64,000 bases of DNA from Laspinema palackyanum D2c (GTDB lineage Bacteria; Cyanobacteriota; Cyanobacteriia; Cyanobacteriales; Laspinemataceae): assembly GCF_025370875.1 (NCBI RefSeq), contig NZ_JAMXFD010000006.1:1-64000 (forward strand), written 5' to 3'. The notes below the pieces were generated by a model. That model was given only the letters and a program-made list of their open reading frames with translations. It searched no databases and was not told the DNA's origin. Made by a program: the position numbers and the translations under genes. Numbering within the stretch: position 1 is the first letter of the stretch; each line of letters opens with the position of its first letter. Shown in pieces: positions 1 to 64,000 of this stretch.

Positions 1-106
1 CTAAAGTCGGATAAATCCGACTGAAGATTTTGTAAATCCCTCCACTGCAATGGTTTTAGTCGGTTTCCAACCGACTTTAGCTATGAGGCGGGGGTTTAAA
101 CCCCCG
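1..106. repeat. Palindromic intergenic repeat region
   Basis: Three nested inverted repeats are visible. The first ten bases (ctaaagtcgg) pair perfectly with bases 71-80 (ccgactttag). Inside lie two short hairpins, at 5-22 (agtcgga/tccgact) and 58-76 (agtcggtt/aaccgact). A perfect 18-bp palindrome with a G5/C5 stem around TTTAAA occupies 89-106 and runs into the tandem array. The arrangement resembles the small dispersed palindromic elements of cyanobacterial spacers. No gene is supported here. Confidence 0.6.
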
Positions 107-267
107 GCGGATGACGCAACCAACCGACAACCCCCGGCGGATGACGCAACCAACCGACAACCCCCGCCGGATGACGCAACCAACCGACAACCCCCGGCGG
201 ATGACGCAACCAACCGACAACCCCCGCCGGATGATGCAACCAACCGACAACCCCCGCCGGATGATGC
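101..267. repeat. 30-bp tandem repeat array, about 5.6 copies
   Basis: Five full 30-bp units begin at 101, 131, 161, 191 and 221, followed by a partial sixth unit from 251. The unit starts with ccccc, continues with ggcgg or gccgg, then atgacgcaac or atgatgcaac, then caaccgacaa. Units 1, 2 and 4 carry ggcgg; units 3, 5 and 6 carry gccgg; the atgatgc variant is confined to units 5 and 6, nearest the helicase gene. There are no unique spacers, so it is not a CRISPR. The array abuts the 3' end of the drmD-like gene. Confidence 0.85.
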
Positions 268-270
268 CAT

Positions 271-3200
271 CTAAATCAACTTCTTCGGAACCAAATAGGT
301 AATCGCTAAGGGAAATAACCGGGGACTGGGTTCTGCAAACCGTTGCCGAATTGCCGAGGTTTCCCGTTCAATTTCCTGGGGAATTTCTGTTAATCGCCCT
401 TGCAAACTCTGAATATCCCGGTCAAATTGATGGCGTTCACTGTCGCTTAAATCCAGCTTCAGTTCTAATTGCATAAACTCCGGTTCCGCTAACTCTTGTT
501 CAATACTGGTTTTCAACTCTGTGAGAATATTCGTGATATCCGCAGCTTCCTGATCACACCGTTCCTGCAATGCTTTTTCTAAGGATGCGGTGCGATCGCT
601 CATTCGTTTCTCCAAATGTTTTAACAAGGGGTCGGCATAATTCGGCCAGAGTTCCACTAACTTTTGAGTCATCGTCTCCGGAACCCATTCCGCTGTCGCC
701 GCTTCTATCAAGTCCTGAAGTTTCAAGACCCCCAATTTTTCAAACTTGCCTTGTTTAATCACTCCCCCCGCCACGATTACTTCTTCATGCAACCGTTGAG
801 AATCTCCCCCTAAAATCACTAACCGACCATAGGCAACTACCACAGGAAATTCACTGGAATTAGAAGGCAGCATTTTAACCGCCACCCGATGTAAATTTTG
901 ATTGCTGTCTCGGGACCAAACTTCCGCCCTCAACAGTCGTAAACACATCTGAACCAGGCGATGATTCAGATGCACCAACACCACATCATCCCGTCCCCGG
1001 GTCACATCTGGATCGAAGGCAATGGGCCGAATTTCTCCGGTATGGGGATGGGCCAATCCTGTAGCACAACTGGCCCAACTTCCACTCATAGCAGGCAACT
1101 GATATAACGCGGATTTCTTCTCCCCATTCCCCCGCCCCCTTTCAGTCGTTTTCTCATCCCTCAGAACTGGAATTAATGCCGGTTGTTGGGCAATTTCTAA
1201 CCCAATCTTGACCACTGTCTCAATATTCTCCGGGGTCAGTCTTAAATTCGTGCGAGTTTCCTCAAATTGCTCTTTTAATTTCTCAATTTGCTCCCGTACT
1301 TTCCGCTCAAATTTCAACATTTGGCGCGCAGGTTCGGAGTTCTTTTCAGCAATTGCCGTATCTAAACTCACCCGTTGACCTAACATTGCTTCCTCGACCT
1401 GTTGGGCAATCACCGGCCCGACTTTCCCTAAATCTTCCCGAATATTGTTAATTTTTAAGGCCGCCCGCATCAAAAATTCTAAATCCCCTTCCAAATCCCC
1501 CGGACGAATGCCTGTGGTTGCTTGTTCTTGATAACTTTTGCCGACAAAATGATAAATCATCACTTGGGGCGCTTTCTGTCCGTGGCGGTCAATTCGTCCA
1601 TTCCGCTGTTCCATCCGGTTGGGATTCCAGGGGATTTCATAATGAATTAAATTAGAACAATGGTTTTGTAAATCCAACCCTTCCGATGCCGCATCCGTTG
1701 CCAATAAAATCCGCACATCGGAGACATCTGGGCCCGCCTGAAATGCCGCTTTAATCCGTTCTCGGTCTTCGGAATTCATCCCCCCATACAGGGTCATCAG
1801 GCGATCGCCCTCCGCCAATCCCTCCCCCGCTAACAAGTCGTGCAACCATTTCTGCGTCGCCCGATACTCGGTAAAAATAATCACCCGTTGGGTAGACCAT
1901 TTGCCATTGGGTCGAATCTGAGTGCCAATCCAATTCAACAATTCCTGCGCTTTAGAATCCGGGCGACGGGAGGCAGTTTCTGCCCAGGTTTGTAGTTCAT
2001 CGAGAATTTCCCGTTCCCGAGAAGTCAGTGCTCTAAATAACCGCGTTGTTGTCACAATTGCATCTTCCGTCGATTCCTCATATAAGGCATCATCGGCAAA
2101 ATCTTCCTCCATTTCCTCTAACTGCCGTCGTAAAATTCCGGCGCTAGTTATCCCCACGGTCCGACTACTTTTCCGTTGGGCATTTTGCAAGGAAATTTGA
2201 TGCTGTTGCAAGGTACTTAAAAACGCAGCGGGACAAGAAAATAACCGCTTTTTCAACAATTTTAAAACAAACTCTGTGGCCGATAATTCCATTTTATCGG
2301 TTGCCTGTTTGCGCCGCCTCATAGTATAATCATTTAATAACTCATTGGCGCGTTTTTCTTCAGGAGAATAGTCCACCGGAATTGCAGCTAATTTGCGTTC
2401 TGCAAACCGAGGTGTGCCATCCCACCGAGGGGGCAGTTCTCGTTTTAACCGGCGGACCATCACCACTTGCAACTGATTTCGGTCCGGAGTAATTCCTCGG
2501 GCAAATCGTTGGGAATCGAGTAACTCTAATAACGCCGTAAAACTTTCTAAATAGCCATTGTGAGGCGTGGCAGTGAGAAACAACTTATGCTCAAAATGAG
2601 GCACTAATAAGCGAATCGCCGCAGTACGTTGGGAATCCACCGCATAGAGACCCCCACCGGACGGGGCAATATTGTGCGCTTCATCCACAATCAGTAAATC
2701 AAACCGACGGGGATAAACCGATTCCCCAGAGGCGGGTAATGCCTCCTGCATCAACCGGCGGGGGCGATCGCGTTTCAGAAAATCAATGGAAGTAATCAAG
2801 CGGGGAAAATGCTGCCAGGGATTAATATGCAATCCTCGCTGACGGCGCAATATTCGCATCAAATCGCTGTTGACAATGCGGAAATCCAGGCCAAATTTAT
2901 CCCGCATTTGTTCCTGCCACTGCACCTGCAACGAAGAGGGACAGACAATCAAAATCCGCCGCGATCGCTGCCGCAAAATCAACTCCTGCGCCACCAAACC
3001 CGCCTCAATAGTTTTCCCCAATCCCACATCATCGGCAATCAACAAATTCACCCGAGGCATTTGAATCGCCCGAATCACCGGATCAAGTTGATAATCTTCA
3101 ACATCAATCCCACTTCTAAACGGAGACTGAACCGATCGCAACTCCGCCTTAGAAGAGGCCCCCCACCGCACCGCATCTAAAAACGCCGTTAACCGTTCGG

Positions 3201-3477
3201 GCGTATCAAACCCACTGGGATAGGGCAGTTCCATCTTTTCATAGACAATCGCCCCCGGTTCCAACTCCCAGATTACCTGTAACTCTTCCCCCAAACCCTC
3301 ATCTTCCAGAGAGGAGAGACTCACGAGATGATGTAACTTCCGGGTAGGCGATCGTAAAACATCCACCGGCAAGGTAGAGGTGTGTACATCAGTCACCGCA
3401 AAGCGCCTTCCCCGAACTTCTACCAATTGTCCCGGTTCAGGAATCGCGGCGATCGCCGTCGGATGAGTCATCACCAT
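271..3477 (-). CDS. drmD: DISARM-type SNF2-like helicase, DrmD family
   Basis: A 1068-residue superfamily 2 ATPase. Walker A lies in DDVGLGKT (about residues 149-156), DEAH at about 265-268, motif III is TATPHNG, and the helicase C domain has SEGLDLQ followed by a RxGRIDRxGQ-type arginine finger. The N-terminal PGQLVEVRGRR block and the segment FRSGIDVEDYQLDP match, from memory, the DrmD helicases of class 1 DISARM phage-defence systems. The long C-terminal part is charged and probably coiled coil. The start at 3477 is supported by AGGAGA six bases upstream. Class 1 DISARM normally continues with drmMI, drmA, drmB and drmC. Here the next 270 bases downstream are a repeat array, so the gene looks solitary within the window, though partners could lie beyond the left edge. 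Many cyanobacteria carry such helicases alone, so the cellular role is uncertain. Confidence 0.75.
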   Translation of the reverse strand: MVMTHPTAIAAIPEPGQLVEVRGRRFAVTDVHTSTLPVDVLRSPTRKLHHLVSLSSLEDEGLGEELQVIWELEPGAIVYEKMELPYPSGFDTPERLTAFLDAVRWGASSKAELRSVQSPFRSGIDVEDYQLDPVIRAIQMPRVNLLIADDVGLGKTIEAGLVAQELILRQRSRRILIVCPSSLQVQWQEQMRDKFGLDFRIVNSDLMRILRRQRGLHINPWQHFPRLITSIDFLKRDRPRRLMQEALPASGESVYPRRFDLLIVDEAHNIAPSGGGLYAVDSQRTAAIRLLVPHFEHKLFLTATPHNGYLESFTALLELLDSQRFARGITPDRNQLQVVMVRRLKRELPPRWDGTPRFAERKLAAIPVDYSPEEKRANELLNDYTMRRRKQATDKMELSATEFVLKLLKKRLFSCPAAFLSTLQQHQISLQNAQRKSSRTVGITSAGILRRQLEEMEEDFADDALYEESTEDAIVTTTRLFRALTSREREILDELQTWAETASRRPDSKAQELLNWIGTQIRPNGKWSTQRVIIFTEYRATQKWLHDLLAGEGLAEGDRLMTLYGGMNSEDRERIKAAFQAGPDVSDVRILLATDAASEGLDLQNHCSNLIHYEIPWNPNRMEQRNGRIDRHGQKAPQVMIYHFVGKSYQEQATTGIRPGDLEGDLEFLMRAALKINNIREDLGKVGPVIAQQVEEAMLGQRVSLDTAIAEKNSEPARQMLKFERKVREQIEKLKEQFEETRTNLRLTPENIETVVKIGLEIAQQPALIPVLRDEKTTERGRGNGEKKSALYQLPAMSGSWASCATGLAHPHTGEIRPIAFDPDVTRGRDDVVLVHLNHRLVQMCLRLLRAEVWSRDSNQNLHRVAVKMLPSNSSEFPVVVAYGRLVILGGDSQRLHEEVIVAGGVIKQGKFEKLGVLKLQDLIEAATAEWVPETMTQKLVELWPNYADPLLKHLEKRMSDRTASLEKALQERCDQEAADITNILTELKTSIEQELAEPEFMQLELKLDLSDSERHQFDRDIQSLQGRLTEIPQEIERETSAIRQRFAEPSPRLFPLAITYLVPKKLI

Positions 3478-3641
3478 TCATTCTCTCCTATAGTTTAATA
3501 CCTTTGCCAAAACAAGGGAGAGCCAATGTAGTACAATAGTGGTTTGCTATAACAACCCTTAAAATCTACATCAGGCCATAGAAGTCATCTTAGCAGAAAG
3601 GGTGTTCCATCAAGATGATTCATTCATGAGTCAGTAGAAAC

Positions 3642-3703
3642 GTTTGTAGTAACCCCTTCAGGGGTTGCCTTAAGATGACGGGGGTGAAGGAGTCACTACG
3701 AAC
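3642..3703. repeat. Palindromic dispersed repeat with covarying stem
   Basis: The segment 3642-3666 has the layout gtttgtagt, then aacccc-ttca-ggggtt. It matches the repeats at 35807-36055 (gttcgtagt, then aacgac-ttca-gtcgtt) in loop and flank but not in stem sequence, while keeping perfect pairing. A second flank in the opposite orientation (actacgaac, 3695-3703) closes the element. It lies in the 293-bp divergent spacer between the helicase and sbcD, which otherwise shows no recognisable feature. Confidence 0.6.
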
Positions 3704-3770
3704 GATACGATGAAGTTTCCAGAAATGGTATGATAGGAACTGTGATTGCACTGATTTGGGACTCCTTTCC

Positions 3771-4943
3771 ATGCGACTAATCCACACGGCAGATTGGCAT
3801 TTGGGACGACGTTTAAAAGGGATAGACCGAACAAGAGAAATTGCTGGAGTGTTACAGCAAATCCTCGCTTATGCCATTGAATGGGAGGTGGATGCGGTCC
3901 TGATTGCCGGGGATATTTTTGATGCGCCGAATCCCCCCGCTTATGCGGAACGGGTGGCATACGAGTTTTTTTGTGGATTACAATCTGCCGGAATTCCCGC
4001 AGTGGCGATCGCCGGAAATCATGACTCAGCAACTCGCATTGATGGACTGGCGACGTTACTCTCTTTAGCAGGAATTCGGGCATTAGGAAAACCGCGCCGA
4101 GGGGATGACGGTGGAGTGATTACCTTAGAGACCAAAAGCGGTCCATTGTGTGTCGGGGCGATGCCATTTGCGTCAGAACGGACGATGTTAAATGCTCACG
4201 CCCTTTGGACTCAAGATGAAGTGGTCCAACGGCAAAGTTATCGGGAAATTGTGGCCGATTTATTTGCGGATTTGACCCAGGGATTTCGAGGCGATCGGGT
4301 GAATGTGCTGATGGGGCATTTAGCAATGGATGGGGCGCGGTTGGCTCACTCAGAAGTTGCCTATTACACCCAGGATACTTATGCCTTGGGTGAGCAAATT
4401 TTACCCCCTGAAGCCCAATATATTGCCCTGGGACATATTCATATTCATCAACAAATCAAAGCCAGTTGTCCAACCTATTATTCCGGTTCTTTGATTCAAA
4501 TTGATTTCGGTGAAGCGGAACAAGAGAAGGGATTTTGTTTAATTACCGTGGAACCGGGAAGTCCAGCAGAAGTAGAATTTATTCCCGTTGTCTGTCAGAA
4601 GCCTTTAAAGGTGCTTTGGTGTCAGGGGGATACCTTGAATGATACCTTGGAATCCTATCAGTATCATCCGGGATTTCTCAAGGTGATGGTTAGATTAGAC
4701 AGTCCTCAGTTAGGACTCGCCGATCGCGTCCGGCAAATTTGTCCCCAAGCATTACAAATTCAACCGCTTTATCCCGAGGCAACGGTTAATTCTGGGCAGC
4801 GGATTCGGGACAGTAATTCATTTGACCCGGTAGAGGAATTTGGTCACTATTATCGGGAACGGTTGGAAACCACGCCGGATCCGGTGGTGGTTCAGGAATT
4901 CCAGAATTTATATCATAAATTGAAGGAGAAAAACCCGGTTTAA
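3771..4943 (+). CDS. sbcD: Nuclease SbcD (Mre11 family) of the SbcCD complex
   Basis: A 390-residue calcineurin-like metallophosphoesterase, the usual length for SbcD. The metal-binding motifs appear in order: HTADWHLG near the N-terminus, GDIFD, GNHD and GHIHIHQ. With SbcC it forms a double-strand-break nuclease that opens hairpins and palindromic DNA and trims blocked ends. The ATG at 3771 gives the canonical MRLIHTADWH start; an in-frame TTG five codons earlier (3756) is less likely. sbcC follows on the same strand after 145 bp, and the drmD-like helicase diverges upstream. Confidence 0.93.
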   Translation: MRLIHTADWHLGRRLKGIDRTREIAGVLQQILAYAIEWEVDAVLIAGDIFDAPNPPAYAERVAYEFFCGLQSAGIPAVAIAGNHDSATRIDGLATLLSLAGIRALGKPRRGDDGGVITLETKSGPLCVGAMPFASERTMLNAHALWTQDEVVQRQSYREIVADLFADLTQGFRGDRVNVLMGHLAMDGARLAHSEVAYYTQDTYALGEQILPPEAQYIALGHIHIHQQIKASCPTYYSGSLIQIDFGEAEQEKGFCLITVEPGSPAEVEFIPVVCQKPLKVLWCQGDTLNDTLESYQYHPGFLKVMVRLDSPQLGLADRVRQICPQALQIQPLYPEATVNSGQRIRDSNSFDPVEEFGHYYRERLETTPDPVVVQEFQNLYHKLKEKNPV

Positions 4944-4956
4944 AAGGAGTGGGAGC

Positions 4957-4992
4957 GTCTCGCTCCCTCATCCTACAACAAGGGAGCGAGAC
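4957..4992. repeat. Inverted repeat between sbcD and sbcC
   Basis: A perfect 12-bp inverted repeat (gtctcgctccct at 4957-4968, agggagcgagac at 4981-4992) closes a 12-nt loop directly after sbcD. There is no T-run, so it is a poor intrinsic terminator. It resembles the hairpin at 12526-12580 and looks like a dispersed repeat. Confidence 0.55.
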
Positions 4993-5088
4993 AAGGTGCT
5001 TCCTCAATTTTAATTAAGTTTGGCCCGATTCGCGCTCGTTAAACCCCCTCCCAATTGTCCAAATTTACGATAAAATCACCCCATTTTT

Positions 5089-8000
5089 ATGCGACCTCTT
5101 GAACTGTCTTTAGAAGGATTTACCAGTTTTCGCCGGGAACAAACTTTAGACTTCTCGGAACTGGATTTGTTTGCCATTACTGGGGCAACTGGGGCGGGAA
5201 AATCTTCCTTGCTGGATGCCATGACTTATGCCCTTTATGGGACAACTTCCCGGACCTCTCAAGCAGGGGAATTAGTCAGCCAAGGGGCAACCACTTTAAA
5301 GGTGCAATTGCGCTTTTCCGTGAGTTTAGGAGAATACCGAATTACCCGAACTTGGCGATATCGTCCCAGTACCCCCGTGACGCAAGTCTTATTAGAAAGA
5401 GTACAGGCAGATGGCAGTTGGGAAACCCTGGAAACGAAGGAACGGGAAAGCAAAAAGGCCATTACCGAAATTCTAGGCATGGATTTCGATACCTTTACCC
5501 GGGTTATTTTGTTACCCCAAGGACAATTTGATGAGTTTTTAAAAGGAAATACCGGGAAGCGTCGGGAAATTTTGCGGCAATTGGCGGGGTTTGAAATTTT
5601 TGAGCGGATGCGGAAGGAAACGAATGATTTAGCCCGATTATTAAAGCAGGAATTGGCAACCATTGAGCGACAAATTGCGGATTTGGACGTGCCGGATGCG
5701 ATCGCCATTCAAGGACAGCGATCGCAATTAGCCAGCTTAGAAACTGAAATTCCGGTCCTGAATCAAGGGGTGTTAACCGCCCAAACCTTGTTAGAGGCGG
5801 AAGAACGGTTATTTGAGCAGTTGGAACGTCTCACGAAGTTTCAGCGCCAATTTGCCGAACTGAACCAGAAACAACCGGAAATCACCGCCCTGAGTGAACG
5901 CTTGGCCCGGTCCCAAGTGGCCGATCGCCTCCAAGGGGATTGGGCATTGGTTCAGGAGGCTCGCACTCAAGATAAATCAGCCACCAATCAGGCTCAAAAA
6001 GCCGCCACTAACTTAACCCAAGCGGAAACCCAATTCCAGGCAGAACAACAAAAACTAGCAGAAGTGAGGGCAGAAGCAGCCGCCCTCGCCCCGCAAATTG
6101 CCGCCCGGGAGGAAGCCTTAGCCCAAGCGAAAGCCTACGAGGAACAGCGGCAACAGTTGGAACGTGAGGTGGCGATCGCCACTACCCAATCCCAGCAAAA
6201 ACAGCAACAGCAACAAGCGGCACAGCAGGAACTCAGCCAAGGGGAAGCGCAAGTCAAAGCAGCAACGGTGCAGGTTTCCCTCACAACCGATGCACTGCAA
6301 CAACACCAGCCCGCAGGGGACCGTTTAGAACGTCTCACAACCATTGCCCCGTTATTGGTGGAATGGACCCTGGGGGAAAAGCAACGGAAACAGCAAGCCA
6401 AAGCCCTGGATCAAGTGAGTCGGGACCGGGCAACAGGCGATCACACCTATCAAGCCGCCCTGACGCACTTACAACAGGCACAACAGGCGATCGGGCAAAT
6501 CACCCAGGAGATTGCTGCCGGAGAAACTGCCAACGCCGAATCCACGAAATCCAACCATGCTGCCGCCTTACGCCTATCCCTGGAGGCGGGAGAAACCTGC
6601 CCCGTCTGTGGCGGCATCCATCCCGACTCGGAAGCCGAATTACCCCCCTTACCGGCGATCGCCTGGGTGGATCTGACTGCCTTACAAACCCAAGCAGCAA
6701 CAGCAACACAAGCCTTGCAAACTGCCCAACTGAATGCCACCAAAGCCGAATCTGCCCTAGAAAATCTCACCCAGAAACAGCGAGAAATCCAGGAACAATT
6801 CGCCACCCTCACTCAGCAGCAACAGGGGTTAACCCAACAGATTGCCGCAGTCTTACAACAGAGTGAGAGTGAGGAACTGGATGCAATCGCCCTCCAGCAG
6901 GAACGACAAGCCCTAGAAAGGCGCGATCGGGCTTACCGAGAAGCAGCAGCAGCCTATCAACAAGCCCTCACCCGCCTGGAAACCGCCCAACAAGCCCGAG
7001 ATTTTTGCGATCGCACCTATCAAACCGCCCTCACCGACGCCCAATCTGCCACCGAGGAACTCACCCGACGACAGCAAAACCTCCAAGACGTGCGAGAAAA
7101 ACTGGCAGCCATGACGGAGGGATTATCCTATCAAGTTCTCGCCCAAACCTTAGCCGAACAAAAACAAACCCTCAGCAACCGCATTTCCGCCGCTGAAACC
7201 GCCCATCAAACCGCCGAAAATCGTGTTATTCAAGCCCGAGAAACCGCCCACCAAACACAGGTAGCTGCTGAATCTGCCCAAGCCAAACATCAGCAATATC
7301 AGACTCGGTGGCAGCAGCAATTACAAGCAGCTAATTTAACCGAACCCACCTTTCTCACCGCCCTTGCCTCCCCAGAGGAACAGGCGAAATGGCAACAGAA
7401 AATCACCCATCATCGCGAAACCACCATTGAACTATCCACTCGCATCGCTGACTTACAAACCGAGATAGGCGATCGCACCACCGATGCCCGCCAGTTGCAA
7501 CAGCGACAACAAGTCAAACAAACCGCCGAAAAACAGTTAAAAACCGCCCAAGATAAACGAGTGGAATTATCCACCTGGATACAATCGGCGGAACAGAAAC
7601 AAGCGCAGTCCGAAAAACTCCTAACGGAACAACAAACCGTCAGCAAAAACTACGATGTCTACCATATTTTAGCCCAAAACCTCAAAACCAACGAATTTCA
7701 ATCCTATATTTTAGAACATTTAGAATCAGAATTAGTCGCCCGGGCAACCTTACTGTTAAAAGAACTCACCGAATCCCGCTATGCCTTGCAAATGCAAGAA
7801 GGAGAATATTGGGTGGAAGATAATTGGAATGGCGGCGAACTGCGACGAGTCCGAACCCTCTCCGGGGGAGAAACCTTTGCCACATCTCTTTCAATGGCGA
7901 TCGCCCTCTCAGAAAAACTCTCAATGGGGGCAGAATTAGGCAGTTTGTTCCTCGATGAAGGATTCGGAACCTTAGATTCAGAAACCCTAGAAAGTGTCAC

Positions 8001-8142
8001 CCAAATCCTCGAATCCCTCCGCCAACAAAACCGCACCATCGGCGTGATTACTCATGTCAAATCGTTAGGAGAACGCCTCCCCACCCAAGTCAAAGTCTTC
8101 AAATCTCCCCAAGGGTCTCGCTTGGAAGTGGAGGTGTTGTAA
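5089..8142 (+). CDS. sbcC: ATPase SbcC (Rad50 family) of the SbcCD complex
   Basis: A 1017-residue SMC-like ATPase. Walker A (GATGAGKSS) is at about residues 34-42, a very long Gln/Ala-rich coiled coil fills the middle, and a zinc-hook motif CPVCGG sits near residue 503. The ABC signature LSGGETF is near 923 and Walker B (LFLDEGFG) near 953. These are the parts of Rad50/SbcC, which tethers DNA ends and controls the SbcD nuclease by ATP hydrolysis. The ATG at 5089 gives MRPLELSLEGFTSF, the typical SbcC N-terminus. The many CAG/CAA codons create long antisense open frames that are not genes. Confidence 0.93.
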   Translation: MRPLELSLEGFTSFRREQTLDFSELDLFAITGATGAGKSSLLDAMTYALYGTTSRTSQAGELVSQGATTLKVQLRFSVSLGEYRITRTWRYRPSTPVTQVLLERVQADGSWETLETKERESKKAITEILGMDFDTFTRVILLPQGQFDEFLKGNTGKRREILRQLAGFEIFERMRKETNDLARLLKQELATIERQIADLDVPDAIAIQGQRSQLASLETEIPVLNQGVLTAQTLLEAEERLFEQLERLTKFQRQFAELNQKQPEITALSERLARSQVADRLQGDWALVQEARTQDKSATNQAQKAATNLTQAETQFQAEQQKLAEVRAEAAALAPQIAAREEALAQAKAYEEQRQQLEREVAIATTQSQQKQQQQQAAQQELSQGEAQVKAATVQVSLTTDALQQHQPAGDRLERLTTIAPLLVEWTLGEKQRKQQAKALDQVSRDRATGDHTYQAALTHLQQAQQAIGQITQEIAAGETANAESTKSNHAAALRLSLEAGETCPVCGGIHPDSEAELPPLPAIAWVDLTALQTQAATATQALQTAQLNATKAESALENLTQKQREIQEQFATLTQQQQGLTQQIAAVLQQSESEELDAIALQQERQALERRDRAYREAAAAYQQALTRLETAQQARDFCDRTYQTALTDAQSATEELTRRQQNLQDVREKLAAMTEGLSYQVLAQTLAEQKQTLSNRISAAETAHQTAENRVIQARETAHQTQVAAESAQAKHQQYQTRWQQQLQAANLTEPTFLTALASPEEQAKWQQKITHHRETTIELSTRIADLQTEIGDRTTDARQLQQRQQVKQTAEKQLKTAQDKRVELSTWIQSAEQKQAQSEKLLTEQQTVSKNYDVYHILAQNLKTNEFQSYILEHLESELVARATLLLKELTESRYALQMQEGEYWVEDNWNGGELRRVRTLSGGETFATSLSMAIALSEKLSMGAELGSLFLDEGFGTLDSETLESVTQILESLRQQNRTIGVITHVKSLGERLPTQVKVFKSPQGSRLEVEVL

Positions 8143-8160
8143 TTTCAATCCAGGACCAAC

Positions 8161-8186
8161 CCGGAAACGACTGAAGTCGTTTCCGG
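8161..8186. repeat. 26-bp perfect palindrome after sbcC
   Basis: Two 12-bp arms (ccggaaacgact and agtcgtttccgg) flank a 2-nt centre, 18 bp past the sbcC stop. The central cgactgaagtcg is shared with the repeats at 35807-36055, so this is a member of that family with longer arms. It may block read-through, but no U-tract follows. Confidence 0.6.
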
Positions 8187-8241
8187 ATTCCGCACCACCC
8201 ATTAAAGTTGGAGAAGAAGACTATATAATAGACTCCAGTTA

Positions 8242-8580
8242 TCAACTAAAAATAACTTTTAATGCCTCCTGGAGTTCGTGAGAATCAGCCGATTGAAGTT
8301 GGCCAAGCTTTCTTAAAATTAGTCCCTTTTCAACCGTGGCTACGACTGGCTTAATCATAGAAGGTTTGAGCAAACCGGCGTTTTGCCATGATGTAATCAT
8401 CACTTCACCTAATTGGGTTGAAGTCTTCAATTGGCTGGTGATAGCCATGATAATAATGTCAGGATATTGGGCGTTGTAAGAATTTGAACTAATGATGACT
8501 GCCGGACGCTTTTTCTTGTTGAATAAATCCGTAAAAGGAAATGGAACAAGAACAACCTCTCCAAAATTATAGGTCATCAT
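8242..8580 (-). CDS. MazF/PemK-type toxin, probable mRNA interferase
   Basis: The 112-residue product has the PemK/MazF fold signature: GEVVLVPFPFTDL at the N-terminus, then KKRPAVIISS and a distal SMIKPVV segment. Family members are sequence-specific endoribonucleases held inactive by a cognate antitoxin. Tandem ATG codons at 8578-8580 and 8575-8577 overlap the 3' end of the antitoxin gene by about 11-14 bases, as expected for translationally coupled toxin-antitoxin pairs. A longer in-frame N-terminus is possible but would run deep into the antitoxin gene. The cut site cannot be predicted. Confidence 0.82.
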   Translation of the reverse strand: MMTYNFGEVVLVPFPFTDLFNKKKRPAVIISSNSYNAQYPDIIIMAITSQLKTSTQLGEVMITSWQNAGLLKPSMIKPVVATVEKGLILRKLGQLQSADSHELQEALKVIFS

Positions 8581-8785
8581 AAACCTCATCTTCCGAATTA
8601 TCCCAAACTGTAGCAAAAGCATTTTCCGATAAGGTCGTTGCTGCAAGAGTTAGGCGAGAGGCATCCCGGCGTTCCAACAAAAAATCAACAAAATCTTCCA
8701 CCTCTATCATGCCTTCAGGAGAGAGTCGGCGGATTTTTTCAAGGAGAGACTGTTCAAAATTAGGGGAAGAATTTATTTGAGGCAT
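8567..8785 (-). CDS. Antitoxin partner of the MazF-like toxin
   Basis: A 72-residue acidic protein directly upstream of, and overlapping, the MazF-like toxin gene. The middle segment (LEKIRRLSPEGMIEVEDFVDFLLERRD) resembles DUF2281-type or cyanobacterial antitoxins, and the acidic tail (DNSEDEVYDDL) would suit toxin neutralisation. The assignment as antitoxin comes mainly from position and size. Such antitoxins usually repress their own operon. Confidence 0.7.
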   Translation of the reverse strand: MPQINSSPNFEQSLLEKIRRLSPEGMIEVEDFVDFLLERRDASRLTLAATTLSENAFATVWDNSEDEVYDDL

Positions 8786-8868
8786 AAGTCGTCAAGAATA
8801 ATAGAAACTAGCCTTTTCCTAGATTAGCACAAACGAGCGGAATTGATCAGAAAAAGGCATCCTCCAAT

Positions 8869-9828
8869 TCATAATCGTGAAATCCCCCTAACATCCACAT
8901 TCCCCCCAGAAATAATCAGCCCAACCCGTCGATTATCGCCCAGAGAAACAATGCCTTCTAATAACGCGGCTGCTGCTAATGCACCCGTAGGTTCTACTAC
9001 AATTTTCATCCGTTCCCACAAGAAAAACATCGTCCGCAAAATAGCCGATTCTGAGACAGTTACCAAGTCATCCACATAATGTAAAACCAAAGGAAACGTT
9101 AACTCCCCCAGAGAAGGAGTACGAGCACCATCAGCAATCGTATCCGGGTTATGAACGCGATGCAATTGTTTACTATGAAACGATCGCGCCGCATCATCGG
9201 CATTGGCAGGTTCAACCCCAATCACCCGACATCCAGGAGAGAGAGTTTTAGCAGCGATCGCACAACCGGAAAGCAATCCCCCCCCGCCACAACAGACCAA
9301 AATTGCGTCTAATTCTCCCACTTCTTCTATCAACTCTTTCGCCGTCGTTCCCTGTCCCGCAATCACTTCCGCGCAGTCGTAGGGGGGAATCACCGTCAAG
9401 GCGCGATCGCGAGACAGAGTTGCCGCCAACTCCTCTCGGGAAATCTCATGTTTGTTATATAAAATCACCTCCACCCCATATCCCCGCGTCGCCTGTTGCT
9501 TGACTTCCGGCGCATCTTCTGGCATAATAATTGTGGCCGAAATCCCCAATAATTGCGATGCTAATGCGATCGCCTGGGCATGATTTCCCGAAGAATAAGC
9601 CAGTACCCCTTGCTGCTTTTGCGCCGGAGATAACTGCACCAACGCATTGTATGCGCCCCGAAATTTAAAAGACCCCGTGCGTTGAAAGTTTTCACACTTA
9701 AAAAACACTTGATTTCCGGTCATTTCATCCACAGTTCGTGAAGTCATCACCGGGGTTTTATGGGCTACCCCGCCCAAGTGACTCGCCGCAGTTTCAATCA
9801 GGCTATAATTGACCGATAAATCACTCAT
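8869..9828 (-). CDS. PLP-dependent threonine/serine dehydratase-like enzyme
   Basis: A 319-residue fold-type II pyridoxal-phosphate enzyme. The Schiff-base lysine lies in TGSFKFRGA (about K55), SSGNHAQ follows at about 79-85, the glycine-rich phosphate loop GGGGLLSG at about 180-187, and a terminal SGGNVD motif. The length and lack of a C-terminal ACT domain fit catabolic threonine dehydratase, serine racemase or hydroxyaspartate ammonia-lyase rather than biosynthetic IlvA. The exact substrate cannot be read from sequence. GAGGAG lies just ahead of the start, and the ATG overlaps the stop of the upstream thioesterase gene as ATGA, so the two are translationally coupled. Confidence 0.85.
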   Translation of the reverse strand: MSDLSVNYSLIETAASHLGGVAHKTPVMTSRTVDEMTGNQVFFKCENFQRTGSFKFRGAYNALVQLSPAQKQQGVLAYSSGNHAQAIALASQLLGISATIIMPEDAPEVKQQATRGYGVEVILYNKHEISREELAATLSRDRALTVIPPYDCAEVIAGQGTTAKELIEEVGELDAILVCCGGGGLLSGCAIAAKTLSPGCRVIGVEPANADDAARSFHSKQLHRVHNPDTIADGARTPSLGELTFPLVLHYVDDLVTVSESAILRTMFFLWERMKIVVEPTGALAAAALLEGIVSLGDNRRVGLIISGGNVDVRGISRL

Positions 9829-10265
9829 AGTTTCTCCTCATTGGATTCAATTCCCACTTGTTGATATTGCTGATAAGCAATTACAAATTCCTGGGGAATT
9901 GCTTTGGGTCGCATCGTTACCGCATCCACCCAAACCCACAGCACTTCCGCAGTTACCACTAAATCCGATTCGCCTTTCTTGCGAATTTCATAATGGCGAG
10001 TGACCCGAGTCCCGCGCAACTTTTCTAACCAAGTGGTAATGGCTAAAATATCTCCGGCAACCGCTGGACGTAAATAATCAATCGTAACTCGCCGCATGAT
10101 AAAATACCCGCCCAATTCTCGATAGCGGTTGATGGAAAAACCCAGATATTCTGAATGTTGAATTCCTACATCTTCTAAATAATGTTGGTAACTGGCATTA
10201 TTGACATGACCCAAAGCATCCATTTCATAATGCCGCACCCGAATATCTGTGACAAATTTTTCCAT
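9825..10265 (-). CDS. Acyl-CoA thioesterase, YbgC/4HBT hotdog family
   Basis: A 146-residue single-domain hotdog protein with the N-terminal catalytic signature YEMDALGHVNN (aspartate at about 16). Family members hydrolyse acyl-CoA or acyl-ACP thioesters; some cyanobacterial and plastid members release dihydroxynaphthoate from its CoA ester in phylloquinone synthesis. Substrate length and identity are not evident. It is followed with a 4-bp overlap by the PLP dehydratase and preceded, 59 bp upstream on the same strand, by an acyl-CoA-dehydrogenase-like gene. Confidence 0.83.
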   Translation of the reverse strand: MEKFVTDIRVRHYEMDALGHVNNASYQHYLEDVGIQHSEYLGFSINRYRELGGYFIMRRVTIDYLRPAVAGDILAITTWLEKLRGTRVTRHYEIRKKGESDLVVTAEVLWVWVDAVTMRPKAIPQEFVIAYQQYQQVGIESNEEKL

Positions 10266-10324
10266 GATTAAGCCAGTTTACCTGAGTGAATTTATCTTAA
10301 TTTTAAACAAATTTGCTCCCTAAT

Positions 10325-11413
10325 TCACGGCGATCGCATCAACTGGGCCAAAGTTGCCTCCATCACCGCTGAAGTTTGCCCAGATACCCCAAAAACCAGC
10401 GCCTCTCGATACACCCGTCCCGCCTGAGAATCCGCCAAATTGGACGCGCCACTCGAAACCGTAATCGCACCTTGCGCCGAACGATAGGCTAAATCAATCC
10501 CTTGCACGCGCAAAGGTAACGCCTGGGAATACCAAGTATCCAGTTGTTCCCGCGATTGTTGGAACATTAACTGCTGGATTTGTTGCCGACAGGTAATCAG
10601 TTCGCGATTCAAGGCATTATAAGCAGCAGAAATAAAGGGGAGTGGTTTTTTCTGGGCGATCGCCTCAATGATATCTAATCCGGCGCGGGCGCATCCTAAG
10701 ATTAAAGCACTATTATTCAACACATTTTTGCGATCGCTTTCATGAATCCCAAGCGCTGGCTGTATAAACAACACCCGTTCCTCCGGCAAAAACCACTGTT
10801 CCAGAACGCCACTCACGGTTTGAGTCGATTGCATTGCCGCCAAAGACATCGGCGCATTCCAGGTAATTTTCCCCCCATTGTCTTGGCAATTCACCAAGGG
10901 AATGATTCCATAAACTGCCCTGCGATCGGGCAATTCTGCCCCCAAAACCACCTCAGAAAAAATTCCAAATCCAGTCACCCAAGGCACCGTCCCCGAAAGC
11001 AAAAATCCCCCAGGAATGGGTAAGGCTTTCACTAAAGGATTGCCAGGGCGTCGCAGATGAGAAAAACCAATCCCTAACAAGCGATTTCCTGTAGCTAAAT
11101 GGGGCAGATATTCCGCTTTCAATGCCTGATTCGGACTGCGACTAATTGCGCTTCCGGCACTTTGATGTTGGGTTTGTAAAAACCCTAACGCCCCAGAGTA
11201 TCGGGCAGTCGCCTCCTGAATTTCCCAAGCCATTTGCGGATCCTCAGTTCCCCAGGGTTCGGGCAGTTTCAACCCCAATAAATGACGACTGCCCAATCCT
11301 TGTAAGGCAGTTTTCAGGGCCTCCGGGTCCTGATCTAAAAGAGTCGCATTCGGTGCTACAGCGTCTCGCAAATAAGACTCTACCACCGCTAATCGGGTTT
11401 GCTGGCAATTCAT
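10325..11413 (-). CDS. Acyl-CoA dehydrogenase-like flavoprotein
   Basis: A 362-residue protein with the acyl-CoA dehydrogenase layout: an alpha-helical N-terminal domain with QTQHQSAGSAI, a middle beta domain (PGGFLLSGTVPWVTG), and a helical C-terminal domain ending in the flavin-contact-like segment SGASNLADSQAGRVYREA. The catalytic glutamate position is not obvious, so an FMN- or FAD-dependent monooxygenase of the DszC/HpaB-like branch is also possible. It heads the run continuing into the thioesterase and dehydratase genes and may be co-transcribed with them. Confidence 0.72.
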   Translation of the reverse strand: MNCQQTRLAVVESYLRDAVAPNATLLDQDPEALKTALQGLGSRHLLGLKLPEPWGTEDPQMAWEIQEATARYSGALGFLQTQHQSAGSAISRSPNQALKAEYLPHLATGNRLLGIGFSHLRRPGNPLVKALPIPGGFLLSGTVPWVTGFGIFSEVVLGAELPDRRAVYGIIPLVNCQDNGGKITWNAPMSLAAMQSTQTVSGVLEQWFLPEERVLFIQPALGIHESDRKNVLNNSALILGCARAGLDIIEAIAQKKPLPFISAAYNALNRELITCRQQIQQLMFQQSREQLDTWYSQALPLRVQGIDLAYRSAQGAITVSSGASNLADSQAGRVYREALVFGVSGQTSAVMEATLAQLMRSP

Positions 11414-11551
11414 CCGCTTAGTTTTTTAAATCCGATTCCGTCCGTTAATTTCCTGAATTATACGATAAATTCAAGTCCATACGAATTTAGCAGTTTTCGA
11501 GTCAAAACGATAAAATAGAAAGGGATAAACGTTCAGGAAATTAATTATATC

Positions 11552-11932
11552 ATGCTCACGCAAATTTATCGAATTATTCTGATTTCTGGCTTGACTTTAT
11601 TACTGGTATTTACGGGGACATCCGCACAAGGCTCAATTGCGGATGCGACTCGGATTTCGCGCTTAGAATCAGAAATTTTCAGCCTGCGATCGCAAATCAA
11701 TCGGTTACAAACCGACGTCGCTAGACTGGGAAGACAACCTGCCGCTTCTCCCCCGATTTCTCGTCCCCAACCCCCTGAAGAGTCTCCGCCAGTGCCCACA
11801 CCCAGACAACCGAATGATCCCTCCCTCGCCCAACAATTTGATAACCTAGCTATCTTGGCGATCGAACTCAAAGAACGCATCACGACGGTTGAACAGAGAC
11901 TCGCGGAAATCGAGGGCCGGATTAGCCCTTAA
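11552..11932 (+). CDS. Small secreted or anchored coiled-coil protein, unknown function
   Basis: A 126-residue product. Residues 6-25 form a hydrophobic signal or anchor segment, followed by a heptad-rich helix (about 33-60), a proline-rich linker (about 64-90) and a second coiled-coil helix to the end. The architecture suggests a periplasmic or membrane-anchored oligomer. I do not recognise a family. The upstream spacer is AT-rich and promoter-like. It is a single gene, with a MAPEG gene 133 bp downstream. Confidence 0.65.
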   Translation: MLTQIYRIILISGLTLLLVFTGTSAQGSIADATRISRLESEIFSLRSQINRLQTDVARLGRQPAASPPISRPQPPEESPPVPTPRQPNDPSLAQQFDNLAILAIELKERITTVEQRLAEIEGRISP

Positions 11933-12065
11933 CTTGACATGGAAGGGGACTGTTGTCATTGAATCCAAAATTGTTGCCTGTCATGCTTTCCCCCTGTCCC
12001 CAATTATGTCATAATTTAAAGCGAGATAAAATCAGTCTATTTCTCCGTAAAATAGAGGTTACCCT

Positions 12066-12473
12066 ATGATATCGCCTTGGCCCAGTTTAGTCACCGTTGC
12101 TGCTTTAATTGTTTACTTTGTGGTGACCATTAATGTCGGTCGTGCCCGAGCTAAATACAAAATTATGCCGCCAGCCATGTCAGGAAATCCAGATTTTGAA
12201 AGAGCGGTGCGGGTTCATGAAAATACCCTAGAACAACTGATTGCGTTCTTGCCTGCTTTATGGATTTTTTCGGTTTTTGTCAGTCCAGTTTGGGCGGCGG
12301 CGATCGGTGGAGTTTGGGTATTAGGAAGGATTATTTACGCCTGGGGATATTACCAAGCGGCTGAAAAACGAGGAATCGGCTTTGCTATTAGTTCCTTAAG
12401 CTACATGATTCTGCTCATCGGTTCCTTAGTCGGAATCATTTTAAACGTGACTCAATCTGGCATTCTCAGCTAA
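12066..12473 (+). CDS. MAPEG family membrane protein
   Basis: A 135-residue protein with about four hydrophobic helices. The family motif is present as FERAVRVHENTLEQL, the glutathione-binding signature of MAPEG proteins (microsomal glutathione S-transferase and leukotriene synthase relatives), followed by GRIIYAWGYY. It probably acts in the membrane in glutathione-linked detoxification, but its activity is not shown. It is transcribed alone and followed by a large hairpin. Confidence 0.85.
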   Translation: MISPWPSLVTVAALIVYFVVTINVGRARAKYKIMPPAMSGNPDFERAVRVHENTLEQLIAFLPALWIFSVFVSPVWAAAIGGVWVLGRIIYAWGYYQAAEKRGIGFAISSLSYMILLIGSLVGIILNVTQSGILS

Positions 12474-12525
12474 TTTGAATCGGAACTATAGCAGTTTACA
12501 CAGTGAGTTATTCGCTTACATTTTG

Positions 12526-12580
12526 GGAGTGCGAGCATCTTGCTCGCTATCGACAATAGCGAGCAAGATGCTCGCACTCC
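12526..12580. repeat. Perfect 25-bp stem hairpin
   Basis: Two perfectly complementary 25-nt arms (12526-12550 and 12556-12580) flank the 5-nt loop cgaca. The arms contain gcgagcatcttgctcgc, itself nearly palindromic. It lies 52 bp after the MAPEG gene. Related but diverged copies occur at 4957-4992 and around 43020-43060 (gagcaagatgctc), so it is a dispersed element. It could also end transcription, although only tttaaa follows. Confidence 0.75.
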
Positions 12581-12700
12581 TTTAAATATCTGTAACTCTT
12601 AAATTCAACCTTCCTCAGAGATGGAAAATTTCTGAGTTTTGTTCTTCTATCGTTTGGGTTTTTATCATAAAAATTTTTTTGCTCGAATTTTGATAAAATT

Positions 12701-13630
12701 ATGAACAATAACTGTCCCGTTTGCGATACGGAATATTTAGAGGGAGAACATCAACGTTGTTCCCAGTGTGGATGGGATTTGACCCCAGTTCCTGGCAGTC
12801 CATCCAGCAAACTCAGAAAAGCGTTTTTAGTCAAACAAAAAATTCAGATAGACTGGGCGAGAAAAATGTGGATACGCCATCAAATACAATCGGAATTCAA
12901 TCATCAGAATACGGCAGAAAACGCAAGTCATTTGGAGAAATTCTCTCTCTTAGAAAATCAGTTTACTGAACGGTTTAATCAAGTTACGATTGAGTTAGAA
13001 CAAGCCCGAGAAGAACGAGCTTATCTGCAATCTCAGTTAGAATGGATTTCGACTTATTTACAGGGAGTGAATTTTCAGCACATTGAGACCGTATTAGGTC
13101 AAGTTTCTAACTGGATGCAGGGGAGTGCAGTTTTGCCAACTCAGGAAGAGACTGCTGACCCTTTTTATCCTAGTTCTGAGGTGGGAATTGATTATAGTCG
13201 GTTAATGAATTTACTCTCCAAAGGGAAATGGAAAAAAGCGGATGAAGAAACTTGGGCGATCGCCCTCAAAGCAGCGGTGCGAGAAGAGGAAGGGTGGTTA
13301 AGCTTAGAAGACTTACAAAGGTTTCCAAAAACCGATTTAGCGACCCTCGATTGGATTTGGGACTACTATAGTCATGGTCAGTTTGGATTGAGGGTACAGC
13401 AGCAAATTTGGGAAACCGTCCAAGGGGATTATACCGAATTTTGCGATCGCGTCCGTTGGCGAGTCCAGGACAACTGGATTTACTATGACGAACTTGACTT
13501 TTCCTTAGACGCTGTACCGGGTCATCTCCCGGCGATCGCATGGCGAAAACGCGCTTGTTATGGCGTCGGAAAATCCACCGCTCAAGAAGCCTTAATCACC
13601 TTATTTGAGTCTCTGCAAAATATTCAATAG
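12701..13630 (+). CDS. Zinc-ribbon, coiled-coil and GUN4-domain protein
   Basis: A 309-residue protein in three parts. Residues 1-26 form a zinc ribbon with cysteines at 5, 8, 20 and 23 (CPVC...CSQCGWDL). A charged helical region follows, likely coiled coil (about 75-125). A GUN4 domain fills the C-terminal 140 residues (LMNLLSKGKWKKADEET, DLATLDWIWDYYSHGQFGL). GUN4 proteins bind porphyrins and stimulate Mg-chelatase; many cyanobacterial GUN4-domain proteins are instead fused to signalling or other modules with unknown roles. This is a composite paralogue rather than the compact GUN4 itself. The start is the ATG at 12701. Confidence 0.82.
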   Translation: MNNNCPVCDTEYLEGEHQRCSQCGWDLTPVPGSPSSKLRKAFLVKQKIQIDWARKMWIRHQIQSEFNHQNTAENASHLEKFSLLENQFTERFNQVTIELEQAREERAYLQSQLEWISTYLQGVNFQHIETVLGQVSNWMQGSAVLPTQEETADPFYPSSEVGIDYSRLMNLLSKGKWKKADEETWAIALKAAVREEEGWLSLEDLQRFPKTDLATLDWIWDYYSHGQFGLRVQQQIWETVQGDYTEFCDRVRWRVQDNWIYYDELDFSLDAVPGHLPAIAWRKRACYGVGKSTAQEALITLFESLQNIQ

Positions 13631-13683
13631 CCCCTGTAATTCCCCCCTTATCAGAAAGAGGGGAATAGGCTATTTATTGAAAA

Positions 13684-14529
13684 TTAAGAGTCCCCTTCAA
13701 CATTTCCAACATTAAACAGAAAAGGAACCCGGGGTGCATCTTTTCCTAACACCAACACCTTCGGCATTTGAGCGCCACCTTCGCGCCAAGCTTGAATCGC
13801 TTCTTTCTGCAGCACTAACTCACCCCCTTGGGCTTTTAAAGTTTCTGCTAACAATCTTTGTGCTTCCGATCGACCTTGAGCGCGATTAATATCGGCTTGG
13901 GCTTCTTGTTCCGCTTCCCGCGCAATATAAACCGCTCGTTGCGCCCGTTGTTCAGCAATTTGCTTCTCTTCAACCGCCTTAGCAAAGTCCGTTGAAAAAT
14001 TCAAATCAATCACACTGGTATCAATGACAATGACCCCATATTTTTCTAATCGCCCGCTGAGAGCATTATCAAAATCTTCCTTCAAAGCACTCCGTTGAGT
14101 AATCGATTCTTCTGCGGTTTTTTTAGCGCCTGCTATCTTAAATGATTCCTGAGTTTGAGGTGCAATAATTTTCGCCACAATATTCTCCAAAGACCCTTGA
14201 GTTCGGCGAATCGTCACCACTTCAGTGGGATCAAGACGGAAGTTAATCGCAAACCGTCCCGTCAAATCCTGTAAATCGCGGGTGGCACTTTTAGCAGGCA
14301 CTTCAAACTTTTGCACTGTCACATCATACACATCCACCTTTGAAATCAAGGGCGGTTTGAGGTGAATTCCTTCGAGTAAAGCGCCATCGCGAGATTTACC
14401 CAGAATACTGAGAACACCTGCCTCACCAGGGTTGATAATCACAAAAGAACTTGATCCAAGCAGCAGAATTAATGCTAAGACAATTCCAATCACGATCGCT
14501 TGGATATTTTGCGCGTACTGATTTTTCAA
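13684..14529 (-). CDS. Prohibitin-like SPFH/Band 7 membrane protein
   Basis: A 281-residue protein with one N-terminal transmembrane helix (about 10-32), then an SPFH domain (INPGEAGVLSILGK to about 190) and an Ala/Glu/Gln-rich coiled coil (EKQIAEQRAQRAVYIAREAEQEAQ). This matches cyanobacterial prohibitin homologues, which form large ring assemblies on the membrane and are linked to protease control and membrane organisation. It is monocistronic and convergent with the GUN4-domain gene. Confidence 0.87.
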   Translation of the reverse strand: MKNQYAQNIQAIVIGIVLALILLLGSSSFVIINPGEAGVLSILGKSRDGALLEGIHLKPPLISKVDVYDVTVQKFEVPAKSATRDLQDLTGRFAINFRLDPTEVVTIRRTQGSLENIVAKIIAPQTQESFKIAGAKKTAEESITQRSALKEDFDNALSGRLEKYGVIVIDTSVIDLNFSTDFAKAVEEKQIAEQRAQRAVYIAREAEQEAQADINRAQGRSEAQRLLAETLKAQGGELVLQKEAIQAWREGGAQMPKVLVLGKDAPRVPFLFNVGNVEGDS

Positions 14530-14828
14530 ATCCTTATCTCCTGTGATGCCATAATAGGGCTACACCTTATAGGTTAGCAGAGTATCTTGAGAGTGGGAAC
14601 GATATCCAGGAGTATTGCTGCTGCATCGGGGATTACCTGATTCGGTTGGGTCACCCTCCAGTCAAGCTTAGAAACGGGGTTGTTTAAGAAAATCTGGTCT
14701 CCAATACCCAGAAATTTCGGTTATAAACCCGGTTATTTGTTATTTGTAACTGGGGTTAATTCAATCTTTAATCAAGTTGTGGCAACAGATAATTGTGCAA
14801 TATTGAATGCACTTAGCTATTATTTCTC
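14530..14828. other. Intergenic region without recognised gene
   Basis: About 300 bp between the prohibitin-like gene and the HNH gene of the Septu-like locus. It contains the GGTT-rich motif aaacggggttg and a related aacccggtta, similar to fragments around 45281-45344, but no coding potential or clear terminator that I can support. Confidence 0.4.
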
Positions 14829-15809
14829 TTAATCTTCCTCGACTAACTCATCATCATCATCATCATGGTATGTCGTATCTTCCACAGACATTAAAGCCGC
14901 AATTTCTTCTTCATCAATTGCATAATCAGACTCTCGCTCTTCTCGGGACATTAAGCGCCCCGATGCTTCTAACCAGTCTAATAGAGAGGGTTCTTGACTC
15001 CGGGGCAGAACATCTGCTATTTTATAGCGAGATTCTTGACGCAACGACGGATTTTCAACGGGTTTGGGTGGATTTTCCTGTAGAGGGATGGGATGACCTA
15101 AATCGTCGAAACAGTCTTTGCGAGTTCCAGGAAAAGCCTCGATTAACTGCTTTAACATCTCCGGATCTTCCCGAAACACTGTCATCCATACGGACGAGAA
15201 CCCCAGAGCCTTGGCCAGTCGGATGACTCCTTTTTTAGTAATATTATTGTTCTGTAATTCTTTAAGTTGTTCTACCGCAATATCCCAAGCTTCGCGACGG
15301 TGAAACCATCGCCGGTCTTTCTCTGTAGGCAACTTGTCCGAATTTCCCTCATCATGCCGTTGTAGCCCGGTTAAGTCAAGAGTGTTTTGTGCTTTTTGTT
15401 GTTGAGACAGATTTAAAGAAGGATTGATTTGAATTAATCCTCCTTCTTTATACTGAAAAATGCTGGCTGTATTGTGGCGATCCGGCCAATAGTAACCCGC
15501 CAAAACAGTCTTTTCATTGGGCGGGATTTTGCCCTTCTGAAATTTCCATATTTTTTCCATATAACGGCCTTTGGTCCCATTACAATTGGGGCAAGCCGGT
15601 AAAAAATTATCCCAGTTTTCTTTACATTGAGGATACCATTCTTTCGGTAATAAATGGTCGATTGCAACATTACTCAGGCGTCTTTCACAATAAGAACAAT
15701 ATTCGCCCAGTCTGTTGATGATATCCTTCTGTGCTTTGTCATAAGGATGAAATTTTTTAGGTCCACCACCCTCATCTGTTGGACAAGACCCTCGGTCAAC
15801 TGGTCTCAT
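14829..15809 (-). CDS. HNH endonuclease, PtuB-like (Septu-type defence)
   Basis: A 326-residue protein with an HNH/zinc-finger nuclease core near the N-terminus: C38-x2-C41, D51-H52 (AIDHLLPKEWYP), N68 and C73-x2-C76 (CPNCNGTKG). This spacing is typical of the retron/Septu HNH proteins. The C-terminal half is mostly charged and ends in a run of five aspartates plus ELVEED, encoded by a GAT trinucleotide tract. The start lies 5 bp after the stop of the PtuA-like ATPase, and AGGA precedes the ATG, so the pair is an operon. In known Septu systems PtuA and PtuB together restrict phage, with PtuB supplying the nuclease. No reverse transcriptase gene is nearby, so a retron is not supported. Confidence 0.82.
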   Translation of the reverse strand: MRPVDRGSCPTDEGGGPKKFHPYDKAQKDIINRLGEYCSYCERRLSNVAIDHLLPKEWYPQCKENWDNFLPACPNCNGTKGRYMEKIWKFQKGKIPPNEKTVLAGYYWPDRHNTASIFQYKEGGLIQINPSLNLSQQQKAQNTLDLTGLQRHDEGNSDKLPTEKDRRWFHRREAWDIAVEQLKELQNNNITKKGVIRLAKALGFSSVWMTVFREDPEMLKQLIEAFPGTRKDCFDDLGHPIPLQENPPKPVENPSLRQESRYKIADVLPRSQEPSLLDWLEASGRLMSREERESDYAIDEEEIAALMSVEDTTYHDDDDDELVEED

Positions 15810-15814
15810 GATTC

Positions 15815-17110
15815 CTACTCCTCGCTCATTCCTGCTGCTTCCCGTTTGAGTTCTAAATAGGCATGATAAGCTAAGTTATCACTATAGGGCATTGATAATT
15901 CATCGAGTTTAGTTTTGAGTTGCTCTTTTCGTTCAGGCGAAGCATCTTGGGATTCCTCTAATACGGCATAGTATTCCTTAGCGGCTGCTTTCATTTTTAG
16001 AAAGCGCTCACTTTTTTGCGGTAACTCTACACCCATGACATTTTCTGTAATATCCTCAATACTTTGATCATAATACTCGCTGGGTTCTTGGGGATCTAGG
16101 TTGAGCAGTTTTCCCTTTCGGAGAGACTGAACGATAAAGGGAGAATGAGTTGTGGCAATAAACTGGATTTCTGGAAAGGTCCGATGTAAATCTTCGACAA
16201 TATGCCGTTGCCAACTTGGATGCAGATGTAAATCAATTTCGTCAATTAAGACAATACCGGATGTTTTTTTGGCGGCATCTCTACCGAAATGAGGATTCAG
16301 CATGGCTGCACGATAGGCGATATCTGCCACCATTGCCAGGACATTGCGAACCCCATCACTGAGCATTCGCAGGGGTAACAAGCGTCCATCTTTTGCCTTA
16401 GCCAAAACATCACCTTGTCCGGCTTCCCCAAATACATAGGAAATATCATCCCAATCTTCGGCTTTCATGCAGTCATAAATGGCATTTTTAACGACTAAAA
16501 GCAAATCGCCATCCTGTCCTCCCGACTTGAGCGAGTTTTCTGTTTCTTGCTTCAACCATTCAATGAGTTTTTTCACATGAGCGTCAGGATGCAGACAATT
16601 TAAATAGCCTTGGGTTCGAGATGTCCTGACCCCTGGGGAATCCGATGGTTCAGGGTTGGGAATCCAGAGGCGATCAGTTCCATAATAAGCGACTAAGGGT
16701 AACCGAATATTTTCTCCATTATCCGCTTTTTCCCGAAGTTGTTTTGATAAATTTTCAATATTTTTATCCTTCTGAAGTTGGTTTTTCCCCGTTACGGATT
16801 GGCCCCAAACAATCTCTTGTCCTTCAAACAGTCCTTCACAAGTCACTGAAGCCGGATATTGGGGTTGAATATCCGTGGTTTCTCCCTGTTGATATTTCTG
16901 CTGACGGACATCATCATTCGTAATATTTCGGGAAGACCCTGGTTCATCAAATCCTGACAATAAATCGCTAATGCCAATCGCTAAGGCATCGAGGATAGCC
17001 GTTTTTCCCTTGCCGTTATCCCCAATGATGAGCGTAAACGGAGCGGAGAGTTCAAAGGTTCTCTGTTCAAATCCTTTGAAGTTGTGAGTGGTGATTTTGT
17101 AGACTTTCAT
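15815..17110 (-). CDS. ABC/AAA-type ATPase, PtuA-like (Septu-type defence)
   Basis: A 431-residue ATPase of the COG3950/AAA_21 type. Walker A is GDNGKGKT (30-37), the ABC signature MLSDGVRN is at about 249-256, Walker B with catalytic glutamate (VLIDEIDLHLHP) at about 285-297, and the H-switch TTHSPF at about 319-324. All catalytic elements are intact. Together with the HNH gene 5 bp downstream it forms a PtuAB-like pair, in which the ATPase is thought to sense infection and control the nuclease. The degenerate paralogue ends 54 bp upstream on the same strand. A stand-alone OLD-like role is less likely because of the HNH partner. Confidence 0.84.
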   Translation of the reverse strand: MKVYKITTHNFKGFEQRTFELSAPFTLIIGDNGKGKTAILDALAIGISDLLSGFDEPGSSRNITNDDVRQQKYQQGETTDIQPQYPASVTCEGLFEGQEIVWGQSVTGKNQLQKDKNIENLSKQLREKADNGENIRLPLVAYYGTDRLWIPNPEPSDSPGVRTSRTQGYLNCLHPDAHVKKLIEWLKQETENSLKSGGQDGDLLLVVKNAIYDCMKAEDWDDISYVFGEAGQGDVLAKAKDGRLLPLRMLSDGVRNVLAMVADIAYRAAMLNPHFGRDAAKKTSGIVLIDEIDLHLHPSWQRHIVEDLHRTFPEIQFIATTHSPFIVQSLRKGKLLNLDPQEPSEYYDQSIEDITENVMGVELPQKSERFLKMKAAAKEYYAVLEESQDASPERKEQLKTKLDELSMPYSDNLAYHAYLELKREAAGMSEE

Positions 17111-17164
17111 GATTTTATCAAGTTAGAAAGGCTGATATATGAAAATAGGCAGTTGGCGGTTTTT

Positions 17165-18148
17165 TTAGCTTTTGAGTTGAACGAGAGATAGGGAGGGAAG
17201 AGAAGTAAATTCGGACTCGAACGGGGGGGTCGTTACCATAAACTGGAGGCAGGGAAAAATATTGGGGAGATGTTTTAACAAAGATTCTACCATAGGTGCA
17301 TCAAGATGTAAACAAATATCATCAATGAGGACGATTCCTGGGGTCTCTCTAATCGCTTGTTTTTTTAACTGAGGATTGAGGACAACCGCACGATAGGCAA
17401 TATCGGCAACGAGGACCGCCAGATGACGCTGGGATAGGTTCATCTCGAACAAGCATTGACCATTGAGTAAGAGTTTATCTTGATTCAAATCATATTGGAT
17501 AGTCCGCAAATCCAAACAAGAGGCGATCGCCTCTTGAACCGCCACAAAAATTTGCAGAGGATTATGCTGTTGTCGGCTAATTAATTCCATCATTTTGAAC
17601 CATTCTAATAATCGCCGTTCTGGAGATTTTTGGTTGAACCAGTAGCAGTTACCCAAGGTTCGGGTTTGGGGTTTATTCGCTTTCACGGTTCTCACGGATC
17701 TTTGATGCCATCCCTGGCGATTATCGCCATAGTAGACCACCAGGGGCAAAATGACCCCGGAACCCTGACGCACTTGGGCTTGAAGTTCATGAGAAACCTT
17801 TAATAGCGATTCCCCCCCTGTTGTTCTGCCCTTGGGTTTTTTAAGGATTCTCTGCCAGTCAATGCGGTGTTCCTGAATCATTCCTTGAGTGGAAATTCGC
17901 ACGGGATACGCTTCCCGATTCGTTGTCATTTGCCCAGGGAAACGGCGCATATCTTGGGTCCGGATATTGCGAGGGGTAATTTCATCAAACCCTAAAAATA
18001 GGGAACCAGCAGCAATGGCAATCGCCTCAATTAGGCTAGTTTTGCCACTGCCTTGGTTTCCTACAATTAGGGTCAATTGCTCATCGAATTGACAGCTATG
18101 ATGCTCAAACTTTCGGAAATTTTCAATTTCAATGCGATGAATTTTCAT
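17165..18148 (-). CDS. Degenerate paralogue of the PtuA-like ATPase
   Basis: A 327-residue relative of the ATPase encoded just downstream. From the ATG at 18148 the two proteins align without gaps through Walker A (GNQGSGKT at 30-37), and both share GFDE, LPLVxYYG, LLEW/LIEW and VADIAYR blocks. The active-site elements are damaged: the LSDG signature reads NLSQRHL, the Walker B VLIDEID reads VLIDDIC (glutamate to aspartate), and TTHSPF reads TTPPFES, losing the H-switch histidine. The C-terminus stops about 100 residues early. It may bind ATP without hydrolysing it, acting as a regulatory subunit, or it may be a decaying duplicate. The reading frame is intact. A TTG four codons earlier (18160) is an alternative start. 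It is the first gene of the three-gene locus. Confidence 0.78.
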   Translation of the reverse strand: MKIHRIEIENFRKFEHHSCQFDEQLTLIVGNQGSGKTSLIEAIAIAAGSLFLGFDEITPRNIRTQDMRRFPGQMTTNREAYPVRISTQGMIQEHRIDWQRILKKPKGRTTGGESLLKVSHELQAQVRQGSGVILPLVVYYGDNRQGWHQRSVRTVKANKPQTRTLGNCYWFNQKSPERRLLEWFKMMELISRQQHNPLQIFVAVQEAIASCLDLRTIQYDLNQDKLLLNGQCLFEMNLSQRHLAVLVADIAYRAVVLNPQLKKQAIRETPGIVLIDDICLHLDAPMVESLLKHLPNIFPCLQFMVTTPPFESEFTSLPSLSLVQLKS

Positions 18149-18203
18149 GATGATGAGCAAGGATTCAATAAACGGTCAAATCCGACGAGCAAGGAATTAA
18201 TTC

Positions 18204-21200
18204 CTAGGTTAGACTACCATAACCTCCGCCTCCTGGGGTTTGAATGGCGAAGATATCTCCGGGGTTCATCTGAACCGCACTGGTGCTGCCTAATTCTTCA
18301 ATTGTACCATCGGTGCGTTCCACTAAATTATGCCCGATCGCACCGTTGCCGCCTTGATTTAATCCCGCAGGAGGAATGCGGCGGTGATTGGATAAAATTG
18401 CTGCTGTCATCGGTTCCAGAAAACGTAGGCGGCGAATGACTCCATTTCCTCCGGTATATTGTCCTTTTCCGCCGCTATTTTCGCGAATGGAAAAGCTTTC
18501 TAATCGGACGGGGAATCGCCATTCTAAAACTTCAGGATCCGTGAGGCGGGAATTGGTCATGTGGGTTTGAATGGCGTCGGTTCCGTGGAAGTTGGGACCG
18601 GCACCGGAACCGCCACAAATGGTTTCGTAATATTGATGGCGATCGCTGCCAAAGGTAAAGTTATTCATACTCCCTTGGGATGCCGCCATTACGCCAAGGG
18701 CGAGGTACAAGGCATCCACGATCGCCTGAGAAGTTTCCACATTTCCCGCTACTACTGCTGCTGGATAGCAGGGGTTTAATAAGCTGCCTTTGGGAATAAT
18801 AATGTCTAGGGGTTTAAGACATCCGGCATTCAGCGGAATGTTATCGTCTACTAAAGTGCGAAAAACGTACAACACTGCCGCTTTACAGACTGCTGCTGGG
18901 GCGTTAAAATTGCTGTTGAGTTGCTCCGATGTGCCGGTGAAATCAATAGTGGCACTGCGGCTATTTTTATCAATGCTGATTTTAACGTGGATTTCTCCGC
19001 CATCATCCATTCCGTAGGTAAATTCGCCATTTTTGAGTACAGCAATCGCCCGTCGGACGGATTCTTCAGCGTTGTCCTGAACATATCCCATATAGGATTC
19101 TACGGTTTTTAAACCATAGTATTCCACCATTTTTACAAGTTCTTGCACTCCTCGTTCATTGGCGGCAATTTGCGCTTGTAAATCGGCAATGTTTTGATCT
19201 GTATTTCGCGCTGGATATTCGGCAGTGGTGAGAATTTCTAATAAGTGGGATTCTTGGAATTTCCCAGCTTTGACAATTTGGACGTTATCTAACAACACCC
19301 CTTCTTCGACCACGGTTTTGCTATGGGGGGGCATGGAACCTGGGGTAATGCCGCCAATATCTGCATGATGTCCTCGGGAGGCGACGTAAAATAAAATGTC
19401 CTCTCCGGCATTATCAAACACGGGGGTAATTACGGTAATATCTGGGAGATGAGTGCCGCCATTATAGGGATTATTGGACACATAAACATCCCCGGGTTTA
19501 ACGGTTTTCCCTTTGTCGTTCATTAAGGCTTCTACGCTTTCACTCATTGAGCCTAAATGCACGGGAATATGAGGAGCATTCGCCACGAGTTGACCGGCGC
19601 GATCAAAGATGGCGCAGGAGAAATCGAGGCGTTCTTTGATGTTGACGGAAGAAGAGGTATTTTGTAAGGTAATCCCCATTTGTTCGGCGATGGCGCGGAA
19701 CAAGTTGTTGAAGATTTCTAACAGAACTGGGTCAGGATTGGTGGCGGCGATCGCCTGAGTTTCTATCCGAGGCTGTTCGGCAGTAGCGACCCGGTTTAAA
19801 ACTAAGTAATTCCGGTCCGTGATTTCCACTTGCCAACCGCAAGAAATGGCATTTGTGCCGGTTTGTTCTATGATTAAAGCCGGTCCAGTAATGGTATCTC
19901 CCGGTTGCAATTCTTGGCGTTCAAATACCGGGGTTTCCTGCCAGGAACCGCCATCGTACATGGGGACGGTGGCAATGGGGGAGGGAACGGCTGACGATCG
20001 CCGGGGAACGGTGGGTTCCTCGGGGGGTGTCATCTGCTGGACTACTTCTACGGAAACCGTTTCTACAATTAAGGATTTGTCTTCTTTGATGAATCCATAT
20101 CGTTGACGGTGTTCCGCTTCAAATGCCGCTTTGAGGGTGGCTGGATTGTCAGCAAAATCGACAATTAAGGTGGAGTCAGTGCCTTGGTATTTCAGATGCA
20201 GTTTAGCAACGGAAACAAGTTCGCTTGTCTCCTCACTGTTCTGGCTTAATTCGGCTTTTCCTTCCGCTTCCAGTTGGGATAATTGGCTTTGCAATTGGCC
20301 TAGCAATTCCGCAGTTAAGGGAGATTCTACGGCCCGTTGGCGGATGGTGCGAATATCTGCTAATCCCATGCCATAAGCGGATAAAACCCCAGCAAAGGGA
20401 TGAATAAACACCCGTTTCATGCCCAAGGTATCGGCAATTTGACAGGCGTGTTGACCTCCGGCACCGCCAAAGCAACAGAGGGTATATTCAGAGACATCAT
20501 ATCCCCGTTGTAGGGAGATTTTTTTAATGGCATTGGCCATATTTTCCACAGCGATCGCCAGGAATCCGGCAGCGACTTGTTCTGGGAGTCGGTCATCTCC
20601 CGTCGATTGTTTTATCTGTTGGGCCATTTGGTTGAATTTGTCCAGAACCACCTCAGAATCTAAGGGTAAATTGCCATTAATCCCAAACACTTTTGGGAAA
20701 AATTGCGGTTGAATTTTCCCTAACATCACATTACAATCGGTGACGGTTAATGGTCCCCCTTTGCGATAGGAAGCAGGACCAGGATTGGCCCCGGCAGACT
20801 CGGGACCGACGCGATAGCGTGACCCATCAAAAAATAGGATTGAACCGCCACCGGCAGCAACGGTATGAATGGACATCATCGGAGTTCTTAATCGCACTCC
20901 GGCAATTTCTGTTTCAAATTCTCGTTCATATTCACCGTTATAATGGGCAACATCGGTGGAAGTTCCGCCCATATCAAAGCTGATAATTTTCTCAAATCCA
21001 GCCTTTTTACTGGTTTCTACCGCCCCCACAATCCCACCGGCAGGACCGGATAAGATGCTATCTTTGCCTTGAAATTGTCGCGCATTGGTTAACCCGCCAT
21101 TGGATTGCATGAACATCAAACGCTGATCTAAGGCATCGGGATTGGAAGAGAGTTCTCCGGAAACGCGATCGACATAGCGACGCAAAATCGGCGAAAGATA

Positions 21201-21854
21201 GGCATCCACAACGGTGGTATCCCCCCGACTGACAAGCTTCATTAACGGACTAACTTCGTGGGAAACGGAGACTTGAGTAAATCCAATGTTTTGAGCGAGT
21301 TGAGCAATGCTTTGTTCATGTTGGGGATAGCGATATCCATGCATCAAAACGATTGCACAACTTCTAATTCCGCTATGATATGCCGCTTGTAATTCTTCGA
21401 TTAAAGGCGGTTCGTTAACGGGTTGTAATTCTTCTCCCTGGGCGCTGTAGCGTTCTTCTACCTCGATGGTTTGTTCATAGAGCATTTCGGGCAATAAAAT
21501 TTCCCGGGCGAAGATATCCGGGCGGTTTTGATAGCCGATTCTTAGGGCATCTTTAAATCCTTTGGTTATCACCAGAACTGTGCGATCGCCTTTGCGTTCT
21601 AATAAAGCATTGGTGGCAACCGTTGTTCCCATTTTAATCGCCCCAATTTGGTCAATGGGTATGGGTTCATCCCCCGTAATCCCCATCAGTTCTCGTATCC
21701 CTTGGACCGGCGCATCTTTGTATCGTTCTGGATTTTCTGATAGCACTTTATGTACAATCAATTGCCCATCGGGACGCTTGGCGACTACATCGGTAAAAGT
21801 CCCCCCGCGATCAATCCAAAATTCCCAGCGATTGTCAAAATTGATTAGAGTCAT
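18204..21854 (-). CDS. 5-oxoprolinase / hydantoinase-type fused enzyme
   Basis: A 1216-residue fusion of a HyuA-like ATP-grasping half and a HyuB-like half, the layout of ATP-dependent 5-oxoprolinase (about 1200-1290 residues). The N-terminus has [11 protein letters not shown] and, near residue 295, [13 protein letters not shown], both of the actin-fold type; the second half starts near residue 690 and carries HLGSMSESV and [12 protein letters not shown]. The enzyme opens 5-oxo-L-proline to glutamate using ATP, as part of the glutathione cycle. A bacterial hydantoinase or acetone-carboxylase-like substrate cannot be excluded. Its stop is only 55 bp upstream of the degenerate ATPase start, so read-through into the Septu-like locus is possible. 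Confidence 0.87.
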
Positions 21855-21931
21855 GCTAATTTTAGTGACACTTGAAAGGTTTTGACTATTTTAAATCATT
21901 TAGAGTAAAATCGGCAAGGGGTCAAAAATCT

Positions 21932-22672
21932 CTATTCAATTTTTAGGGCTAACATTTCTGGCACTAAACAGTTGGTCGCGATTCTCACAACTCCTAATTC
22001 CAGCAATCTTTCTAAGTCTTTTGGCTTATCCACAGTCCAAGCGACGAGATCAACGCCTTGTTCCCGACTGAGGTTAATTAAGGCGGGATTTTTGATTAAC
22101 AGTTTATACTTGCTCATCATGACGGTATTTCCCGCCTGGACCGCTTTAGTTAATTGTCTGCGGAATGCAGTCCGATTGGCAACGAGATAAGCAAATGAAA
22201 AATTCTCACTCCGTTCCCGAACTCGGTCAATAAAAGAAGCATTAAAAGAAGCAATAATACATCGATTTCTAAACTGATGTTTAATCAGCATCTCAATGAA
22301 CTCATCTATCTTTGTATCAGTCCAATAGGAATGAGTTTTGACTTCGATATAGATAAACTTTTTGATATTTTGCAAAGCAATTAAAGCTTCTTCTAAGGTG
22401 GGAATGGGTTCTCCCTTAAAGCGCCAATCAAACCACGAACCCGCTTCTCGATGCTTAATTTGGTCTAAAGTTTTCTTCCTGACTTTGCCTCGAATTCCCG
22501 TGGTGCGGGTTAAAGTAGAATCATGAATCACCACTGGCACTCCATCGGCACTTAACTGGACATCTAACTCGATGGAGTCCGCCTGATGTTCGATCGCCGC
22601 CAAAAATGCCGCCAGAGTGTTTTCTGGGGCGATACTGGAGTATCCGCGATGGGCGATAATTTCTAGCTGCAT
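21932..22672 (-). CDS. Glycerophosphodiester phosphodiesterase
   Basis: A 246-residue TIM-barrel phosphodiesterase of the GlpQ/UgpQ family. The active-site signature is clear: AHRGYSSIAPENT (H8, R9), ELDVQLSADG (E35, D37) and VVIHD (H50). It hydrolyses deacylated phospholipids to glycerol 3-phosphate and an alcohol. There is no signal peptide, so a cytosolic UgpQ-like enzyme is likely. It is divergent from recQ, with a 57-bp shared promoter region. Confidence 0.9.
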   Translation of the reverse strand: MQLEIIAHRGYSSIAPENTLAAFLAAIEHQADSIELDVQLSADGVPVVIHDSTLTRTTGIRGKVRKKTLDQIKHREAGSWFDWRFKGEPIPTLEEALIALQNIKKFIYIEVKTHSYWTDTKIDEFIEMLIKHQFRNRCIIASFNASFIDRVRERSENFSFAYLVANRTAFRRQLTKAVQAGNTVMMSKYKLLIKNPALINLSREQGVDLVAWTVDKPKDLERLLELGVVRIATNCLVPEMLALKIE

Positions 22673-22729
22673 GATCTGAATCCGGTAAAATAAGTAACTG
22701 TCCTATCTTTAACATAACCTGTTTTGCAA

Positions 22730-24196
22730 ATGGACCGCCATCATAGTGCATCCTGGAATCAGGTCCGGGATACGTTCCGTGAAATCTGGGGATACGATGA
22801 GTTTAGAAGTCCCCAGGGAGAAATCGTGCAGAGTCTGTTGCAGGGGAAAGATGCACTGATTGTCTTACCTACGGGTGGGGGAAAGTCAATTTGCTTTCAA
22901 CTTCCGGCGTTACTGCAAACTGGATTAACCCTGGTGGTGTCGCCATTGGTGGCACTGATGGAAAATCAGGTGCAAGAATTACGCGATCGCCACTTAGATG
23001 CGGCGCTTTTACATGGGGAAGTTCCCACAAAACAGCGGAAAGTAACCCTAAACGCCCTAGAAAACAATCAATTACGGTTATTATATCTCTCCCCAGAAAC
23101 GTTACTGAGTCCACCAGTTTGGCAGCGTTTATTAGACCCCAAATTACCCATTAATGGGATGATTTTAGATGAGGCACATTGTTTAGTTCAATGGGGGGAT
23201 ACATTTCGCCCCGCCTATCGCCGTTTGGGTGCGGTTCGTCCCGCCCTTTTGAAATCAAAACCAGCGGGTTCTAAACTGGCGATCGCCGCGTTTACGGCAA
23301 CGGCTGACCCGACGGCACAGAAAACCATTCAATCGGTGTTAAAATTACAGAAACCTAACCAATTTTTACTCAGTCCTTATCGGTCCAATCTCAATTTACA
23401 GATTCAAATTGCTTGGACTCCCCGAGGACGTCGGCAACGGATGTTACAGTTTATCCAGTCTCAGGGTTTACAGTCCGGTTTAGTCTATGTGAGAACTCGA
23501 CGGGATGCGGAAGAACTGGCGGATTGGTTACGGCAACAAGGATGTAAAACCTCTGCCTATCATGGCGGTTTGAGTGGAGAGGAACGCCGCAGTATTGAAA
23601 GCAGTTGGATTGGCGATTCCCTGCAATTTGTGGTCTGTACTTGTGCCTTTGGGATGGGAGTGAATAAACCCAATGTGCGTTGGGTTTTACATTATCAAAC
23701 TCCGGCGTTACTATCAGAATATATTCAAGAAGTGGGCCGCGCTGGTCGAGATGGCAAACCGGCAACTGCACTTTCTTTAATGAGTGAATGTACGGGATGG
23801 TTAGACCCTCAAGATGAGCATCAGCGCCAATTTGTGGCAACCCAAAAACAAACCCTCTATCGCCGCGCTCAAAATTTGGTTAAAAAGTTACCAACCCAGG
23901 GGAATATTAATCAAATTTCAGAACAATATCCCGATGGAGCAATTGCCCTGTCTTTACTGCATAGTATGGGTCAGTTACAATGGCAGGACCCGTTTCATTA
24001 CCGGATTACTCGTTCGGGTTCTTCTGCGGGTTTATCTGTAGATAATCCGAGTCAACAGATGAAGCAATTCCTGTTGACTCGGCGATGTCGGTGGCAGTTT
24101 TTATTAGAAGCGTTTGGGTTTGGAGAGGAAGCTAAAAGGATGCGATGTGGTCATTGCGATAACTGTTTGGGGAAGAGGTTTATGGGTTTTATTTAG
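22730..24196 (+). CDS. RecQ-family ATP-dependent DNA helicase
   Basis: A 488-residue 3'-5' DNA helicase. Motif I is LPTGGGKS (46-53), DEAH is near residue 147, motif VI reads EVGRAGRDG, and a cysteine cluster (RCGHCDNC) near the C-terminus marks the RecQ zinc-binding subdomain. There is no HRDC domain and the winged-helix region is minimal, so it is a short RecQ form. It acts in recombination and replication-fork repair. The ATG at 22730 is preferred over the TTG two codons upstream. Confidence 0.9.
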   Translation: MDRHHSASWNQVRDTFREIWGYDEFRSPQGEIVQSLLQGKDALIVLPTGGGKSICFQLPALLQTGLTLVVSPLVALMENQVQELRDRHLDAALLHGEVPTKQRKVTLNALENNQLRLLYLSPETLLSPPVWQRLLDPKLPINGMILDEAHCLVQWGDTFRPAYRRLGAVRPALLKSKPAGSKLAIAAFTATADPTAQKTIQSVLKLQKPNQFLLSPYRSNLNLQIQIAWTPRGRRQRMLQFIQSQGLQSGLVYVRTRRDAEELADWLRQQGCKTSAYHGGLSGEERRSIESSWIGDSLQFVVCTCAFGMGVNKPNVRWVLHYQTPALLSEYIQEVGRAGRDGKPATALSLMSECTGWLDPQDEHQRQFVATQKQTLYRRAQNLVKKLPTQGNINQISEQYPDGAIALSLLHSMGQLQWQDPFHYRITRSGSSAGLSVDNPSQQMKQFLLTRRCRWQFLLEAFGFGEEAKRMRCGHCDNCLGKRFMGFI

Positions 24197-24243
24197 TTAT
24201 AGTTATTGAGAGAGTTTCAGGCGGAAGAGCCGCTGATTTTACA

Positions 24244-24301
24244 TGACATGGCAGAGCCATGTCACGAGGTTTTGGGGAATTATTAGCCCGCGCAGGCGGG
24301 C
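24244..24301. repeat. Two small hairpins downstream of recQ
   Basis: A perfect 9-bp stem (tgacatggc/gccatgtca, loop aga) at 24244-24264 is followed by a 6-bp GC stem (gcccgc/gcgggc) at 24286-24301. They lie between the convergent recQ and glycine-rich protein genes and may reduce read-through. Neither has a strong T-run. Confidence 0.5.
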
Positions 24302-24364
24302 TTGGTCCGCTTTTCCCCCACCCTTTAGGATGTGGGTTTGGGGGTTGTTAGGGATATAAATGGG

Positions 24365-25075
24365 TTAGGGAATTCTGGGATTTGGGAAAGAACTTTGACC
24401 CGTTAAAGAGGGGTGATTCGGTAGATTAACGGGAGGAACCGTAGGCATAGCAGCGGGATTCACAAGGGGTTCGCCGGGAAGACGATAAATTCCCCATTCT
24501 TGGATGCCTCTTCCGGTTAGGATTTCGTCTGCTCGTTCAATTTCATAAACTGAGCCTTCCACGATTAGTAAATAGTGGCCTTGAGAGAGGCGCTCGTTAT
24601 AGATTAGGGCCCGTTCTTCCGGGATACCTAAACCGGCTAATGCTCCGACTAAACCACCTGTAGCGGCCCCGATCGCACCTCCGGCTAGAGTATTCAGCAG
24701 GATTGTTGCCACAGTTCCTCCTGCGAGCACAGGTCCGATTCCTGGAATGGATAAGGCAGCTAGGGCTTGCAGCAAGCCGATAAAACCCCCGACGGTTCCC
24801 CCGGCTACGGCACCTGTCGCAGCCCCTTCTTCGGCCAGGGTTCCGGAGGCGTCGGTGGTGTGGCTACGGAGTGGGGGGCTGGCGGCGGCATCTCCCATGG
24901 TGAGGTGAGAGTTCATGTTAGCTTCTCCTGGATTCCGGGACCGGGGGAGGTCCGGAGCAATAATTGAGAGGTTATTGAGGGAGAATCCTGCTTGTCGGAG
25001 TTGGTGGAATGCGACTTCGGCATCTTCATAACGCTCGAAGACGCCTACAGCGCGTCTAATTTCATCTACAGTCAT
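24365..25075 (-). CDS. Glycine-zipper general stress-like protein (copy 1)
   Basis: A 236-residue protein. The N-terminal region (AVGVFERYEDAEVAFHQLRQAGF) resembles the YflT/general-stress-protein-17M domain. A long Gly/Ala-rich hydrophobic stretch (about 80-145; GAVAGGTVGGFIG, ATILLNTLAGGAIG) could insert into a membrane. A C-terminal GHYLLIVEGS...RGIQEWGIY segment has the same fold cue. Similar proteins are common in cyanobacteria and linked to stress, with no proven biochemical role. It is 102 bp downstream of its paralogue on the same strand. Confidence 0.75.
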   Translation of the reverse strand: MTVDEIRRAVGVFERYEDAEVAFHQLRQAGFSLNNLSIIAPDLPRSRNPGEANMNSHLTMGDAAASPPLRSHTTDASGTLAEEGAATGAVAGGTVGGFIGLLQALAALSIPGIGPVLAGGTVATILLNTLAGGAIGAATGGLVGALAGLGIPEERALIYNERLSQGHYLLIVEGSVYEIERADEILTGRGIQEWGIYRLPGEPLVNPAAMPTVPPVNLPNHPSLTGQSSFPNPRIP

Positions 25076-25176
25076 GTTTGACCTCCATTTGGTGTTAAAT
25101 ATGGGTCAGTTTGCCGATCGCAAGGCACGATTTCCGACGGATTTTGATCGCACAACTGACCCCAGTGAAAGGTGAG

Positions 25177-25755
25177 TTAGTCGGACAGGAGAGTGCTTCT
25201 CTGGGGCGATCGCTCGTGGATTTCCCACTCTTGGATACCGCGAGCGTTTAAAATGCGACTGGCGAGGGCAATTTCGCGATCGCTGCCGGTGAGAATCAGC
25301 AGATAATCCCCCTGAACCACCCGTTCCCAATAGCGGTGAGCGCGCTCATTAGACATCCCATACGCCATCAAACGACCTACAAGACCCCCAGTCGCAGCAC
25401 CGATCGCCCCTCCCGCAACCAAAACTGTTCCTGCGCTTGCCACTTCGACCCCAGCCAGGAGGAGCGGTCCAATCCCAGAAAGTGCTAGGATACTAAGGCT
25501 AACCAGCAACCCCAGAACCATCCCCAAACTTCCCCCGGTTAGAGCACCGGCAAGTCCAGTGGCTGACACTGGATTATCAAGGGTTGTTATTTCCATTGAA
25601 TTTGGAGTAATCGACCGAATCCGATTCCGTTTTCGGGCGATCGCTGAAATGTTTTTCATCGGAAAGCCTGCGGATTTTAGGTCGCACAGAGCGATTGCGG
25701 CCTTTTCCATACTGGGGAATAATCCAACCGCTCGTTTCTGTGGATTGAATACCAT
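25177..25755 (-). CDS. Glycine-zipper general stress-like protein (copy 2)
   Basis: A 192-residue paralogue of the adjacent gene. It shares the N-terminal AVGLFPSMEKAAIALCDLKSAGF block, a Gly/Ala-rich membrane-like centre (GALTGGSLGMVLGLLV, GGAIGAATGGLVG) and the C-terminal GDYLLILTGS...RGIQEWEIHE block. The two genes probably arose by tandem duplication and may be co-expressed. Function is unknown beyond the stress-protein resemblance. Confidence 0.75.
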   Translation of the reverse strand: MVFNPQKRAVGLFPSMEKAAIALCDLKSAGFPMKNISAIARKRNRIRSITPNSMEITTLDNPVSATGLAGALTGGSLGMVLGLLVSLSILALSGIGPLLLAGVEVASAGTVLVAGGAIGAATGGLVGRLMAYGMSNERAHRYWERVVQGDYLLILTGSDREIALASRILNARGIQEWEIHERSPQRSTLLSD

Positions 25756-25995
25756 GCTTCCTCTCTTTACAATTCATTAAAATTGACGGGTATTTTAGGG
25801 AAATTGCGGTAAAATAAAAGGGGTAAAAACGGGTTTATATCCTTCCTAGGATAGCCAAACTCTCTAAGAAAATCCCTCACTCTTTAGAATGACCTTTTGC
25901 TCTATCTGTAGAAAGATAAAAGCTGCATCGCCTTCTTGACTAATGCAGCATGATTCAGATGGGTAAGTCTCCCGTTTTATGTGGATTTTTTGAAT

Positions 25996-26286
25996 TCAGC
26001 TATTGGTTTCTTCCACCGGAGGCGGGGGTTGAGTTAGGCCCCAACGATTCAAGAGATTAACCACGCCGATCGCCGCTACAACCCCAATGCTCAGGCCAAT
26101 AACGAGTAAAATTATATACAGCCGTTTAAAGGCTTGTTTTGTTGCAGAAACGTTAGAGTTGGGGAGATTTTCCGGCTGGTGGAGGTTCCCAACTTCTGGA
26201 TTAGCAATGTCAACTCCATCGGCTGTAGGCGGTGGTAGTTCATGAGAATTTAAAGGTGCAGGGGATGGATCGCTGGGTCGATTCAT
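25996..26286 (-). CDS. Small single-pass membrane protein, unknown function
   Basis: A 96-residue protein: a Pro/Asn-rich N-terminal half (about 1-48), one transmembrane helix (about 52-74, YIILLVIGLSIGVVAAIGVV) and a short proline-rich tail. No family is recognised. It stands alone, with about 240 bp of empty spacer before it and about 270 bp after it. Confidence 0.55.
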   Translation of the reverse strand: MNRPSDPSPAPLNSHELPPPTADGVDIANPEVGNLHQPENLPNSNVSATKQAFKRLYIILLVIGLSIGVVAAIGVVNLLNRWGLTQPPPPVEETNS

Positions 26287-26555
26287 AATTTAATATTTAT
26301 CAGCGTTTTTCTTAATATAGCAGACCATCTGGATTCTCGGCTTGGTGAAAGATTTTAGAGGAGGTGCACCGGATGCCTTGATTGAATGGATGGAGATTTA
26401 TCAGATGACGAATGTTCCATCGTGACCCTTTCTCAGTGAACCGCGTCACTGAATCAAATCCTGGGAAACCCAACTTTTACCCATAAGGGTTCAACTGCAC
26501 CCCTTCGGGTTTAAAATTAGGGGAAACTCCTGCTATTGCTGAATTCCTGGTAACT

Positions 26556-28148
26556 ATGAGTAGAGATTTATTTGCCCAAACTGCGATCGCCCAAATTCCT
26601 AAAATCCTGACCCTGTGCGATCGCAACCCCCACAGTCCCACTTATGGCTGTTTTGACCGCAATTTCTGGCATTATAAAATTATCGATTTTCCCAGTGGAA
26701 TGGCCCAAGAATTTGTTTGGCCCCTGGCTTTAGCCTACGAAACAAACTTACCGGATAACCCATTTTATCAGCAAACTGCACTCCGGGATTGGGTCGAAGC
26801 GGGAATCGTTTATGCCGCTCATTCTGCTCATCCGGATGGGTCTTGTGATGATTATTTTCCCTACGAAAGAGCCAGTGGTGCAGCCGCTTTTTCCCTGTTA
26901 GCTTGTTTGGAAAGTTACACATTCCTCAATCTCAACAATTTTGAACTCCTGAAATTTTTTGAACATCGCGCCACCGGGTTAGCCAATCATCATGAAAGTG
27001 GGCAACTCAGTAACCATCAAGCCTTAATCGCCTTATGTTTAGAACTGATATCTCGTTTGTTAGAAACCAACCGTTGGGACCGGGCTAAATCTGAACGGAT
27101 CGAACGGGTTTTATCCTGGCAAAGTTCCGAAGGGTGGTTTCAGGAATATGAAGGCTGTGACCCCGGTTATCACACCCTGACTATTGCTTGTTTAGCCCGA
27201 CTTCATGAACTCTCTCCTGACCCGCGCCTGAAAGAATCATTGATAAAAGCAGTAGAACTCGCCACTCAATTTATCCATCCTGATGGGTCTTATGGGGGAG
27301 AATATGCGAGTCGGAATACTTATAATTTTTTCCCACATGGGTTTGAATGGGTGGGGAAATGGATGCCGGAAGCATTAGCCATTAATGACTTATTTCTAAA
27401 AGGCATCGCAGCCGGTTTAGTTCCCTGTTATGCCGATGACCATATTATTGGTCATCATACTTGGAGTTACTTATTAGCATGGCGGGATTTTGTGCAAAAT
27501 CGCCCTGATTTGCCGCCGCGTCCCCAAGGACAAGTCTGGTTAAAAGAAGCACAATTGTTGATAGATCGTCGAGAAAATACGGAGTTATATTTAGCCTTAA
27601 ATAAAGGGGGAGTTTTTAAAGTATTTCGAGAGGAAAAACTGGAGGCTTCTGATACCCAATTTTCTCTTCAAGTTTCCCAAGGAAGCCGAATAAAAAATGC
27701 TGTAGGACATTTAATTAGCCCCTATGATTATCAAATTGAAAAAGATGAAATTTTGATTCAAGGTCAATTGGGTTGGGCCAAGCAAAAACAAATGAACCCG
27801 GGGAATTTATTAATTTTGCGGGTGGTCATGCTAACTGTAGGCCGATTTTTTCCTGATTTAATTCGGAAATTGTTGCAAAAAATGCTGATTACTGGAAAGG
27901 AAAAAGCCCCGTTTAAATTTATCCGACGCTTGCAGTGGAAAGATGGAAAATGGCAGATTACTGATGAATTAATAGCCGAGTCTTGGCGGAATGTTCAATC
28001 CGTGGGAATTGGAGGAGACCAAACCTCAATTTATGTGGTGATGAGTCGCACCTTTCAGGCGGGTCAATTGCAACCCTGGCTGGATTTAAGCGATCGCCTC
28101 CCCACCCTAACTCATCAGGAACCCCTCAAAATTGAACGCCAGTTCTAA
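26556..28148 (+). CDS. Predicted alpha/alpha-toroid protein, possible polysaccharide-acting enzyme
   Basis: A 530-residue protein without a signal peptide. Repeated helical hairpins with aromatic and Asp-Gly motifs (HPDGSCDDYFPYERASGAAAF, CDPGYHTLTIACLARL, HPDGSYGGEYASRNTYNFFP) suggest an alpha/alpha toroid like heparinase II/III or polysaccharide lyases. A beta-rich C-terminal part (about 350-510) follows, again as in that superfamily. Histidine, tyrosine and arginine residues that could be catalytic are present, but no subfamily is assigned. The neighbour downstream is an unrelated membrane protein. I cannot name the substrate. Confidence 0.65.
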   Translation: MSRDLFAQTAIAQIPKILTLCDRNPHSPTYGCFDRNFWHYKIIDFPSGMAQEFVWPLALAYETNLPDNPFYQQTALRDWVEAGIVYAAHSAHPDGSCDDYFPYERASGAAAFSLLACLESYTFLNLNNFELLKFFEHRATGLANHHESGQLSNHQALIALCLELISRLLETNRWDRAKSERIERVLSWQSSEGWFQEYEGCDPGYHTLTIACLARLHELSPDPRLKESLIKAVELATQFIHPDGSYGGEYASRNTYNFFPHGFEWVGKWMPEALAINDLFLKGIAAGLVPCYADDHIIGHHTWSYLLAWRDFVQNRPDLPPRPQGQVWLKEAQLLIDRRENTELYLALNKGGVFKVFREEKLEASDTQFSLQVSQGSRIKNAVGHLISPYDYQIEKDEILIQGQLGWAKQKQMNPGNLLILRVVMLTVGRFFPDLIRKLLQKMLITGKEKAPFKFIRRLQWKDGKWQITDELIAESWRNVQSVGIGGDQTSIYVVMSRTFQAGQLQPWLDLSDRLPTLTHQEPLKIERQF

Positions 28149-28263
28149 TTTTTCGGCTGTTTCAGGGCTTATGCCAATTTTTAGACTGTCACAGCCGACT
28201 AGAAAAATGAAGGCAAATTGTAGCCATACTAGAGGCAATTGACGCAAACAAAGCCTGAGTTTT

Positions 28264-29037
28264 ATGAGAGTTAACTTTTTCGGTGGATTTTCTATCGGCT
28301 TGGTGGTTATCTTACTGTTGGCATTTGGGATTTTAAATTGGTTAAATATCCCTGCGGGAAATTTTTTAGATTGGGTAATTGGCGGGGCCAGTTTCTTATG
28401 GTTAGTCGTGATTGTAACAGTCCCTTGGAATATTTATTTTCAAGCCAAGGAAGTGGTTGCAGACGCAGAACAATCTCAGGAAAAAAATATCCCGATTGAA
28501 GCCAAGCAGTTAGGATATGTACAGCGAATTGCCAAGCGATCGCTGTGGATTGCCATCGCCCTGCATATCATTTCTGCCCTCGTTTTATATGGGTTAGCCG
28601 CCACCGGAATTAGTGCGGTGGGATATATCAGTTCTGTGGCGGCTTTGTTGTTAACCGGGTTACGTCCAGTGATTCGGGCTTATGAATATATTGCCACCCG
28701 CTTAAGCATGATTCGCCGAGAGTTTAACTATCCTCGGGAAGATGTTTTAGAATTGCGCGATCGCGTCTTAATTTTAGAGGAGCAAATTAAATACATCTCC
28801 GACAGTTTAGATGAAAATAAAGAGGATTCTTGGATTGCTCAGAAAAATCGCCAAAGTGCGGCATTGCGCCAAGATTTAAGCCAATTAGCCGCCTCTGTAG
28901 AAAGCTTGCGATCAAGCAACCAAGCGGAACATCATGCGCTGAAGAAAGAAGCACAGAATGCCATTGCTCAATTAACCACCGATGGACAATTCCTCGATCA
29001 TGTTCGAGAAATTATTCGGTTTTTCAAAACCGCTTAA
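28264..29037 (+). CDS. Membrane protein with C-terminal coiled coil, unknown function
   Basis: A 257-residue protein with four hydrophobic helices (about 8-24, 34-56, 94-113 and 116-136) and a long cytosolic helical region (about 155-250) rich in Glu, Gln and Leu with heptad character. It could be a membrane-anchored scaffold. I do not recognise a family. It is a single gene with about 115 bp upstream of promoter-like spacer. Confidence 0.65.
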   Translation: MRVNFFGGFSIGLVVILLLAFGILNWLNIPAGNFLDWVIGGASFLWLVVIVTVPWNIYFQAKEVVADAEQSQEKNIPIEAKQLGYVQRIAKRSLWIAIALHIISALVLYGLAATGISAVGYISSVAALLLTGLRPVIRAYEYIATRLSMIRREFNYPREDVLELRDRVLILEEQIKYISDSLDENKEDSWIAQKNRQSAALRQDLSQLAASVESLRSSNQAEHHALKKEAQNAIAQLTTDGQFLDHVREIIRFFKTA

Positions 29038-29203
29038 CTGCCATGCTGCGGTTCTCTCAACCCGCAGAGATAAACTCGGGGGTTTTCTTTGGCCCAGAAT
29101 CTATCTAAAGATGCGGTTAACTTCACCTAAAACTCTCCTCCAGATAGAGTGACACCGTAAAATATATCTGTTATTTTCCAAATAATCGAGTTTGGAAACA
29201 GCA

Positions 29204-30070
29204 GTGACACGACAACTATTTCGGCTATTAATTGGATTTGTGATTGGGCTAGTGGGGGTTTTGAGTTACTGTACAACCCAAGTGGAAAACCCGATTACCG
29301 GAGAACAGCAACGCATTCGCTTATCTCCCACGGAAGAGGTGCAACTCGGATTGCAAACCCGAGGACAACTGGCACAACAATTTGGGGGATTATACCCGGA
29401 TGCCTCAGTTCAAGAATCCGTTCAGCGCATGGGTCAGCGAATTGTCCAACAATCCGTCGTATCTCAATCGGAATATCCCTTTGAATTTCATGTGCTTCAA
29501 GATTCAAAAACCGTGAATGCGTTTGCACTCCCTGGAGGGCAGATTTTTATTACCAATGGGTTACTGCAACGCCTGAATTCCCCATCGCAACTGGCGGGAA
29601 TTTTAGGCCATGAAATTGGTCATGTGGTGGCGCGACATGGTGCAGAACATTTAGCCAAACGGGAACTCGGTTCTACCCTAGTTACGGCAGTAGGAGTTGC
29701 CACCACCGACGACCAAGGAGGAGGGAGACAAACCGCTGCGATCGCCCGAGTTGCCAATGAAATGGTTGCCTTGCGATATGGACGAGAGGCGGAACTAGAA
29801 AGCGATCGCCTCGGGTTGCAGTTCATGGCACAAGCGGGTTATAACCCCAGAGGCATGATTGAAGTCATGGAAATCCTCGGTTCAGCACAATCCGGTTCCC
29901 AATCCCCAGAATTTTTGAGTACACACCCCAATCCGGATAACCGCATTCAACGCTTAGAAGAGGCGATCGCCGAAGATTTTCCCAATGGAATTCCGCCTCA
30001 ATTAGAGAGTAAACATCAGAACTTGTCTCCCGTTGCACTGCTGCGATCTTCCTCTTTTAAAAAATATTAA
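29204..30070 (+). CDS. M48-family zinc metalloprotease, membrane anchored
   Basis: A 288-residue protease. An N-terminal hydrophobic segment ending in LSYCTTQ suggests a lipoprotein-like anchor or signal. The zinc motif is GHEIGHVVARHGAEH, with the third ligand in the downstream EAELESDRLGL segment. This is the layout of BepA/LoiP-type periplasmic M48 proteases, involved in outer-membrane protein quality control. The GTG at 29204 is preferred; a TTG at 29192 would add four residues. It is followed by a MITE-like element. Confidence 0.83.
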   Translation: MTRQLFRLLIGFVIGLVGVLSYCTTQVENPITGEQQRIRLSPTEEVQLGLQTRGQLAQQFGGLYPDASVQESVQRMGQRIVQQSVVSQSEYPFEFHVLQDSKTVNAFALPGGQIFITNGLLQRLNSPSQLAGILGHEIGHVVARHGAEHLAKRELGSTLVTAVGVATTDDQGGGRQTAAIARVANEMVALRYGREAELESDRLGLQFMAQAGYNPRGMIEVMEILGSAQSGSQSPEFLSTHPNPDNRIQRLEEAIAEDFPNGIPPQLESKHQNLSPVALLRSSSFKKY

Positions 30071-30079
30071 GATGGGGTA

Positions 30080-30263
30080 GCTGGACCGTGAAAAGTTCTG
30101 TATAAGTCCGATCCGGTCACTCATGGGGGACCGAAAAAAATGGAACAGCATAAAACCCGGAGAAGGGTAGGCAGTGCCTTACCCTTCTCTTAACCCGATT
30201 AAACCCCTTAAAAACGGATAAGCAAAACCCTAAATTAGACCCCAGAAGTTTTCACGGTCCAGC
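30080..30263. mobile_element. MITE-like element with about 21-bp terminal inverted repeats
   Basis: The ends are perfect 15-bp inverted repeats (gctggaccgtgaaaa at 30080-30094 and its complement at 30249-30263). Pairing extends to about 21 bp with one mismatch. The roughly 184-bp element contains a strong internal hairpin (30160-30189, agaagggta/tacccttct around ggca-tgcc) and no coding frame. I see no clear target-site duplication. It fills most of the 301-bp spacer between the M48 protease and the beta-propeller gene; the internal hairpin might serve as a terminator. Confidence 0.65.
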
Positions 30264-30371
30264 GCTTTATTCAAATCCTTTAAAGTTTATTAAGCTTGCC
30301 AGATTTTAGACCCCTTTAAACTTATAATTATCAAGCATTAACTTAGGTAGAATAAACCCATCCTATCGATT

Positions 30372-33300
30372 ATGCTAAAGGTCAGGGAATCTCGCCTGCT
30401 CTCAACTGCTGAACTCGCAACCCCGATTAACCATCGACCCAACTGGATTCAGCAACTCGGCACCGCCAACGACGATCGCGCTTATGCCATGACCCGAGAC
30501 CCCCTCGGTCACCTCTACCTTGGCGGACAAACCCAAGGCGGATTAGGGGGAACTCCTCAAGGAGACTGGGATATTTGGTGGGCCAAATATGACAGCAGTG
30601 GCAATCCCTTGTGGACTCAGCAACTCGCCAGCGCCAACGACGATCGCGCCTATAGCCTTACCAGTGACCCTCTAGGCAATCTATACATTGCGGGTACTAC
30701 CTCCGGCCTCTTGGCAGAAACCAACGGTGCAGGATATGACGCCTTGATTGCCAAATATGACAGCAGTGGGAATCCCCTGTGGATTAAACAATTCGGCAGC
30801 ATGACCACCGATGATGCTCGGACTATTGTCACCGATAGCACAGGTAACCTGTATATTGCTGGAGACACTTGGGGCGATGTAGGGGGAGTTAATGCCGGAG
30901 AATCCGATGCCTGGTTTGGCAAATATGACAGCAGTGGCAATCCCCTCTGGGTGCAGCAGTTAGGCAGTATCGGCACTGAAAACACCACAGAAGTCAGTGT
31001 CGATACTGCCGGAAATCTCTACGTCAGCGGATACACCACCGGCAGTTTAGGCGCTGCCAATGCGGGAGGTGAAGACGCTTGGATTGCCAAATATGACAGC
31101 AACGGACAGCAGTTGTGGGTGAGACAGTTTGGCACCGAAACCGCAGACAAAGCGATCGCCAACGCCGTGGATAGTACCGGCAACATTTACCTCACCGGAT
31201 GGACGCAAAGCACCTTGGGAGGAAGCAGTGCAGGGAGTTGGGACGCCTGGATTGCCAAATATGACCCCACCGGCAACCTCCTGTGGATGCAACAACTGGG
31301 AACCGCAAATTCCGATGGTGCGTTAGACATTCAGATTGATACCGATGACAGAATTTACCTGACGGGAAACACCTGGGGGAGTTGGGAAAATAGCAGCAAT
31401 GCGGGAGAGTCTGATGCGTGGGTGGCGAAATACGATGGCAGTGGGAATCGCCTCTGGGTCAAGCAATTCGGTTCTGAAGGTCAAGATCCAGCCTTTGGCA
31501 TGGCGATCGCCCCCGACGGCAAAATACACCTATCCGGATGGACATCAGGCGATTTAGGCGGGAGTAATGCCGGATCCTACGATGCCTGGATAGCGCAACT
31601 GCTGCCGAATTCCGACCCGATTCTCACTAATAATAATGGCGTGACTCTGGATGAAGGCGGGACGGTTTCCATCTCAACGACTCAGTTGCAAGTGAGCGAT
31701 ACCGATGGAGATGCGATCGTCTATACTCTTACCGCACTGCCTGGGAATGGTAGTCTCAAACTCAACGAGATGGTGTTATCCGTTGGGAATACCTTTACCC
31801 AAGCAGATATCGATGCGGGATTGGTAAGCTACACTCACGACGATAGCGATCCGAGCGGCGATCGCTTTCAGTTTACCGCAACCGATGGCAATGGAGGGGC
31901 GATCGGGCTGACTAATTTTGCCATTACGGTCAATCCAGTCAACGATATATTTGAGATTCAGTGGATTCGAGAGTTGGGCACTGAGGCGATAGACGTTGTT
32001 CATGACCTAGCAGTAGATAGCAGCAGCAACGTTTACGCTACGGGACATACCACAAGCAATTTAGCCGGAAGTAAAGTAGGGTTTTATGATGGTTGGGTTG
32101 TCAAGTATGACAACTTGGGGAGCCAGCAATGGGTCAGGCAGTTTGGAGTTCCCAAAAATCTGGGGGATTTATATTCCAAAAGTGTAGCAATCGATAATGT
32201 AGGGAATGTCTACCTCACCGGGGACGCTTTTGATGATGCAGGCGTTCCTAATGCTCTTAGACGAGCCCCCTGGGTTGCTAAGTATGATCTAGAAGGCAAT
32301 CAATTGTGGATTAAACAGTTCGGTAGTGCCAATTCCTACTACTCCGAGTCCATCGCTCTTGATAGCGCAGGCAATATTTATCTAGCTGGATTGGAGCAGA
32401 AGTCTGGGTTCAACACTCCTGAATTATTCGAGGTGTGGATTGCCAAATATGACACAGAAGGCAATCAATTGTGGATGGAAGAGTTCGGGACTATGGGCAG
32501 TCGAGGTCAAGCTGCTGTCACCGGACTACCCCCTGTTGCGTTAAAACTTGATAGCCTAGACAATCTTTACGTGACCGGAACTACCAACAGGGATTTAGGG
32601 GGCACCAATGTCGGATCCTGGGATGCTTGGGTTGCCAAGCATGACACAGAAGGAAACCAATTATGGATTAGACAGTTGGGTAGTGCTGGTGAAGAGTATT
32701 CTCATAACTTAGCTTTCGATAGTACAGGCCATGTTTACCTGACGGGATCGACCCGGGGTGATTTAGCCGGAGCTAATTCCGGAGAGACAGATGCATGGGG
32801 AGCTAAATATGACCCCCAAGGGAACCTGTTATGGATCGACCAGTTTGGAACTAACGCATCGGACGTAGGCATTGGCATTGCAGTCGATAATGCGGACAAT
32901 ATCTACCTCTCTGGAGGAAGTGGAGGTGATTTACTAAGCAATCCTGTTACCGTAGTACCGCGTGAGGGGTGGGTAGCTAAATATAACCCTCAAGGGAACC
33001 AATTATGGTTTGAGACAATAGGGAAAATCGATCTGTTAGGCCAAAAATTCGATTTTTCTTACGCCTCAGACATAGCGGTGGACAGTGCCAACAATCTCTA
33101 CTTAACCGGAAGCAACCAAGCCAATCACTATGGTTTTTCGACAGTTTTAGTCGCAAAACTTACCCCTAACGCAGCCGCGATCGCCCCGACCAACCCCAAC
33201 GAAATCGTCGGGACTGAAGGGGATGATACTCTGTTCGCTGATGTGGAAGATCAAACTATTTTCGGTCAAGCAGGCAATGATATCCTCTATGGAAATTTAG

Positions 33301-33764
33301 GCGATGACACCTTGTTTGCCGATGAGGGTAATGATATCCTCTATGGGGATATGGGAGATGACACTTTGTTTGAGGGCGGTAACGATCGCCTCTATGGCAA
33401 TGCCGGAGATGACATCCTGTTTGGCGATGCTGGCAATGATATCCTCTATGGTGGCAAAGGCAATGACTTCCTCCTCGGTGAAGAGGGAGATGATTTCCTC
33501 AGTGGGGATTTAGGAGATGATACCCTAGCTGGTGGCAATGGTCGAGATATCTTTGTCTTACAATCCAACTCCGGCAGCGATATCATTCTCGACTTTATCG
33601 ATGGGGAAGATGTTCTGGAATTACCCGCTAATCTGTCATTCATGGACCTACAAATCGCCTCGAACAACGGATCAACCCTTATCCAAGTCGGGGATGATAC
33701 CCTCGCCACTCTTTCCGGAGTGGAACCCACGGTGATTTCTGAGGAGGATTTTATCTCCCTGTAA
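30372..33764 (+). CDS. SBBP beta-propeller / cadherin-like / RTX protein
   Basis: A 1130-residue repeat protein. The first part (about 15-415) holds around eight repeats of the form GNLYxxGxTxGxLGG...DAWxAKYDxxGNxLW, an SBBP-type beta-propeller. A cadherin-like domain (about 420-525, with DTDGDAIVYTL and FQFTATDGNGG) follows, then a second propeller block (about 530-935). The C-terminus (about 945-1065) carries calcium-binding RTX nonapeptides (GNDILYG, GDDTLFA). RTX proteins of this type are exported by type I secretion using C-terminal signals, which fits the absence of a signal peptide. The function may be adhesion or surface structure. Confidence 0.8.
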   Translation: MLKVRESRLLSTAELATPINHRPNWIQQLGTANDDRAYAMTRDPLGHLYLGGQTQGGLGGTPQGDWDIWWAKYDSSGNPLWTQQLASANDDRAYSLTSDPLGNLYIAGTTSGLLAETNGAGYDALIAKYDSSGNPLWIKQFGSMTTDDARTIVTDSTGNLYIAGDTWGDVGGVNAGESDAWFGKYDSSGNPLWVQQLGSIGTENTTEVSVDTAGNLYVSGYTTGSLGAANAGGEDAWIAKYDSNGQQLWVRQFGTETADKAIANAVDSTGNIYLTGWTQSTLGGSSAGSWDAWIAKYDPTGNLLWMQQLGTANSDGALDIQIDTDDRIYLTGNTWGSWENSSNAGESDAWVAKYDGSGNRLWVKQFGSEGQDPAFGMAIAPDGKIHLSGWTSGDLGGSNAGSYDAWIAQLLPNSDPILTNNNGVTLDEGGTVSISTTQLQVSDTDGDAIVYTLTALPGNGSLKLNEMVLSVGNTFTQADIDAGLVSYTHDDSDPSGDRFQFTATDGNGGAIGLTNFAITVNPVNDIFEIQWIRELGTEAIDVVHDLAVDSSSNVYATGHTTSNLAGSKVGFYDGWVVKYDNLGSQQWVRQFGVPKNLGDLYSKSVAIDNVGNVYLTGDAFDDAGVPNALRRAPWVAKYDLEGNQLWIKQFGSANSYYSESIALDSAGNIYLAGLEQKSGFNTPELFEVWIAKYDTEGNQLWMEEFGTMGSRGQAAVTGLPPVALKLDSLDNLYVTGTTNRDLGGTNVGSWDAWVAKHDTEGNQLWIRQLGSAGEEYSHNLAFDSTGHVYLTGSTRGDLAGANSGETDAWGAKYDPQGNLLWIDQFGTNASDVGIGIAVDNADNIYLSGGSGGDLLSNPVTVVPREGWVAKYNPQGNQLWFETIGKIDLLGQKFDFSYASDIAVDSANNLYLTGSNQANHYGFSTVLVAKLTPNAAAIAPTNPNEIVGTEGDDTLFADVEDQTIFGQAGNDILYGNLGDDTLFADEGNDILYGDMGDDTLFEGGNDRLYGNAGDDILFGDAGNDILYGGKGNDFLLGEEGDDFLSGDLGDDTLAGGNGRDIFVLQSNSGSDIILDFIDGEDVLELPANLSFMDLQIASNNGSTLIQVGDDTLATLSGVEPTVISEEDFISL

Positions 33765-33830
33765 CAGTTTGGGAGTGTTCCTGGGGAATTGATACGGTAG
33801 CAAGCAACTTTGCTCTCCGGTTCAATTCCC

Positions 33831-34622
33831 CTAACCCAACACTCCCTTCAAGGCGATCGCCAGTCCGACTGCGGCGATCGCCCCAATGGTAGTATTAATT
33901 ATATTCACCACCTCATTGGTCATCCAACTCACTTGTTCCTGAATCGTTGCGCCAATCACACTCTCTAAATTTGTAGCAATAAACGCCGCAATCACACATA
34001 ACCCCACCCCTGTCCCATCAATCAACCCCACCACATACCCCACCACAGCAACGGCGACTGATGCCACCACACCGGCGATCGTCCCCTCCAGAGAAACCGC
34101 CCCCTCGGTCCCCTTCGGCACAGGTTGCAGGGTCGTAATCAAAAACGTCCGCTTGCCGTAAACCTTCCCCACCTCACTCGCCGTCGTATCGGACAACTTC
34201 GTACTAAAACTCGCCACATATCCCAGCAACAGCAACGGCACAATTCCCACCCAATCCAACTGCTGCACCGTCAACACCCCCAAAGCACAAACTGCTGCTG
34301 TCAATGCCGAACCCCAAACATTTTCCGGTCCCCGGGCCCCCGATCGCTTCTCCGCAATTCCCTCCGCCTCCTTCTGCGCCATCCCAATGCGCGTCACTGC
34401 CGAACCCACAATAAAATAAAACCCCACTACGACATACCCGGGCCAACCCAAGGCCCCCCAAATCAGTACCCCCAAAATCCAAGCATGGACAATTCCTGCC
34501 GGAGTCAGCAACTGTTTGGGTAAAAAATAAACAATCGTTAACAAAACCGTATTTAATCCCACCGCCACCAGCCAAGGATTCAATAACGCGGCATAATTAA
34601 AAACAAATTCTTCTGTTGGCAT
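33831..34622 (-). CDS. DUF92 membrane protein, VTE6-like (phytyl-phosphate kinase family)
   Basis: A 263-residue integral membrane protein with six or seven hydrophobic helices and conserved loops KLSDTTASEVGKVYGKRTFLITTLQPVPKGTEG and GAxxAAVCALG-like segments. This is the DUF92/COG1836 family, to which plant VTE6 belongs; VTE6 phosphorylates phytyl phosphate to the diphosphate used for tocopherol and phylloquinone synthesis. Cyanobacterial members are inferred to do the same in phytol salvage. It is divergent from the VOC-family gene with a 15-bp gap. Confidence 0.8.
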   Translation of the reverse strand: MPTEEFVFNYAALLNPWLVAVGLNTVLLTIVYFLPKQLLTPAGIVHAWILGVLIWGALGWPGYVVVGFYFIVGSAVTRIGMAQKEAEGIAEKRSGARGPENVWGSALTAAVCALGVLTVQQLDWVGIVPLLLLGYVASFSTKLSDTTASEVGKVYGKRTFLITTLQPVPKGTEGAVSLEGTIAGVVASVAVAVVGYVVGLIDGTGVGLCVIAAFIATNLESVIGATIQEQVSWMTNEVVNIINTTIGAIAAVGLAIALKGVLG

Positions 34623-34637
34623 CTTAAATCACCCCTC

Positions 34638-35069
34638 ATGAACAATGTCTTTTTTCATCTCGCCTTTCCCGTTACCGACATTCCCAAGACCAAAGAATTT
34701 TATGCTCAAGGTCTCGGTTGCCAAGTCGGACGCGAATCCCATACTGCTGTTATTTTAAACCTCTATGGCAATCAACTCGTTGCCCATGTCACCAAAGACC
34801 CCATCACCCCGCAAAAAAGCATTTATCCCCGTCACTTCGGCTTAGTCTTTGAAAATGAAGCCGATTGGGAAACCCTATTAGAACGCGCCCAAAAATATCA
34901 ACTCCAGTTCCGGGAAGAACCAAAACGGCGCTTTCCCGGTTCTCCCTTAGAACATCGCACCTTCTTTTTAGAGGACCCGTTTTATAATTTACTGGAGTTC
35001 AAATATTACGCCCATCCCGAGGCAATTTTTGGCAGTGCAGAATTCACCGAAATAGGCGATCGCACTTAA
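34638..35069 (+). CDS. VOC/glyoxalase-family protein
   Basis: A 143-residue VOC-fold protein with two beta-alpha-beta-beta-beta modules: FHLAFPVTDIPKTKEFY at the start, RHFGLVFE in the middle and FFLEDPFYNLLEFKYY near the end. The His and Glu at the expected metal positions (H7, H67-region, E134-region) are present. Family members are metal-dependent dioxygenases, lyases or binding proteins; substrate unknown. It starts 15 bp from the divergent VTE6-like gene. Confidence 0.8.
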   Translation: MNNVFFHLAFPVTDIPKTKEFYAQGLGCQVGRESHTAVILNLYGNQLVAHVTKDPITPQKSIYPRHFGLVFENEADWETLLERAQKYQLQFREEPKRRFPGSPLEHRTFFLEDPFYNLLEFKYYAHPEAIFGSAEFTEIGDRT

Positions 35070-35137
35070 TCCAGGGGCAATTTATAGTTTGGACCTAAAC
35101 CCTAGATATAGTCACGATATTGGGTTTAGATCTAGGG

Positions 35138-35752
35138 TTAAATTGGGTACTTTAAGGGTTCGGATAAACTGTCTGCGATCGCCTGCAAACATCGGCGATC
35201 GCTCACCATCCAGCGATGAACCAAAACCGGCAATATCACTTCTTTCCCTACCGGCAGTTGCGAGCTTTTGGCCGGGATAATCATACTATCATAAGGGGTC
35301 CAAATCGAGGTGAAATTCACCCGTTCCAGCATCTCCACCGCATCCCGATTCAAATCTTCCAAAAACGGGCTTTTCGGACGCATTTGCAAACATCCCGGTA
35401 GGGGCAATGCGTAAGCGGTAACCGTGCCGTTATTTGGGGCAGAGATGGAAATAAATCGCTGCACCCGTTCAATGCCACCGAGTCGCTGGAGATAGTAGCG
35501 GCTGACAATTCCCCCCATACTAAATCCGATTAAATCAAAGGGGCGATCGCCTCCTAATGTTTGGTTAATAAAATCTCTCAGTTGTTCCGCTAAACGGTCT
35601 AATCCAATCGAGCTATCATTTGGAATTAAATTTAAGCTATAAACTGACCATCCCAGTTCGGTTAAAGCGGGAGAAATTTTACTGAAAATATCACTGGTAT
35701 CCCAAATCCCGTGAACTAGCATTACGGGGTTTTTTGGATTGTTTTGATTCAT
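35138..35752 (-). CDS. Lipase/esterase, alpha/beta hydrolase
   Basis: A 204-residue alpha/beta hydrolase with the oxyanion segment VMLVHGIWDT, the nucleophile elbow GFSMGG (serine at about 79) and a C-terminal catalytic histidine in VHRWMVSDRR. The size and HGIW motif match small bacterial triacylglycerol lipase/esterase-like proteins of LipA/EstA type. No signal peptide is present, so it probably acts in the cytosol on an unknown ester or lipid. Confidence 0.82.
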   Translation of the reverse strand: MNQNNPKNPVMLVHGIWDTSDIFSKISPALTELGWSVYSLNLIPNDSSIGLDRLAEQLRDFINQTLGGDRPFDLIGFSMGGIVSRYYLQRLGGIERVQRFISISAPNNGTVTAYALPLPGCLQMRPKSPFLEDLNRDAVEMLERVNFTSIWTPYDSMIIPAKSSQLPVGKEVILPVLVHRWMVSDRRCLQAIADSLSEPLKYPI

Positions 35753-35806
35753 AACTTTAGTGATTTTAGGTCATGGCTTATTGTAAAGGAATCCGCATGG
35801 AAAAAT

Positions 35807-36055
35807 GTTCGTAGTAACGACTTCAGTCGTTACCGCGTTACTTGGCATCCGCCAAGTAACGCACCCCTGTCCGGATCCTCCAGTTCCTTCACAGGCGCTT
35901 AAGTCGGAAAGAGTGCTTGTCAGGGGTTCAGGTGGGAACGACTGAAGTCGTTACTACGAACAGGGGAGAACGACTGAAGTCGTTACTACGAACATTAAGA
36001 ACGCCTGAAGTCGTTACTACGAACATTAAGAACGCCTGAAGGCGTTACTACGAAC
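35807..36055. repeat. Cluster of palindromic dispersed repeats
   Basis: Four direct 25-bp copies start at 35937, 35969, 36000 and 36031, and one inverted copy lies at 35807-35831. The consensus is aacgactgaagtcgtt followed by actacgaac. Copy 3 reads acgcctgaagtcgt and copy 4 acgcctgaaggcgt, so the stem of copy 4 is a compensated version of copy 3. A separate perfect 11-bp hairpin (gcgttacttgg/ccaagtaacgc) sits at 35835-35862. The rest of the 606-bp spacer (to 36358) shows no gene. Confidence 0.85.
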
Positions 36056-36358
36056 TTCCCCATCTTTCTCATCTCTCATTGCGAACTTACAATTGAATTC
36101 TGAAAATGTTTGTAGTTCTGTAAAGCAGCTCTCAGCAAAAGCCGCGATTCCAGGCAATTCTGTAAATTTTTATTAAGATTTCTAACTAAAAAGTCAAAGT
36201 TGGCTTATCAGAACTTCATAATTAAACGAAACAGTTTTCAGTTTTTGGGGAGCCTTGAACAGAAGCGGCTTGTCCGGATCCGTTGAACGAGGCGGCAATA
36301 CGCTGTTAAGGCTTGAACCCTTGCCCATTGTAGAGTAAACATTTTAGGAGTAAGGACC

Positions 36359-36760
36359 ATGTTCGGTTTTATCAAAAAATTATTTGGCGGCATTTTCAGC
36401 TTCTTAGGGGGCTTATTTGGATCCAAAAAGTCTGGATACTACATGGAACTCGAAGAGTCGAAAGGGTCTACTCCGGCTGCCAAACCCCCAGTGGCTCAAG
36501 TCCAGAAAGTAGAACCCCTGCGTACAGAGAAGCCTGAACCGGCAAAGGTGAGCAAATCTCAGGCAACTCAGAAAAAGGCGGAACCGAAGCCAGCAGCACC
36601 TGCGCCTGCGGTGGCGATCGCCTCTTCAGAACCTGCGAAACCCGCTCCTGCTCCGAAACGGGAAGCCACCCCAGTGATGGTGACCCCCCGTCGTCGTCCC
36701 GGTGCGAATATGACTTCTTATCTGGATATGGCTCGGAATATGCAAACTTCGAGCCGGTAG
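36359..36760 (+). CDS. Conserved small cyanobacterial protein with amphipathic N-terminus
   Basis: A 133-residue protein in three parts: an N-terminal Phe/Gly/Lys segment (MFGFIKKLFGGIFSFLGG) that looks like a membrane-binding amphipathic helix; a disordered Pro/Ala/Lys-rich linker (about 35-105); and a short C-terminal motif RRRPGANMTSYLDMARNM. I believe the ends are conserved in cyanobacteria while the linker varies, but I cannot name a family. Upstream is the palindromic repeat spacer; an intrinsic terminator follows. Confidence 0.65.
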   Translation: MFGFIKKLFGGIFSFLGGLFGSKKSGYYMELEESKGSTPAAKPPVAQVQKVEPLRTEKPEPAKVSKSQATQKKAEPKPAAPAPAVAIASSEPAKPAPAPKREATPVMVTPRRRPGANMTSYLDMARNMQTSSR

Positions 36761-36769
36761 AAGTGCCAA

Positions 36770-36796
36770 AAAGAGACGCAATTTTTGCGTCTCTTT
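36770..36796. terminator. Bidirectional intrinsic terminator
   Basis: A perfect 12-bp stem (aaagagacgcaa/ttgcgtctcttt) with a 3-nt loop lies 10 bp after the small-protein gene. A-rich and T-rich flanks let it work for that gene and for the convergent rsmE gene. Confidence 0.8.
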
Positions 36797-36803
36797 CTGC
36801 TTT

Positions 36804-37604
36804 TTAGGGTGAAACACTCTGATTTGGGGTCGGATTCATTTCTAACGCTGCCGCAATCAGGGACAAGGCAACGGCTGGTGCAGTCACGGCTCGGAGGATG
36901 CGACTCCCAAGAGAAACGGGTTGGAAACCAGAGGCGATCGCCTGTTCCACTTCCCCTGGGGTCCATCCCCCCTCGGGTCCGACTGCGATTTCAAGGGGAC
37001 CTGGTTGTAAACCGGCGAGGGACCGTTGACTGGCTAAAACCTGCTCTAATAAATGGGGTGCTTCCCTGCGAGTGACGCAAATATAGCGCTCCAAGGGTGT
37101 TTCCGGCAGAGCGAGATAATCCCGAAAGGTGACTGGCTCCACAATAGTCGGTACGATTTGGCGTTCTGATTGTTCTGCTGCTTCTCGCGCAATGCGACGC
37201 CAGCGATCGAGCTTGTTCGGACTGGGTTTGAGGACTGTGCGATCGCTCAAAAGGGGGACGAGGGTGGTTACACCCAACTCTGTGGTTTGCCTGACGACTT
37301 CATCCCAGCCATTTTTAGGCAGTGCCAGGATTAAGGTGATGGGAACTGGCAATTCAGTCTGCACCGGGATTGACTCTACAATTGTGGCAAATTCAGGATT
37401 TTCTGACAATTGAGCGAGCCACCATTGTCCTTGTCCATCCATTGCAATAAACCGATCGCCTGGGTTTAAGCGCAAGACGCGACTGAGATAATGCTGTTGA
37501 GGGCGATCGAGGAAAATTCCCTGCGGTTGAAGTTGTTCCGGTGCGATCGCCACTCGTTGCAGTTGCTCTAAATGTTGAAAATTCCCGGTTTTAGCTGCGT
37601 TCAC
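36804..37604 (-). CDS. rsmE: 16S rRNA (uracil-1498-N3) methyltransferase RsmE
   Basis: A 266-residue SPOUT-family methyltransferase. An N-terminal PUA-like RNA-binding part (HYLSRVLRLNPGDRFIAMDGQG) precedes the knot: IAVGPEGGWTPGEVE and SLGSRILRAVTAPAVALSLI, which form the SAM-binding trefoil signature. It methylates N3 of U1498 in 16S rRNA, near the decoding site. The length is slightly above the usual 240 because of an N-terminal extension of about 20 residues. The DUF389 gene ends just upstream on the same strand, 26 bp away. Confidence 0.92.
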   Translation of the reverse strand: MNAAKTGNFQHLEQLQRVAIAPEQLQPQGIFLDRPQQHYLSRVLRLNPGDRFIAMDGQGQWWLAQLSENPEFATIVESIPVQTELPVPITLILALPKNGWDEVVRQTTELGVTTLVPLLSDRTVLKPSPNKLDRWRRIAREAAEQSERQIVPTIVEPVTFRDYLALPETPLERYICVTRREAPHLLEQVLASQRSLAGLQPGPLEIAVGPEGGWTPGEVEQAIASGFQPVSLGSRILRAVTAPAVALSLIAAALEMNPTPNQSVSP

Positions 37605-37630
37605 AAAACAACCTTATTTTAAATTTAATT

Positions 37631-38746
37631 CTAGGGGTCTTGATTGATAAAATCTTCTTCCAAGTCCGGCTCTAAACTCGGATCTATAGCGTCAGAGGGA
37701 GCCGTAAATTGTGTCAGAGGAATGATTTGAACATTTAATGAGATAGGTTTTTGTAGTCTTTCTTCTAAAAAATCACGAACGAGCCTAACTTGGTTTTCTG
37801 AAATGGAGTTTTCGGCTGCGGCAACTTCGATGTTGACAATCAGTGCTTCTCCTTGAGGTTCAACCTGCACCTTCCGGACATCGGTTTTAGAAAAGGTCAG
37901 AGTTTCTTTATTAATTAAAACGGTAATACTACGACGAATATTATCTTGCAGGACTAAATTATTCAGAGAAAATCCTAAAGGTATCCCTAAAATAGTTAAC
38001 GTAAACAGGGAGAGTAAAAAGCCTTCTTTGGCTCGTTTTAATGATCCATACTGTTGGCAGACAAAAACTATACCCCCACTTAAAATAATACCGATTAAGT
38101 TCGTTAAAAAGAGTAAGAAACTGCCGGTAAAAATTTCAGAAGACCGCAAAGAAATACCAATACCAATAACGCTTAACGGGGGAGCCAAGGCTACAGCGAT
38201 CGCCACCCCAGGCAAAGCATCGGCAACGTGGCGGCGAGATTTAGCAAATGCCCCGGCGGTACCTGCGGCTAACGCCACGCCTAGGTCCAGTAATGTGGGC
38301 TGCGATCGGGCTAAAATTTCCCCTTGAACCGTTCTTAAGCCCACCAGATGAGAGATCAAAAAAGAAATAAAAATGGTTAAACCCACTCCAGTCCAGAGGG
38401 TTAAATTCGAGCGTTTTAACAAGCGTCGATTGCCCATGACCATTCCATAGGCGATTCCCAGAATCGGGCCCATTAAAGGAGCGATAATCATCGCTCCGAT
38501 AATAGTAGCGGCACTATTTGCCAGCAGTCCCAGAGTGGAAATGATGCCGGACAAACCTAGCAAAACGTAAAAGCTGCGGGAAGGAACCGAGGAGCGCCAT
38601 AGCTGGCGGTTCAAGCCTTCCAGAGACATCGGTTTTTCCGCTACCCATTTCCATTCTCCGCTATTACTTTCCCACCAGGTTTTGAAAAATCGGAGGATTC
38701 GCAAATAGGCCAACCGTCTCTGTCGTTTGAACTTATAGCTCGCCAT
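37631..38746 (-). CDS. DUF389 family multi-pass membrane protein
   Basis: A 371-residue protein with about six transmembrane helices in the first 270 residues. The DUF389/TIGR00341 signatures are visible: LLGLSGIISTLGLLANS, AAxIIGAMIIAPLMGPILGIAYG, and ALPGVAIAVALAPPLSVIGIG. The C-terminal part is soluble and ends in an acidic tail. Family members are of unknown function, possibly transport or stress related. rsmE follows 26 bp downstream. Confidence 0.83.
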   Translation of the reverse strand: MASYKFKRQRRLAYLRILRFFKTWWESNSGEWKWVAEKPMSLEGLNRQLWRSSVPSRSFYVLLGLSGIISTLGLLANSAATIIGAMIIAPLMGPILGIAYGMVMGNRRLLKRSNLTLWTGVGLTIFISFLISHLVGLRTVQGEILARSQPTLLDLGVALAAGTAGAFAKSRRHVADALPGVAIAVALAPPLSVIGIGISLRSSEIFTGSFLLFLTNLIGIILSGGIVFVCQQYGSLKRAKEGFLLSLFTLTILGIPLGFSLNNLVLQDNIRRSITVLINKETLTFSKTDVRKVQVEPQGEALIVNIEVAAAENSISENQVRLVRDFLEERLQKPISLNVQIIPLTQFTAPSDAIDPSLEPDLEEDFINQDP

Positions 38747-38895
38747 TAAAACCTGCCAGGAATTTCAATACTAGGATACAAAGTCGCAACCCCAATACTC
38801 ATTAGGCTCGTTGTTATGATTCCTTAATTTATCGAACTCCTGACAGATTTTTCTTCCTCTCTAGGTAGATTAAACGGAGACAATTAGTGAGAAGT

Positions 38896-41073
38896 TCAAG
38901 CTTGTTCGGTCAAGCTTTTCAAGAAAGCATCGATCGCATCTCCAGCCAATTGACTCATCGGCTTACCCTGACGCTCTGCTTCCGTTTTAAGCTGGAGATA
39001 AATCTCATTGCTAACATTAATCCGGCGACGGGGAGGACGAGAAGAACCGCCCTCTTCCCCTTCACTGTCATCACCGCCACCGCCACCGCCACTCGGGGGA
39101 GTGGGAGGGACACCGGAATCCGCCGCAGCAGGAGTCGCACCCGTGGGAGCATCACTTCCGGAAGTTACTGCCACAGAGGACTCAGAACTGGTAGAGGCAG
39201 CAATGGGTTCGGCACCCGAAGTCGTGACATTTTCAGAATTAACTGGAGAAGAGAATTGATTAACCATTTCTTGAATTGAAGCGTTGGGAGTAGCAGAATA
39301 TGTAGCAGCAAAGCGACGTAGGGCTTCAAACCCGACCCGATGACAAAAATCACCAAAGCTCTCAGGTTCAACCCGATGAAGCTGTTCTTGTTTGAAATAA
39401 ACAAACAACGGTTCTAGGGTAGCTTCCAAATTTTCGATCGCCAAACTCTCAATATAAGTTTGAGCCAACCTCGTTTGATTGGGATCCCCACCTAGCCAGA
39501 TTTGATAAGAATCCGGAGATCTGCCCACAAAGCCGAGTTCAGCTAAGTAGGGACGAGCACAACCATTCGGGCAACCCGTCATCCGGACCACGAAGTGTTC
39601 TTCGGGTAAGCCGACTTGATTTAACAAGGCGCGAATGCGAGCGAGGACACCGGGGATGCCGCGTTCTGCTTCAGCGATCGCTAAACCGCAAGTCGGTAAA
39701 GCAGGGCAAGCCATTGAATAGCGAACCAACGGATCGATCTCGGTTTCCCGTTTAATCCCGCATTCTTGCAGAATTTGCTCGATTTCCCGTTGTTGTGCCG
39801 GTGCAATATCGTACAGTAGCACATTTTGATGGGGGGTCAGCAGCATCGGTAGGTTGAATGCCTCCACAATCCGCCGCAAAGCCGTCTTAAGCTGCAACGA
39901 ACCGTGATCGTGAATCCGACCATTTTCTACAGAAATTCCGTAGAACAGTTTGCCATCGCCCTGATCGTGCCAACCGAGGAAGTCGTGGTATTTGAACTCC
40001 GGTAAGGGTCTAAAGGGTTCAAATTTTTTCCCTAAATAGCCTTCGACGGTTTCCCGGAATTTTTCGACCCCCCAGTCTTCGATCAGGTATTTCATCCGAG
40101 AAAGACGGCGTTCCACGCGATTGCCATAATCGCGTTGGGTCGCGACGATCGCCTTAACCGCATCGTAAATGTCGTCTTTTCTAACAAACCCGATGGGATC
40201 CGCTAGACGGGGGAAGGTTTCCTCTTTGTTATGGGTGCGCCCCAATCCACCTCCAGCAAGGACGTTAAATCCTTCCAGTTGGCCCGCATCATCGAGAATC
40301 ACGATGAGGCCCAGGTCTTGGGAGTAAATATCGACCGAATTGTCCCCGGGGACCGTGATAGCAATTTTGAATTTGCGTGGGAGAAACAGGGCTCCATAAA
40401 TCGGGTCCGGGGAATCGTGGAAGATTGTACCGTTGCCATTGCGCTGGCGCGCTGCTTTCACCTCGGGATTTTCTTCCCCACTGATGGCTTTTTCCCCATC
40501 CAGCCAAATCTCGTAATAGGCCCCACTCTGTGGGGTCAGCAAATCGGCGATATCGTTGGCATATCTACGAACGCAATCGTAATCGACGCGGTTCGTAAAT
40601 GGCGCTGGAGGTGCCATAACGTTGCGGTTAATGTCTCCGCAAGCGCCCAAGGTAGAACCCATGTTCTGGACAATTTCCTGGATCGCCGTCTTCAAGTTTT
40701 TCTTCAAGATTCCATGCATTTGGAAACCTTGACGGGTGGTGACTCGCAGGGTGTGATTGCCATAGTTTTCCGACAGCCGTTCTAAGGTCAGATACAGCTG
40801 GGGTGGAATGAATCCCCCGGGCGATCGCGTCCGCAGCATCATTTGGTAGTCTTTTTCCTGCCCTTTGACCCGATTTTCCCGGTTATCTTGCTGATATGAA
40901 CCGTGAAATTTCAGAATCTGATAGGCATCATGGGAAAAATGAGTCGTATCTTCTAAAAGCTCGCTGGCCAAAGGTTCGCGCAAATAATTGCTGCGTTCTT
41001 TGATGCCTTCGACTTTAGAAACTTTTTGACTGCTATCAGTCGTTGATGGTGTCGTTGTAAAGGATTGAACCAT
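38896..41073 (-). CDS. sir: Ferredoxin-dependent sulfite reductase with C-terminal RHH-like extension
   Basis: A 725-residue protein. Residues up to about 600 form the siroheme/4Fe-4S reductase, with the cluster cysteines in [10 protein letters not shown] and CPNGCARP and the substrate/siroheme loop [13 protein letters not shown]. It reduces sulfite to sulfide with ferredoxin electrons for cysteine synthesis. Cyanobacterial enzymes are usually about 635 residues. Here a Ser/Thr/Pro linker and a glycine run ([12 protein letters not shown]) lead to residues 677-718, [11 protein letters not shown]...[19 protein letters not shown], which look like a ribbon-helix-helix DNA-binding domain. The frame is continuous. 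The ATG at 41073 is preferred to the GTG two codons upstream. Confidence 0.9.
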
Positions 41074-42237
41074 GAGCACATCTCGTGAAGATGGTAGAGG
41101 CTATTTCTCTCCGGTAATCCGGTCGGAATAGCGATGTTTTTCGATCTTATCACTGCCTTTCCTAATTTAAGGGATCATTTGGCAAATTAGGATCCATTCC
41201 TTCCTTTAGAATGTTAAGTCTTGTTAATTCGGGTTTTGCCCTCGGGGGTTAACCCATCCCGCAAGAGAGCGGCAGACCGATTGACTGGGCAGGATTTGAC
41301 CCGGTTTTCGGTGAGGCTTAAATCATCGGTTTGCCGCGATCGCCCTCCCCATTGCACAATCCTGAGCAAAAGGTGGCAAACAGTTTCCCAGAGATTTTCA
41401 CCAAGCCTGGTTGATTAGGTGTAGTTACTTACTCGCTTTCGGATACTCCTCTCCCCGGTTCTGGCGATCGCGCAAATCCATCACAGCAGTTTCTCCCTCC
41501 CCAATTTGTGAATCCGTAATCTTTATCCCCGATCGCAATTTAACTCAAAATCCTTAAATAGCTGATTCACTTTTGCCTAAATTGTGTAAATTTTCTCTAA
41601 ATTTTCTCTAAATTTTCTCTGTTTTTTTACCAAATCTGCTATAATACATCCCAATACTACCCGGATATGCATTACTCTACAATTTTCCGTTTGCGCTACG
41701 GGCAAGCACCAAGCGATCGCTTCCTCAAAATTAGCCCAACCGCTCATCGGTCAAAAATTTTCCGCCGCTTCCCACCTGGATAACCCCCGCAATTCCGCCT
41801 CAATCCAGACTGGATTCTGACCCTAATTCCTCAAAATACAGCCCGGGTGAAAAATTCCACCTCAATCCCCATTCTCCCGCTTCCCTCCCTCATTTCCCCC
41901 TAGCGCTATCATGGGGATATCCGGTGAAAGCAATGTCAAGACCTAAAATCTCCCGTCTCTAAAGATCATCGGGTTAAAACCCATATCGGTTTAGGGCGAA
42001 TCAGAGCGGATTTCAGCCTAACCCCAACCCATAGCCAGTTGATCAACTGACACACTGCCTCCCCATTTTCTCTACCAGAATACAATAAATAGGAGGTCAG
42101 GACTCTCAGCAGCAGCTTCCCCAATCCTCGCTCATGATGGTTAATTGTACTCATTGGTACGAGGATGCTGTATGCTGATCCCGCACCCCTTCCAGAGGGT
42201 GGGAAGCTTGATGCCTCTTTTTTCGTGACTGGTGAAA
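41074..42237. other. Long non-coding spacer between sir and the GtrA-like gene
   Basis: About 1.16 kb with several HIP1 or HIP1-like sites but no supported gene. Visible features are a threefold 11-bp tandem repeat (taaattttctc, 41587-41619), a T-rich stretch after it, and small hairpins near 42150-42215 just ahead of the GtrA-like start (gtac-tcattg-gtac; caccc...gggtg). I found no tRNA, tmRNA, RNase P or riboswitch pattern that I could defend. Confidence 0.5.
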
Positions 42238-42753
42238 ATGTTTAACCTGTCTGCGGATTCAACGGTACGGTATTTATGCAATCAAAGACCTAAGCGTGTA
42301 ATGAGAGCGCTCATAGAACACATTCGAGATATTAGTAAAATGAGTGTTGCCTCTTGGCTGGCAACTACCCTTGATTTTGTAGTCTTTACTCTGTTCAACC
42401 GAGGATTAGAGCTACCAATTTCCACCGCAGCAGCCCTCGGTTCTCTAGCCGGAGCCCTGCTCCATTTTACCATTTGCCGACTTTGGGTATTTCGTCATAG
42501 CAAGCAGCACGGTTTGGCCGAATCTCTAGGTCGTTATATCATTGTGTCGGGGGGCGCATTAATTTTACATTCCCTCGCCACCACCCTCCTAGCTAACTCT
42601 ATTATTCCCCAGGAAGAATTAGCCTGGTTAATTTCTAAAAATACGGTTTTTCTCTTCTGGGTGTATCCCGGCACCAAATACATGGTTTTTGGGCCAGGTC
42701 AATCCTTAAAACGAAACTCACCTAATTTCCACGCCAACCCTAAACAAAGATAG
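42238..42753 (+). CDS. GtrA-like membrane protein
   Basis: A 171-residue protein with about four transmembrane helices in residues 40-160 and the GtrA/DPMS_TMD features: SVASWLATTLDFVVFTLF near the start, LGSLAGALLHFTICRLWVF and LAWLISKNTVFLFWVYPGTKYMVF near the end. Family members move lipid-linked sugars across the membrane for cell-surface glycans, but no glycosyltransferase is adjacent. A GTG at 42232 is an alternative start. A strong terminator follows. Confidence 0.77.
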   Translation: MFNLSADSTVRYLCNQRPKRVMRALIEHIRDISKMSVASWLATTLDFVVFTLFNRGLELPISTAAALGSLAGALLHFTICRLWVFRHSKQHGLAESLGRYIIVSGGALILHSLATTLLANSIIPQEELAWLISKNTVFLFWVYPGTKYMVFGPGQSLKRNSPNFHANPKQR

Positions 42754-42846
42754 GATATTATTTACCGTTATTTAATCGTTAAAAATATTTCAGGTTAATG
42801 AATTAGATTTTTATCGTTAGGGTTGTGGGGAATTAAATTGAGCCAT

Positions 42847-42893
42847 AAAAAAGCATTCCGGTCCTCTTTTAACGGGAACCAGAATGCTTTTTT
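42847..42893 (+). terminator. Intrinsic terminator after the GtrA-like gene
   Basis: A 12-bp lower stem (aaaaaagcattc/gaatgctttttt) with a bulged upper stem (ggtcc...gggaacc) ends in six Ts. It is the only good terminator in the 364-bp spacer. Confidence 0.8.
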
Positions 42894-42931
42894 ATATAAG
42901 CCTCTTACAGCAATTGGGTCCTAACATTAAG

Positions 42932-43009
42932 AGACCTCTTGCATAAATCTCTTAAGCCCCCTTACTAAGGGGGGTTGGGGGGAGCAATTCGGAATTTTGC
43001 AAGAGGTCT
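42932..43009. repeat. MITE-like inverted-repeat element
   Basis: Perfect 12-bp terminal inverted repeats (agacctcttgca and tgcaagaggtct) flank 54 bp that contain a nested hairpin cccccttac-taaggggg and a ggggttgggggg run. The core matches the repeat that forms the 5' end of the gene at 53117. No coding potential. Confidence 0.7.
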
Positions 43010-43117
43010 AACTTTGTTGGAGCAAGATGTCAATAGGGAGCAAGATGCTCTTACTCCTGTGCCGAATTGTTTGATTTGTAAGAGAACAGCTACCTGGGGA
43101 TAGAATCAAACTCAAAA

Positions 43118-43966
43118 TTAAGGGGCGACAATCCGGAGGCGATGGGTAACCATTGTGATGCCATCTTTGCGAACAATAATGGCGGAAATCCAGCGATTAT
43201 CTTCTGTGGATGGGGCTTGACCGATTTTAAAGAGACCTCCAGCGGAGAGGGGTTCTAATTTCAAATCTGAAGGGATTAAATATTGGGTCGTGCGAACGGG
43301 TTCTTCCACTGCATAGCCGAGGATTAAATCATTTCGCAGGGGTTCAACAACGATCGCATCGAAGTTATAACGCTCCCCGGTGCGGACTTCTTCGGGTAAA
43401 TTAATTTGGAGGGTGGGGGGATTTTCGCCCGTGGTGATTTGATTGCGTTCGGCCAGAATATTTTGACGAACAATTTGTTGATTACTATAATGCTGCTGCG
43501 ATCGCACTGTTGCGGTTAACCTTAAATTGCGATCGTTTTGAGTCTCAACCCCAGTAATTTCGGTGACTGTTTCTACCTTAAATCCATTCCCATCCCGTTC
43601 CCAAGACTCGATTTCTGTGCGATAGCTCAGATTGGGATAACGCTGCCAGAGTTGGGTTAACCCTTCCCTTAAACTCTGATAATCTAATCCATCAGAATTG
43701 ACAAAAGTTGGACTATAAAACTGCATCACCCCTTGAATATCTTGCCGATTGGCGGCAGCATCAATATCCTGGAGAATCCGGTTAAGTTCTGGGGGTGCAG
43801 TTTGAGCCGTAGCTGCGGCAACCCGGGTTGGTGTGGCCCCTCCGGCACACCACAGGGTGAAACCAAGCATCAAAGCAGCGATCGCCGAAGGTTCACGACT
43901 CGGGATCCCGGTGGATTGCCGTGAAGGGCGGAAATGGGATTGCAGTAAGCTCAACGGATTAGTCAT
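43118..43966 (-). CDS. Secreted NTF2-like domain protein, unknown function
   Basis: A 282-residue protein. A signal-like hydrophobic segment (about 30-50, IAALMLGFTLWCAGG) is followed by an NTF2/SnoaL-like cone fold (about 60-160: ILQDIDAAANRQDIQGVMQFYSPTFV, YPNLSYRTEIESWERDG) and a beta-rich C-terminal domain. It probably acts in the periplasm or at the membrane; no catalytic residues are identified. The ATG at 43966 is chosen because an in-frame extension to 44251 would overlap the divergent murG start and lacks a plausible N-terminus. Confidence 0.72.
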   Translation of the reverse strand: MTNPLSLLQSHFRPSRQSTGIPSREPSAIAALMLGFTLWCAGGATPTRVAAATAQTAPPELNRILQDIDAAANRQDIQGVMQFYSPTFVNSDGLDYQSLREGLTQLWQRYPNLSYRTEIESWERDGNGFKVETVTEITGVETQNDRNLRLTATVRSQQHYSNQQIVRQNILAERNQITTGENPPTLQINLPEEVRTGERYNFDAIVVEPLRNDLILGYAVEEPVRTTQYLIPSDLKLEPLSAGGLFKIGQAPSTEDNRWISAIIVRKDGITMVTHRLRIVAP

Positions 43967-44177
43967 GGGGAGGGCTTCAACAAGACACGACAGAACAGAT
44001 CCTAATAGTAGTCTTCCAAACAGAACCGGGGATTTCCGCAGGGATGAACTGAATTCGATGGCACAGGCTCTCGATATTGAGCGTTCAACCCGTTTAAATT
44101 TATAGTTTAGATGCGATCGCGATTGTTGCATCCAACCGAAAATTATCCCCAGGAAACCACAACCAGAGGCAACCGAC

Positions 44178-45242
44178 TTGGCAAATAAACCGATTCGACT
44201 ACTGATTGCTGCGAGTGGCACAGGTGGGCATTTGTTCCCAGCACTCGCCACCGCAGAACAACTCCCAGACTATCAGATTGAATGGTTGGGGGTTCCCAAC
44301 CGCATGGAAACTCAACTCATTGGCGATCGCTATCCATTGCACACCGTAAACGTAGAAGGATTTCAACAGCGTCTGGGACTTGGCACCCTCAAAATCGCCT
44401 TCCGACTCGTCAGTTCCGTGTTTCAAGTGCGCCGCTTGCTCAAAACCGGAGAATTTCACGGTGTCTTTACCACGGGGGGTTATATTGCCGCCCCAGCCAT
44501 TTTAGCAGCCCGTTCTTTGGGATTACCGGCCATCCTTCATGAGTCTAACGCCCTGCCGGGGAAAGTCACCCGCACCTTTAGTCCGTTTTGTACTGTGGTG
44601 GCGATCGGGTTTGAGAAGGCGGCGCAATATTTACCCAAGGCAAACACTGCTGTGGTGGGAACTCCGGTGCGATCGCCTTTCCTCGCTACCCCGGAATTGG
44701 ATTTACCCATTCCAGAAAATGTCCCTTTAATTGCGATCGCCGGAGGTTCCCAAGGCGCAGTTGCTATCAACAAATTGGTGCGCGAATGCGCTCAATCTTG
44801 GATTGATGCCGGTGCCTGGATTTTCCATCAAACCGGAGACAATGATCCAGAAGTCAATAGTTTTCAGCATCCGCACTATATTTCTATGCCATTTTATCCC
44901 AATATGGCGGGATTATTGCATCGCGCTACCCTGGTGATTAGTCGGGCCGGTGCAGGGACTTTAACCGAATTAGCGGTCACAAAAACTCCCTCTATTTTAA
45001 TCCCTTATCCCTTTGCCGCAGAAGATCATCAAGCCTATAATGCAGCCGTCTTTGCCGATGCAGGGGCCGCCGTACTGTATCGACAAAAAGAGCTAACCGC
45101 GCAACAGTTGGAACAGCAAGTTTTAGATTGGATCAAATCACCGGAATCTTTGCAGAAAATGGCAGAGGCAGCCGGTGCGTTAGCCGTTCCCGACAGTAGC
45201 GATCGGCTCGCTCAATTAGTCCGCAAATGGGTAGAAAAGTAA
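44178..45242 (+). CDS. murG: MurG, lipid II-forming N-acetylglucosaminyltransferase
   Basis: A 354-residue GT-B glycosyltransferase. The N-terminal loops are GTGGHLFPALA and GGYIAAPAILAA, and the UDP-GlcNAc-binding part has GGSQGAVAIN and SRAGAGTLTELAV. It transfers GlcNAc from UDP-GlcNAc to lipid I on the inner face of the membrane, making lipid II for peptidoglycan. The TTG start at 44178 fits the conserved beginning (MANKPIRLLIAASGTGGH); I saw no in-frame ATG just upstream. The NTF2-like gene is divergent. Confidence 0.95.
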   Translation: MANKPIRLLIAASGTGGHLFPALATAEQLPDYQIEWLGVPNRMETQLIGDRYPLHTVNVEGFQQRLGLGTLKIAFRLVSSVFQVRRLLKTGEFHGVFTTGGYIAAPAILAARSLGLPAILHESNALPGKVTRTFSPFCTVVAIGFEKAAQYLPKANTAVVGTPVRSPFLATPELDLPIPENVPLIAIAGGSQGAVAINKLVRECAQSWIDAGAWIFHQTGDNDPEVNSFQHPHYISMPFYPNMAGLLHRATLVISRAGAGTLTELAVTKTPSILIPYPFAAEDHQAYNAAVFADAGAAVLYRQKELTAQQLEQQVLDWIKSPESLQKMAEAAGALAVPDSSDRLAQLVRKWVEK

Positions 45243-45280
45243 GAGTTATTTCTTGTATTTTGAGGTAATTTCAGGGGCTG

Positions 45281-45344
45281 GAAACCGGACTTTTTCACAC
45301 AATTTATGCCAATTTATCACAAATTTAGGCAAAAATCCGGTTTC
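45281..45344. repeat. Inverted repeat element after murG
   Basis: Nine-base inverted repeats gaaaccgga and tccggtttc flank an AT-rich core with further imperfect pairing (tttatgccaa/ttaggcaaaa). It resembles the fragment at about 14675-14755. It lies in the 217-bp convergent spacer between murG and the TxlA-like gene. Confidence 0.5.
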
Positions 45345-45459
45345 TGCTCCTGGGGAGATAATCCTGTACCGATGCTTGAGGAGTGCCAGCAAAATGCCCG
45401 CTTTCTCTCTACTAAACAAACATCTGAGTTTCTCCAATTTTACCCCCATTACAAAACCC

Positions 45460-46041
45460 TTAATTTACAACTTGAGCGCTATGACTGCGGGGGTCAGTTT
45501 TACTGGCATTTTTCGGGACTGCCGCACTATTCAATACTGAACTTTGACCTTTAGCCTTGGCATGAGGTAACGGATTACCGGCAATTAAAGCTTCGATATT
45601 TTCCGCCATCACGCCTTGAGGGATTTCCCCGATCGCCTCCGCGATCGCCTCTCCATCTCCACCTAAAAACACAAAATGAGGAATGCCATCTACCCGATAT
45701 TTAGTCAACTCCGGTAACCACTTGGTATTGTCCACATTCAACATCACAAAATTAACGCTTTCTGCATATTCCGTTTCCAGTTCTTTCATGAACGGTGCCA
45801 TTGCCATACAGCTCGTGCACCAATTAGCATAAAATTCCATCAGAGTTGGTTTGCCATTCTCCAGTGCCACCTCATAAGGGATTGAATCCGTCTCCAGATC
45901 CGTTAAGGAAACCGTACTCGATTCCGTCCGTAATCCCAGAAAAATTCCCACCGCCAGGACCGTAGCGGTAAGGACAATAATCAGATTTCTAAGTTGATTC
46001 AGGAATGAAGTCGGGGTTTTTTCAGGTAAATTCGCAGTCAT
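45460..46041 (-). CDS. Membrane-anchored thioredoxin-like protein (TxlA/HCF164 type)
   Basis: A 193-residue protein with one N-terminal transmembrane helix (about 19-38) and a thioredoxin domain with active site WCTSC (W74-C78) and a cis-proline in VDGIPHFVF. It matches cyanobacterial TxlA and plastid HCF164, which carry reducing power across the thylakoid membrane for cytochrome b6f assembly. The ATG at 46041 is chosen because AGAGG lies a few bases upstream; a longer frame starting at 46059 is possible. The tail after residue 165 is low-complexity. Confidence 0.87.
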   Translation of the reverse strand: MTANLPEKTPTSFLNQLRNLIIVLTATVLAVGIFLGLRTESSTVSLTDLETDSIPYEVALENGKPTLMEFYANWCTSCMAMAPFMKELETEYAESVNFVMLNVDNTKWLPELTKYRVDGIPHFVFLGGDGEAIAEAIGEIPQGVMAENIEALIAGNPLPHAKAKGQSSVLNSAAVPKNASKTDPRSHSAQVVN

Positions 46042-46286
46042 CGCCTCTTTGATTACCAATTATTACAAGTTGTTTCTAGTTTAGCGAACGATCGCCCATT
46101 ACGAGGGATGAGGCGATGGGGAGGGGATTCTGCGTTAGGGTCGGGGTGGAGGAGTGGGCGCGAACTGCATTTTGTAGAGAAGCCACGCTAGAATAAGATT
46201 CGGGAATCTTGATAAGAATTCGTCAGTCAATTCCCCACCGCGTTTTACCCCTTTCCTCATCTAAAGCAATTCATTCAAAGTAAACC

Positions 46287-46691
46287 GTGAAAAAACGAGT
46301 TACCCTAACCTTTCCTAAACGGTCAGTGCAAATGCCAATTACTTATCGATTGGCGAAAGATTTTAACGTTGCTGCTAATATTATTCGGGCCCAGGTTGCC
46401 CCCAACCAAGTCGGTACTCTGGTGGTTGAATTATCCGGAGATATTGATCAACTGGATGCGGCAATGGATTGGATGCGCGCCCATGATATTACCATTTCCT
46501 TGGCCTCGCGGGAGATATCAATTGATGAAGAAATTTGTGTTCACTGCGGACTTTGTACCGGAGTTTGTCCAACAGAAGCCCTGCATCTCAACCGGGAGAG
46601 TTTTCAACTGAATTTCACGCGATCGCGCTGTGTCGTTTGTGAACAATGTATTCCCACTTGTCCCGTCCAAGCTATTTCCACAAATCTTTAA
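46287..46691 (+). CDS. NIL-domain 2x[4Fe-4S] ferredoxin
   Basis: A 134-residue protein. A NIL domain (about 1-75, the small ligand-sensing fold also found in methionine ABC transporters) precedes a bacterial-type ferredoxin with two cluster motifs, CVHCGLCTGVCP and CVVCEQCIPTCP. Such proteins are widespread in cyanobacteria and may be redox-linked sensors of sulfur amino acids. The start is a GTG at 46287 (MKKRVTLTFPKR). A small membrane-protein gene follows 62 bp downstream on the same strand. Confidence 0.87.
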   Translation: MKKRVTLTFPKRSVQMPITYRLAKDFNVAANIIRAQVAPNQVGTLVVELSGDIDQLDAAMDWMRAHDITISLASREISIDEEICVHCGLCTGVCPTEALHLNRESFQLNFTRSRCVVCEQCIPTCPVQAISTNL

Positions 46692-46753
46692 GGTCCCCAG
46701 GATGGGGGAAACCCTCCAGGCGTGGGTTTGTAACAAGTGTCCGAGGAGATTCC

Positions 46754-47179
46754 ATGTTGTTTTTCAAAAACCTGCCCCGGCTGTCTCTGCTCCTGCTTGC
46801 GCTGACTTATTTTAACTTTGGCTGGAGATTAGCCACCACCCAATCCCCCTTGTGGGTGTGGGTTTTATCTCTCATTTTGACCTTTCTGATGGCCGAGGCT
46901 TTAGCAGCACCTTGGTCAATTATCCGCACGTTTTCAGTGCGTTGGTTAAAATCCGATTACCGGACATTTTTTACAGTCATGTCCGGTGCTTTTTTTCTCG
47001 TGGTTTTCCTGTCTTGGTTGCATATTTCCGCTTACGGATTAGCGTTATTTGTCTCCGCCGCGATGGCTAGACTGGACCTGCAAACGGGTCCGTTCCGTCC
47101 CTGGCAAGATTTTTTAATTTTATTTGTCGTAGCAACCTTGGGGTTGAGTCTCGGTTGGGGCCTCTACTTCATCTTCTAA
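46754..47179 (+). CDS. Conserved cyanobacterial membrane protein
   Basis: A 141-residue protein with about five hydrophobic helices (LSLLLLALTYFNFGW, WVWVLSLILTFLMAEALA, FFTVMSGAFFLVVFLSWLHISAYGLALFV, FLILFVVATLGLSLGWGLYFIF). GAGGAG lies a few bases before the ATG at 46754, supporting this start; a longer frame from 46646 overlaps the ferredoxin gene. Function unknown. A weak inverted repeat (gggactc/gagtccc, 47199-47220) follows. Confidence 0.75.
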   Translation: MLFFKNLPRLSLLLLALTYFNFGWRLATTQSPLWVWVLSLILTFLMAEALAAPWSIIRTFSVRWLKSDYRTFFTVMSGAFFLVVFLSWLHISAYGLALFVSAAMARLDLQTGPFRPWQDFLILFVVATLGLSLGWGLYFIF

Positions 47180-47350
47180 ATCTCTTCAGCCATCAATCGG
47201 GACTCGCCGAGTTGAGTCCCCGATTAGATGCTAGGGCGGGGAGGATGTAAGATAAAAAGACACAAGCAAACATCGAGATGCCTGCGGATCTGGAACGGAT
47301 GCCAGAAGTAAAGCGGGCAGATCTGGCCTCATGGGAGAAGGGAACTGGAG

Positions 47351-47932
47351 ATGACCTCTGAGAAAACGGAATTAAAAACAACAGACCCCATCGAATCAAG
47401 CGGGTGGAAGCAGTTGCGAGACAACGTGCAAATTTTGGCGATCGCCTTGATTTTAGCCCTAGGGATTCGAGCCTTTGTCGCGGAACCGCGATTTATTCCC
47501 TCCGTTTCAATGGTCCCGACCCTAGAAGTCGGCGATCGCATCGTCGTCGAAAAACTCTCCTATCACTGGCGATCGCCCACCACCGGAGATATCATCGTCT
47601 TCGACCCGCCAGCAGCCCTTCAACAGTACGGTTACACCAAAAACCAAGCCTTTATCAAACGAGTCATTGCCACCGAAGGTCAGTTTGTCCGCATTCACAA
47701 CGGCCAACTCTACCTCAATGACGAACCCTTACAAGAAGAATATATCGCCGAACCCCCAGACTATGAGTGGGGTCCCCAACAAGTCCCCAACGACACCGTA
47801 TTTGTCATGGGAGATAACCGTAATAACAGTAATGATTCCCATGTTTGGGGGTTTTTACCCAAAACCAACATCATTGGCCGCGCAGTCGGGCGATTTTGGC
47901 CCGTCAATCGGATCGGTTTCCTCGACAATTAA
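47351..47932 (+). CDS. lepB: Signal peptidase I (LepB)
   Basis: A 193-residue type I signal peptidase. One transmembrane helix (about 27-45) precedes box B SVSMVPTLEVGDRI with nucleophile Ser53, the catalytic-lysine box AFIKRVIATEG (K103) and box E GDNRNNSNDSHVWG. It cleaves Sec and Tat signal peptides at the outer face of the plasma or thylakoid membrane. The length matches cyanobacterial LepB1/LepB2 paralogues. It is a single gene, with a DUF1825 gene 138 bp downstream. Confidence 0.93.
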   Translation: MTSEKTELKTTDPIESSGWKQLRDNVQILAIALILALGIRAFVAEPRFIPSVSMVPTLEVGDRIVVEKLSYHWRSPTTGDIIVFDPPAALQQYGYTKNQAFIKRVIATEGQFVRIHNGQLYLNDEPLQEEYIAEPPDYEWGPQQVPNDTVFVMGDNRNNSNDSHVWGFLPKTNIIGRAVGRFWPVNRIGFLDN

Positions 47933-48070
47933 CGGCAAATTTCCCTCAAAAACCCGGTAGAAATCTATTCTTGACTAAAACCATTTTCCACCACTGCACT
48001 AAAATAATAAGATAGAGGGTGGGAACTCCCACCGACCGGGGAAACGAGTATAAGAGAAACTGGGAAAACA

Positions 48071-48394
48071 ATGGGTTTTTTTGATTCTGAAATCGTTCAG
48101 CAAGAAGCCAAAGAGCTGTTTGAAGATTATCGTTCTTTGATCCAACTGGGCAGCAATTACGGAAAATTTGATAGAGAAGGGAAAAAGCTCTATATCGACC
48201 GCATGGAAGCCATGATGGATCGGTACAGCATTTTTATGAAACGCTTTGAACTTTCCGAAGACTTCATGGCCCAAATGACCGTTGAACAGCTTAAGACCCA
48301 ACTGGGTCAATTTGGCATGACACCGCAGCAAATGTTTCAACAAATGCACCAAACCCTAGAGCGCATGAAAAAGCAATTAGAACAAGAGACTTAA
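48071..48394 (+). CDS. DUF1825 family protein
   Basis: A 107-residue, mainly helical, charged protein (MGFFDSEIVQQEAKELFEDYRSL...MTPQQMFQQMHQTLERMKKQLEQET) that I recognise as the cyanobacterium-specific DUF1825 family. It is soluble and has no predicted active site. It is conserved in cyanobacteria but unassigned. Good spacing from lepB suggests an independent promoter. Confidence 0.85.
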   Translation: MGFFDSEIVQQEAKELFEDYRSLIQLGSNYGKFDREGKKLYIDRMEAMMDRYSIFMKRFELSEDFMAQMTVEQLKTQLGQFGMTPQQMFQQMHQTLERMKKQLEQET

Positions 48395-48483
48395 AAGCTC
48401 ACCACCGAGTCAACATCCCTATCGCCCAGGGACTCTTTTACCCCTAGTCAAAGGGAAATGAGCGCCCACATAGACTCCTGATT

Positions 48484-48610
48484 GAGATGGGGGAGAGACG
48501 GGAGATGGGGGAGAGATGGGAGATGGGAGAGACGGGAGATTGACTTCAGTCCTTCTCCCCCGTTCAACGTCCCGACTTCAGTCGTTTCTTCTCCCCATCT
48601 CCCCCATTTT
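48484..48610. repeat. Low-complexity purine/pyrimidine inverted repeat
   Basis: A GA-rich strand (about 48484-48540, short gggagatgggagaga-type repeats) is followed by a CT-rich strand (about 48586-48620, tctccccatctccccc), so the two halves are imperfectly complementary. A copy of the cgacttcagtcg palindrome motif lies between them, at about 48574-48585. It sits between the convergent DUF1825 and penicillin-binding protein genes. Confidence 0.6.
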
Positions 48611-48634
48611 CCCAATTTCCCCGGCCAAACCGAC

Positions 48635-50560
48635 TTATTGCGGGGGGTCAAACTGCCCAGGAGAGGGGAAGTTTTCCACCGGCTTCCCTTGCATCGCCTG
48701 ATGCATGAAATCTCGCCAAATGGGGGCAACAAAACCGCCACCCGTCGCTCCAGAAGCCAAAGGTCTGTTATCATCATTGCCGACCCAGACCGCAGCGGAT
48801 AATTGAGGAACATACCCCACAAACCAGATATCCCGTTGAGAAGAAGTCGTTCCCGTCTTCCCAGCCGCTGGACGGCCTATCCGGGCACTGGTTGCCGTTC
48901 CCTGACTAATCACCCCTTGCAGGACATTCGTCAGAGAGGCCACCGACCAAGGATCGAGGACCAGCTTAGGTTTAGGGGTATTGTCCAGCAAGATATTTCC
49001 CATGCTATCCGTCACTTGGACAATAAAGGTCGGATCCGAATGCCAACCATTGCTGGCAAAAGTGGCAAAAGCCCCAGCCATTTCCATCGGCGTCATATCG
49101 ATCGCCCCTAACGGCATAGAAATCACAGGTTCCATCGGACTGGTAATTCCCAGGGAACGGCAAATTTCAATGACTTTATTTAAACCCACCGCTTGGCCGA
49201 GTTTAATCGCTGGAATGTTCAGAGAGACTTCCAATGCCTTGCGAATCGATACCGCCCCTGAAAAACCGCCGCCATAGTTTTGCGGTGAGTAATACCCATC
49301 CCCGTCACGATAGCTCACCGGGCTATCTTGGACAATGGAATCCGGGCCGTAGCCACCGTGAGCAAAGGCCGCATAATAAACAAACGGCTTAAACGCCGAA
49401 CCCGTTTGCCGTCGCGCCTGAATCGCTCGGTTATATTGGCTGCTTTGAAAATCCACACCCCCCACCATCGCTTTCACGAAGTGAGTGCGCGGATCTACCG
49501 CCACTAGGGCAACTTGACCATTGGTGCGGCTATAGAACAGTCCCTGATAATACAGCCGCTCATGCCAACGCCGGACCGTTTCTTCCGCCATCCGTTGGAA
49601 ATTCATATCAATCGTGGTTTGAACCCGCATCCCGCCCTTGAGGACTGCATCCCGCCCGAAACGGCGAGTCAACTCCTGAATCACCGCATCGGTGACATAG
49701 GGGAGATTACTTTGACCGAATGAGGTAATTCGTCCCACCAATAGCGGTTGCTTACGAGCTTCTGCTTCCTCTTCTGCGGTAATCCACTTCAGGTCACGCA
49801 TTCGGCCCAGTACCACCGCCTGCCGTTGTTTGGCGAGGGGATAGTTCACAAAAGGACTAAATTCTTCCGGGGCCTGGATGATGCCCGCCAGCATCGCCGA
49901 CTCTGCCAGGGTCAACTCCGAGGAGGGCTTATTAAAATAACTCTGGGAAGCCGTTTCAATCCCATATAAGTTATGCCCCCAGTACACCTGATTCAGATAG
50001 AGTTCTAAAATCTCGTTTTTTTCGAGAATTTGCTCCATGCGAATCGCCAGAACCGCCTCAGCCGATTTCCGGCTAAAGGAGCGATTCGGAGACAAAAAGA
50101 GGTTTTTAACCAACTGCATCGTCAGGGTCGAGCCACCTTCGACGGTCTCCCCTTGCTCGATGTTGGCGACCAAGGCCCGCATCACCCCCCCGGGGTTAAT
50201 TCCGTGGTGGAGGTAAAAGTGGCTGTCTTCAATGGCTAGAACGGCTCGTTTGAGGTTCGGGGAAATATTATCTAAAGGAACCACTTCCCGGTTGGCTTCA
50301 TCATGAATCCGGGTTAAAAGAGTCCCATTAATATCGTAAATGTAAGTCGTTTCTGTGGGAACATAGGTGCGTAACACTCGGACGTCAGGAAGGTTGCGGA
50401 AGCTCAAGGCCAAGCCGACCAGTCCACCAGCCACGACCGAACTGAGCAACATGGTCATTCCGAGCAGAGTTCCTGCGGTGACTTTGCTGACGCCCTGAAA
50501 AAAGCTGAAAATTGGTGCGGAGTCTCCAGGGGGATTTTGTCTAATCGTGTTAGTAGACAC
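48635..50560 (-). CDS. Class A penicillin-binding protein (PBP1A type)
   Basis: A 641-residue bifunctional peptidoglycan synthase. A transmembrane anchor (about 29-53) is followed by a GT51 transglycosylase (EDSHFYLHHGINPGG with E111; GGSTLTMQLVKNLF; ELYLNQVYWG) and a transpeptidase with SxxK at S388 (TGSAFKPF), SLN at 446-448 and KTGTTSS at 568-574. It polymerises lipid II and crosslinks the peptides. The protein ends shortly after the transpeptidase domain without a long tail. The 48-bp A/T-rich leader and ATG at 50560 look canonical. Confidence 0.93.
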   Translation of the reverse strand: MSTNTIRQNPPGDSAPIFSFFQGVSKVTAGTLLGMTMLLSSVVAGGLVGLALSFRNLPDVRVLRTYVPTETTYIYDINGTLLTRIHDEANREVVPLDNISPNLKRAVLAIEDSHFYLHHGINPGGVMRALVANIEQGETVEGGSTLTMQLVKNLFLSPNRSFSRKSAEAVLAIRMEQILEKNEILELYLNQVYWGHNLYGIETASQSYFNKPSSELTLAESAMLAGIIQAPEEFSPFVNYPLAKQRQAVVLGRMRDLKWITAEEEAEARKQPLLVGRITSFGQSNLPYVTDAVIQELTRRFGRDAVLKGGMRVQTTIDMNFQRMAEETVRRWHERLYYQGLFYSRTNGQVALVAVDPRTHFVKAMVGGVDFQSSQYNRAIQARRQTGSAFKPFVYYAAFAHGGYGPDSIVQDSPVSYRDGDGYYSPQNYGGGFSGAVSIRKALEVSLNIPAIKLGQAVGLNKVIEICRSLGITSPMEPVISMPLGAIDMTPMEMAGAFATFASNGWHSDPTFIVQVTDSMGNILLDNTPKPKLVLDPWSVASLTNVLQGVISQGTATSARIGRPAAGKTGTTSSQRDIWFVGYVPQLSAAVWVGNDDNRPLASGATGGGFVAPIWRDFMHQAMQGKPVENFPSPGQFDPPQ

Positions 50561-51177
50561 GGCGATTTTACTTCCTCTCTAATCAAAGCTCAATAGGATG
50601 AAAGGCGGACCGGGCAACTGGGGATACAGGCGAGGTCAAGTCATTTGGGAGCAATTTTAGCGCGATCGCAGAACAATTGGTGGAAGCGATTTTACCGATG
50701 CAGTTTATCATCCCTGGTCCATTTCTGCCGGAGTGCCAAACGCTTCCTCCCATAATTCCCTAAATTCCCTAAATAGATCGACAAGTTGCAACCCGAACAA
50801 TCCGGATCCCCCGATCGCCATCTCAGTGTAGTCCCTGGAACTGAAGTTTGGTGTTTGTGGTCGATCGCCCCCTTTGAAATTCCCCGACGCTGACCGGAGT
50901 AGAGGGGGCCTGAACATAGCACGTTATCCCTGAAACACTCCACAGGAATACAGTCTTGGTTTTTAGCACTGATTTTTAGCGCTAATTTTGGCACTCTAAT
51001 TTTGGCAATTATAGTACGCTTCACTCCGTCAACCCCTGATTACGTTCCCGACCCCCGGATCCGAAATCAACCTTATTTAGAATAGGTAGAGTGAGGGGTT
51101 ACCCAATTTTTCGGTACACTTGTAAGTCACCAAGCAACTCAAGCATTTGTACAACCTGGCATTAGAAGATAAAACCC
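50561..51177. other. Intergenic region upstream of tyrS
   Basis: About 617 bp between the divergent penicillin-binding protein and tyrS. An open frame at 50692-51024 on the minus strand has atypical composition and no recognisable motif, so it is not called. A duplicated aattccct aa segment occurs near 50755-50776. I see no tRNA or T-box-like structure. Confidence 0.45.
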
Positions 51178-52389
51178 TTGAATCAAAGTTTATCCTGGCT
51201 GCACCGTGGTGTCAGCGAAATTTTTCCCAATCAACCTGAATCCCCGGACCCTAATGAGTCCTTGGTTGCCCGTCTGCACCTTGCAGACCGCCCCTTACGG
51301 GTTAAGTTAGGCATCGACCCCACGGGTGCCGATATCCACCTGGGTCACAGCATCCCGGTCCGCAAAATGCGGGCGTTTCAAGATGCCGGTCATACAGCAG
51401 TTTTGATTATTGGGGACTTTACTGCCCAAATTGGCGACCCCACGGGCAAATCAGAAGTCCGTCGCCAACTCACGGCAGAAGATGTCCAGCGCAATGCCCA
51501 AACCTATCTCGACCAAGTTCGTTCCATTTTAGATTTCGATACCCCCGGACGTCTCGAAATTCGCTACAACTCCGAGTGGTTGTCAAAACTGAATTTAGCC
51601 AAAATTCAGGAACTCTTAACCACGATGACTGTGGGACAAATGTTAGCGAAAGAGGGATTCGCCGATCGCTACGAGAAAGGCAACCCCATCTACCTCCATG
51701 AGTTCCTCTATCCCCTGATGCAAGGCTATGATTCGGTAGCGGTTCAGTCCGATGTGGAACTGGGCGGGACGGACCAAAAGTTTAATATTGCCGTGGGACG
51801 GGATTTACAGCGCTATTTCGGCCAAGTGCCTCAGTTTGGCCTCCTCATGCCGATTTTGTTGGGGACCGATGGCACCCAGAAGATGTCTAAATCCCTGAAT
51901 AATTATGTGGGTCTGGCGGAAGAACCCCTATCCATGTATTCCAAGTTGGAGAAGATTCCCGACTCCCTGATTGAGCAATATTTTGAACTGTTAACCCCGT
52001 TAGCATTGGACGAGTTACCGGAAAACCCTCGCGATCGCCAAAAATTACTGGCAACCACGGTGGTGGCCCATCAACATGGGGAAGAGGCGGCAAAAGAGGC
52101 CCGACGCGCAGCGGAAACCCTGGTCCAAGGGGATGCAACCCAAGCTGAAGCGGTCCCAGAATTTTCGTTGGCCGGGGTGGAATTTCCCGCCAAACTGTTT
52201 TATATCCTCAATCTGAGTGGATTATGCGCCAGTAGTTCTGATGCGCGACGCCAGATTAAAGGGGGGGCAGTGCGTTTAGATGGCGATCGCATTGCTGACG
52301 AAAATCTCTCCTTTGAATCCATTGCCGACCTCAATCATAAGGTTTTACAAGTCGGTAAAAAGAAATTCGTGCGCCTAGTCCAGTCCTAA
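51178..52389 (+). CDS. tyrS: Tyrosyl-tRNA synthetase
   Basis: A 403-residue class I aminoacyl-tRNA synthetase. The HIGH-type motif is HLGH (54-57), the KMSKS loop is at 235-239, and an S4 RNA-binding domain ends the protein (about 335-400; [21 protein letters not shown]). It charges tRNA-Tyr. The TTG at 51178 is the likely start, giving [13 protein letters not shown] saw no better upstream ATG. pyrF follows 26 bp downstream, so the two are probably co-transcribed. Confidence 0.95.
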
Positions 52390-52415
52390 CCTTTATCCCC
52401 CTCTCCCCTGTAATT

Positions 52416-53120
52416 ATGTCTGTTTGCGATCGCATTATCGTTCCTCTGGATGTCCCCACTCAAACCGATGCCCTCACCCTAATTGATGCCCTTCCCGAGG
52501 TCTCGTTTTGGAAAGTGGGACTAGAACTGTTTGTCAGTTCCGGTCCCAGCATCCTCTCGGAACTTAAAACTCGCCAAAAACGGATTTTTCTCGACCTGAA
52601 ATTTCACGATATCCCCAACACCGTGGCCGGGGCCTGTCGGTCTGCGGCCCAGTATCAAGTCGATTTGCTGACCATTCACGCCACCTGTGGACGCAGGGCA
52701 CTCAAAGATGCTCAAACTGCCTTAGTGGAAACTGCTGGAGAGCAAGCGCCTAAATTGATTGCTATTACCCTGTTAACCAGTCTAAATTCCAGGGATTTAG
52801 CGTTTGACCTCAAAATTCCTGTTGAATTGCCCGAATATGCCTTACAGATGGCTTTAATAGCGAAAGAGAGTGGCTTGCCTGGGGCGGTTTGTTCTCCTCA
52901 TGAAGCGGCACAATTGCGATCGGTTTGTGGGTCTGAGTTTCTGTTAGTCTGTCCAGGAGTTCGTCCCACTTGGTCAGAAGCGGGAGATCAACGACGGGCG
53001 ATGACTCCTGGGGAGGCGATTAAAGCAGGGGCTGATTATTTGGTGATTGGGCGACCCATCACCGCCTCGGAGGACCCGGGGGCGGCATTTCAGCGGATTT
53101 GTGAAGAGATAGAGGGATGA
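52416..53120 (+). CDS. pyrF: Orotidine-5'-phosphate decarboxylase PyrF
   Basis: A 234-residue TIM-barrel enzyme with the OMP decarboxylase catalytic signature [12 protein letters not shown] (D60, K62, D65) and the C-terminal phosphate-binding segments LLVCPGVRP and YLVIGRPIT. It converts OMP to UMP, the last step of de novo pyrimidine synthesis. It lies in a tight run after tyrS. The stop codon overlaps the following ATG as ATGA, so the next gene may be coupled to it. Confidence 0.95.
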
Positions 53121-53941
53121 TGCAGGATTGGGCAAGAGAAGAACCCCACCCTAACCCTCCCCTTGCTAAGGGGAGGGGACCGGAAACCGGAATCTCTAAA
53201 AAGCCCCCCCTTAGCAACGCCATCGGGTTGGGGGGGGTTCTTCCCATGATGGCTCAAGAGGGACCCCACCCTAAGCCCCCCCTTAGTAAGGGGAGGGGAT
53301 CGGAAACCCAAATTTCTCAAAAGCCCCCCCTTAGCAACGCCATCGGGTTGGGGGGGGTTCTTCCCAGAATTGCCGGGGTTCTGCTGTGCTCTTGCGCGGG
53401 GTCTCTCTTACCAGTGGGGGTTAGGGCCGGGATATCACAGCCGATCGCCCAAGTTTCTCCCTCTGTTCCCGGGGTTCGCGGGGTCTGTCCGGCGGATTTA
53501 GACCTATTAATGAGCCAATTGCTGCCGGATTTGCCCGGTTATGTCAATCGCACGATTCAACGAAGTAGTCAAGATTATGTTCCTCGGTTCGTAATTCTCG
53601 CGGGTCGTCCGGAGTTTCAACCTTTGCCTCAAGGTTCAGGGGTGAATCATCCTCCGGTTTCTCGGTTGCCTGGAGATTTAGAAATCGAAGGAGCCGATCC
53701 GGCCGCCCAAGTCTTTTTCACCACTTTAGAACGTCATTATACCGCCACTCAATCTGTCGAATATCAGCAATATCATTGGCTATTTTTATCCCAAACTGAT
53801 GAAGGGTGGCGAGTTAATCAAATGTTTTCTCGCACCGCATATCCAGAAGGGGCAATTCCCACTCCTCCGCGAGATAGTAGTGATAGTGAAATGGCTCAAG
53901 CGGTCCGTTTATGGTTACGAGATTGTCGGTACAGGGATTAG
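53117..53941 (+). CDS. Probable secreted protein with repeat-derived N-terminus
   Basis: The frame opens at an ATG overlapping the pyrF stop (ATGA). It first encodes about 80 residues from two 40-residue in-frame repeats ([29 protein letters not shown]), then a hydrophobic signal-like stretch ([17 protein letters not shown]), then about 175 residues with no family I recognise ([49 protein letters not shown]). The original start may be a TTG inside the second repeat at 53347 ([10 protein letters not shown]), giving about 198 residues. The mature part is likely periplasmic. Confidence 0.68.
53141..53380. repeat. Two tandem 120-bp copies of an intergenic repeat
   Basis: Copy 1 begins near 53141 and copy 2 exactly 120 bp later (53261). 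Each holds the cccaccctaa-type start, a ccccttagtaaggggagg palindrome, aagccccccttag and a gggttggggggggttct end. The core matches the MITE-like element at 42932-43009. The 120-bp period equals 40 codons, so the reading frame at 53117 stays open across both copies. Confidence 0.85.
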
Positions 53942-53958
53942 GGTTTTTAGTCCCCTGA

Positions 53959-54660
53959 CTATTTCAGTCCGAGTTCTGCTAATTTGGCACTGACCGTTTG
54001 GACATCTTGCCACATCAACCATTTAGGTGAACCTTTTTCTCGGGATGGATTGCGGAGGAGATAGGCCGGATGAAAGATGGGCATACAGAATTTTCCTTCC
54101 CATTCAAACCATTGACCCCGAATTTTAGTAATTCCTCGTTTTTCCTTGAGTAATCCTTTAACTGCTGTTGCTCCCGTTAATAAAATAATGGAGGGATTAA
54201 CTAGACGAATTTGTTCTAAAAGATAGGGTTTACAGGCTTCCATTTCGTCTGGAGTGGGGGCGCGATTTCCCGGGGGACGGCATTTATTGACATTGCAGAT
54301 ATAAACGTCTTTTTCGGTGGAAAGTTTGACGGAGGCGAGGATTTTTTCTAATAACTCTCCACTTTTGCCGACAAAGGGTAATCCGGTTTCATCTTCGGTT
54401 TGACCCGGGGCTTCCCCAATAATCATAATCGGGGCATGAGGATTTCCTCTGCCAATAACCGCGTGAGTTCGATTCGCGCCTAATCCACATCGGTGGCATT
54501 GATTACAGGGGATGGACAGTTCATCAACGGTGCTATAAGTACCGGGGGGAATGGGAATATCGGCACGGGTTGGAATCAGTTCGGGATTAAAGGATGGAGT
54601 ATCAAGGGGTGCATCAAAAGGGGTGATGTCAAATAAATTAAGCTGGTTTTCTTCGGTCAT
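53959..54660 (-). CDS. Family 4 uracil-DNA glycosylase (iron-sulfur type)
   Basis: A 233-residue protein with the family 4 UDG motifs GEAPGQTEDETGLPFVGKSG (about 82-101) and HPAYLLRNPS. The 4Fe-4S ligands are visible as C55-x2-C58 and C127/C143, the latter 16 residues apart as in thermophilic family 4 enzymes. It removes uracil from DNA after cytosine deamination, starting base-excision repair. The first 45 residues are an extra, probably flexible, extension. It is convergent with the gene at 53117. Confidence 0.92.
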   Translation of the reverse strand: MTEENQLNLFDITPFDAPLDTPSFNPELIPTRADIPIPPGTYSTVDELSIPCNQCHRCGLGANRTHAVIGRGNPHAPIMIIGEAPGQTEDETGLPFVGKSGELLEKILASVKLSTEKDVYICNVNKCRPPGNRAPTPDEMEACKPYLLEQIRLVNPSIILLTGATAVKGLLKEKRGITKIRGQWFEWEGKFCMPIFHPAYLLRNPSREKGSPKWLMWQDVQTVSAKLAELGLK

Positions 54661-54938
54661 TTTGTATCCTTAGTTTTGTTTATTTAAAATTATAAACTTT
54701 TTACAAAAGGCTTGAAAGCCTTGGGAAATTTAAGAGGGATTCTTCGGTCAGGGCGGTTTTCGACTTAAAACCAGAGAGGTAAATTATATCAGCCGGTTAA
54801 ATGATTTAAACCCAGGTTTAAGCGGGTTTAGGCTAGTTTTAGCCTAACAGAAAAGGGGATAAAGTGACTCATTACCCATCAGGGTTGGAAAAAATCAGCC
54901 ATCATAGAGGCAACTGAAGTGCTATGTGGCTGGAGGGG

Positions 54939-55595
54939 ATGATGTTACCTGCCCCATTATTTCGTGATCGCGCTGATGCCGGACAACAACTGGCTGAGGC
55001 GGTGATTCAACAACTGACTGAAATCGATCCAGACTTGAAGCGGATGAACCCGATTGTCTATGCGTTGCCGCGAGGGGGATTGCCGATCGCCGCACCCCTG
55101 GCACAGCGATTGGGTTGTCCTTTGGATATCATTGTGGCTAAAAAGATTACGCGCCCAGAGAACCCCGAATTGGCCCTGGGTGCGGTAACGGCGGATGGAG
55201 AGGTCCTCTGGGGGAGGCAGCGTTTGTTGCGACATCAGGTCCGGCAAATGGCTCAACAGGAGGCTCAAGCGAAAGCTCAAGGGCAGTGGAGTCAAATGGC
55301 ATCGGCTTGTCCCCAGGTGGACTCGACAGGGGCTTTGGCCCTGGTGGTGGATGATGGAATTGCCACGGGGATGACAATGGCGGTGGCGGTACAGGCGTTA
55401 CGACAGCGAAATCTGGCCGAAATTTGGATCTGTGTGCCGGTGGCCCCGGAGGAGTTGCTGGAAGAGATAAGCCGGTGGTGCGATCGCCTCCTGGTATTAG
55501 CAACTCCCCATCCGTTTATGAGTGTCAGCCGGTTTTACGAGGCGTTTCCCCAGGTGGAAATGTCTGAGGCGATCGCCTACTTATCCGGCCAATAA
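54939..55595 (+). CDS. Phosphoribosyltransferase-family protein
   Basis: A 218-residue type I phosphoribosyltransferase. The PRPP loop is ALVVDDGIATGMT, preceded by the N-terminal ALPRGGLPIAAPLA and the KKITRPENPELALGA block. It resembles the stand-alone PRTase domain proteins of cyanobacteria with unknown base specificity, rather than a named purine or pyrimidine enzyme. The start is taken at 54939, just after GGAGGGG; ATGs at 54924 and 54942 are alternatives. Confidence 0.8.
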   Translation: MMLPAPLFRDRADAGQQLAEAVIQQLTEIDPDLKRMNPIVYALPRGGLPIAAPLAQRLGCPLDIIVAKKITRPENPELALGAVTADGEVLWGRQRLLRHQVRQMAQQEAQAKAQGQWSQMASACPQVDSTGALALVVDDGIATGMTMAVAVQALRQRNLAEIWICVPVAPEELLEEISRWCDRLLVLATPHPFMSVSRFYEAFPQVEMSEAIAYLSGQ

Positions 55596-55755
55596 CTGCC
55601 CGGTTCCTCTCCAAAATCCCTGGCTAAGGGTTGACTATTCCTTCTGGAATAGTCCTTTGGCTAACATCCTCTATCCCCAGGTGGCGGCTCACGGGATTAG
55701 TTTAAGGTTAATCTTAGATTAAGATAAAAAACACGGTCTTAAATTTTTAATCAAA

Positions 55756-56052
55756 ATGCGACGTATGCAATTTTGGGGGGATACCCTGATTAATTATATT
55801 CAGCAAAATCCTCCCCTGTGTATCGAACTGGTGATGCTTTCGGCAGCCATTGTTTTACTGGGATTTTGGGGGGTGACTCTGGACTGGCCTTATATGGTCC
55901 TGAGTCTGAGTTATGCGGTGGGCTCGTCCTGTTCCTGTTTAGTTCGCGGTGCGATCGCCCCTTCTCCAACCTTTAGACTGCCCCAATTGACCGCAATTTT
56001 GTTATTAGTAGTCAGCTTCTTTAGTTTTGCTGATTTACTGGGTTATTTATAA
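55756..56052 (+). CDS. Small three-helix membrane protein, unknown function
   Basis: A 98-residue hydrophobic protein with about three transmembrane helices (ELVMLSAAIVLLGFWGVTL, YMVLSLSYAVGSSCSCLV, LTAILLLVVSFFSFADLLGYL). A pair of cysteines in SSCSC may matter. No family is recognised. Its 3' end overlaps the convergent VOC-family gene by 6 bp. Confidence 0.6.
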   Translation: MRRMQFWGDTLINYIQQNPPLCIELVMLSAAIVLLGFWGVTLDWPYMVLSLSYAVGSSCSCLVRGAIAPSPTFRLPQLTAILLLVVSFFSFADLLGYL

Positions 56053-56445
56053 TTTACTGGGGAAAGGCTCAATCGATTGATGAAAAATCAAGCGATTTCC
56101 TAATGGGTCATAAGCGTAAATTTCCCGTCCGTGAGAGGCGCTCATAATTTCTCCTGGGGGTGGATATCCTAACTGACCCAGATGGGCGATCGCCACCTCC
56201 AAATGGGTCACTTCAAAACATAAACTCATACTTCCCGAACCCTGGGGCAAAAACTCCGATTGATGACTGGCTTTTGGCTTAAAAATCCCTAATCTCAACC
56301 CGGCCGCAGAAAACTCAGCATAGACCCCTGGACGATAGGGATTGGGAGCGATCGCCAATAGTTGCTCATAAAATTCCACAATTTCTTCAAAATTAGCAGC
56401 CGCCAACGTCACAAAGGCGGCTTGATATTCAACATTGATTCCCAA
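56047..56445 (-). CDS. VOC-family (glyoxalase/bleomycin resistance-like) protein
   Basis: A 132-residue VOC-fold protein (YQAAFVTLAAANFEEIVEFYEQLL, SMSLCFEVTHLEVAIAHL, GREIYAYDPLGNRLIFHQ). The terminal D-P-x-GNRL segment is typical of the family. Several expected metal ligands are absent or shifted, so it may not be an active dioxygenase. Function unknown. Confidence 0.77.
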   Translation of the reverse strand: MGINVEYQAAFVTLAAANFEEIVEFYEQLLAIAPNPYRPGVYAEFSAAGLRLGIFKPKASHQSEFLPQGSGSMSLCFEVTHLEVAIAHLGQLGYPPPGEIMSASHGREIYAYDPLGNRLIFHQSIEPFPSKL

Positions 56446-56852
56446 AACAGCCGACTCCTGGTGAGATGCGATCGCTTAAATAATACCGAAATCTCCCACT
56501 ACCACTCCAGGTCCGGATAGCCCTACCCTAGAGGGTATGGGTCCGGGTTTTTCACCCCCATCCCCAACCCGTCCCCAATGATTTTCTCAAAACCCGTTGG
56601 TCCGAAGGGGCGCACCTGGACTAGAGTAAGAGGGGAAGATCGGAATTCTATCCGCTCATGGTAAATTAAGTGGGACTTATTAATCCCTTAAGTAGCAGTT
56701 ATTGAAGCTCATCCCCTTTGCAGTCCAAGCAGCGATGGGGCATAGGCCATAGGTTGTCACTGGTCAGGGGGGACGGCACACCCACCCTCTACTCCCCAGT
56801 TGACCCTATGTAACGTCCTTTGTAAGCACGATCGCAGAATTCAATAAAAAAT
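56446..56852. other. Intergenic region upstream of dxs
   Basis: About 400 bp upstream of dxs, including a 14-bp palindrome (taccctagagggta, 56524-56537) and a G/C-rich segment around 56700-56790 that could fold into an RNA leader. I cannot assign a known riboswitch or small RNA. The dxs promoter is presumably here. Confidence 0.4.
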
Positions 56853-58760
56853 ATGATGCATCTGAGTGAACTGTCTCACCCAAACCAGTTGCATGGTTTA
56901 TCCATCCATCAACTTGAGCAAATTGCTCGCCAAATTCGGGAAAAGCATCTGGAAACGATCGCCGCCTCTGGCGGTCACCTCGGCCCTGGATTGGGGGTGG
57001 TCGAACTCACCCTCGCCCTCTACCAAACCCTAGACCTCGATCACGATAAAGTCATCTGGGATGTGGGCCACCAAGCCTACCCCCATAAACTGATTACCGG
57101 ACGGTACAACAATTTCCACACCCTGCGCCAAAAAGATGGCGTTGCCGGATACCTCAAACGCAGCGAAAGCAAATTTGACCATTTTGGTGCCGGTCACGCC
57201 TCCACGAGCATTTCTGCCGGATTAGGCATGGCTTTAGCCCGGGATATGAAAGGGGAAAAATTCAAAGTAGTGGCAGTGATTGGCGATGGTGCACTCACCG
57301 GCGGCATGGCATTGGAAGCGATTAACCATGCCGGTCATTTGCCGCACACCAATTTGATGGTGGTCCTCAATGATAACGAAATGTCCATTTCTCCCAATGT
57401 GGGGGCGATTCCTCGTTATCTGAATAAAATGCGCCTGAGTCCCCCGGTTCAGTTCCTCAAAGACAATTTAGAGGAACAGTTCAAACATCTCCCCTTTGTC
57501 GGGGAAACCTTCACCCCAGAAATGCAACGCATCAAGGAAGGGATGAAGCGGTTGGCGGTTCCTAAAGTAGGGGCAGTTTTTGAGGAGTTGGGCTTTACCT
57601 ATATCGGACCCATCGATGGTCATAATCTGGAAGAGTTGATCACCACGTTCAATCAAGCGCATCAAATGCCAGGTCCGGTGTTGGTTCATGTCGCCACGGT
57701 GAAAGGGAAAGGCTATGCGATCGCCGAAAAAGACCAAGTGGGTTACCATGCCCAAAATCCCTTTAATCTGGCCACCGGAAAAGCCATTCCCTCCAACAAA
57801 CCCAAACCCCCCAGCTATTCCAAAGTTTTTGCCGAAACTCTGATTAAACTGGCGGAAGAAAACCCGAAAATTGTGGGAATTACCGCAGCAATGGCCACGG
57901 GAACGGGGTTAGATAAACTCCAGGCCAAACTTCCTAATCAGTACATCGATGTGGGGATTGCTGAACAACACGCCGCGACTCTGGCAGCGGGTTTAGCTTG
58001 TGAGGGAATTCGCCCAGTTTGCGCGATTTATTCCACCTTCCTGCAACGGGCCTATGATCAAATCATTCACGATATCTGCATTCAAAAATTACCCGTGTTT
58101 TTCTGTCTGGACCGGGCAGGAATTGTCGGGGCGGATGGCCCGACTCACCAAGGGTTATATGATATCGCCTCTCTGCGTTGCATTCCCAATTTGGTGCTGA
58201 TGGCACCGAAGGATGAGGCGGAACTGCAACGGATGTTAGTCACAGGAATTGACTACACCGATGGGGCGATCGCCATGCGCTATCCCCGAGGCAATGGTTA
58301 CGGTGTTCCCTTGATGGAAGAAGGATGGGAACCCCTGGAAATCGGCAAAGGAGAAATCCTCCGCAGCGGTGATGATTTATTAATCCTCGGCTATGGTTCA
58401 ATGGTCTATCCCGCCTTACAAACAGCGGAAATTCTCAACGAACATGGGATTTCTGCCACAGTGGTGAATGCGCGCTTTGTCAAACCCTTGGATACCGAGT
58501 TAATTTTGCCCCTGGCTCAACGGATTGGTAAAGTGGTGACGATGGAAGAAGGTTGCCTCATGGGCGGTTTTGGTTCGGCAGTGGCGGAAGCTTGCCTGGA
58601 TCAGAATATCCCCGTGTCCATGTTGCGTCTGGGTGTGCCGGATCAGTTGGTGGATCATGCCACACCGGAACAATCTTTCGCGGATTTGGGTTTAACTCCT
58701 TCTCAAATGGCCGATCGCGTTTTACAAACCTTTAAATCGCCGGTCTCTGTTGCTCATTAA
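56853..58760 (+). CDS. dxs: 1-deoxy-D-xylulose-5-phosphate synthase (Dxs)
   Basis: A 635-residue thiamine-diphosphate enzyme. The ThDP-binding motif is [18 protein letters not shown], the catalytic histidine region is [14 protein letters not shown] (H42), the transketolase-type glutamate lies in [15 protein letters not shown], and [16 protein letters not shown] follows. It makes DXP from pyruvate and glyceraldehyde 3-phosphate, the first step of the MEP isoprenoid pathway supplying carotenoids and chlorophyll phytol. The ATG at 56853 or 56856 starts it. A strong terminator follows. Confidence 0.96.
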
Positions 58761-58811
58761 TTAACAACCTGAGCAATTCTCCCTTTAAAATTATCCCTAG
58801 AACTCAGGAAT

Positions 58812-58849
58812 AGAGAACGCAGAGAAATCCTATTTTCTCTGCGTTCTCT
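58812..58849 (+). terminator. Intrinsic terminator of dxs
   Basis: A perfect 16-bp stem (agagaacgcagagaaa/tttctctgcgttctct) with a 6-nt loop lies 51 bp after the dxs stop and is followed by ttgt. It separates dxs from the FAD oxidoreductase gene. Confidence 0.8.
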
Positions 58850-58897
58850 TTGTCTGAATGATGATGGCTGTATTTCAGGACTAAATTGGGTGATATC

Positions 58898-60136
58898 ATG
58901 AAAAGTTTTGATGTGATTATTGTGGGTGCTGGCCCAGCAGGAGGGCATTGTGCAAGGCAATTAGCCTGTTCTGGCATCTCAGTTTTACTGGTGGAACAAC
59001 ATCAAACCTTTGAGGCAAATAATTTTTCTAGTGCTGTTACTCCAATGGAAACCTTAGCTCAATTTGAGTTACCGGAATCCGTGGTGGGGAGTTTTTGGAA
59101 TCAGCTTGTAATTTGCAGTACCCAGGTTCGCAAACAGTGGGAGTCTTCCACAGCGTTAGGTGCGGTGTTGAATTTTGCTAAACTTCGGGAATTTTTGGCC
59201 GGGGAAGTAACGAGAAATGGGGGTGAGGTGTGGTTGGGTCATCGCTACCTGAGTCACTCTTCCCCGGATGGGGAAACGGTGGTGATGCTTAAACCCCACG
59301 GGAAAGAACCCATCGCCCTTCGGACTCGGGTTTTAGTCGATGCTACAGGGTCCACGCGATCGCTGCTGTCCCCTCCCCGCCAACAGCGCCCTGATTTTTT
59401 TTCCGGCACCGGCATCGAATATTTAATTCAAGTGCAGGACTCCACTTACCAATCTTGTGCTGAGTCTCTGATTTTTTTCCTCGGCCATCACTGGATGCCT
59501 CAAGGGTATTCCTGGATTTTTCCGATGGAACGCAATATTCTCAAGGTAGGGGCGGCTCGTTATTACGGTCAACATCAAATTCTCCAGGATAACTATCCGG
59601 CGATTAAACAGTCCATTGAGTTGCTGATTAAAGACTATCTTCAGATTGATGACTATCACCGCTTAGAAACCCACGGTTCGACGCTGCACTACAGTCGAGG
59701 ACTGCAAGATATTTATTACCGAGATAATTTAATCGCCATTGGGGATGCGGTTTCCTCGGTGAATTGTTTGGGGGGAGAAGGGATTCGGCATGGCATGGCC
59801 TCGGCACAGATTGCCAGCGAGTATATCCAGGAGTATCTGGCCGATCGCCGAGGCGATTTCGCGGAGTATCAACACCACCTCCACCAGCAATTTAAGCGGT
59901 CCTGGGATATTTCGGAGCGGATCGCTACAAAAGTTTATCTGGTGTATAGCGATCGCCGGATTGATCAAGGGTTGGCCTATTTAGGAAACCTGGAAGTCTC
60001 GGAGGTGATCGAGCTTTTATTCTCCTATCGATTTGAAAATATGACGAAAGGGGTCGGGCGCATCCTCCTGAGCAAACTGACTGAATTTTGGCAAAAAATT
60101 GGGCAAAGATTGGGCCTATCTAGTACAATCAGTTAG
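58898..60136 (+). CDS. FAD-dependent oxidoreductase, geranylgeranyl reductase-like
   Basis: A 412-residue flavoprotein with a Rossmann FAD motif [17 protein letters not shown] (G10-x-G-x2-G), a central [12 protein letters not shown] segment and the second FAD motif [25 protein letters not shown]. This is the layout of the geranylgeranyl reductase/lycopene-cyclase group, which reduces or cyclises isoprenoids. The position next to dxs suggests an isoprenoid substrate, but that is inference. It is not ChlP, which is usually better conserved at the N-terminus. Start at the ATG 58898; a TTG at 58886 is in frame. Confidence 0.75.
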
Positions 60137-60168
60137 AGCCAATTAACCTAGTTTTCACCGGATTGATT

Positions 60169-61227
60169 ATGTCTGGAAATCCTCCCGTTTATCCCGTTTT
60201 GTGGAAAAAAGACCATGTAGCGCTCATTGACCAAACTCGTCTACCGACGGAGTATGCCGTGGTAGAAATTCGCCGCTATGACGATATGGCAAGGGCCATT
60301 CAAACCATGATTGTGCGCGGTGCTCCCGCAATTGGAGTGGCGGCAGCTTATGGAATGTATTTGGGGGCTAGGGACATCCAAACGGAGGAACGGGGGGAGT
60401 TTTTGACTCAGTTAGAAACCGTGGCGGAAACGTTACGCCAGACTCGTCCCACGGCGGTGAATTTGTTTTGGGCGATCGCCCGAATGCAAACGGTGGCAAG
60501 GCAGACTTTGGGCCCGGTGAGTTATCTCAAGAAAGTCTTGCTAGAAACGGCGCAGGGGATTCAAGCAGAAGATTTAAAAACCTGTCAGGCGATCGGCGAT
60601 TACGGTTTGGAGGCTCTTCCGAGTACGCCACAAAAGCTGCGAATTCTTACCCATTGTAATGCCGGGGCGTTAGCGACCGCAGGATATGGGACGGCATTGG
60701 GAGTGGTGCGATCGGCGTGGAAATGCGATCGCCTCGAACGAGTCTATGCCGATGAAACCCGTCCCCGTCTACAAGGGGCGAAACTGACCACTTGGGAATG
60801 TGTGCAGGAGGGAATTCCCGTGACCGCGATCGCCGATAATATGGCCGCACACTGCATGAAACAAGGATTGATTGATGCCGTGGTGGTGGGTGCCGATCGC
60901 ATTGCTGCAAATGGGGATACGGCTAACAAAATTGGCACTTATAATTTAGCCATTGTTGCTAAAGCCCATGCCATTCCTTTTTTCGTCGCCGCACCCTTAT
61001 CCACGATTGATTTTACCTTAATTGAAGGCAGCGCCATTCCCATCGAAATTCGCGATGCGGAAGAACTCTATCAAATTGGTTCCACTCGCATTTATCCCCT
61101 CGGCGTGGAATTTTACAATCCCGCCTTTGATGTCACTCCGGCAGAATTAATTACCGCCATTATCACCGAATATGGGGCCGTGGAACCCTCGGAGTTGCAC
61201 CGCTTGCAAAGTCAGCAGGTGGGTTAG
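60169..61227 (+). CDS. mtnA: S-methyl-5-thioribose-1-phosphate isomerase (MtnA)
   Basis: A 352-residue protein of the eIF2B-like fold. The catalytic cysteine sits in [19 protein letters not shown] (C163) and the catalytic aspartate in [20 protein letters not shown] (D243). It isomerises methylthioribose 1-phosphate to methylthioribulose 1-phosphate in the methionine salvage pathway. The ATG at 60169 is preferred to a TTG two codons upstream. It is 32 bp after the flavoprotein gene, so the two may be co-transcribed. Confidence 0.93.
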
Positions 61228-61354
61228 GGAGACCTCATGAGCAGGGTGAGCCAATAGGGTGGGACTTTTCTGTTGGCCTTTTGCCATGACTAGGGTGGGT
61301 ATAATGGGCGATTTATGTAATCACGACGTTTTTTTAATTCAAGAGGCTAACCCG

Positions 61355-62041
61355 ATGGAATGGCATCAAAAAGAAGAAATTATTTTGAGCTTCATTAAAA
61401 CAATTTTTGAGGAGATCATAGCAGAAAATCCCACCTTACCCATTAGAGTTGGGGCTAGAGGAGGGGCGGAAATTAGTGATATTTTAGAAGATAAATTTGT
61501 TCAAAAAGCAGAAAATAAAGAAAATATATTCAAGGTGGGAGGTGCGCCAAAGGGTCAAACAAAAAATCCTTATGATATTTATTTCGTTTATGAATTTTCT
61601 AGCTTAGAACAACAGTTGGTTTGGATAGACATAAAAGCTACAAACTTATTTTATAAAGATAGTAACCCCGATATGGGAACTTATAAAAAATTTATAAAAT
61701 TTTTTGGTTCAGGCAATTATTTTGCTATTTATTGCCAATTAGCTTATCTTCCTAAAGGGGAAGAACTCCAGTTTGTCCAGACCCCCCAAGATGAAATCGT
61801 CACCGTGTTTTTATTAAAAGATATCCACCATAGTTTTCGGATTCAACCTAATAATCAAATCCAAGTTAACTACGCTGCTCCTTCTGAACCGAGAAGTCTG
61901 AGGGAGTTTATTGATTTGCTAAAAAGCAAAGTTCAAGAGTCTTTAGAACGGAAAAAGAAAATAATAGAGAGAGAAATGAAAAACTTAGATAATGAGTTTG
62001 AATCAATCAAACAGACTGTACAAAACACTCTATCTCGTTGA
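61355..62041 (+). CDS. Putative restriction endonuclease, PD-(D/E)xK-like
   Basis: A 228-residue protein, AT-rich and HIP1-free unlike its neighbours. The region NPYDIYFVYEFSS...QLVWIDIKATNLF has the spacing of a PD-(D/E)xK nuclease core (D..., then D-x-K). The C-terminal part is a basic helix with coiled-coil character (ERKKKIIEREMKNLDNEFESIK). Together with the convergent adenine methyltransferase it forms a probable type II restriction-modification pair. The ATG at 61355 is chosen because AAGAGG lies eight bases upstream. The recognition sequence cannot be predicted. Confidence 0.72.
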   Translation: MEWHQKEEIILSFIKTIFEEIIAENPTLPIRVGARGGAEISDILEDKFVQKAENKENIFKVGGAPKGQTKNPYDIYFVYEFSSLEQQLVWIDIKATNLFYKDSNPDMGTYKKFIKFFGSGNYFAIYCQLAYLPKGEELQFVQTPQDEIVTVFLLKDIHHSFRIQPNNQIQVNYAAPSEPRSLREFIDLLKSKVQESLERKKKIIEREMKNLDNEFESIKQTVQNTLSR

Positions 62042-63827
62042 TTTCTTCTGGGGTTAAATTTAAGTAATGATAAATCATGTCATCAATTTTATCTCGCTGG
62101 ATAGGGGATAAATTAATGATTTCATAAAACCAAGAGCTAGTGATGTCTATCCAAAAAGGTAATTGTCTGAGATCCCCGACTTTGATTTGAGGTTGTTGTT
62201 TAACATTTTTTCTAATAACATCGAGTTTGTATGCCATATATAAGTACAACTTTGAATTCAGCAAGCGTTCCGTGTAAATAAGAACCTTTTCCCACTCCTC
62301 TTTTTGAAAGGCGGAGTAAATAGGGGTTAAGATATATAAGCTGTTATTGGCCATCAGGTTTTCCCTCGTAAATTTAACAATTAAGCGGTGAGAAGACTGG
62401 CGGATAAAGAGCTTAGGAGATAAGTACATTTCTAGGGGACCAAGTCCTATCCGTTTTTTATTTTTTATTCCCTTTTGTTCTAAGGTTTTCCTAATTTCTT
62501 CACTCAGGCGTAGTTGTAAGTCTCGATCATATTTTATATGATGATAAATTTTAAAAGGTTTGTCTGGATGAGATAAAGATTTACCTCCTTCAAGATAAGG
62601 CATAATTAATCCAGAATCATCTCTCTCATAAATTTCTTTCTCCACTAAAAATTGTTCGGTTAGATCTAAAAGCATACAACAAGTTCTTATGGATTTTCCA
62701 GGAAAATAATGACTGATTGACTGGAAACTACGCATTTTTTGTAAAATGAAATTGTTTTGAATAAAATTTATTTTACACTCAGCATTTTCCAGCCATTTTA
62801 CTTGATTAATTTTCTGCTCAACTCCTGTAGATAAGTTTCTGAGTAACACCGGATTTTTAGGAATATGTTTTGTGATCTGCCAGATAGTTTGACCACTAGC
62901 GACCCTATCAAAATCCGCCAGACCAATATCAATAGAATTAATTTGAAAATTAGAGACAACCCATTTTCTCAGAAAATAAGCTGAGGTTTCATAAATTGAG
63001 TTATCCAAAAGGTATATTAACTGACCCCCTTCTTTTAGCAGATTTAAGCCATGCTCTATAAAAAACATATAAGAATTCAGCTTTCCATTTTTGATTTCAC
63101 CGGGAATAAATTCATAGCTTTTCAAGTAGTATTGTCTGTGGATTTCTGGTAATTTCTTACTTCTTCTCCCATAAAATGTAATAAAAGGCGGATTAGAAAT
63201 AACATAATCAAATTTTTCAGCCTGTTTGAGGTCAAGTACACACTTAGAATCTATATAAATAGGATTAAAATCAATTAAAAAATCAAAACCAGTATGGGGT
63301 TTTACTGTAAAATCAGTCTCATAAAATTTGAGTTTTTCATAGAGAACTCTATCAATTACAGCGGAAGGGTAAATTTGCTGCAATTTTAGTAGAATATTTA
63401 ATTTAGCCAACTCTAAAGCTTCTCTATCTAAATCAAAAGCATATAAAGAATTTATTAGTTTGTCTATCGAAATTCCTGGAAGTTCAGTTAAAATCTTGTC
63501 GATTAGTGCCAACAACAAGTTTCCCGTTCCCACTCCTGGATCCAGGTACTTAGATTGTTCATTGATTTTTATCTTGGAAATTATTTTCTCTTGACAGATT
63601 GGAGGAGTATAAAATGCCCCTAAGCGTTGATCCCTCGACTGTTCAAAAAATCTCCAAAAATCTTTTATTTCTGTAAAATTATCATCTCTATCATTTAGTT
63701 CAAATTTTTCCCAGATAAAATCTTTAAAAGATCTATTTTGAATAGCCAAAGATAATTTTATGGCTAAACTCTTAAACTCGGGAGAGAAGGTGTTGGTACA
63801 ACGGGTTACTAAAGCGTTGACATTCAT
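62007..63827 (-). CDS. N6-adenine DNA methyltransferase (Eco57I/TaqI-like)
   Basis: A 606-residue DNA methyltransferase. The N-terminal GAFYTPP motif (70-76), SAM motif I DPGVGTGNLL (96-105) and catalytic motif IV NPPF (212-215) identify an N6-adenine enzyme of the gamma or Eco57I type. The remaining 350 residues probably hold the target-recognition domain. The gene is markedly AT-rich. Its 3' end overlaps the endonuclease gene by 35 bp in convergent orientation, so the two cannot share a promoter and antisense transcription may affect both. A type IIG fusion is not supported, since the nuclease is separate. Confidence 0.88.
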   Translation of the reverse strand: MNVNALVTRCTNTFSPEFKSLAIKLSLAIQNRSFKDFIWEKFELNDRDDNFTEIKDFWRFFEQSRDQRLGAFYTPPICQEKIISKIKINEQSKYLDPGVGTGNLLLALIDKILTELPGISIDKLINSLYAFDLDREALELAKLNILLKLQQIYPSAVIDRVLYEKLKFYETDFTVKPHTGFDFLIDFNPIYIDSKCVLDLKQAEKFDYVISNPPFITFYGRRSKKLPEIHRQYYLKSYEFIPGEIKNGKLNSYMFFIEHGLNLLKEGGQLIYLLDNSIYETSAYFLRKWVVSNFQINSIDIGLADFDRVASGQTIWQITKHIPKNPVLLRNLSTGVEQKINQVKWLENAECKINFIQNNFILQKMRSFQSISHYFPGKSIRTCCMLLDLTEQFLVEKEIYERDDSGLIMPYLEGGKSLSHPDKPFKIYHHIKYDRDLQLRLSEEIRKTLEQKGIKNKKRIGLGPLEMYLSPKLFIRQSSHRLIVKFTRENLMANNSLYILTPIYSAFQKEEWEKVLIYTERLLNSKLYLYMAYKLDVIRKNVKQQPQIKVGDLRQLPFWIDITSSWFYEIINLSPIQRDKIDDMIYHYLNLTPEEINEIECFVQSV

Positions 63828-64000
63828 AGTAAATTTATCCCCTAAAGAGAAATTTTTAAAATTGTCTAAATTTATGGAAAAATGACTTTAAAATTGGGAG
63901 ATTTAAGGTTACTAAAAACTCATCTAGTAATTTTAATTTAGCCCATTTTTCCAATTTTTAGCCCTGTTTAGATTAAAATTATTATACCATATTTTGGCAA
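63828..64000. other. AT-rich upstream region of the methyltransferase at the window edge
   Basis: The last 173 bp are very AT-rich (aaatttttaaaattg, attttggcaa) and show no gene; they presumably hold the methyltransferase promoter. The cassette may continue beyond the window. Confidence 0.4.

Follow-up and report, generated by a model that had tools for sequence, protein, structure and literature searches.

Beside an intact PtuA ATPase and a PtuB-type HNH protein, the window (the whole 64,000-nucleotide stretch of Laspinema palackyanum D2c DNA analysed here) encodes a conserved PtuA paralogue, DEG, in which the P-loop is intact, the H-loop histidine and signature serine are lost, and the chain ends just past the ATPase core. 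A sequence-only reading had proposed three head-to-tail genes of Septu type, and both points were confirmed: degenerate PtuA, intact PtuA and PtuB follow one another on the minus strand at 14829-18148, and PADLOC assigns both ATPases to PtuA and the HNH protein to PtuB. Since DEG is an additional subunit gene and PtuB is fused to a DUF3134 domain, the locus is, judged by its sequence, a new variant of Septu.

All features of the locus lie on the minus strand. DEG (17165-18148, stop included; 327 aa; PADLOC PtuA, 2.1e-79) starts at an ATG, with an in-frame TTG at 18160. The intact ATPase (15815-17110; 431 aa; PADLOC PtuA, 5.2e-140) retains Walker A and B, signature and H-loop, and is separated by 5 bp from PtuB (14829-15809; 326 aa), which matches the PADLOC PtuB model over residues 1-243 (2.6e-72). 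The HNH domain of PtuB (residues 38-81; 15567-15698; Pfam HNH, 3.8e-05) aligns with solved PtuB chains (E 3e-4), including His52 and Asn68, which are invariant in the three aligned rows. DUF3134 makes up the last ∼70 residues of PtuB (PF11332, 8.5e-26; at 14850-15053 among the matches listed). A hydantoinase A/B (oxoprolinase-like) gene at 18204-21854, whose C-terminal part has a match in all 14 family genomes, borders this variable site; the other flank in Laspinema is a Band_7/SPFH gene (13684-14529).

As in Septu type I, PtuA is followed directly by an HNH PtuB, the PtuA motifs and HNH core are present and the scanned flanks hold no reverse transcriptase; unlike type I, there is an extra degenerate PtuA upstream and DUF3134 at the C terminus of PtuB. 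Septu type II has been described as a PtuC reverse transcriptase with PtuA and PtuB (PMC8565338). The present ATPase and HNH proteins are related to those of type II and retron I-A (Ec78, Ec83), but both fall below the corresponding NCBIfam cut-offs (PtuA 211.8 bits against 500, PtuB 43.9 against 150). The sequence-only reading had excluded a retron for want of a reverse transcriptase, which holds for the flanks scanned: none was found among 10 flanking ORFs, nor any Rfam match within 8000-24500, and we therefore rejected a retron.

The alignment of DEG with its neighbour PtuA spans 329 columns (32% identity, E 2e-45) and its first gap falls no earlier than residue 58, in keeping with the gapless stretch through Walker A noted earlier. 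The motif changes reported in that reading are also real. Walker A is intact (GNQGSGKT, residues 30-37; 18038-18061); the signature reads NLSQRHL (residues 237-243; 17420-17440) where PtuA has LSDGVRN; Walker B reads VLIDDIC (residues 273-279; 17312-17332) rather than VLIDEID, so that aspartate replaces the catalytic glutamate; and TTPPF (residues 306-310; 17219-17233) stands at the H-loop position in place of TTHSPF, with loss of the histidine. The early end, put at about 100 residues, amounts to 104 residues relative to PtuA. The predicted fold of DEG is an ABC head whose final element is a strand (pLDDT 78.6, pTM 0.83), and among PDB entries it is closest to the structures of E. coli PtuAB and PtuA.

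We compared these positions across 62 PtuA-type rows, comprising four distinct DEGs and 58 others. These derive from 127 matches, reduced to 64 rows by removing copies with identical last 250 residues and to 62 by leaving out the gapped alignment rows WIN_DEG and WIN_PtuA. The Walker A lysine and Walker B aspartate are retained in all four DEGs, with P-loops GNQGSGKT, GTQGSGKT and, twice, GNKGSGKT. The H-loop histidine and signature serine are found in none of the four, and the signature glycine and Walker B glutamate in one each, while all six residues are kept in 58/58 of the other rows. Degeneration is uneven, the L. palackyanum genome G004 retaining the Walker B glutamate and G013 the motif LNDGDRN at the signature, and from these motifs the degree of inactivation would appear to differ between DEGs. 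All four nevertheless end at nearly one place, 17-19 residues past the H-loop, as against 51-119 (median 106) in the 58 others.

Confinement to this strain or frameshifts in relatives, either of which the sequence-only reading had said would point to a decaying duplicate, is not what we observed. Of the 14 family genomes, five, belonging to only two genera, carry a frame-intact DEG; the same neighbour gene adjoins it in all five, and none of the five copies contains a stop codon. This count leaves out G006, where one contig end shows 17 DEG residues and another shows sequence reaching as far as the end of PtuB. DEGs form one clade of their own (support 100/99), beside a 13-row PtuA clade and outside the PtuAs of both genera; the G011 copy, identical to that of G012 except for one residue, was filtered out of the 62 rows. 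PtuA loci usually lack a DEG match (the best 4, 5 or 6 PtuA and PtuB candidates per genome were scored, so that tandem copies are at least those counted; two adjoining matches in G123, to profile positions 1-160 and 177-427, were counted as one broken gene), and a viral scan for DEG returned two loci, one a 28% match and the other of 44 residues.

Selection on DEG was assessed within the genus, where dN/dS is 0.47 (0.092/0.197), compared with 0.19 for PtuA and 0.61 for PtuB. Between genera dN is 0.43 and dS is saturated (∼2.2). The sequence-only reading had named Ka/Ks near 1 as a further sign of decay, and for the most part its signs of decay are not borne out. The ratio of replacement to silent changes in DEG was 1.72, against a neutral expectation of 3.11 (sd 0.70); a value as low arose in only 5 of 2000 neutral runs, and 42 of the 2000 kept a frame free of stops. 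These data show that DEG is under purifying selection, weaker than that on PtuA. Together with the five intact copies and the single DEG clade, the neutral runs led us to reject strain-specific decay as the main account.

When the window proteins were compared between genera with those of G012 block by block (the window DEG row beginning at the upstream TTG, so that block numbers run +4 relative to the numbering here), identity in the 20-residue block after the P-loop lysine was 0.80 for DEG and 0.70 for PtuA. The block holding most of the P-loop and its preceding strand was 0.53 identical in DEG against 0.80 in PtuA, with corresponding values of 0.50 and 0.90 for the signature block, 0.30 and 0.85 after Walker B, and 0.50 and 0.89 for the H-loop block.

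A slower form of decay, in which DEG is a duplicate retained by chance near a hotspot, would account for its higher dN/dS than that of PtuA, for the lost motifs and short C terminus, and for a further DEG copy that G011 and G012 carry only as a fragment. It is also suggested by G013, where DEG is intact, no more than 84 aa of PtuA are left and PtuB has no match. We nevertheless consider slow decay improbable, given the intact frame of every copy, their grouping in a single clade separate from the PtuAs of either genus, the rarity of comparable neutral runs and the shared end point of the four distinct DEGs.

The reading we prefer, to which we give an even chance, is that an old PtuA duplicate has turned into a nucleotide-binding, hydrolysis-poor partner subunit within a PtuAB locus. 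DEG would pair with PtuA in the head-to-head arrangement usual for ABC dimers, forming a putative heteromer with two asymmetric ATP sites: one, built from the DEG Walker A and the PtuA signature, would bind ATP and hardly hydrolyse it, and the other would combine the PtuA Walker A with the broken DEG signature. A single degenerate nucleotide site occurs in heterodimeric ABC proteins such as CFTR and TAP1/2. There too one partner binds nucleotide through a site with altered signature, catalytic glutamate or H-loop, although those are membrane proteins and pairing of DEG with PtuA is our inference. If DEG were also unable to dock PtuB, the PtuA oligomer would contain fewer PtuB-carrying subunits, and DEG may thereby fix the activation threshold of PtuAB. 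The regulatory or sensor role put forward in the sequence-only reading is likewise conjectural. In favour of the partner-subunit account are the spread and single clade of DEG, its pattern of kept and lost motif residues, its signs of selection, its ABC-head model, and its between-genus identity, which is high just past the P-loop lysine and low past Walker B. Against it count that G013 keeps DEG without an intact PtuA or a PtuB match, that inactivation differs in degree between DEGs, that the P-loop, signature and H-loop blocks are less conserved in DEG than in PtuA, that DEG occurs in two genera only, and that the faster evolution of DEG relative to PtuA fits relaxed constraint as well.

The Septu assembly has been reported as PtuA6:PtuB2 (PMC12948488). 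DEG might act on it as a putative immunity-like brake, poisoning PtuA hexamers and keeping PtuAB silent until infection removes DEG, which would be a special case of the partner-subunit account. DEG does lack the C-terminal region present in PtuA, and the four listed chains of the PtuAB complex 8eea fall into a longer pair (445-456 residues) and a shorter one (372-375), lengths from which the C-terminal region may mark PtuB docking. A brake is not generally needed, however, as most PtuA loci have no DEG match, and we regard this version as unlikely. We likewise place little weight on DEG being a decoy that absorbs phage anti-Septu inhibitors of PtuA, for which entry into the oligomer is not required. 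Of the 85 positions that do not vary among the 13 nearest PtuAs DEG retains 47, with catalytic ones among those lost, the rapid evolution of DEG and PtuB fits an arms race, and persistence in G013 is compatible with such a role, but an inhibitor decoy has no need to keep the P-loop lysine and Walker B aspartate.

The second departure from type I is the fusion on PtuB. The stand-alone cyanobacterial DUF3134 gene adjoins mraY in 10/10 genomes examined, whereas here the homologous domain sits at the PtuB C terminus, where it is 76-78% identical to eight stand-alone copies of the genus Laspinema. PtuB is unfused in nine related single-ATPase loci (leaving out G028, whose partial PtuB match is split over two ORFs). 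Each fused domain matches the stand-alone copy of its own genus, and the fused domains do not form one clade (AU p = 8e-6), so that each of the two genera must have captured or overwritten DUF3134 on its own. The HNH-DUF3134 fold model is poor (pLDDT 49.2), and the Pfam entry gives no function for DUF3134. The domain probably tethers or regulates the nuclease, and the extra ATPase copy and fused nuclease together suggest a differently regulated version of Septu.

Plant immune receptors with integrated decoys offer a comparison for a more elaborate and doubtful scheme, in which an asymmetric oligomer of PtuA and pseudo-PtuA serves as the ATP-dependent trigger and PtuB carries, as bait, a duplicate of the host's mraY-linked DUF3134. 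A phage factor directed at DUF3134, or at its partner in cell-wall synthesis, would then also meet the bait carried by PtuB and set the nuclease free, the bait having been acquired or refreshed separately in the two genera. We found no match to DUF3134 in phages, and none of 50 IMG/VR stretches fitting a pattern is a relative, so the decoy idea gains no support from a phage copy.

One review table gives PtuAB activation as 'Unclear' (PMC12198126), and among the open-access papers listed none mentions a pseudo-ATPase in Septu in its title or abstract opening; nor did we find one in that literature on DUF3134 in cyanobacteria. A naturally kept pseudo-PtuA makes it possible to ask directly if PtuAB is controlled by asymmetry between its ATP sites. 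The presence on the nuclease of a host domain, gained separately in the two genera, directs attention to a host process, that of DUF3134 beside mraY, which the system may watch or exploit. The DUF3134 fusion, absent from the sequence-only reading, is at least as unusual as DEG and offers a functional lead for DUF3134.

The three genes lie on the minus strand and encode a PtuB-type HNH protein (14829-15809, 326 aa), an intact PtuA ATPase (15815-17110, 431 aa) and DEG, a degenerate, C-terminally short PtuA paralogue (17165-18148, 327 aa), with gaps of 5 bp between PtuA and PtuB and 54 bp between DEG and PtuA. PADLOC labels each of the two ATPases PtuA and the HNH protein PtuB, and the locus has the testable features of Septu, save the exact two-gene composition; it is a Septu variant. 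PMC13096335 reports the Walker A/B and HNH residues as required for defence in a related Septu. The motif changes in DEG that the sequence-only reading had quoted were borne out when the sequence was checked.

All 58 non-DEG rows carry the Walker A lysine, the Walker B aspartate and glutamate, the H-loop histidine, and the signature serine and glycine. The Walker A lysine and Walker B aspartate are kept in 4/4 DEG rows, the Walker B glutamate in 1/4 (G004, the congeneric Laspinema palackyanum D2a), the signature glycine in 1/4 (G013, a Planktothricoides genome), and the H-loop histidine and signature serine in none (0/4 each). The 13 nearest PtuAs share 85 invariant positions, 47 of which are kept by all four DEG copies. 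Between genera (window versus G012, a Planktothricoides genome), DEG is as conserved as PtuA in the block immediately following the P-loop lysine (identity 0.80 versus 0.70 for PtuA) and almost so in the Walker B block (0.70 versus 0.80). It is much less conserved than PtuA in four other blocks: the one holding most of the P-loop (0.53 versus 0.80), the signature block (0.50 versus 0.90), the one that follows Walker B (0.30 versus 0.85) and the H-loop block (0.50 versus 0.89). DEG has 17-19 residues beyond the H-loop position, compared with 51-119 in non-DEG rows, and its predicted model has its final strand at 320-324; the best match to this model in a PDB search was E. coli PtuA. Among the matches listed, two chains of the PtuAB complex (8eea) have 445-456 residues and two have 372-375; judged from these chain lengths alone, the PtuA C-terminal region may be ordered only where PtuB docks. 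The kept and lost residues, the short C-terminus, the model and the 8eea lengths together point to DEG as a subunit that binds nucleotide, hydrolyses it poorly and does not itself dock PtuB. DEG may have a regulatory role. A solo PtuA of 383 aa in G085 (locus L036, 6962-8113) has intact motifs but is short at the C-terminus, with 51 residues beyond the H-loop; among the ORFs of a 15 kb stretch that holds it, none matched PtuB of the window.

Within Laspinema, dN/dS (NG86) is 0.092/0.197 for DEG, 0.042/0.220 for PtuA, 0.127/0.209 for PtuB and 0.018/0.251 for the flanking hydantoinase gene; between genera dN is 0.43 for DEG versus 0.29-0.31 for PtuA, with dS saturated. Since the PtuB ratio is 0.61, a high ratio at this locus does not by itself imply decay. 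When the same number of sites in DEG was substituted at random, the observed N/S of 1.72 (versus a random mean of 3.11) was reached in 5/2000 runs, and the frame stayed free of stops in 42/2000. DEG is thus under purifying selection, although this is weaker than that on PtuA. In a 62-row tree a single clade (support 100/99) unites the four distinct DEGs and neighbours a 13-row PtuA clade that contains the PtuAs of both genera, so the DEG/PtuA duplication is most likely older than the divergence of these genera. A possible alternative to such an early duplication is that the whole locus was transferred from one genus to the other.

DEG is present in 5/14 genomes of the family, two Laspinema (G000, the window genome, and G004) and three Planktothricoides (G011, G012 and G013), and in 5/5 it directly adjoins a hydantoinase-type gene of 1216-1278 aa. 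A DEG profile, four of whose own rows are these DEGs, scored the five genomes at 586-630 bits among 330 genomes of the order, the next match being an ordinary PtuA at 330. A PtuA search of 386 phylum genomes, scoring at most the four best candidates per genome, found PtuA in 66; among the matches listed, where the window genome is the sole DEG genome, it alone has two adjacent full-range PtuA genes. Both G011 and G012 carry DEG, PtuA, a second-DEG remnant, a second PtuA and PtuB, in that order. In G013 DEG is intact and PtuA is cut to 84 aa, a search for PtuB gave no match, and a DnaJ-domain protein follows the PtuA remnant (L034, 9794-10702).

PtuB of the window ends in a DUF3134 domain (14850-15053, minus strand; residues 253-320; 8.5e-26). 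G004 and G012 have the fusion too, and G011 probably does, the qualification arising because that gene runs off one contig and has its end on another. Nine PtuBs of related loci, each from a genome in which a single PtuA matched at 1e-50, align with PtuB of the window no further than residue 236-243 and lie in open frames of 226-264 aa. DEG and the fusion occur together at four loci (G011 counted) and neither at nine, a co-occurrence drawn from two lineages only. We infer a role for the fused DUF3134. The 713 aa PtuB of G012 (L032, 3572-5713) has a long acidic repeat separating its HNH part from DUF3134.

DUF3134 occurs in 186/386 genomes of the phylum sample, and its stand-alone gene (L158-L167; G000:C6:144152-144379 in the window genome) adjoins a gene matching mraY in 10/10 genomes examined, nine by tblastn and the window genome by its own Pfam matches, a possible lead to DUF3134 function. 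Among the matches listed, only the window's DUF3134 and one in G380 lie in open frames longer than 200 aa, the latter being a 145 aa ORF beside mraY, that is, an extended stand-alone gene. No phage-borne copy was found in phage sequences. The Laspinema fused domain most resembles the stand-alone copies of Laspinema, at 76-78% identity; its identity to the Planktothricoides fused domain, which clusters with its own genus's stand-alone copies (100/100), is 51-55%. Constraining the four fused domains to one group cost 46 log-likelihood units (p-AU 8e-6; 21 rows, 82 columns, run after the identities were known). Two separate captures would explain this pattern, as would gene conversion overwriting one old fusion; either suggests that a fused domain resembling the one native to the host is favoured.

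The interval between the hydantoinase-type gene and a Band_7 gene differs in content among Laspinema genomes: it is nearly empty in G005, while G003 has a DUF5131-like protein there, G001 a DUF5131/TcmP-like pair, G002 such a pair together with a 773 aa protein, and G007 a 773 aa protein. Family membership was tested for the pair of G002 and for the 773 aa proteins, the remaining genes being assigned by likeness. In G006 the DEG-PtuA-PtuB locus is seen as its two outer edges, each at a contig end. This site, next to the hydantoinase A/B gene, has the look of a defence hotspot. In PADLOC the DUF5131/TcmP pair is a candidate defence system, PDC-M30/M41; the pair or its DUF5131 part occupies this site in other Laspinema genomes (L148, L149, L146), and in G012 (L032) a DUF5131/TcmP-like pair lies beyond PtuB.
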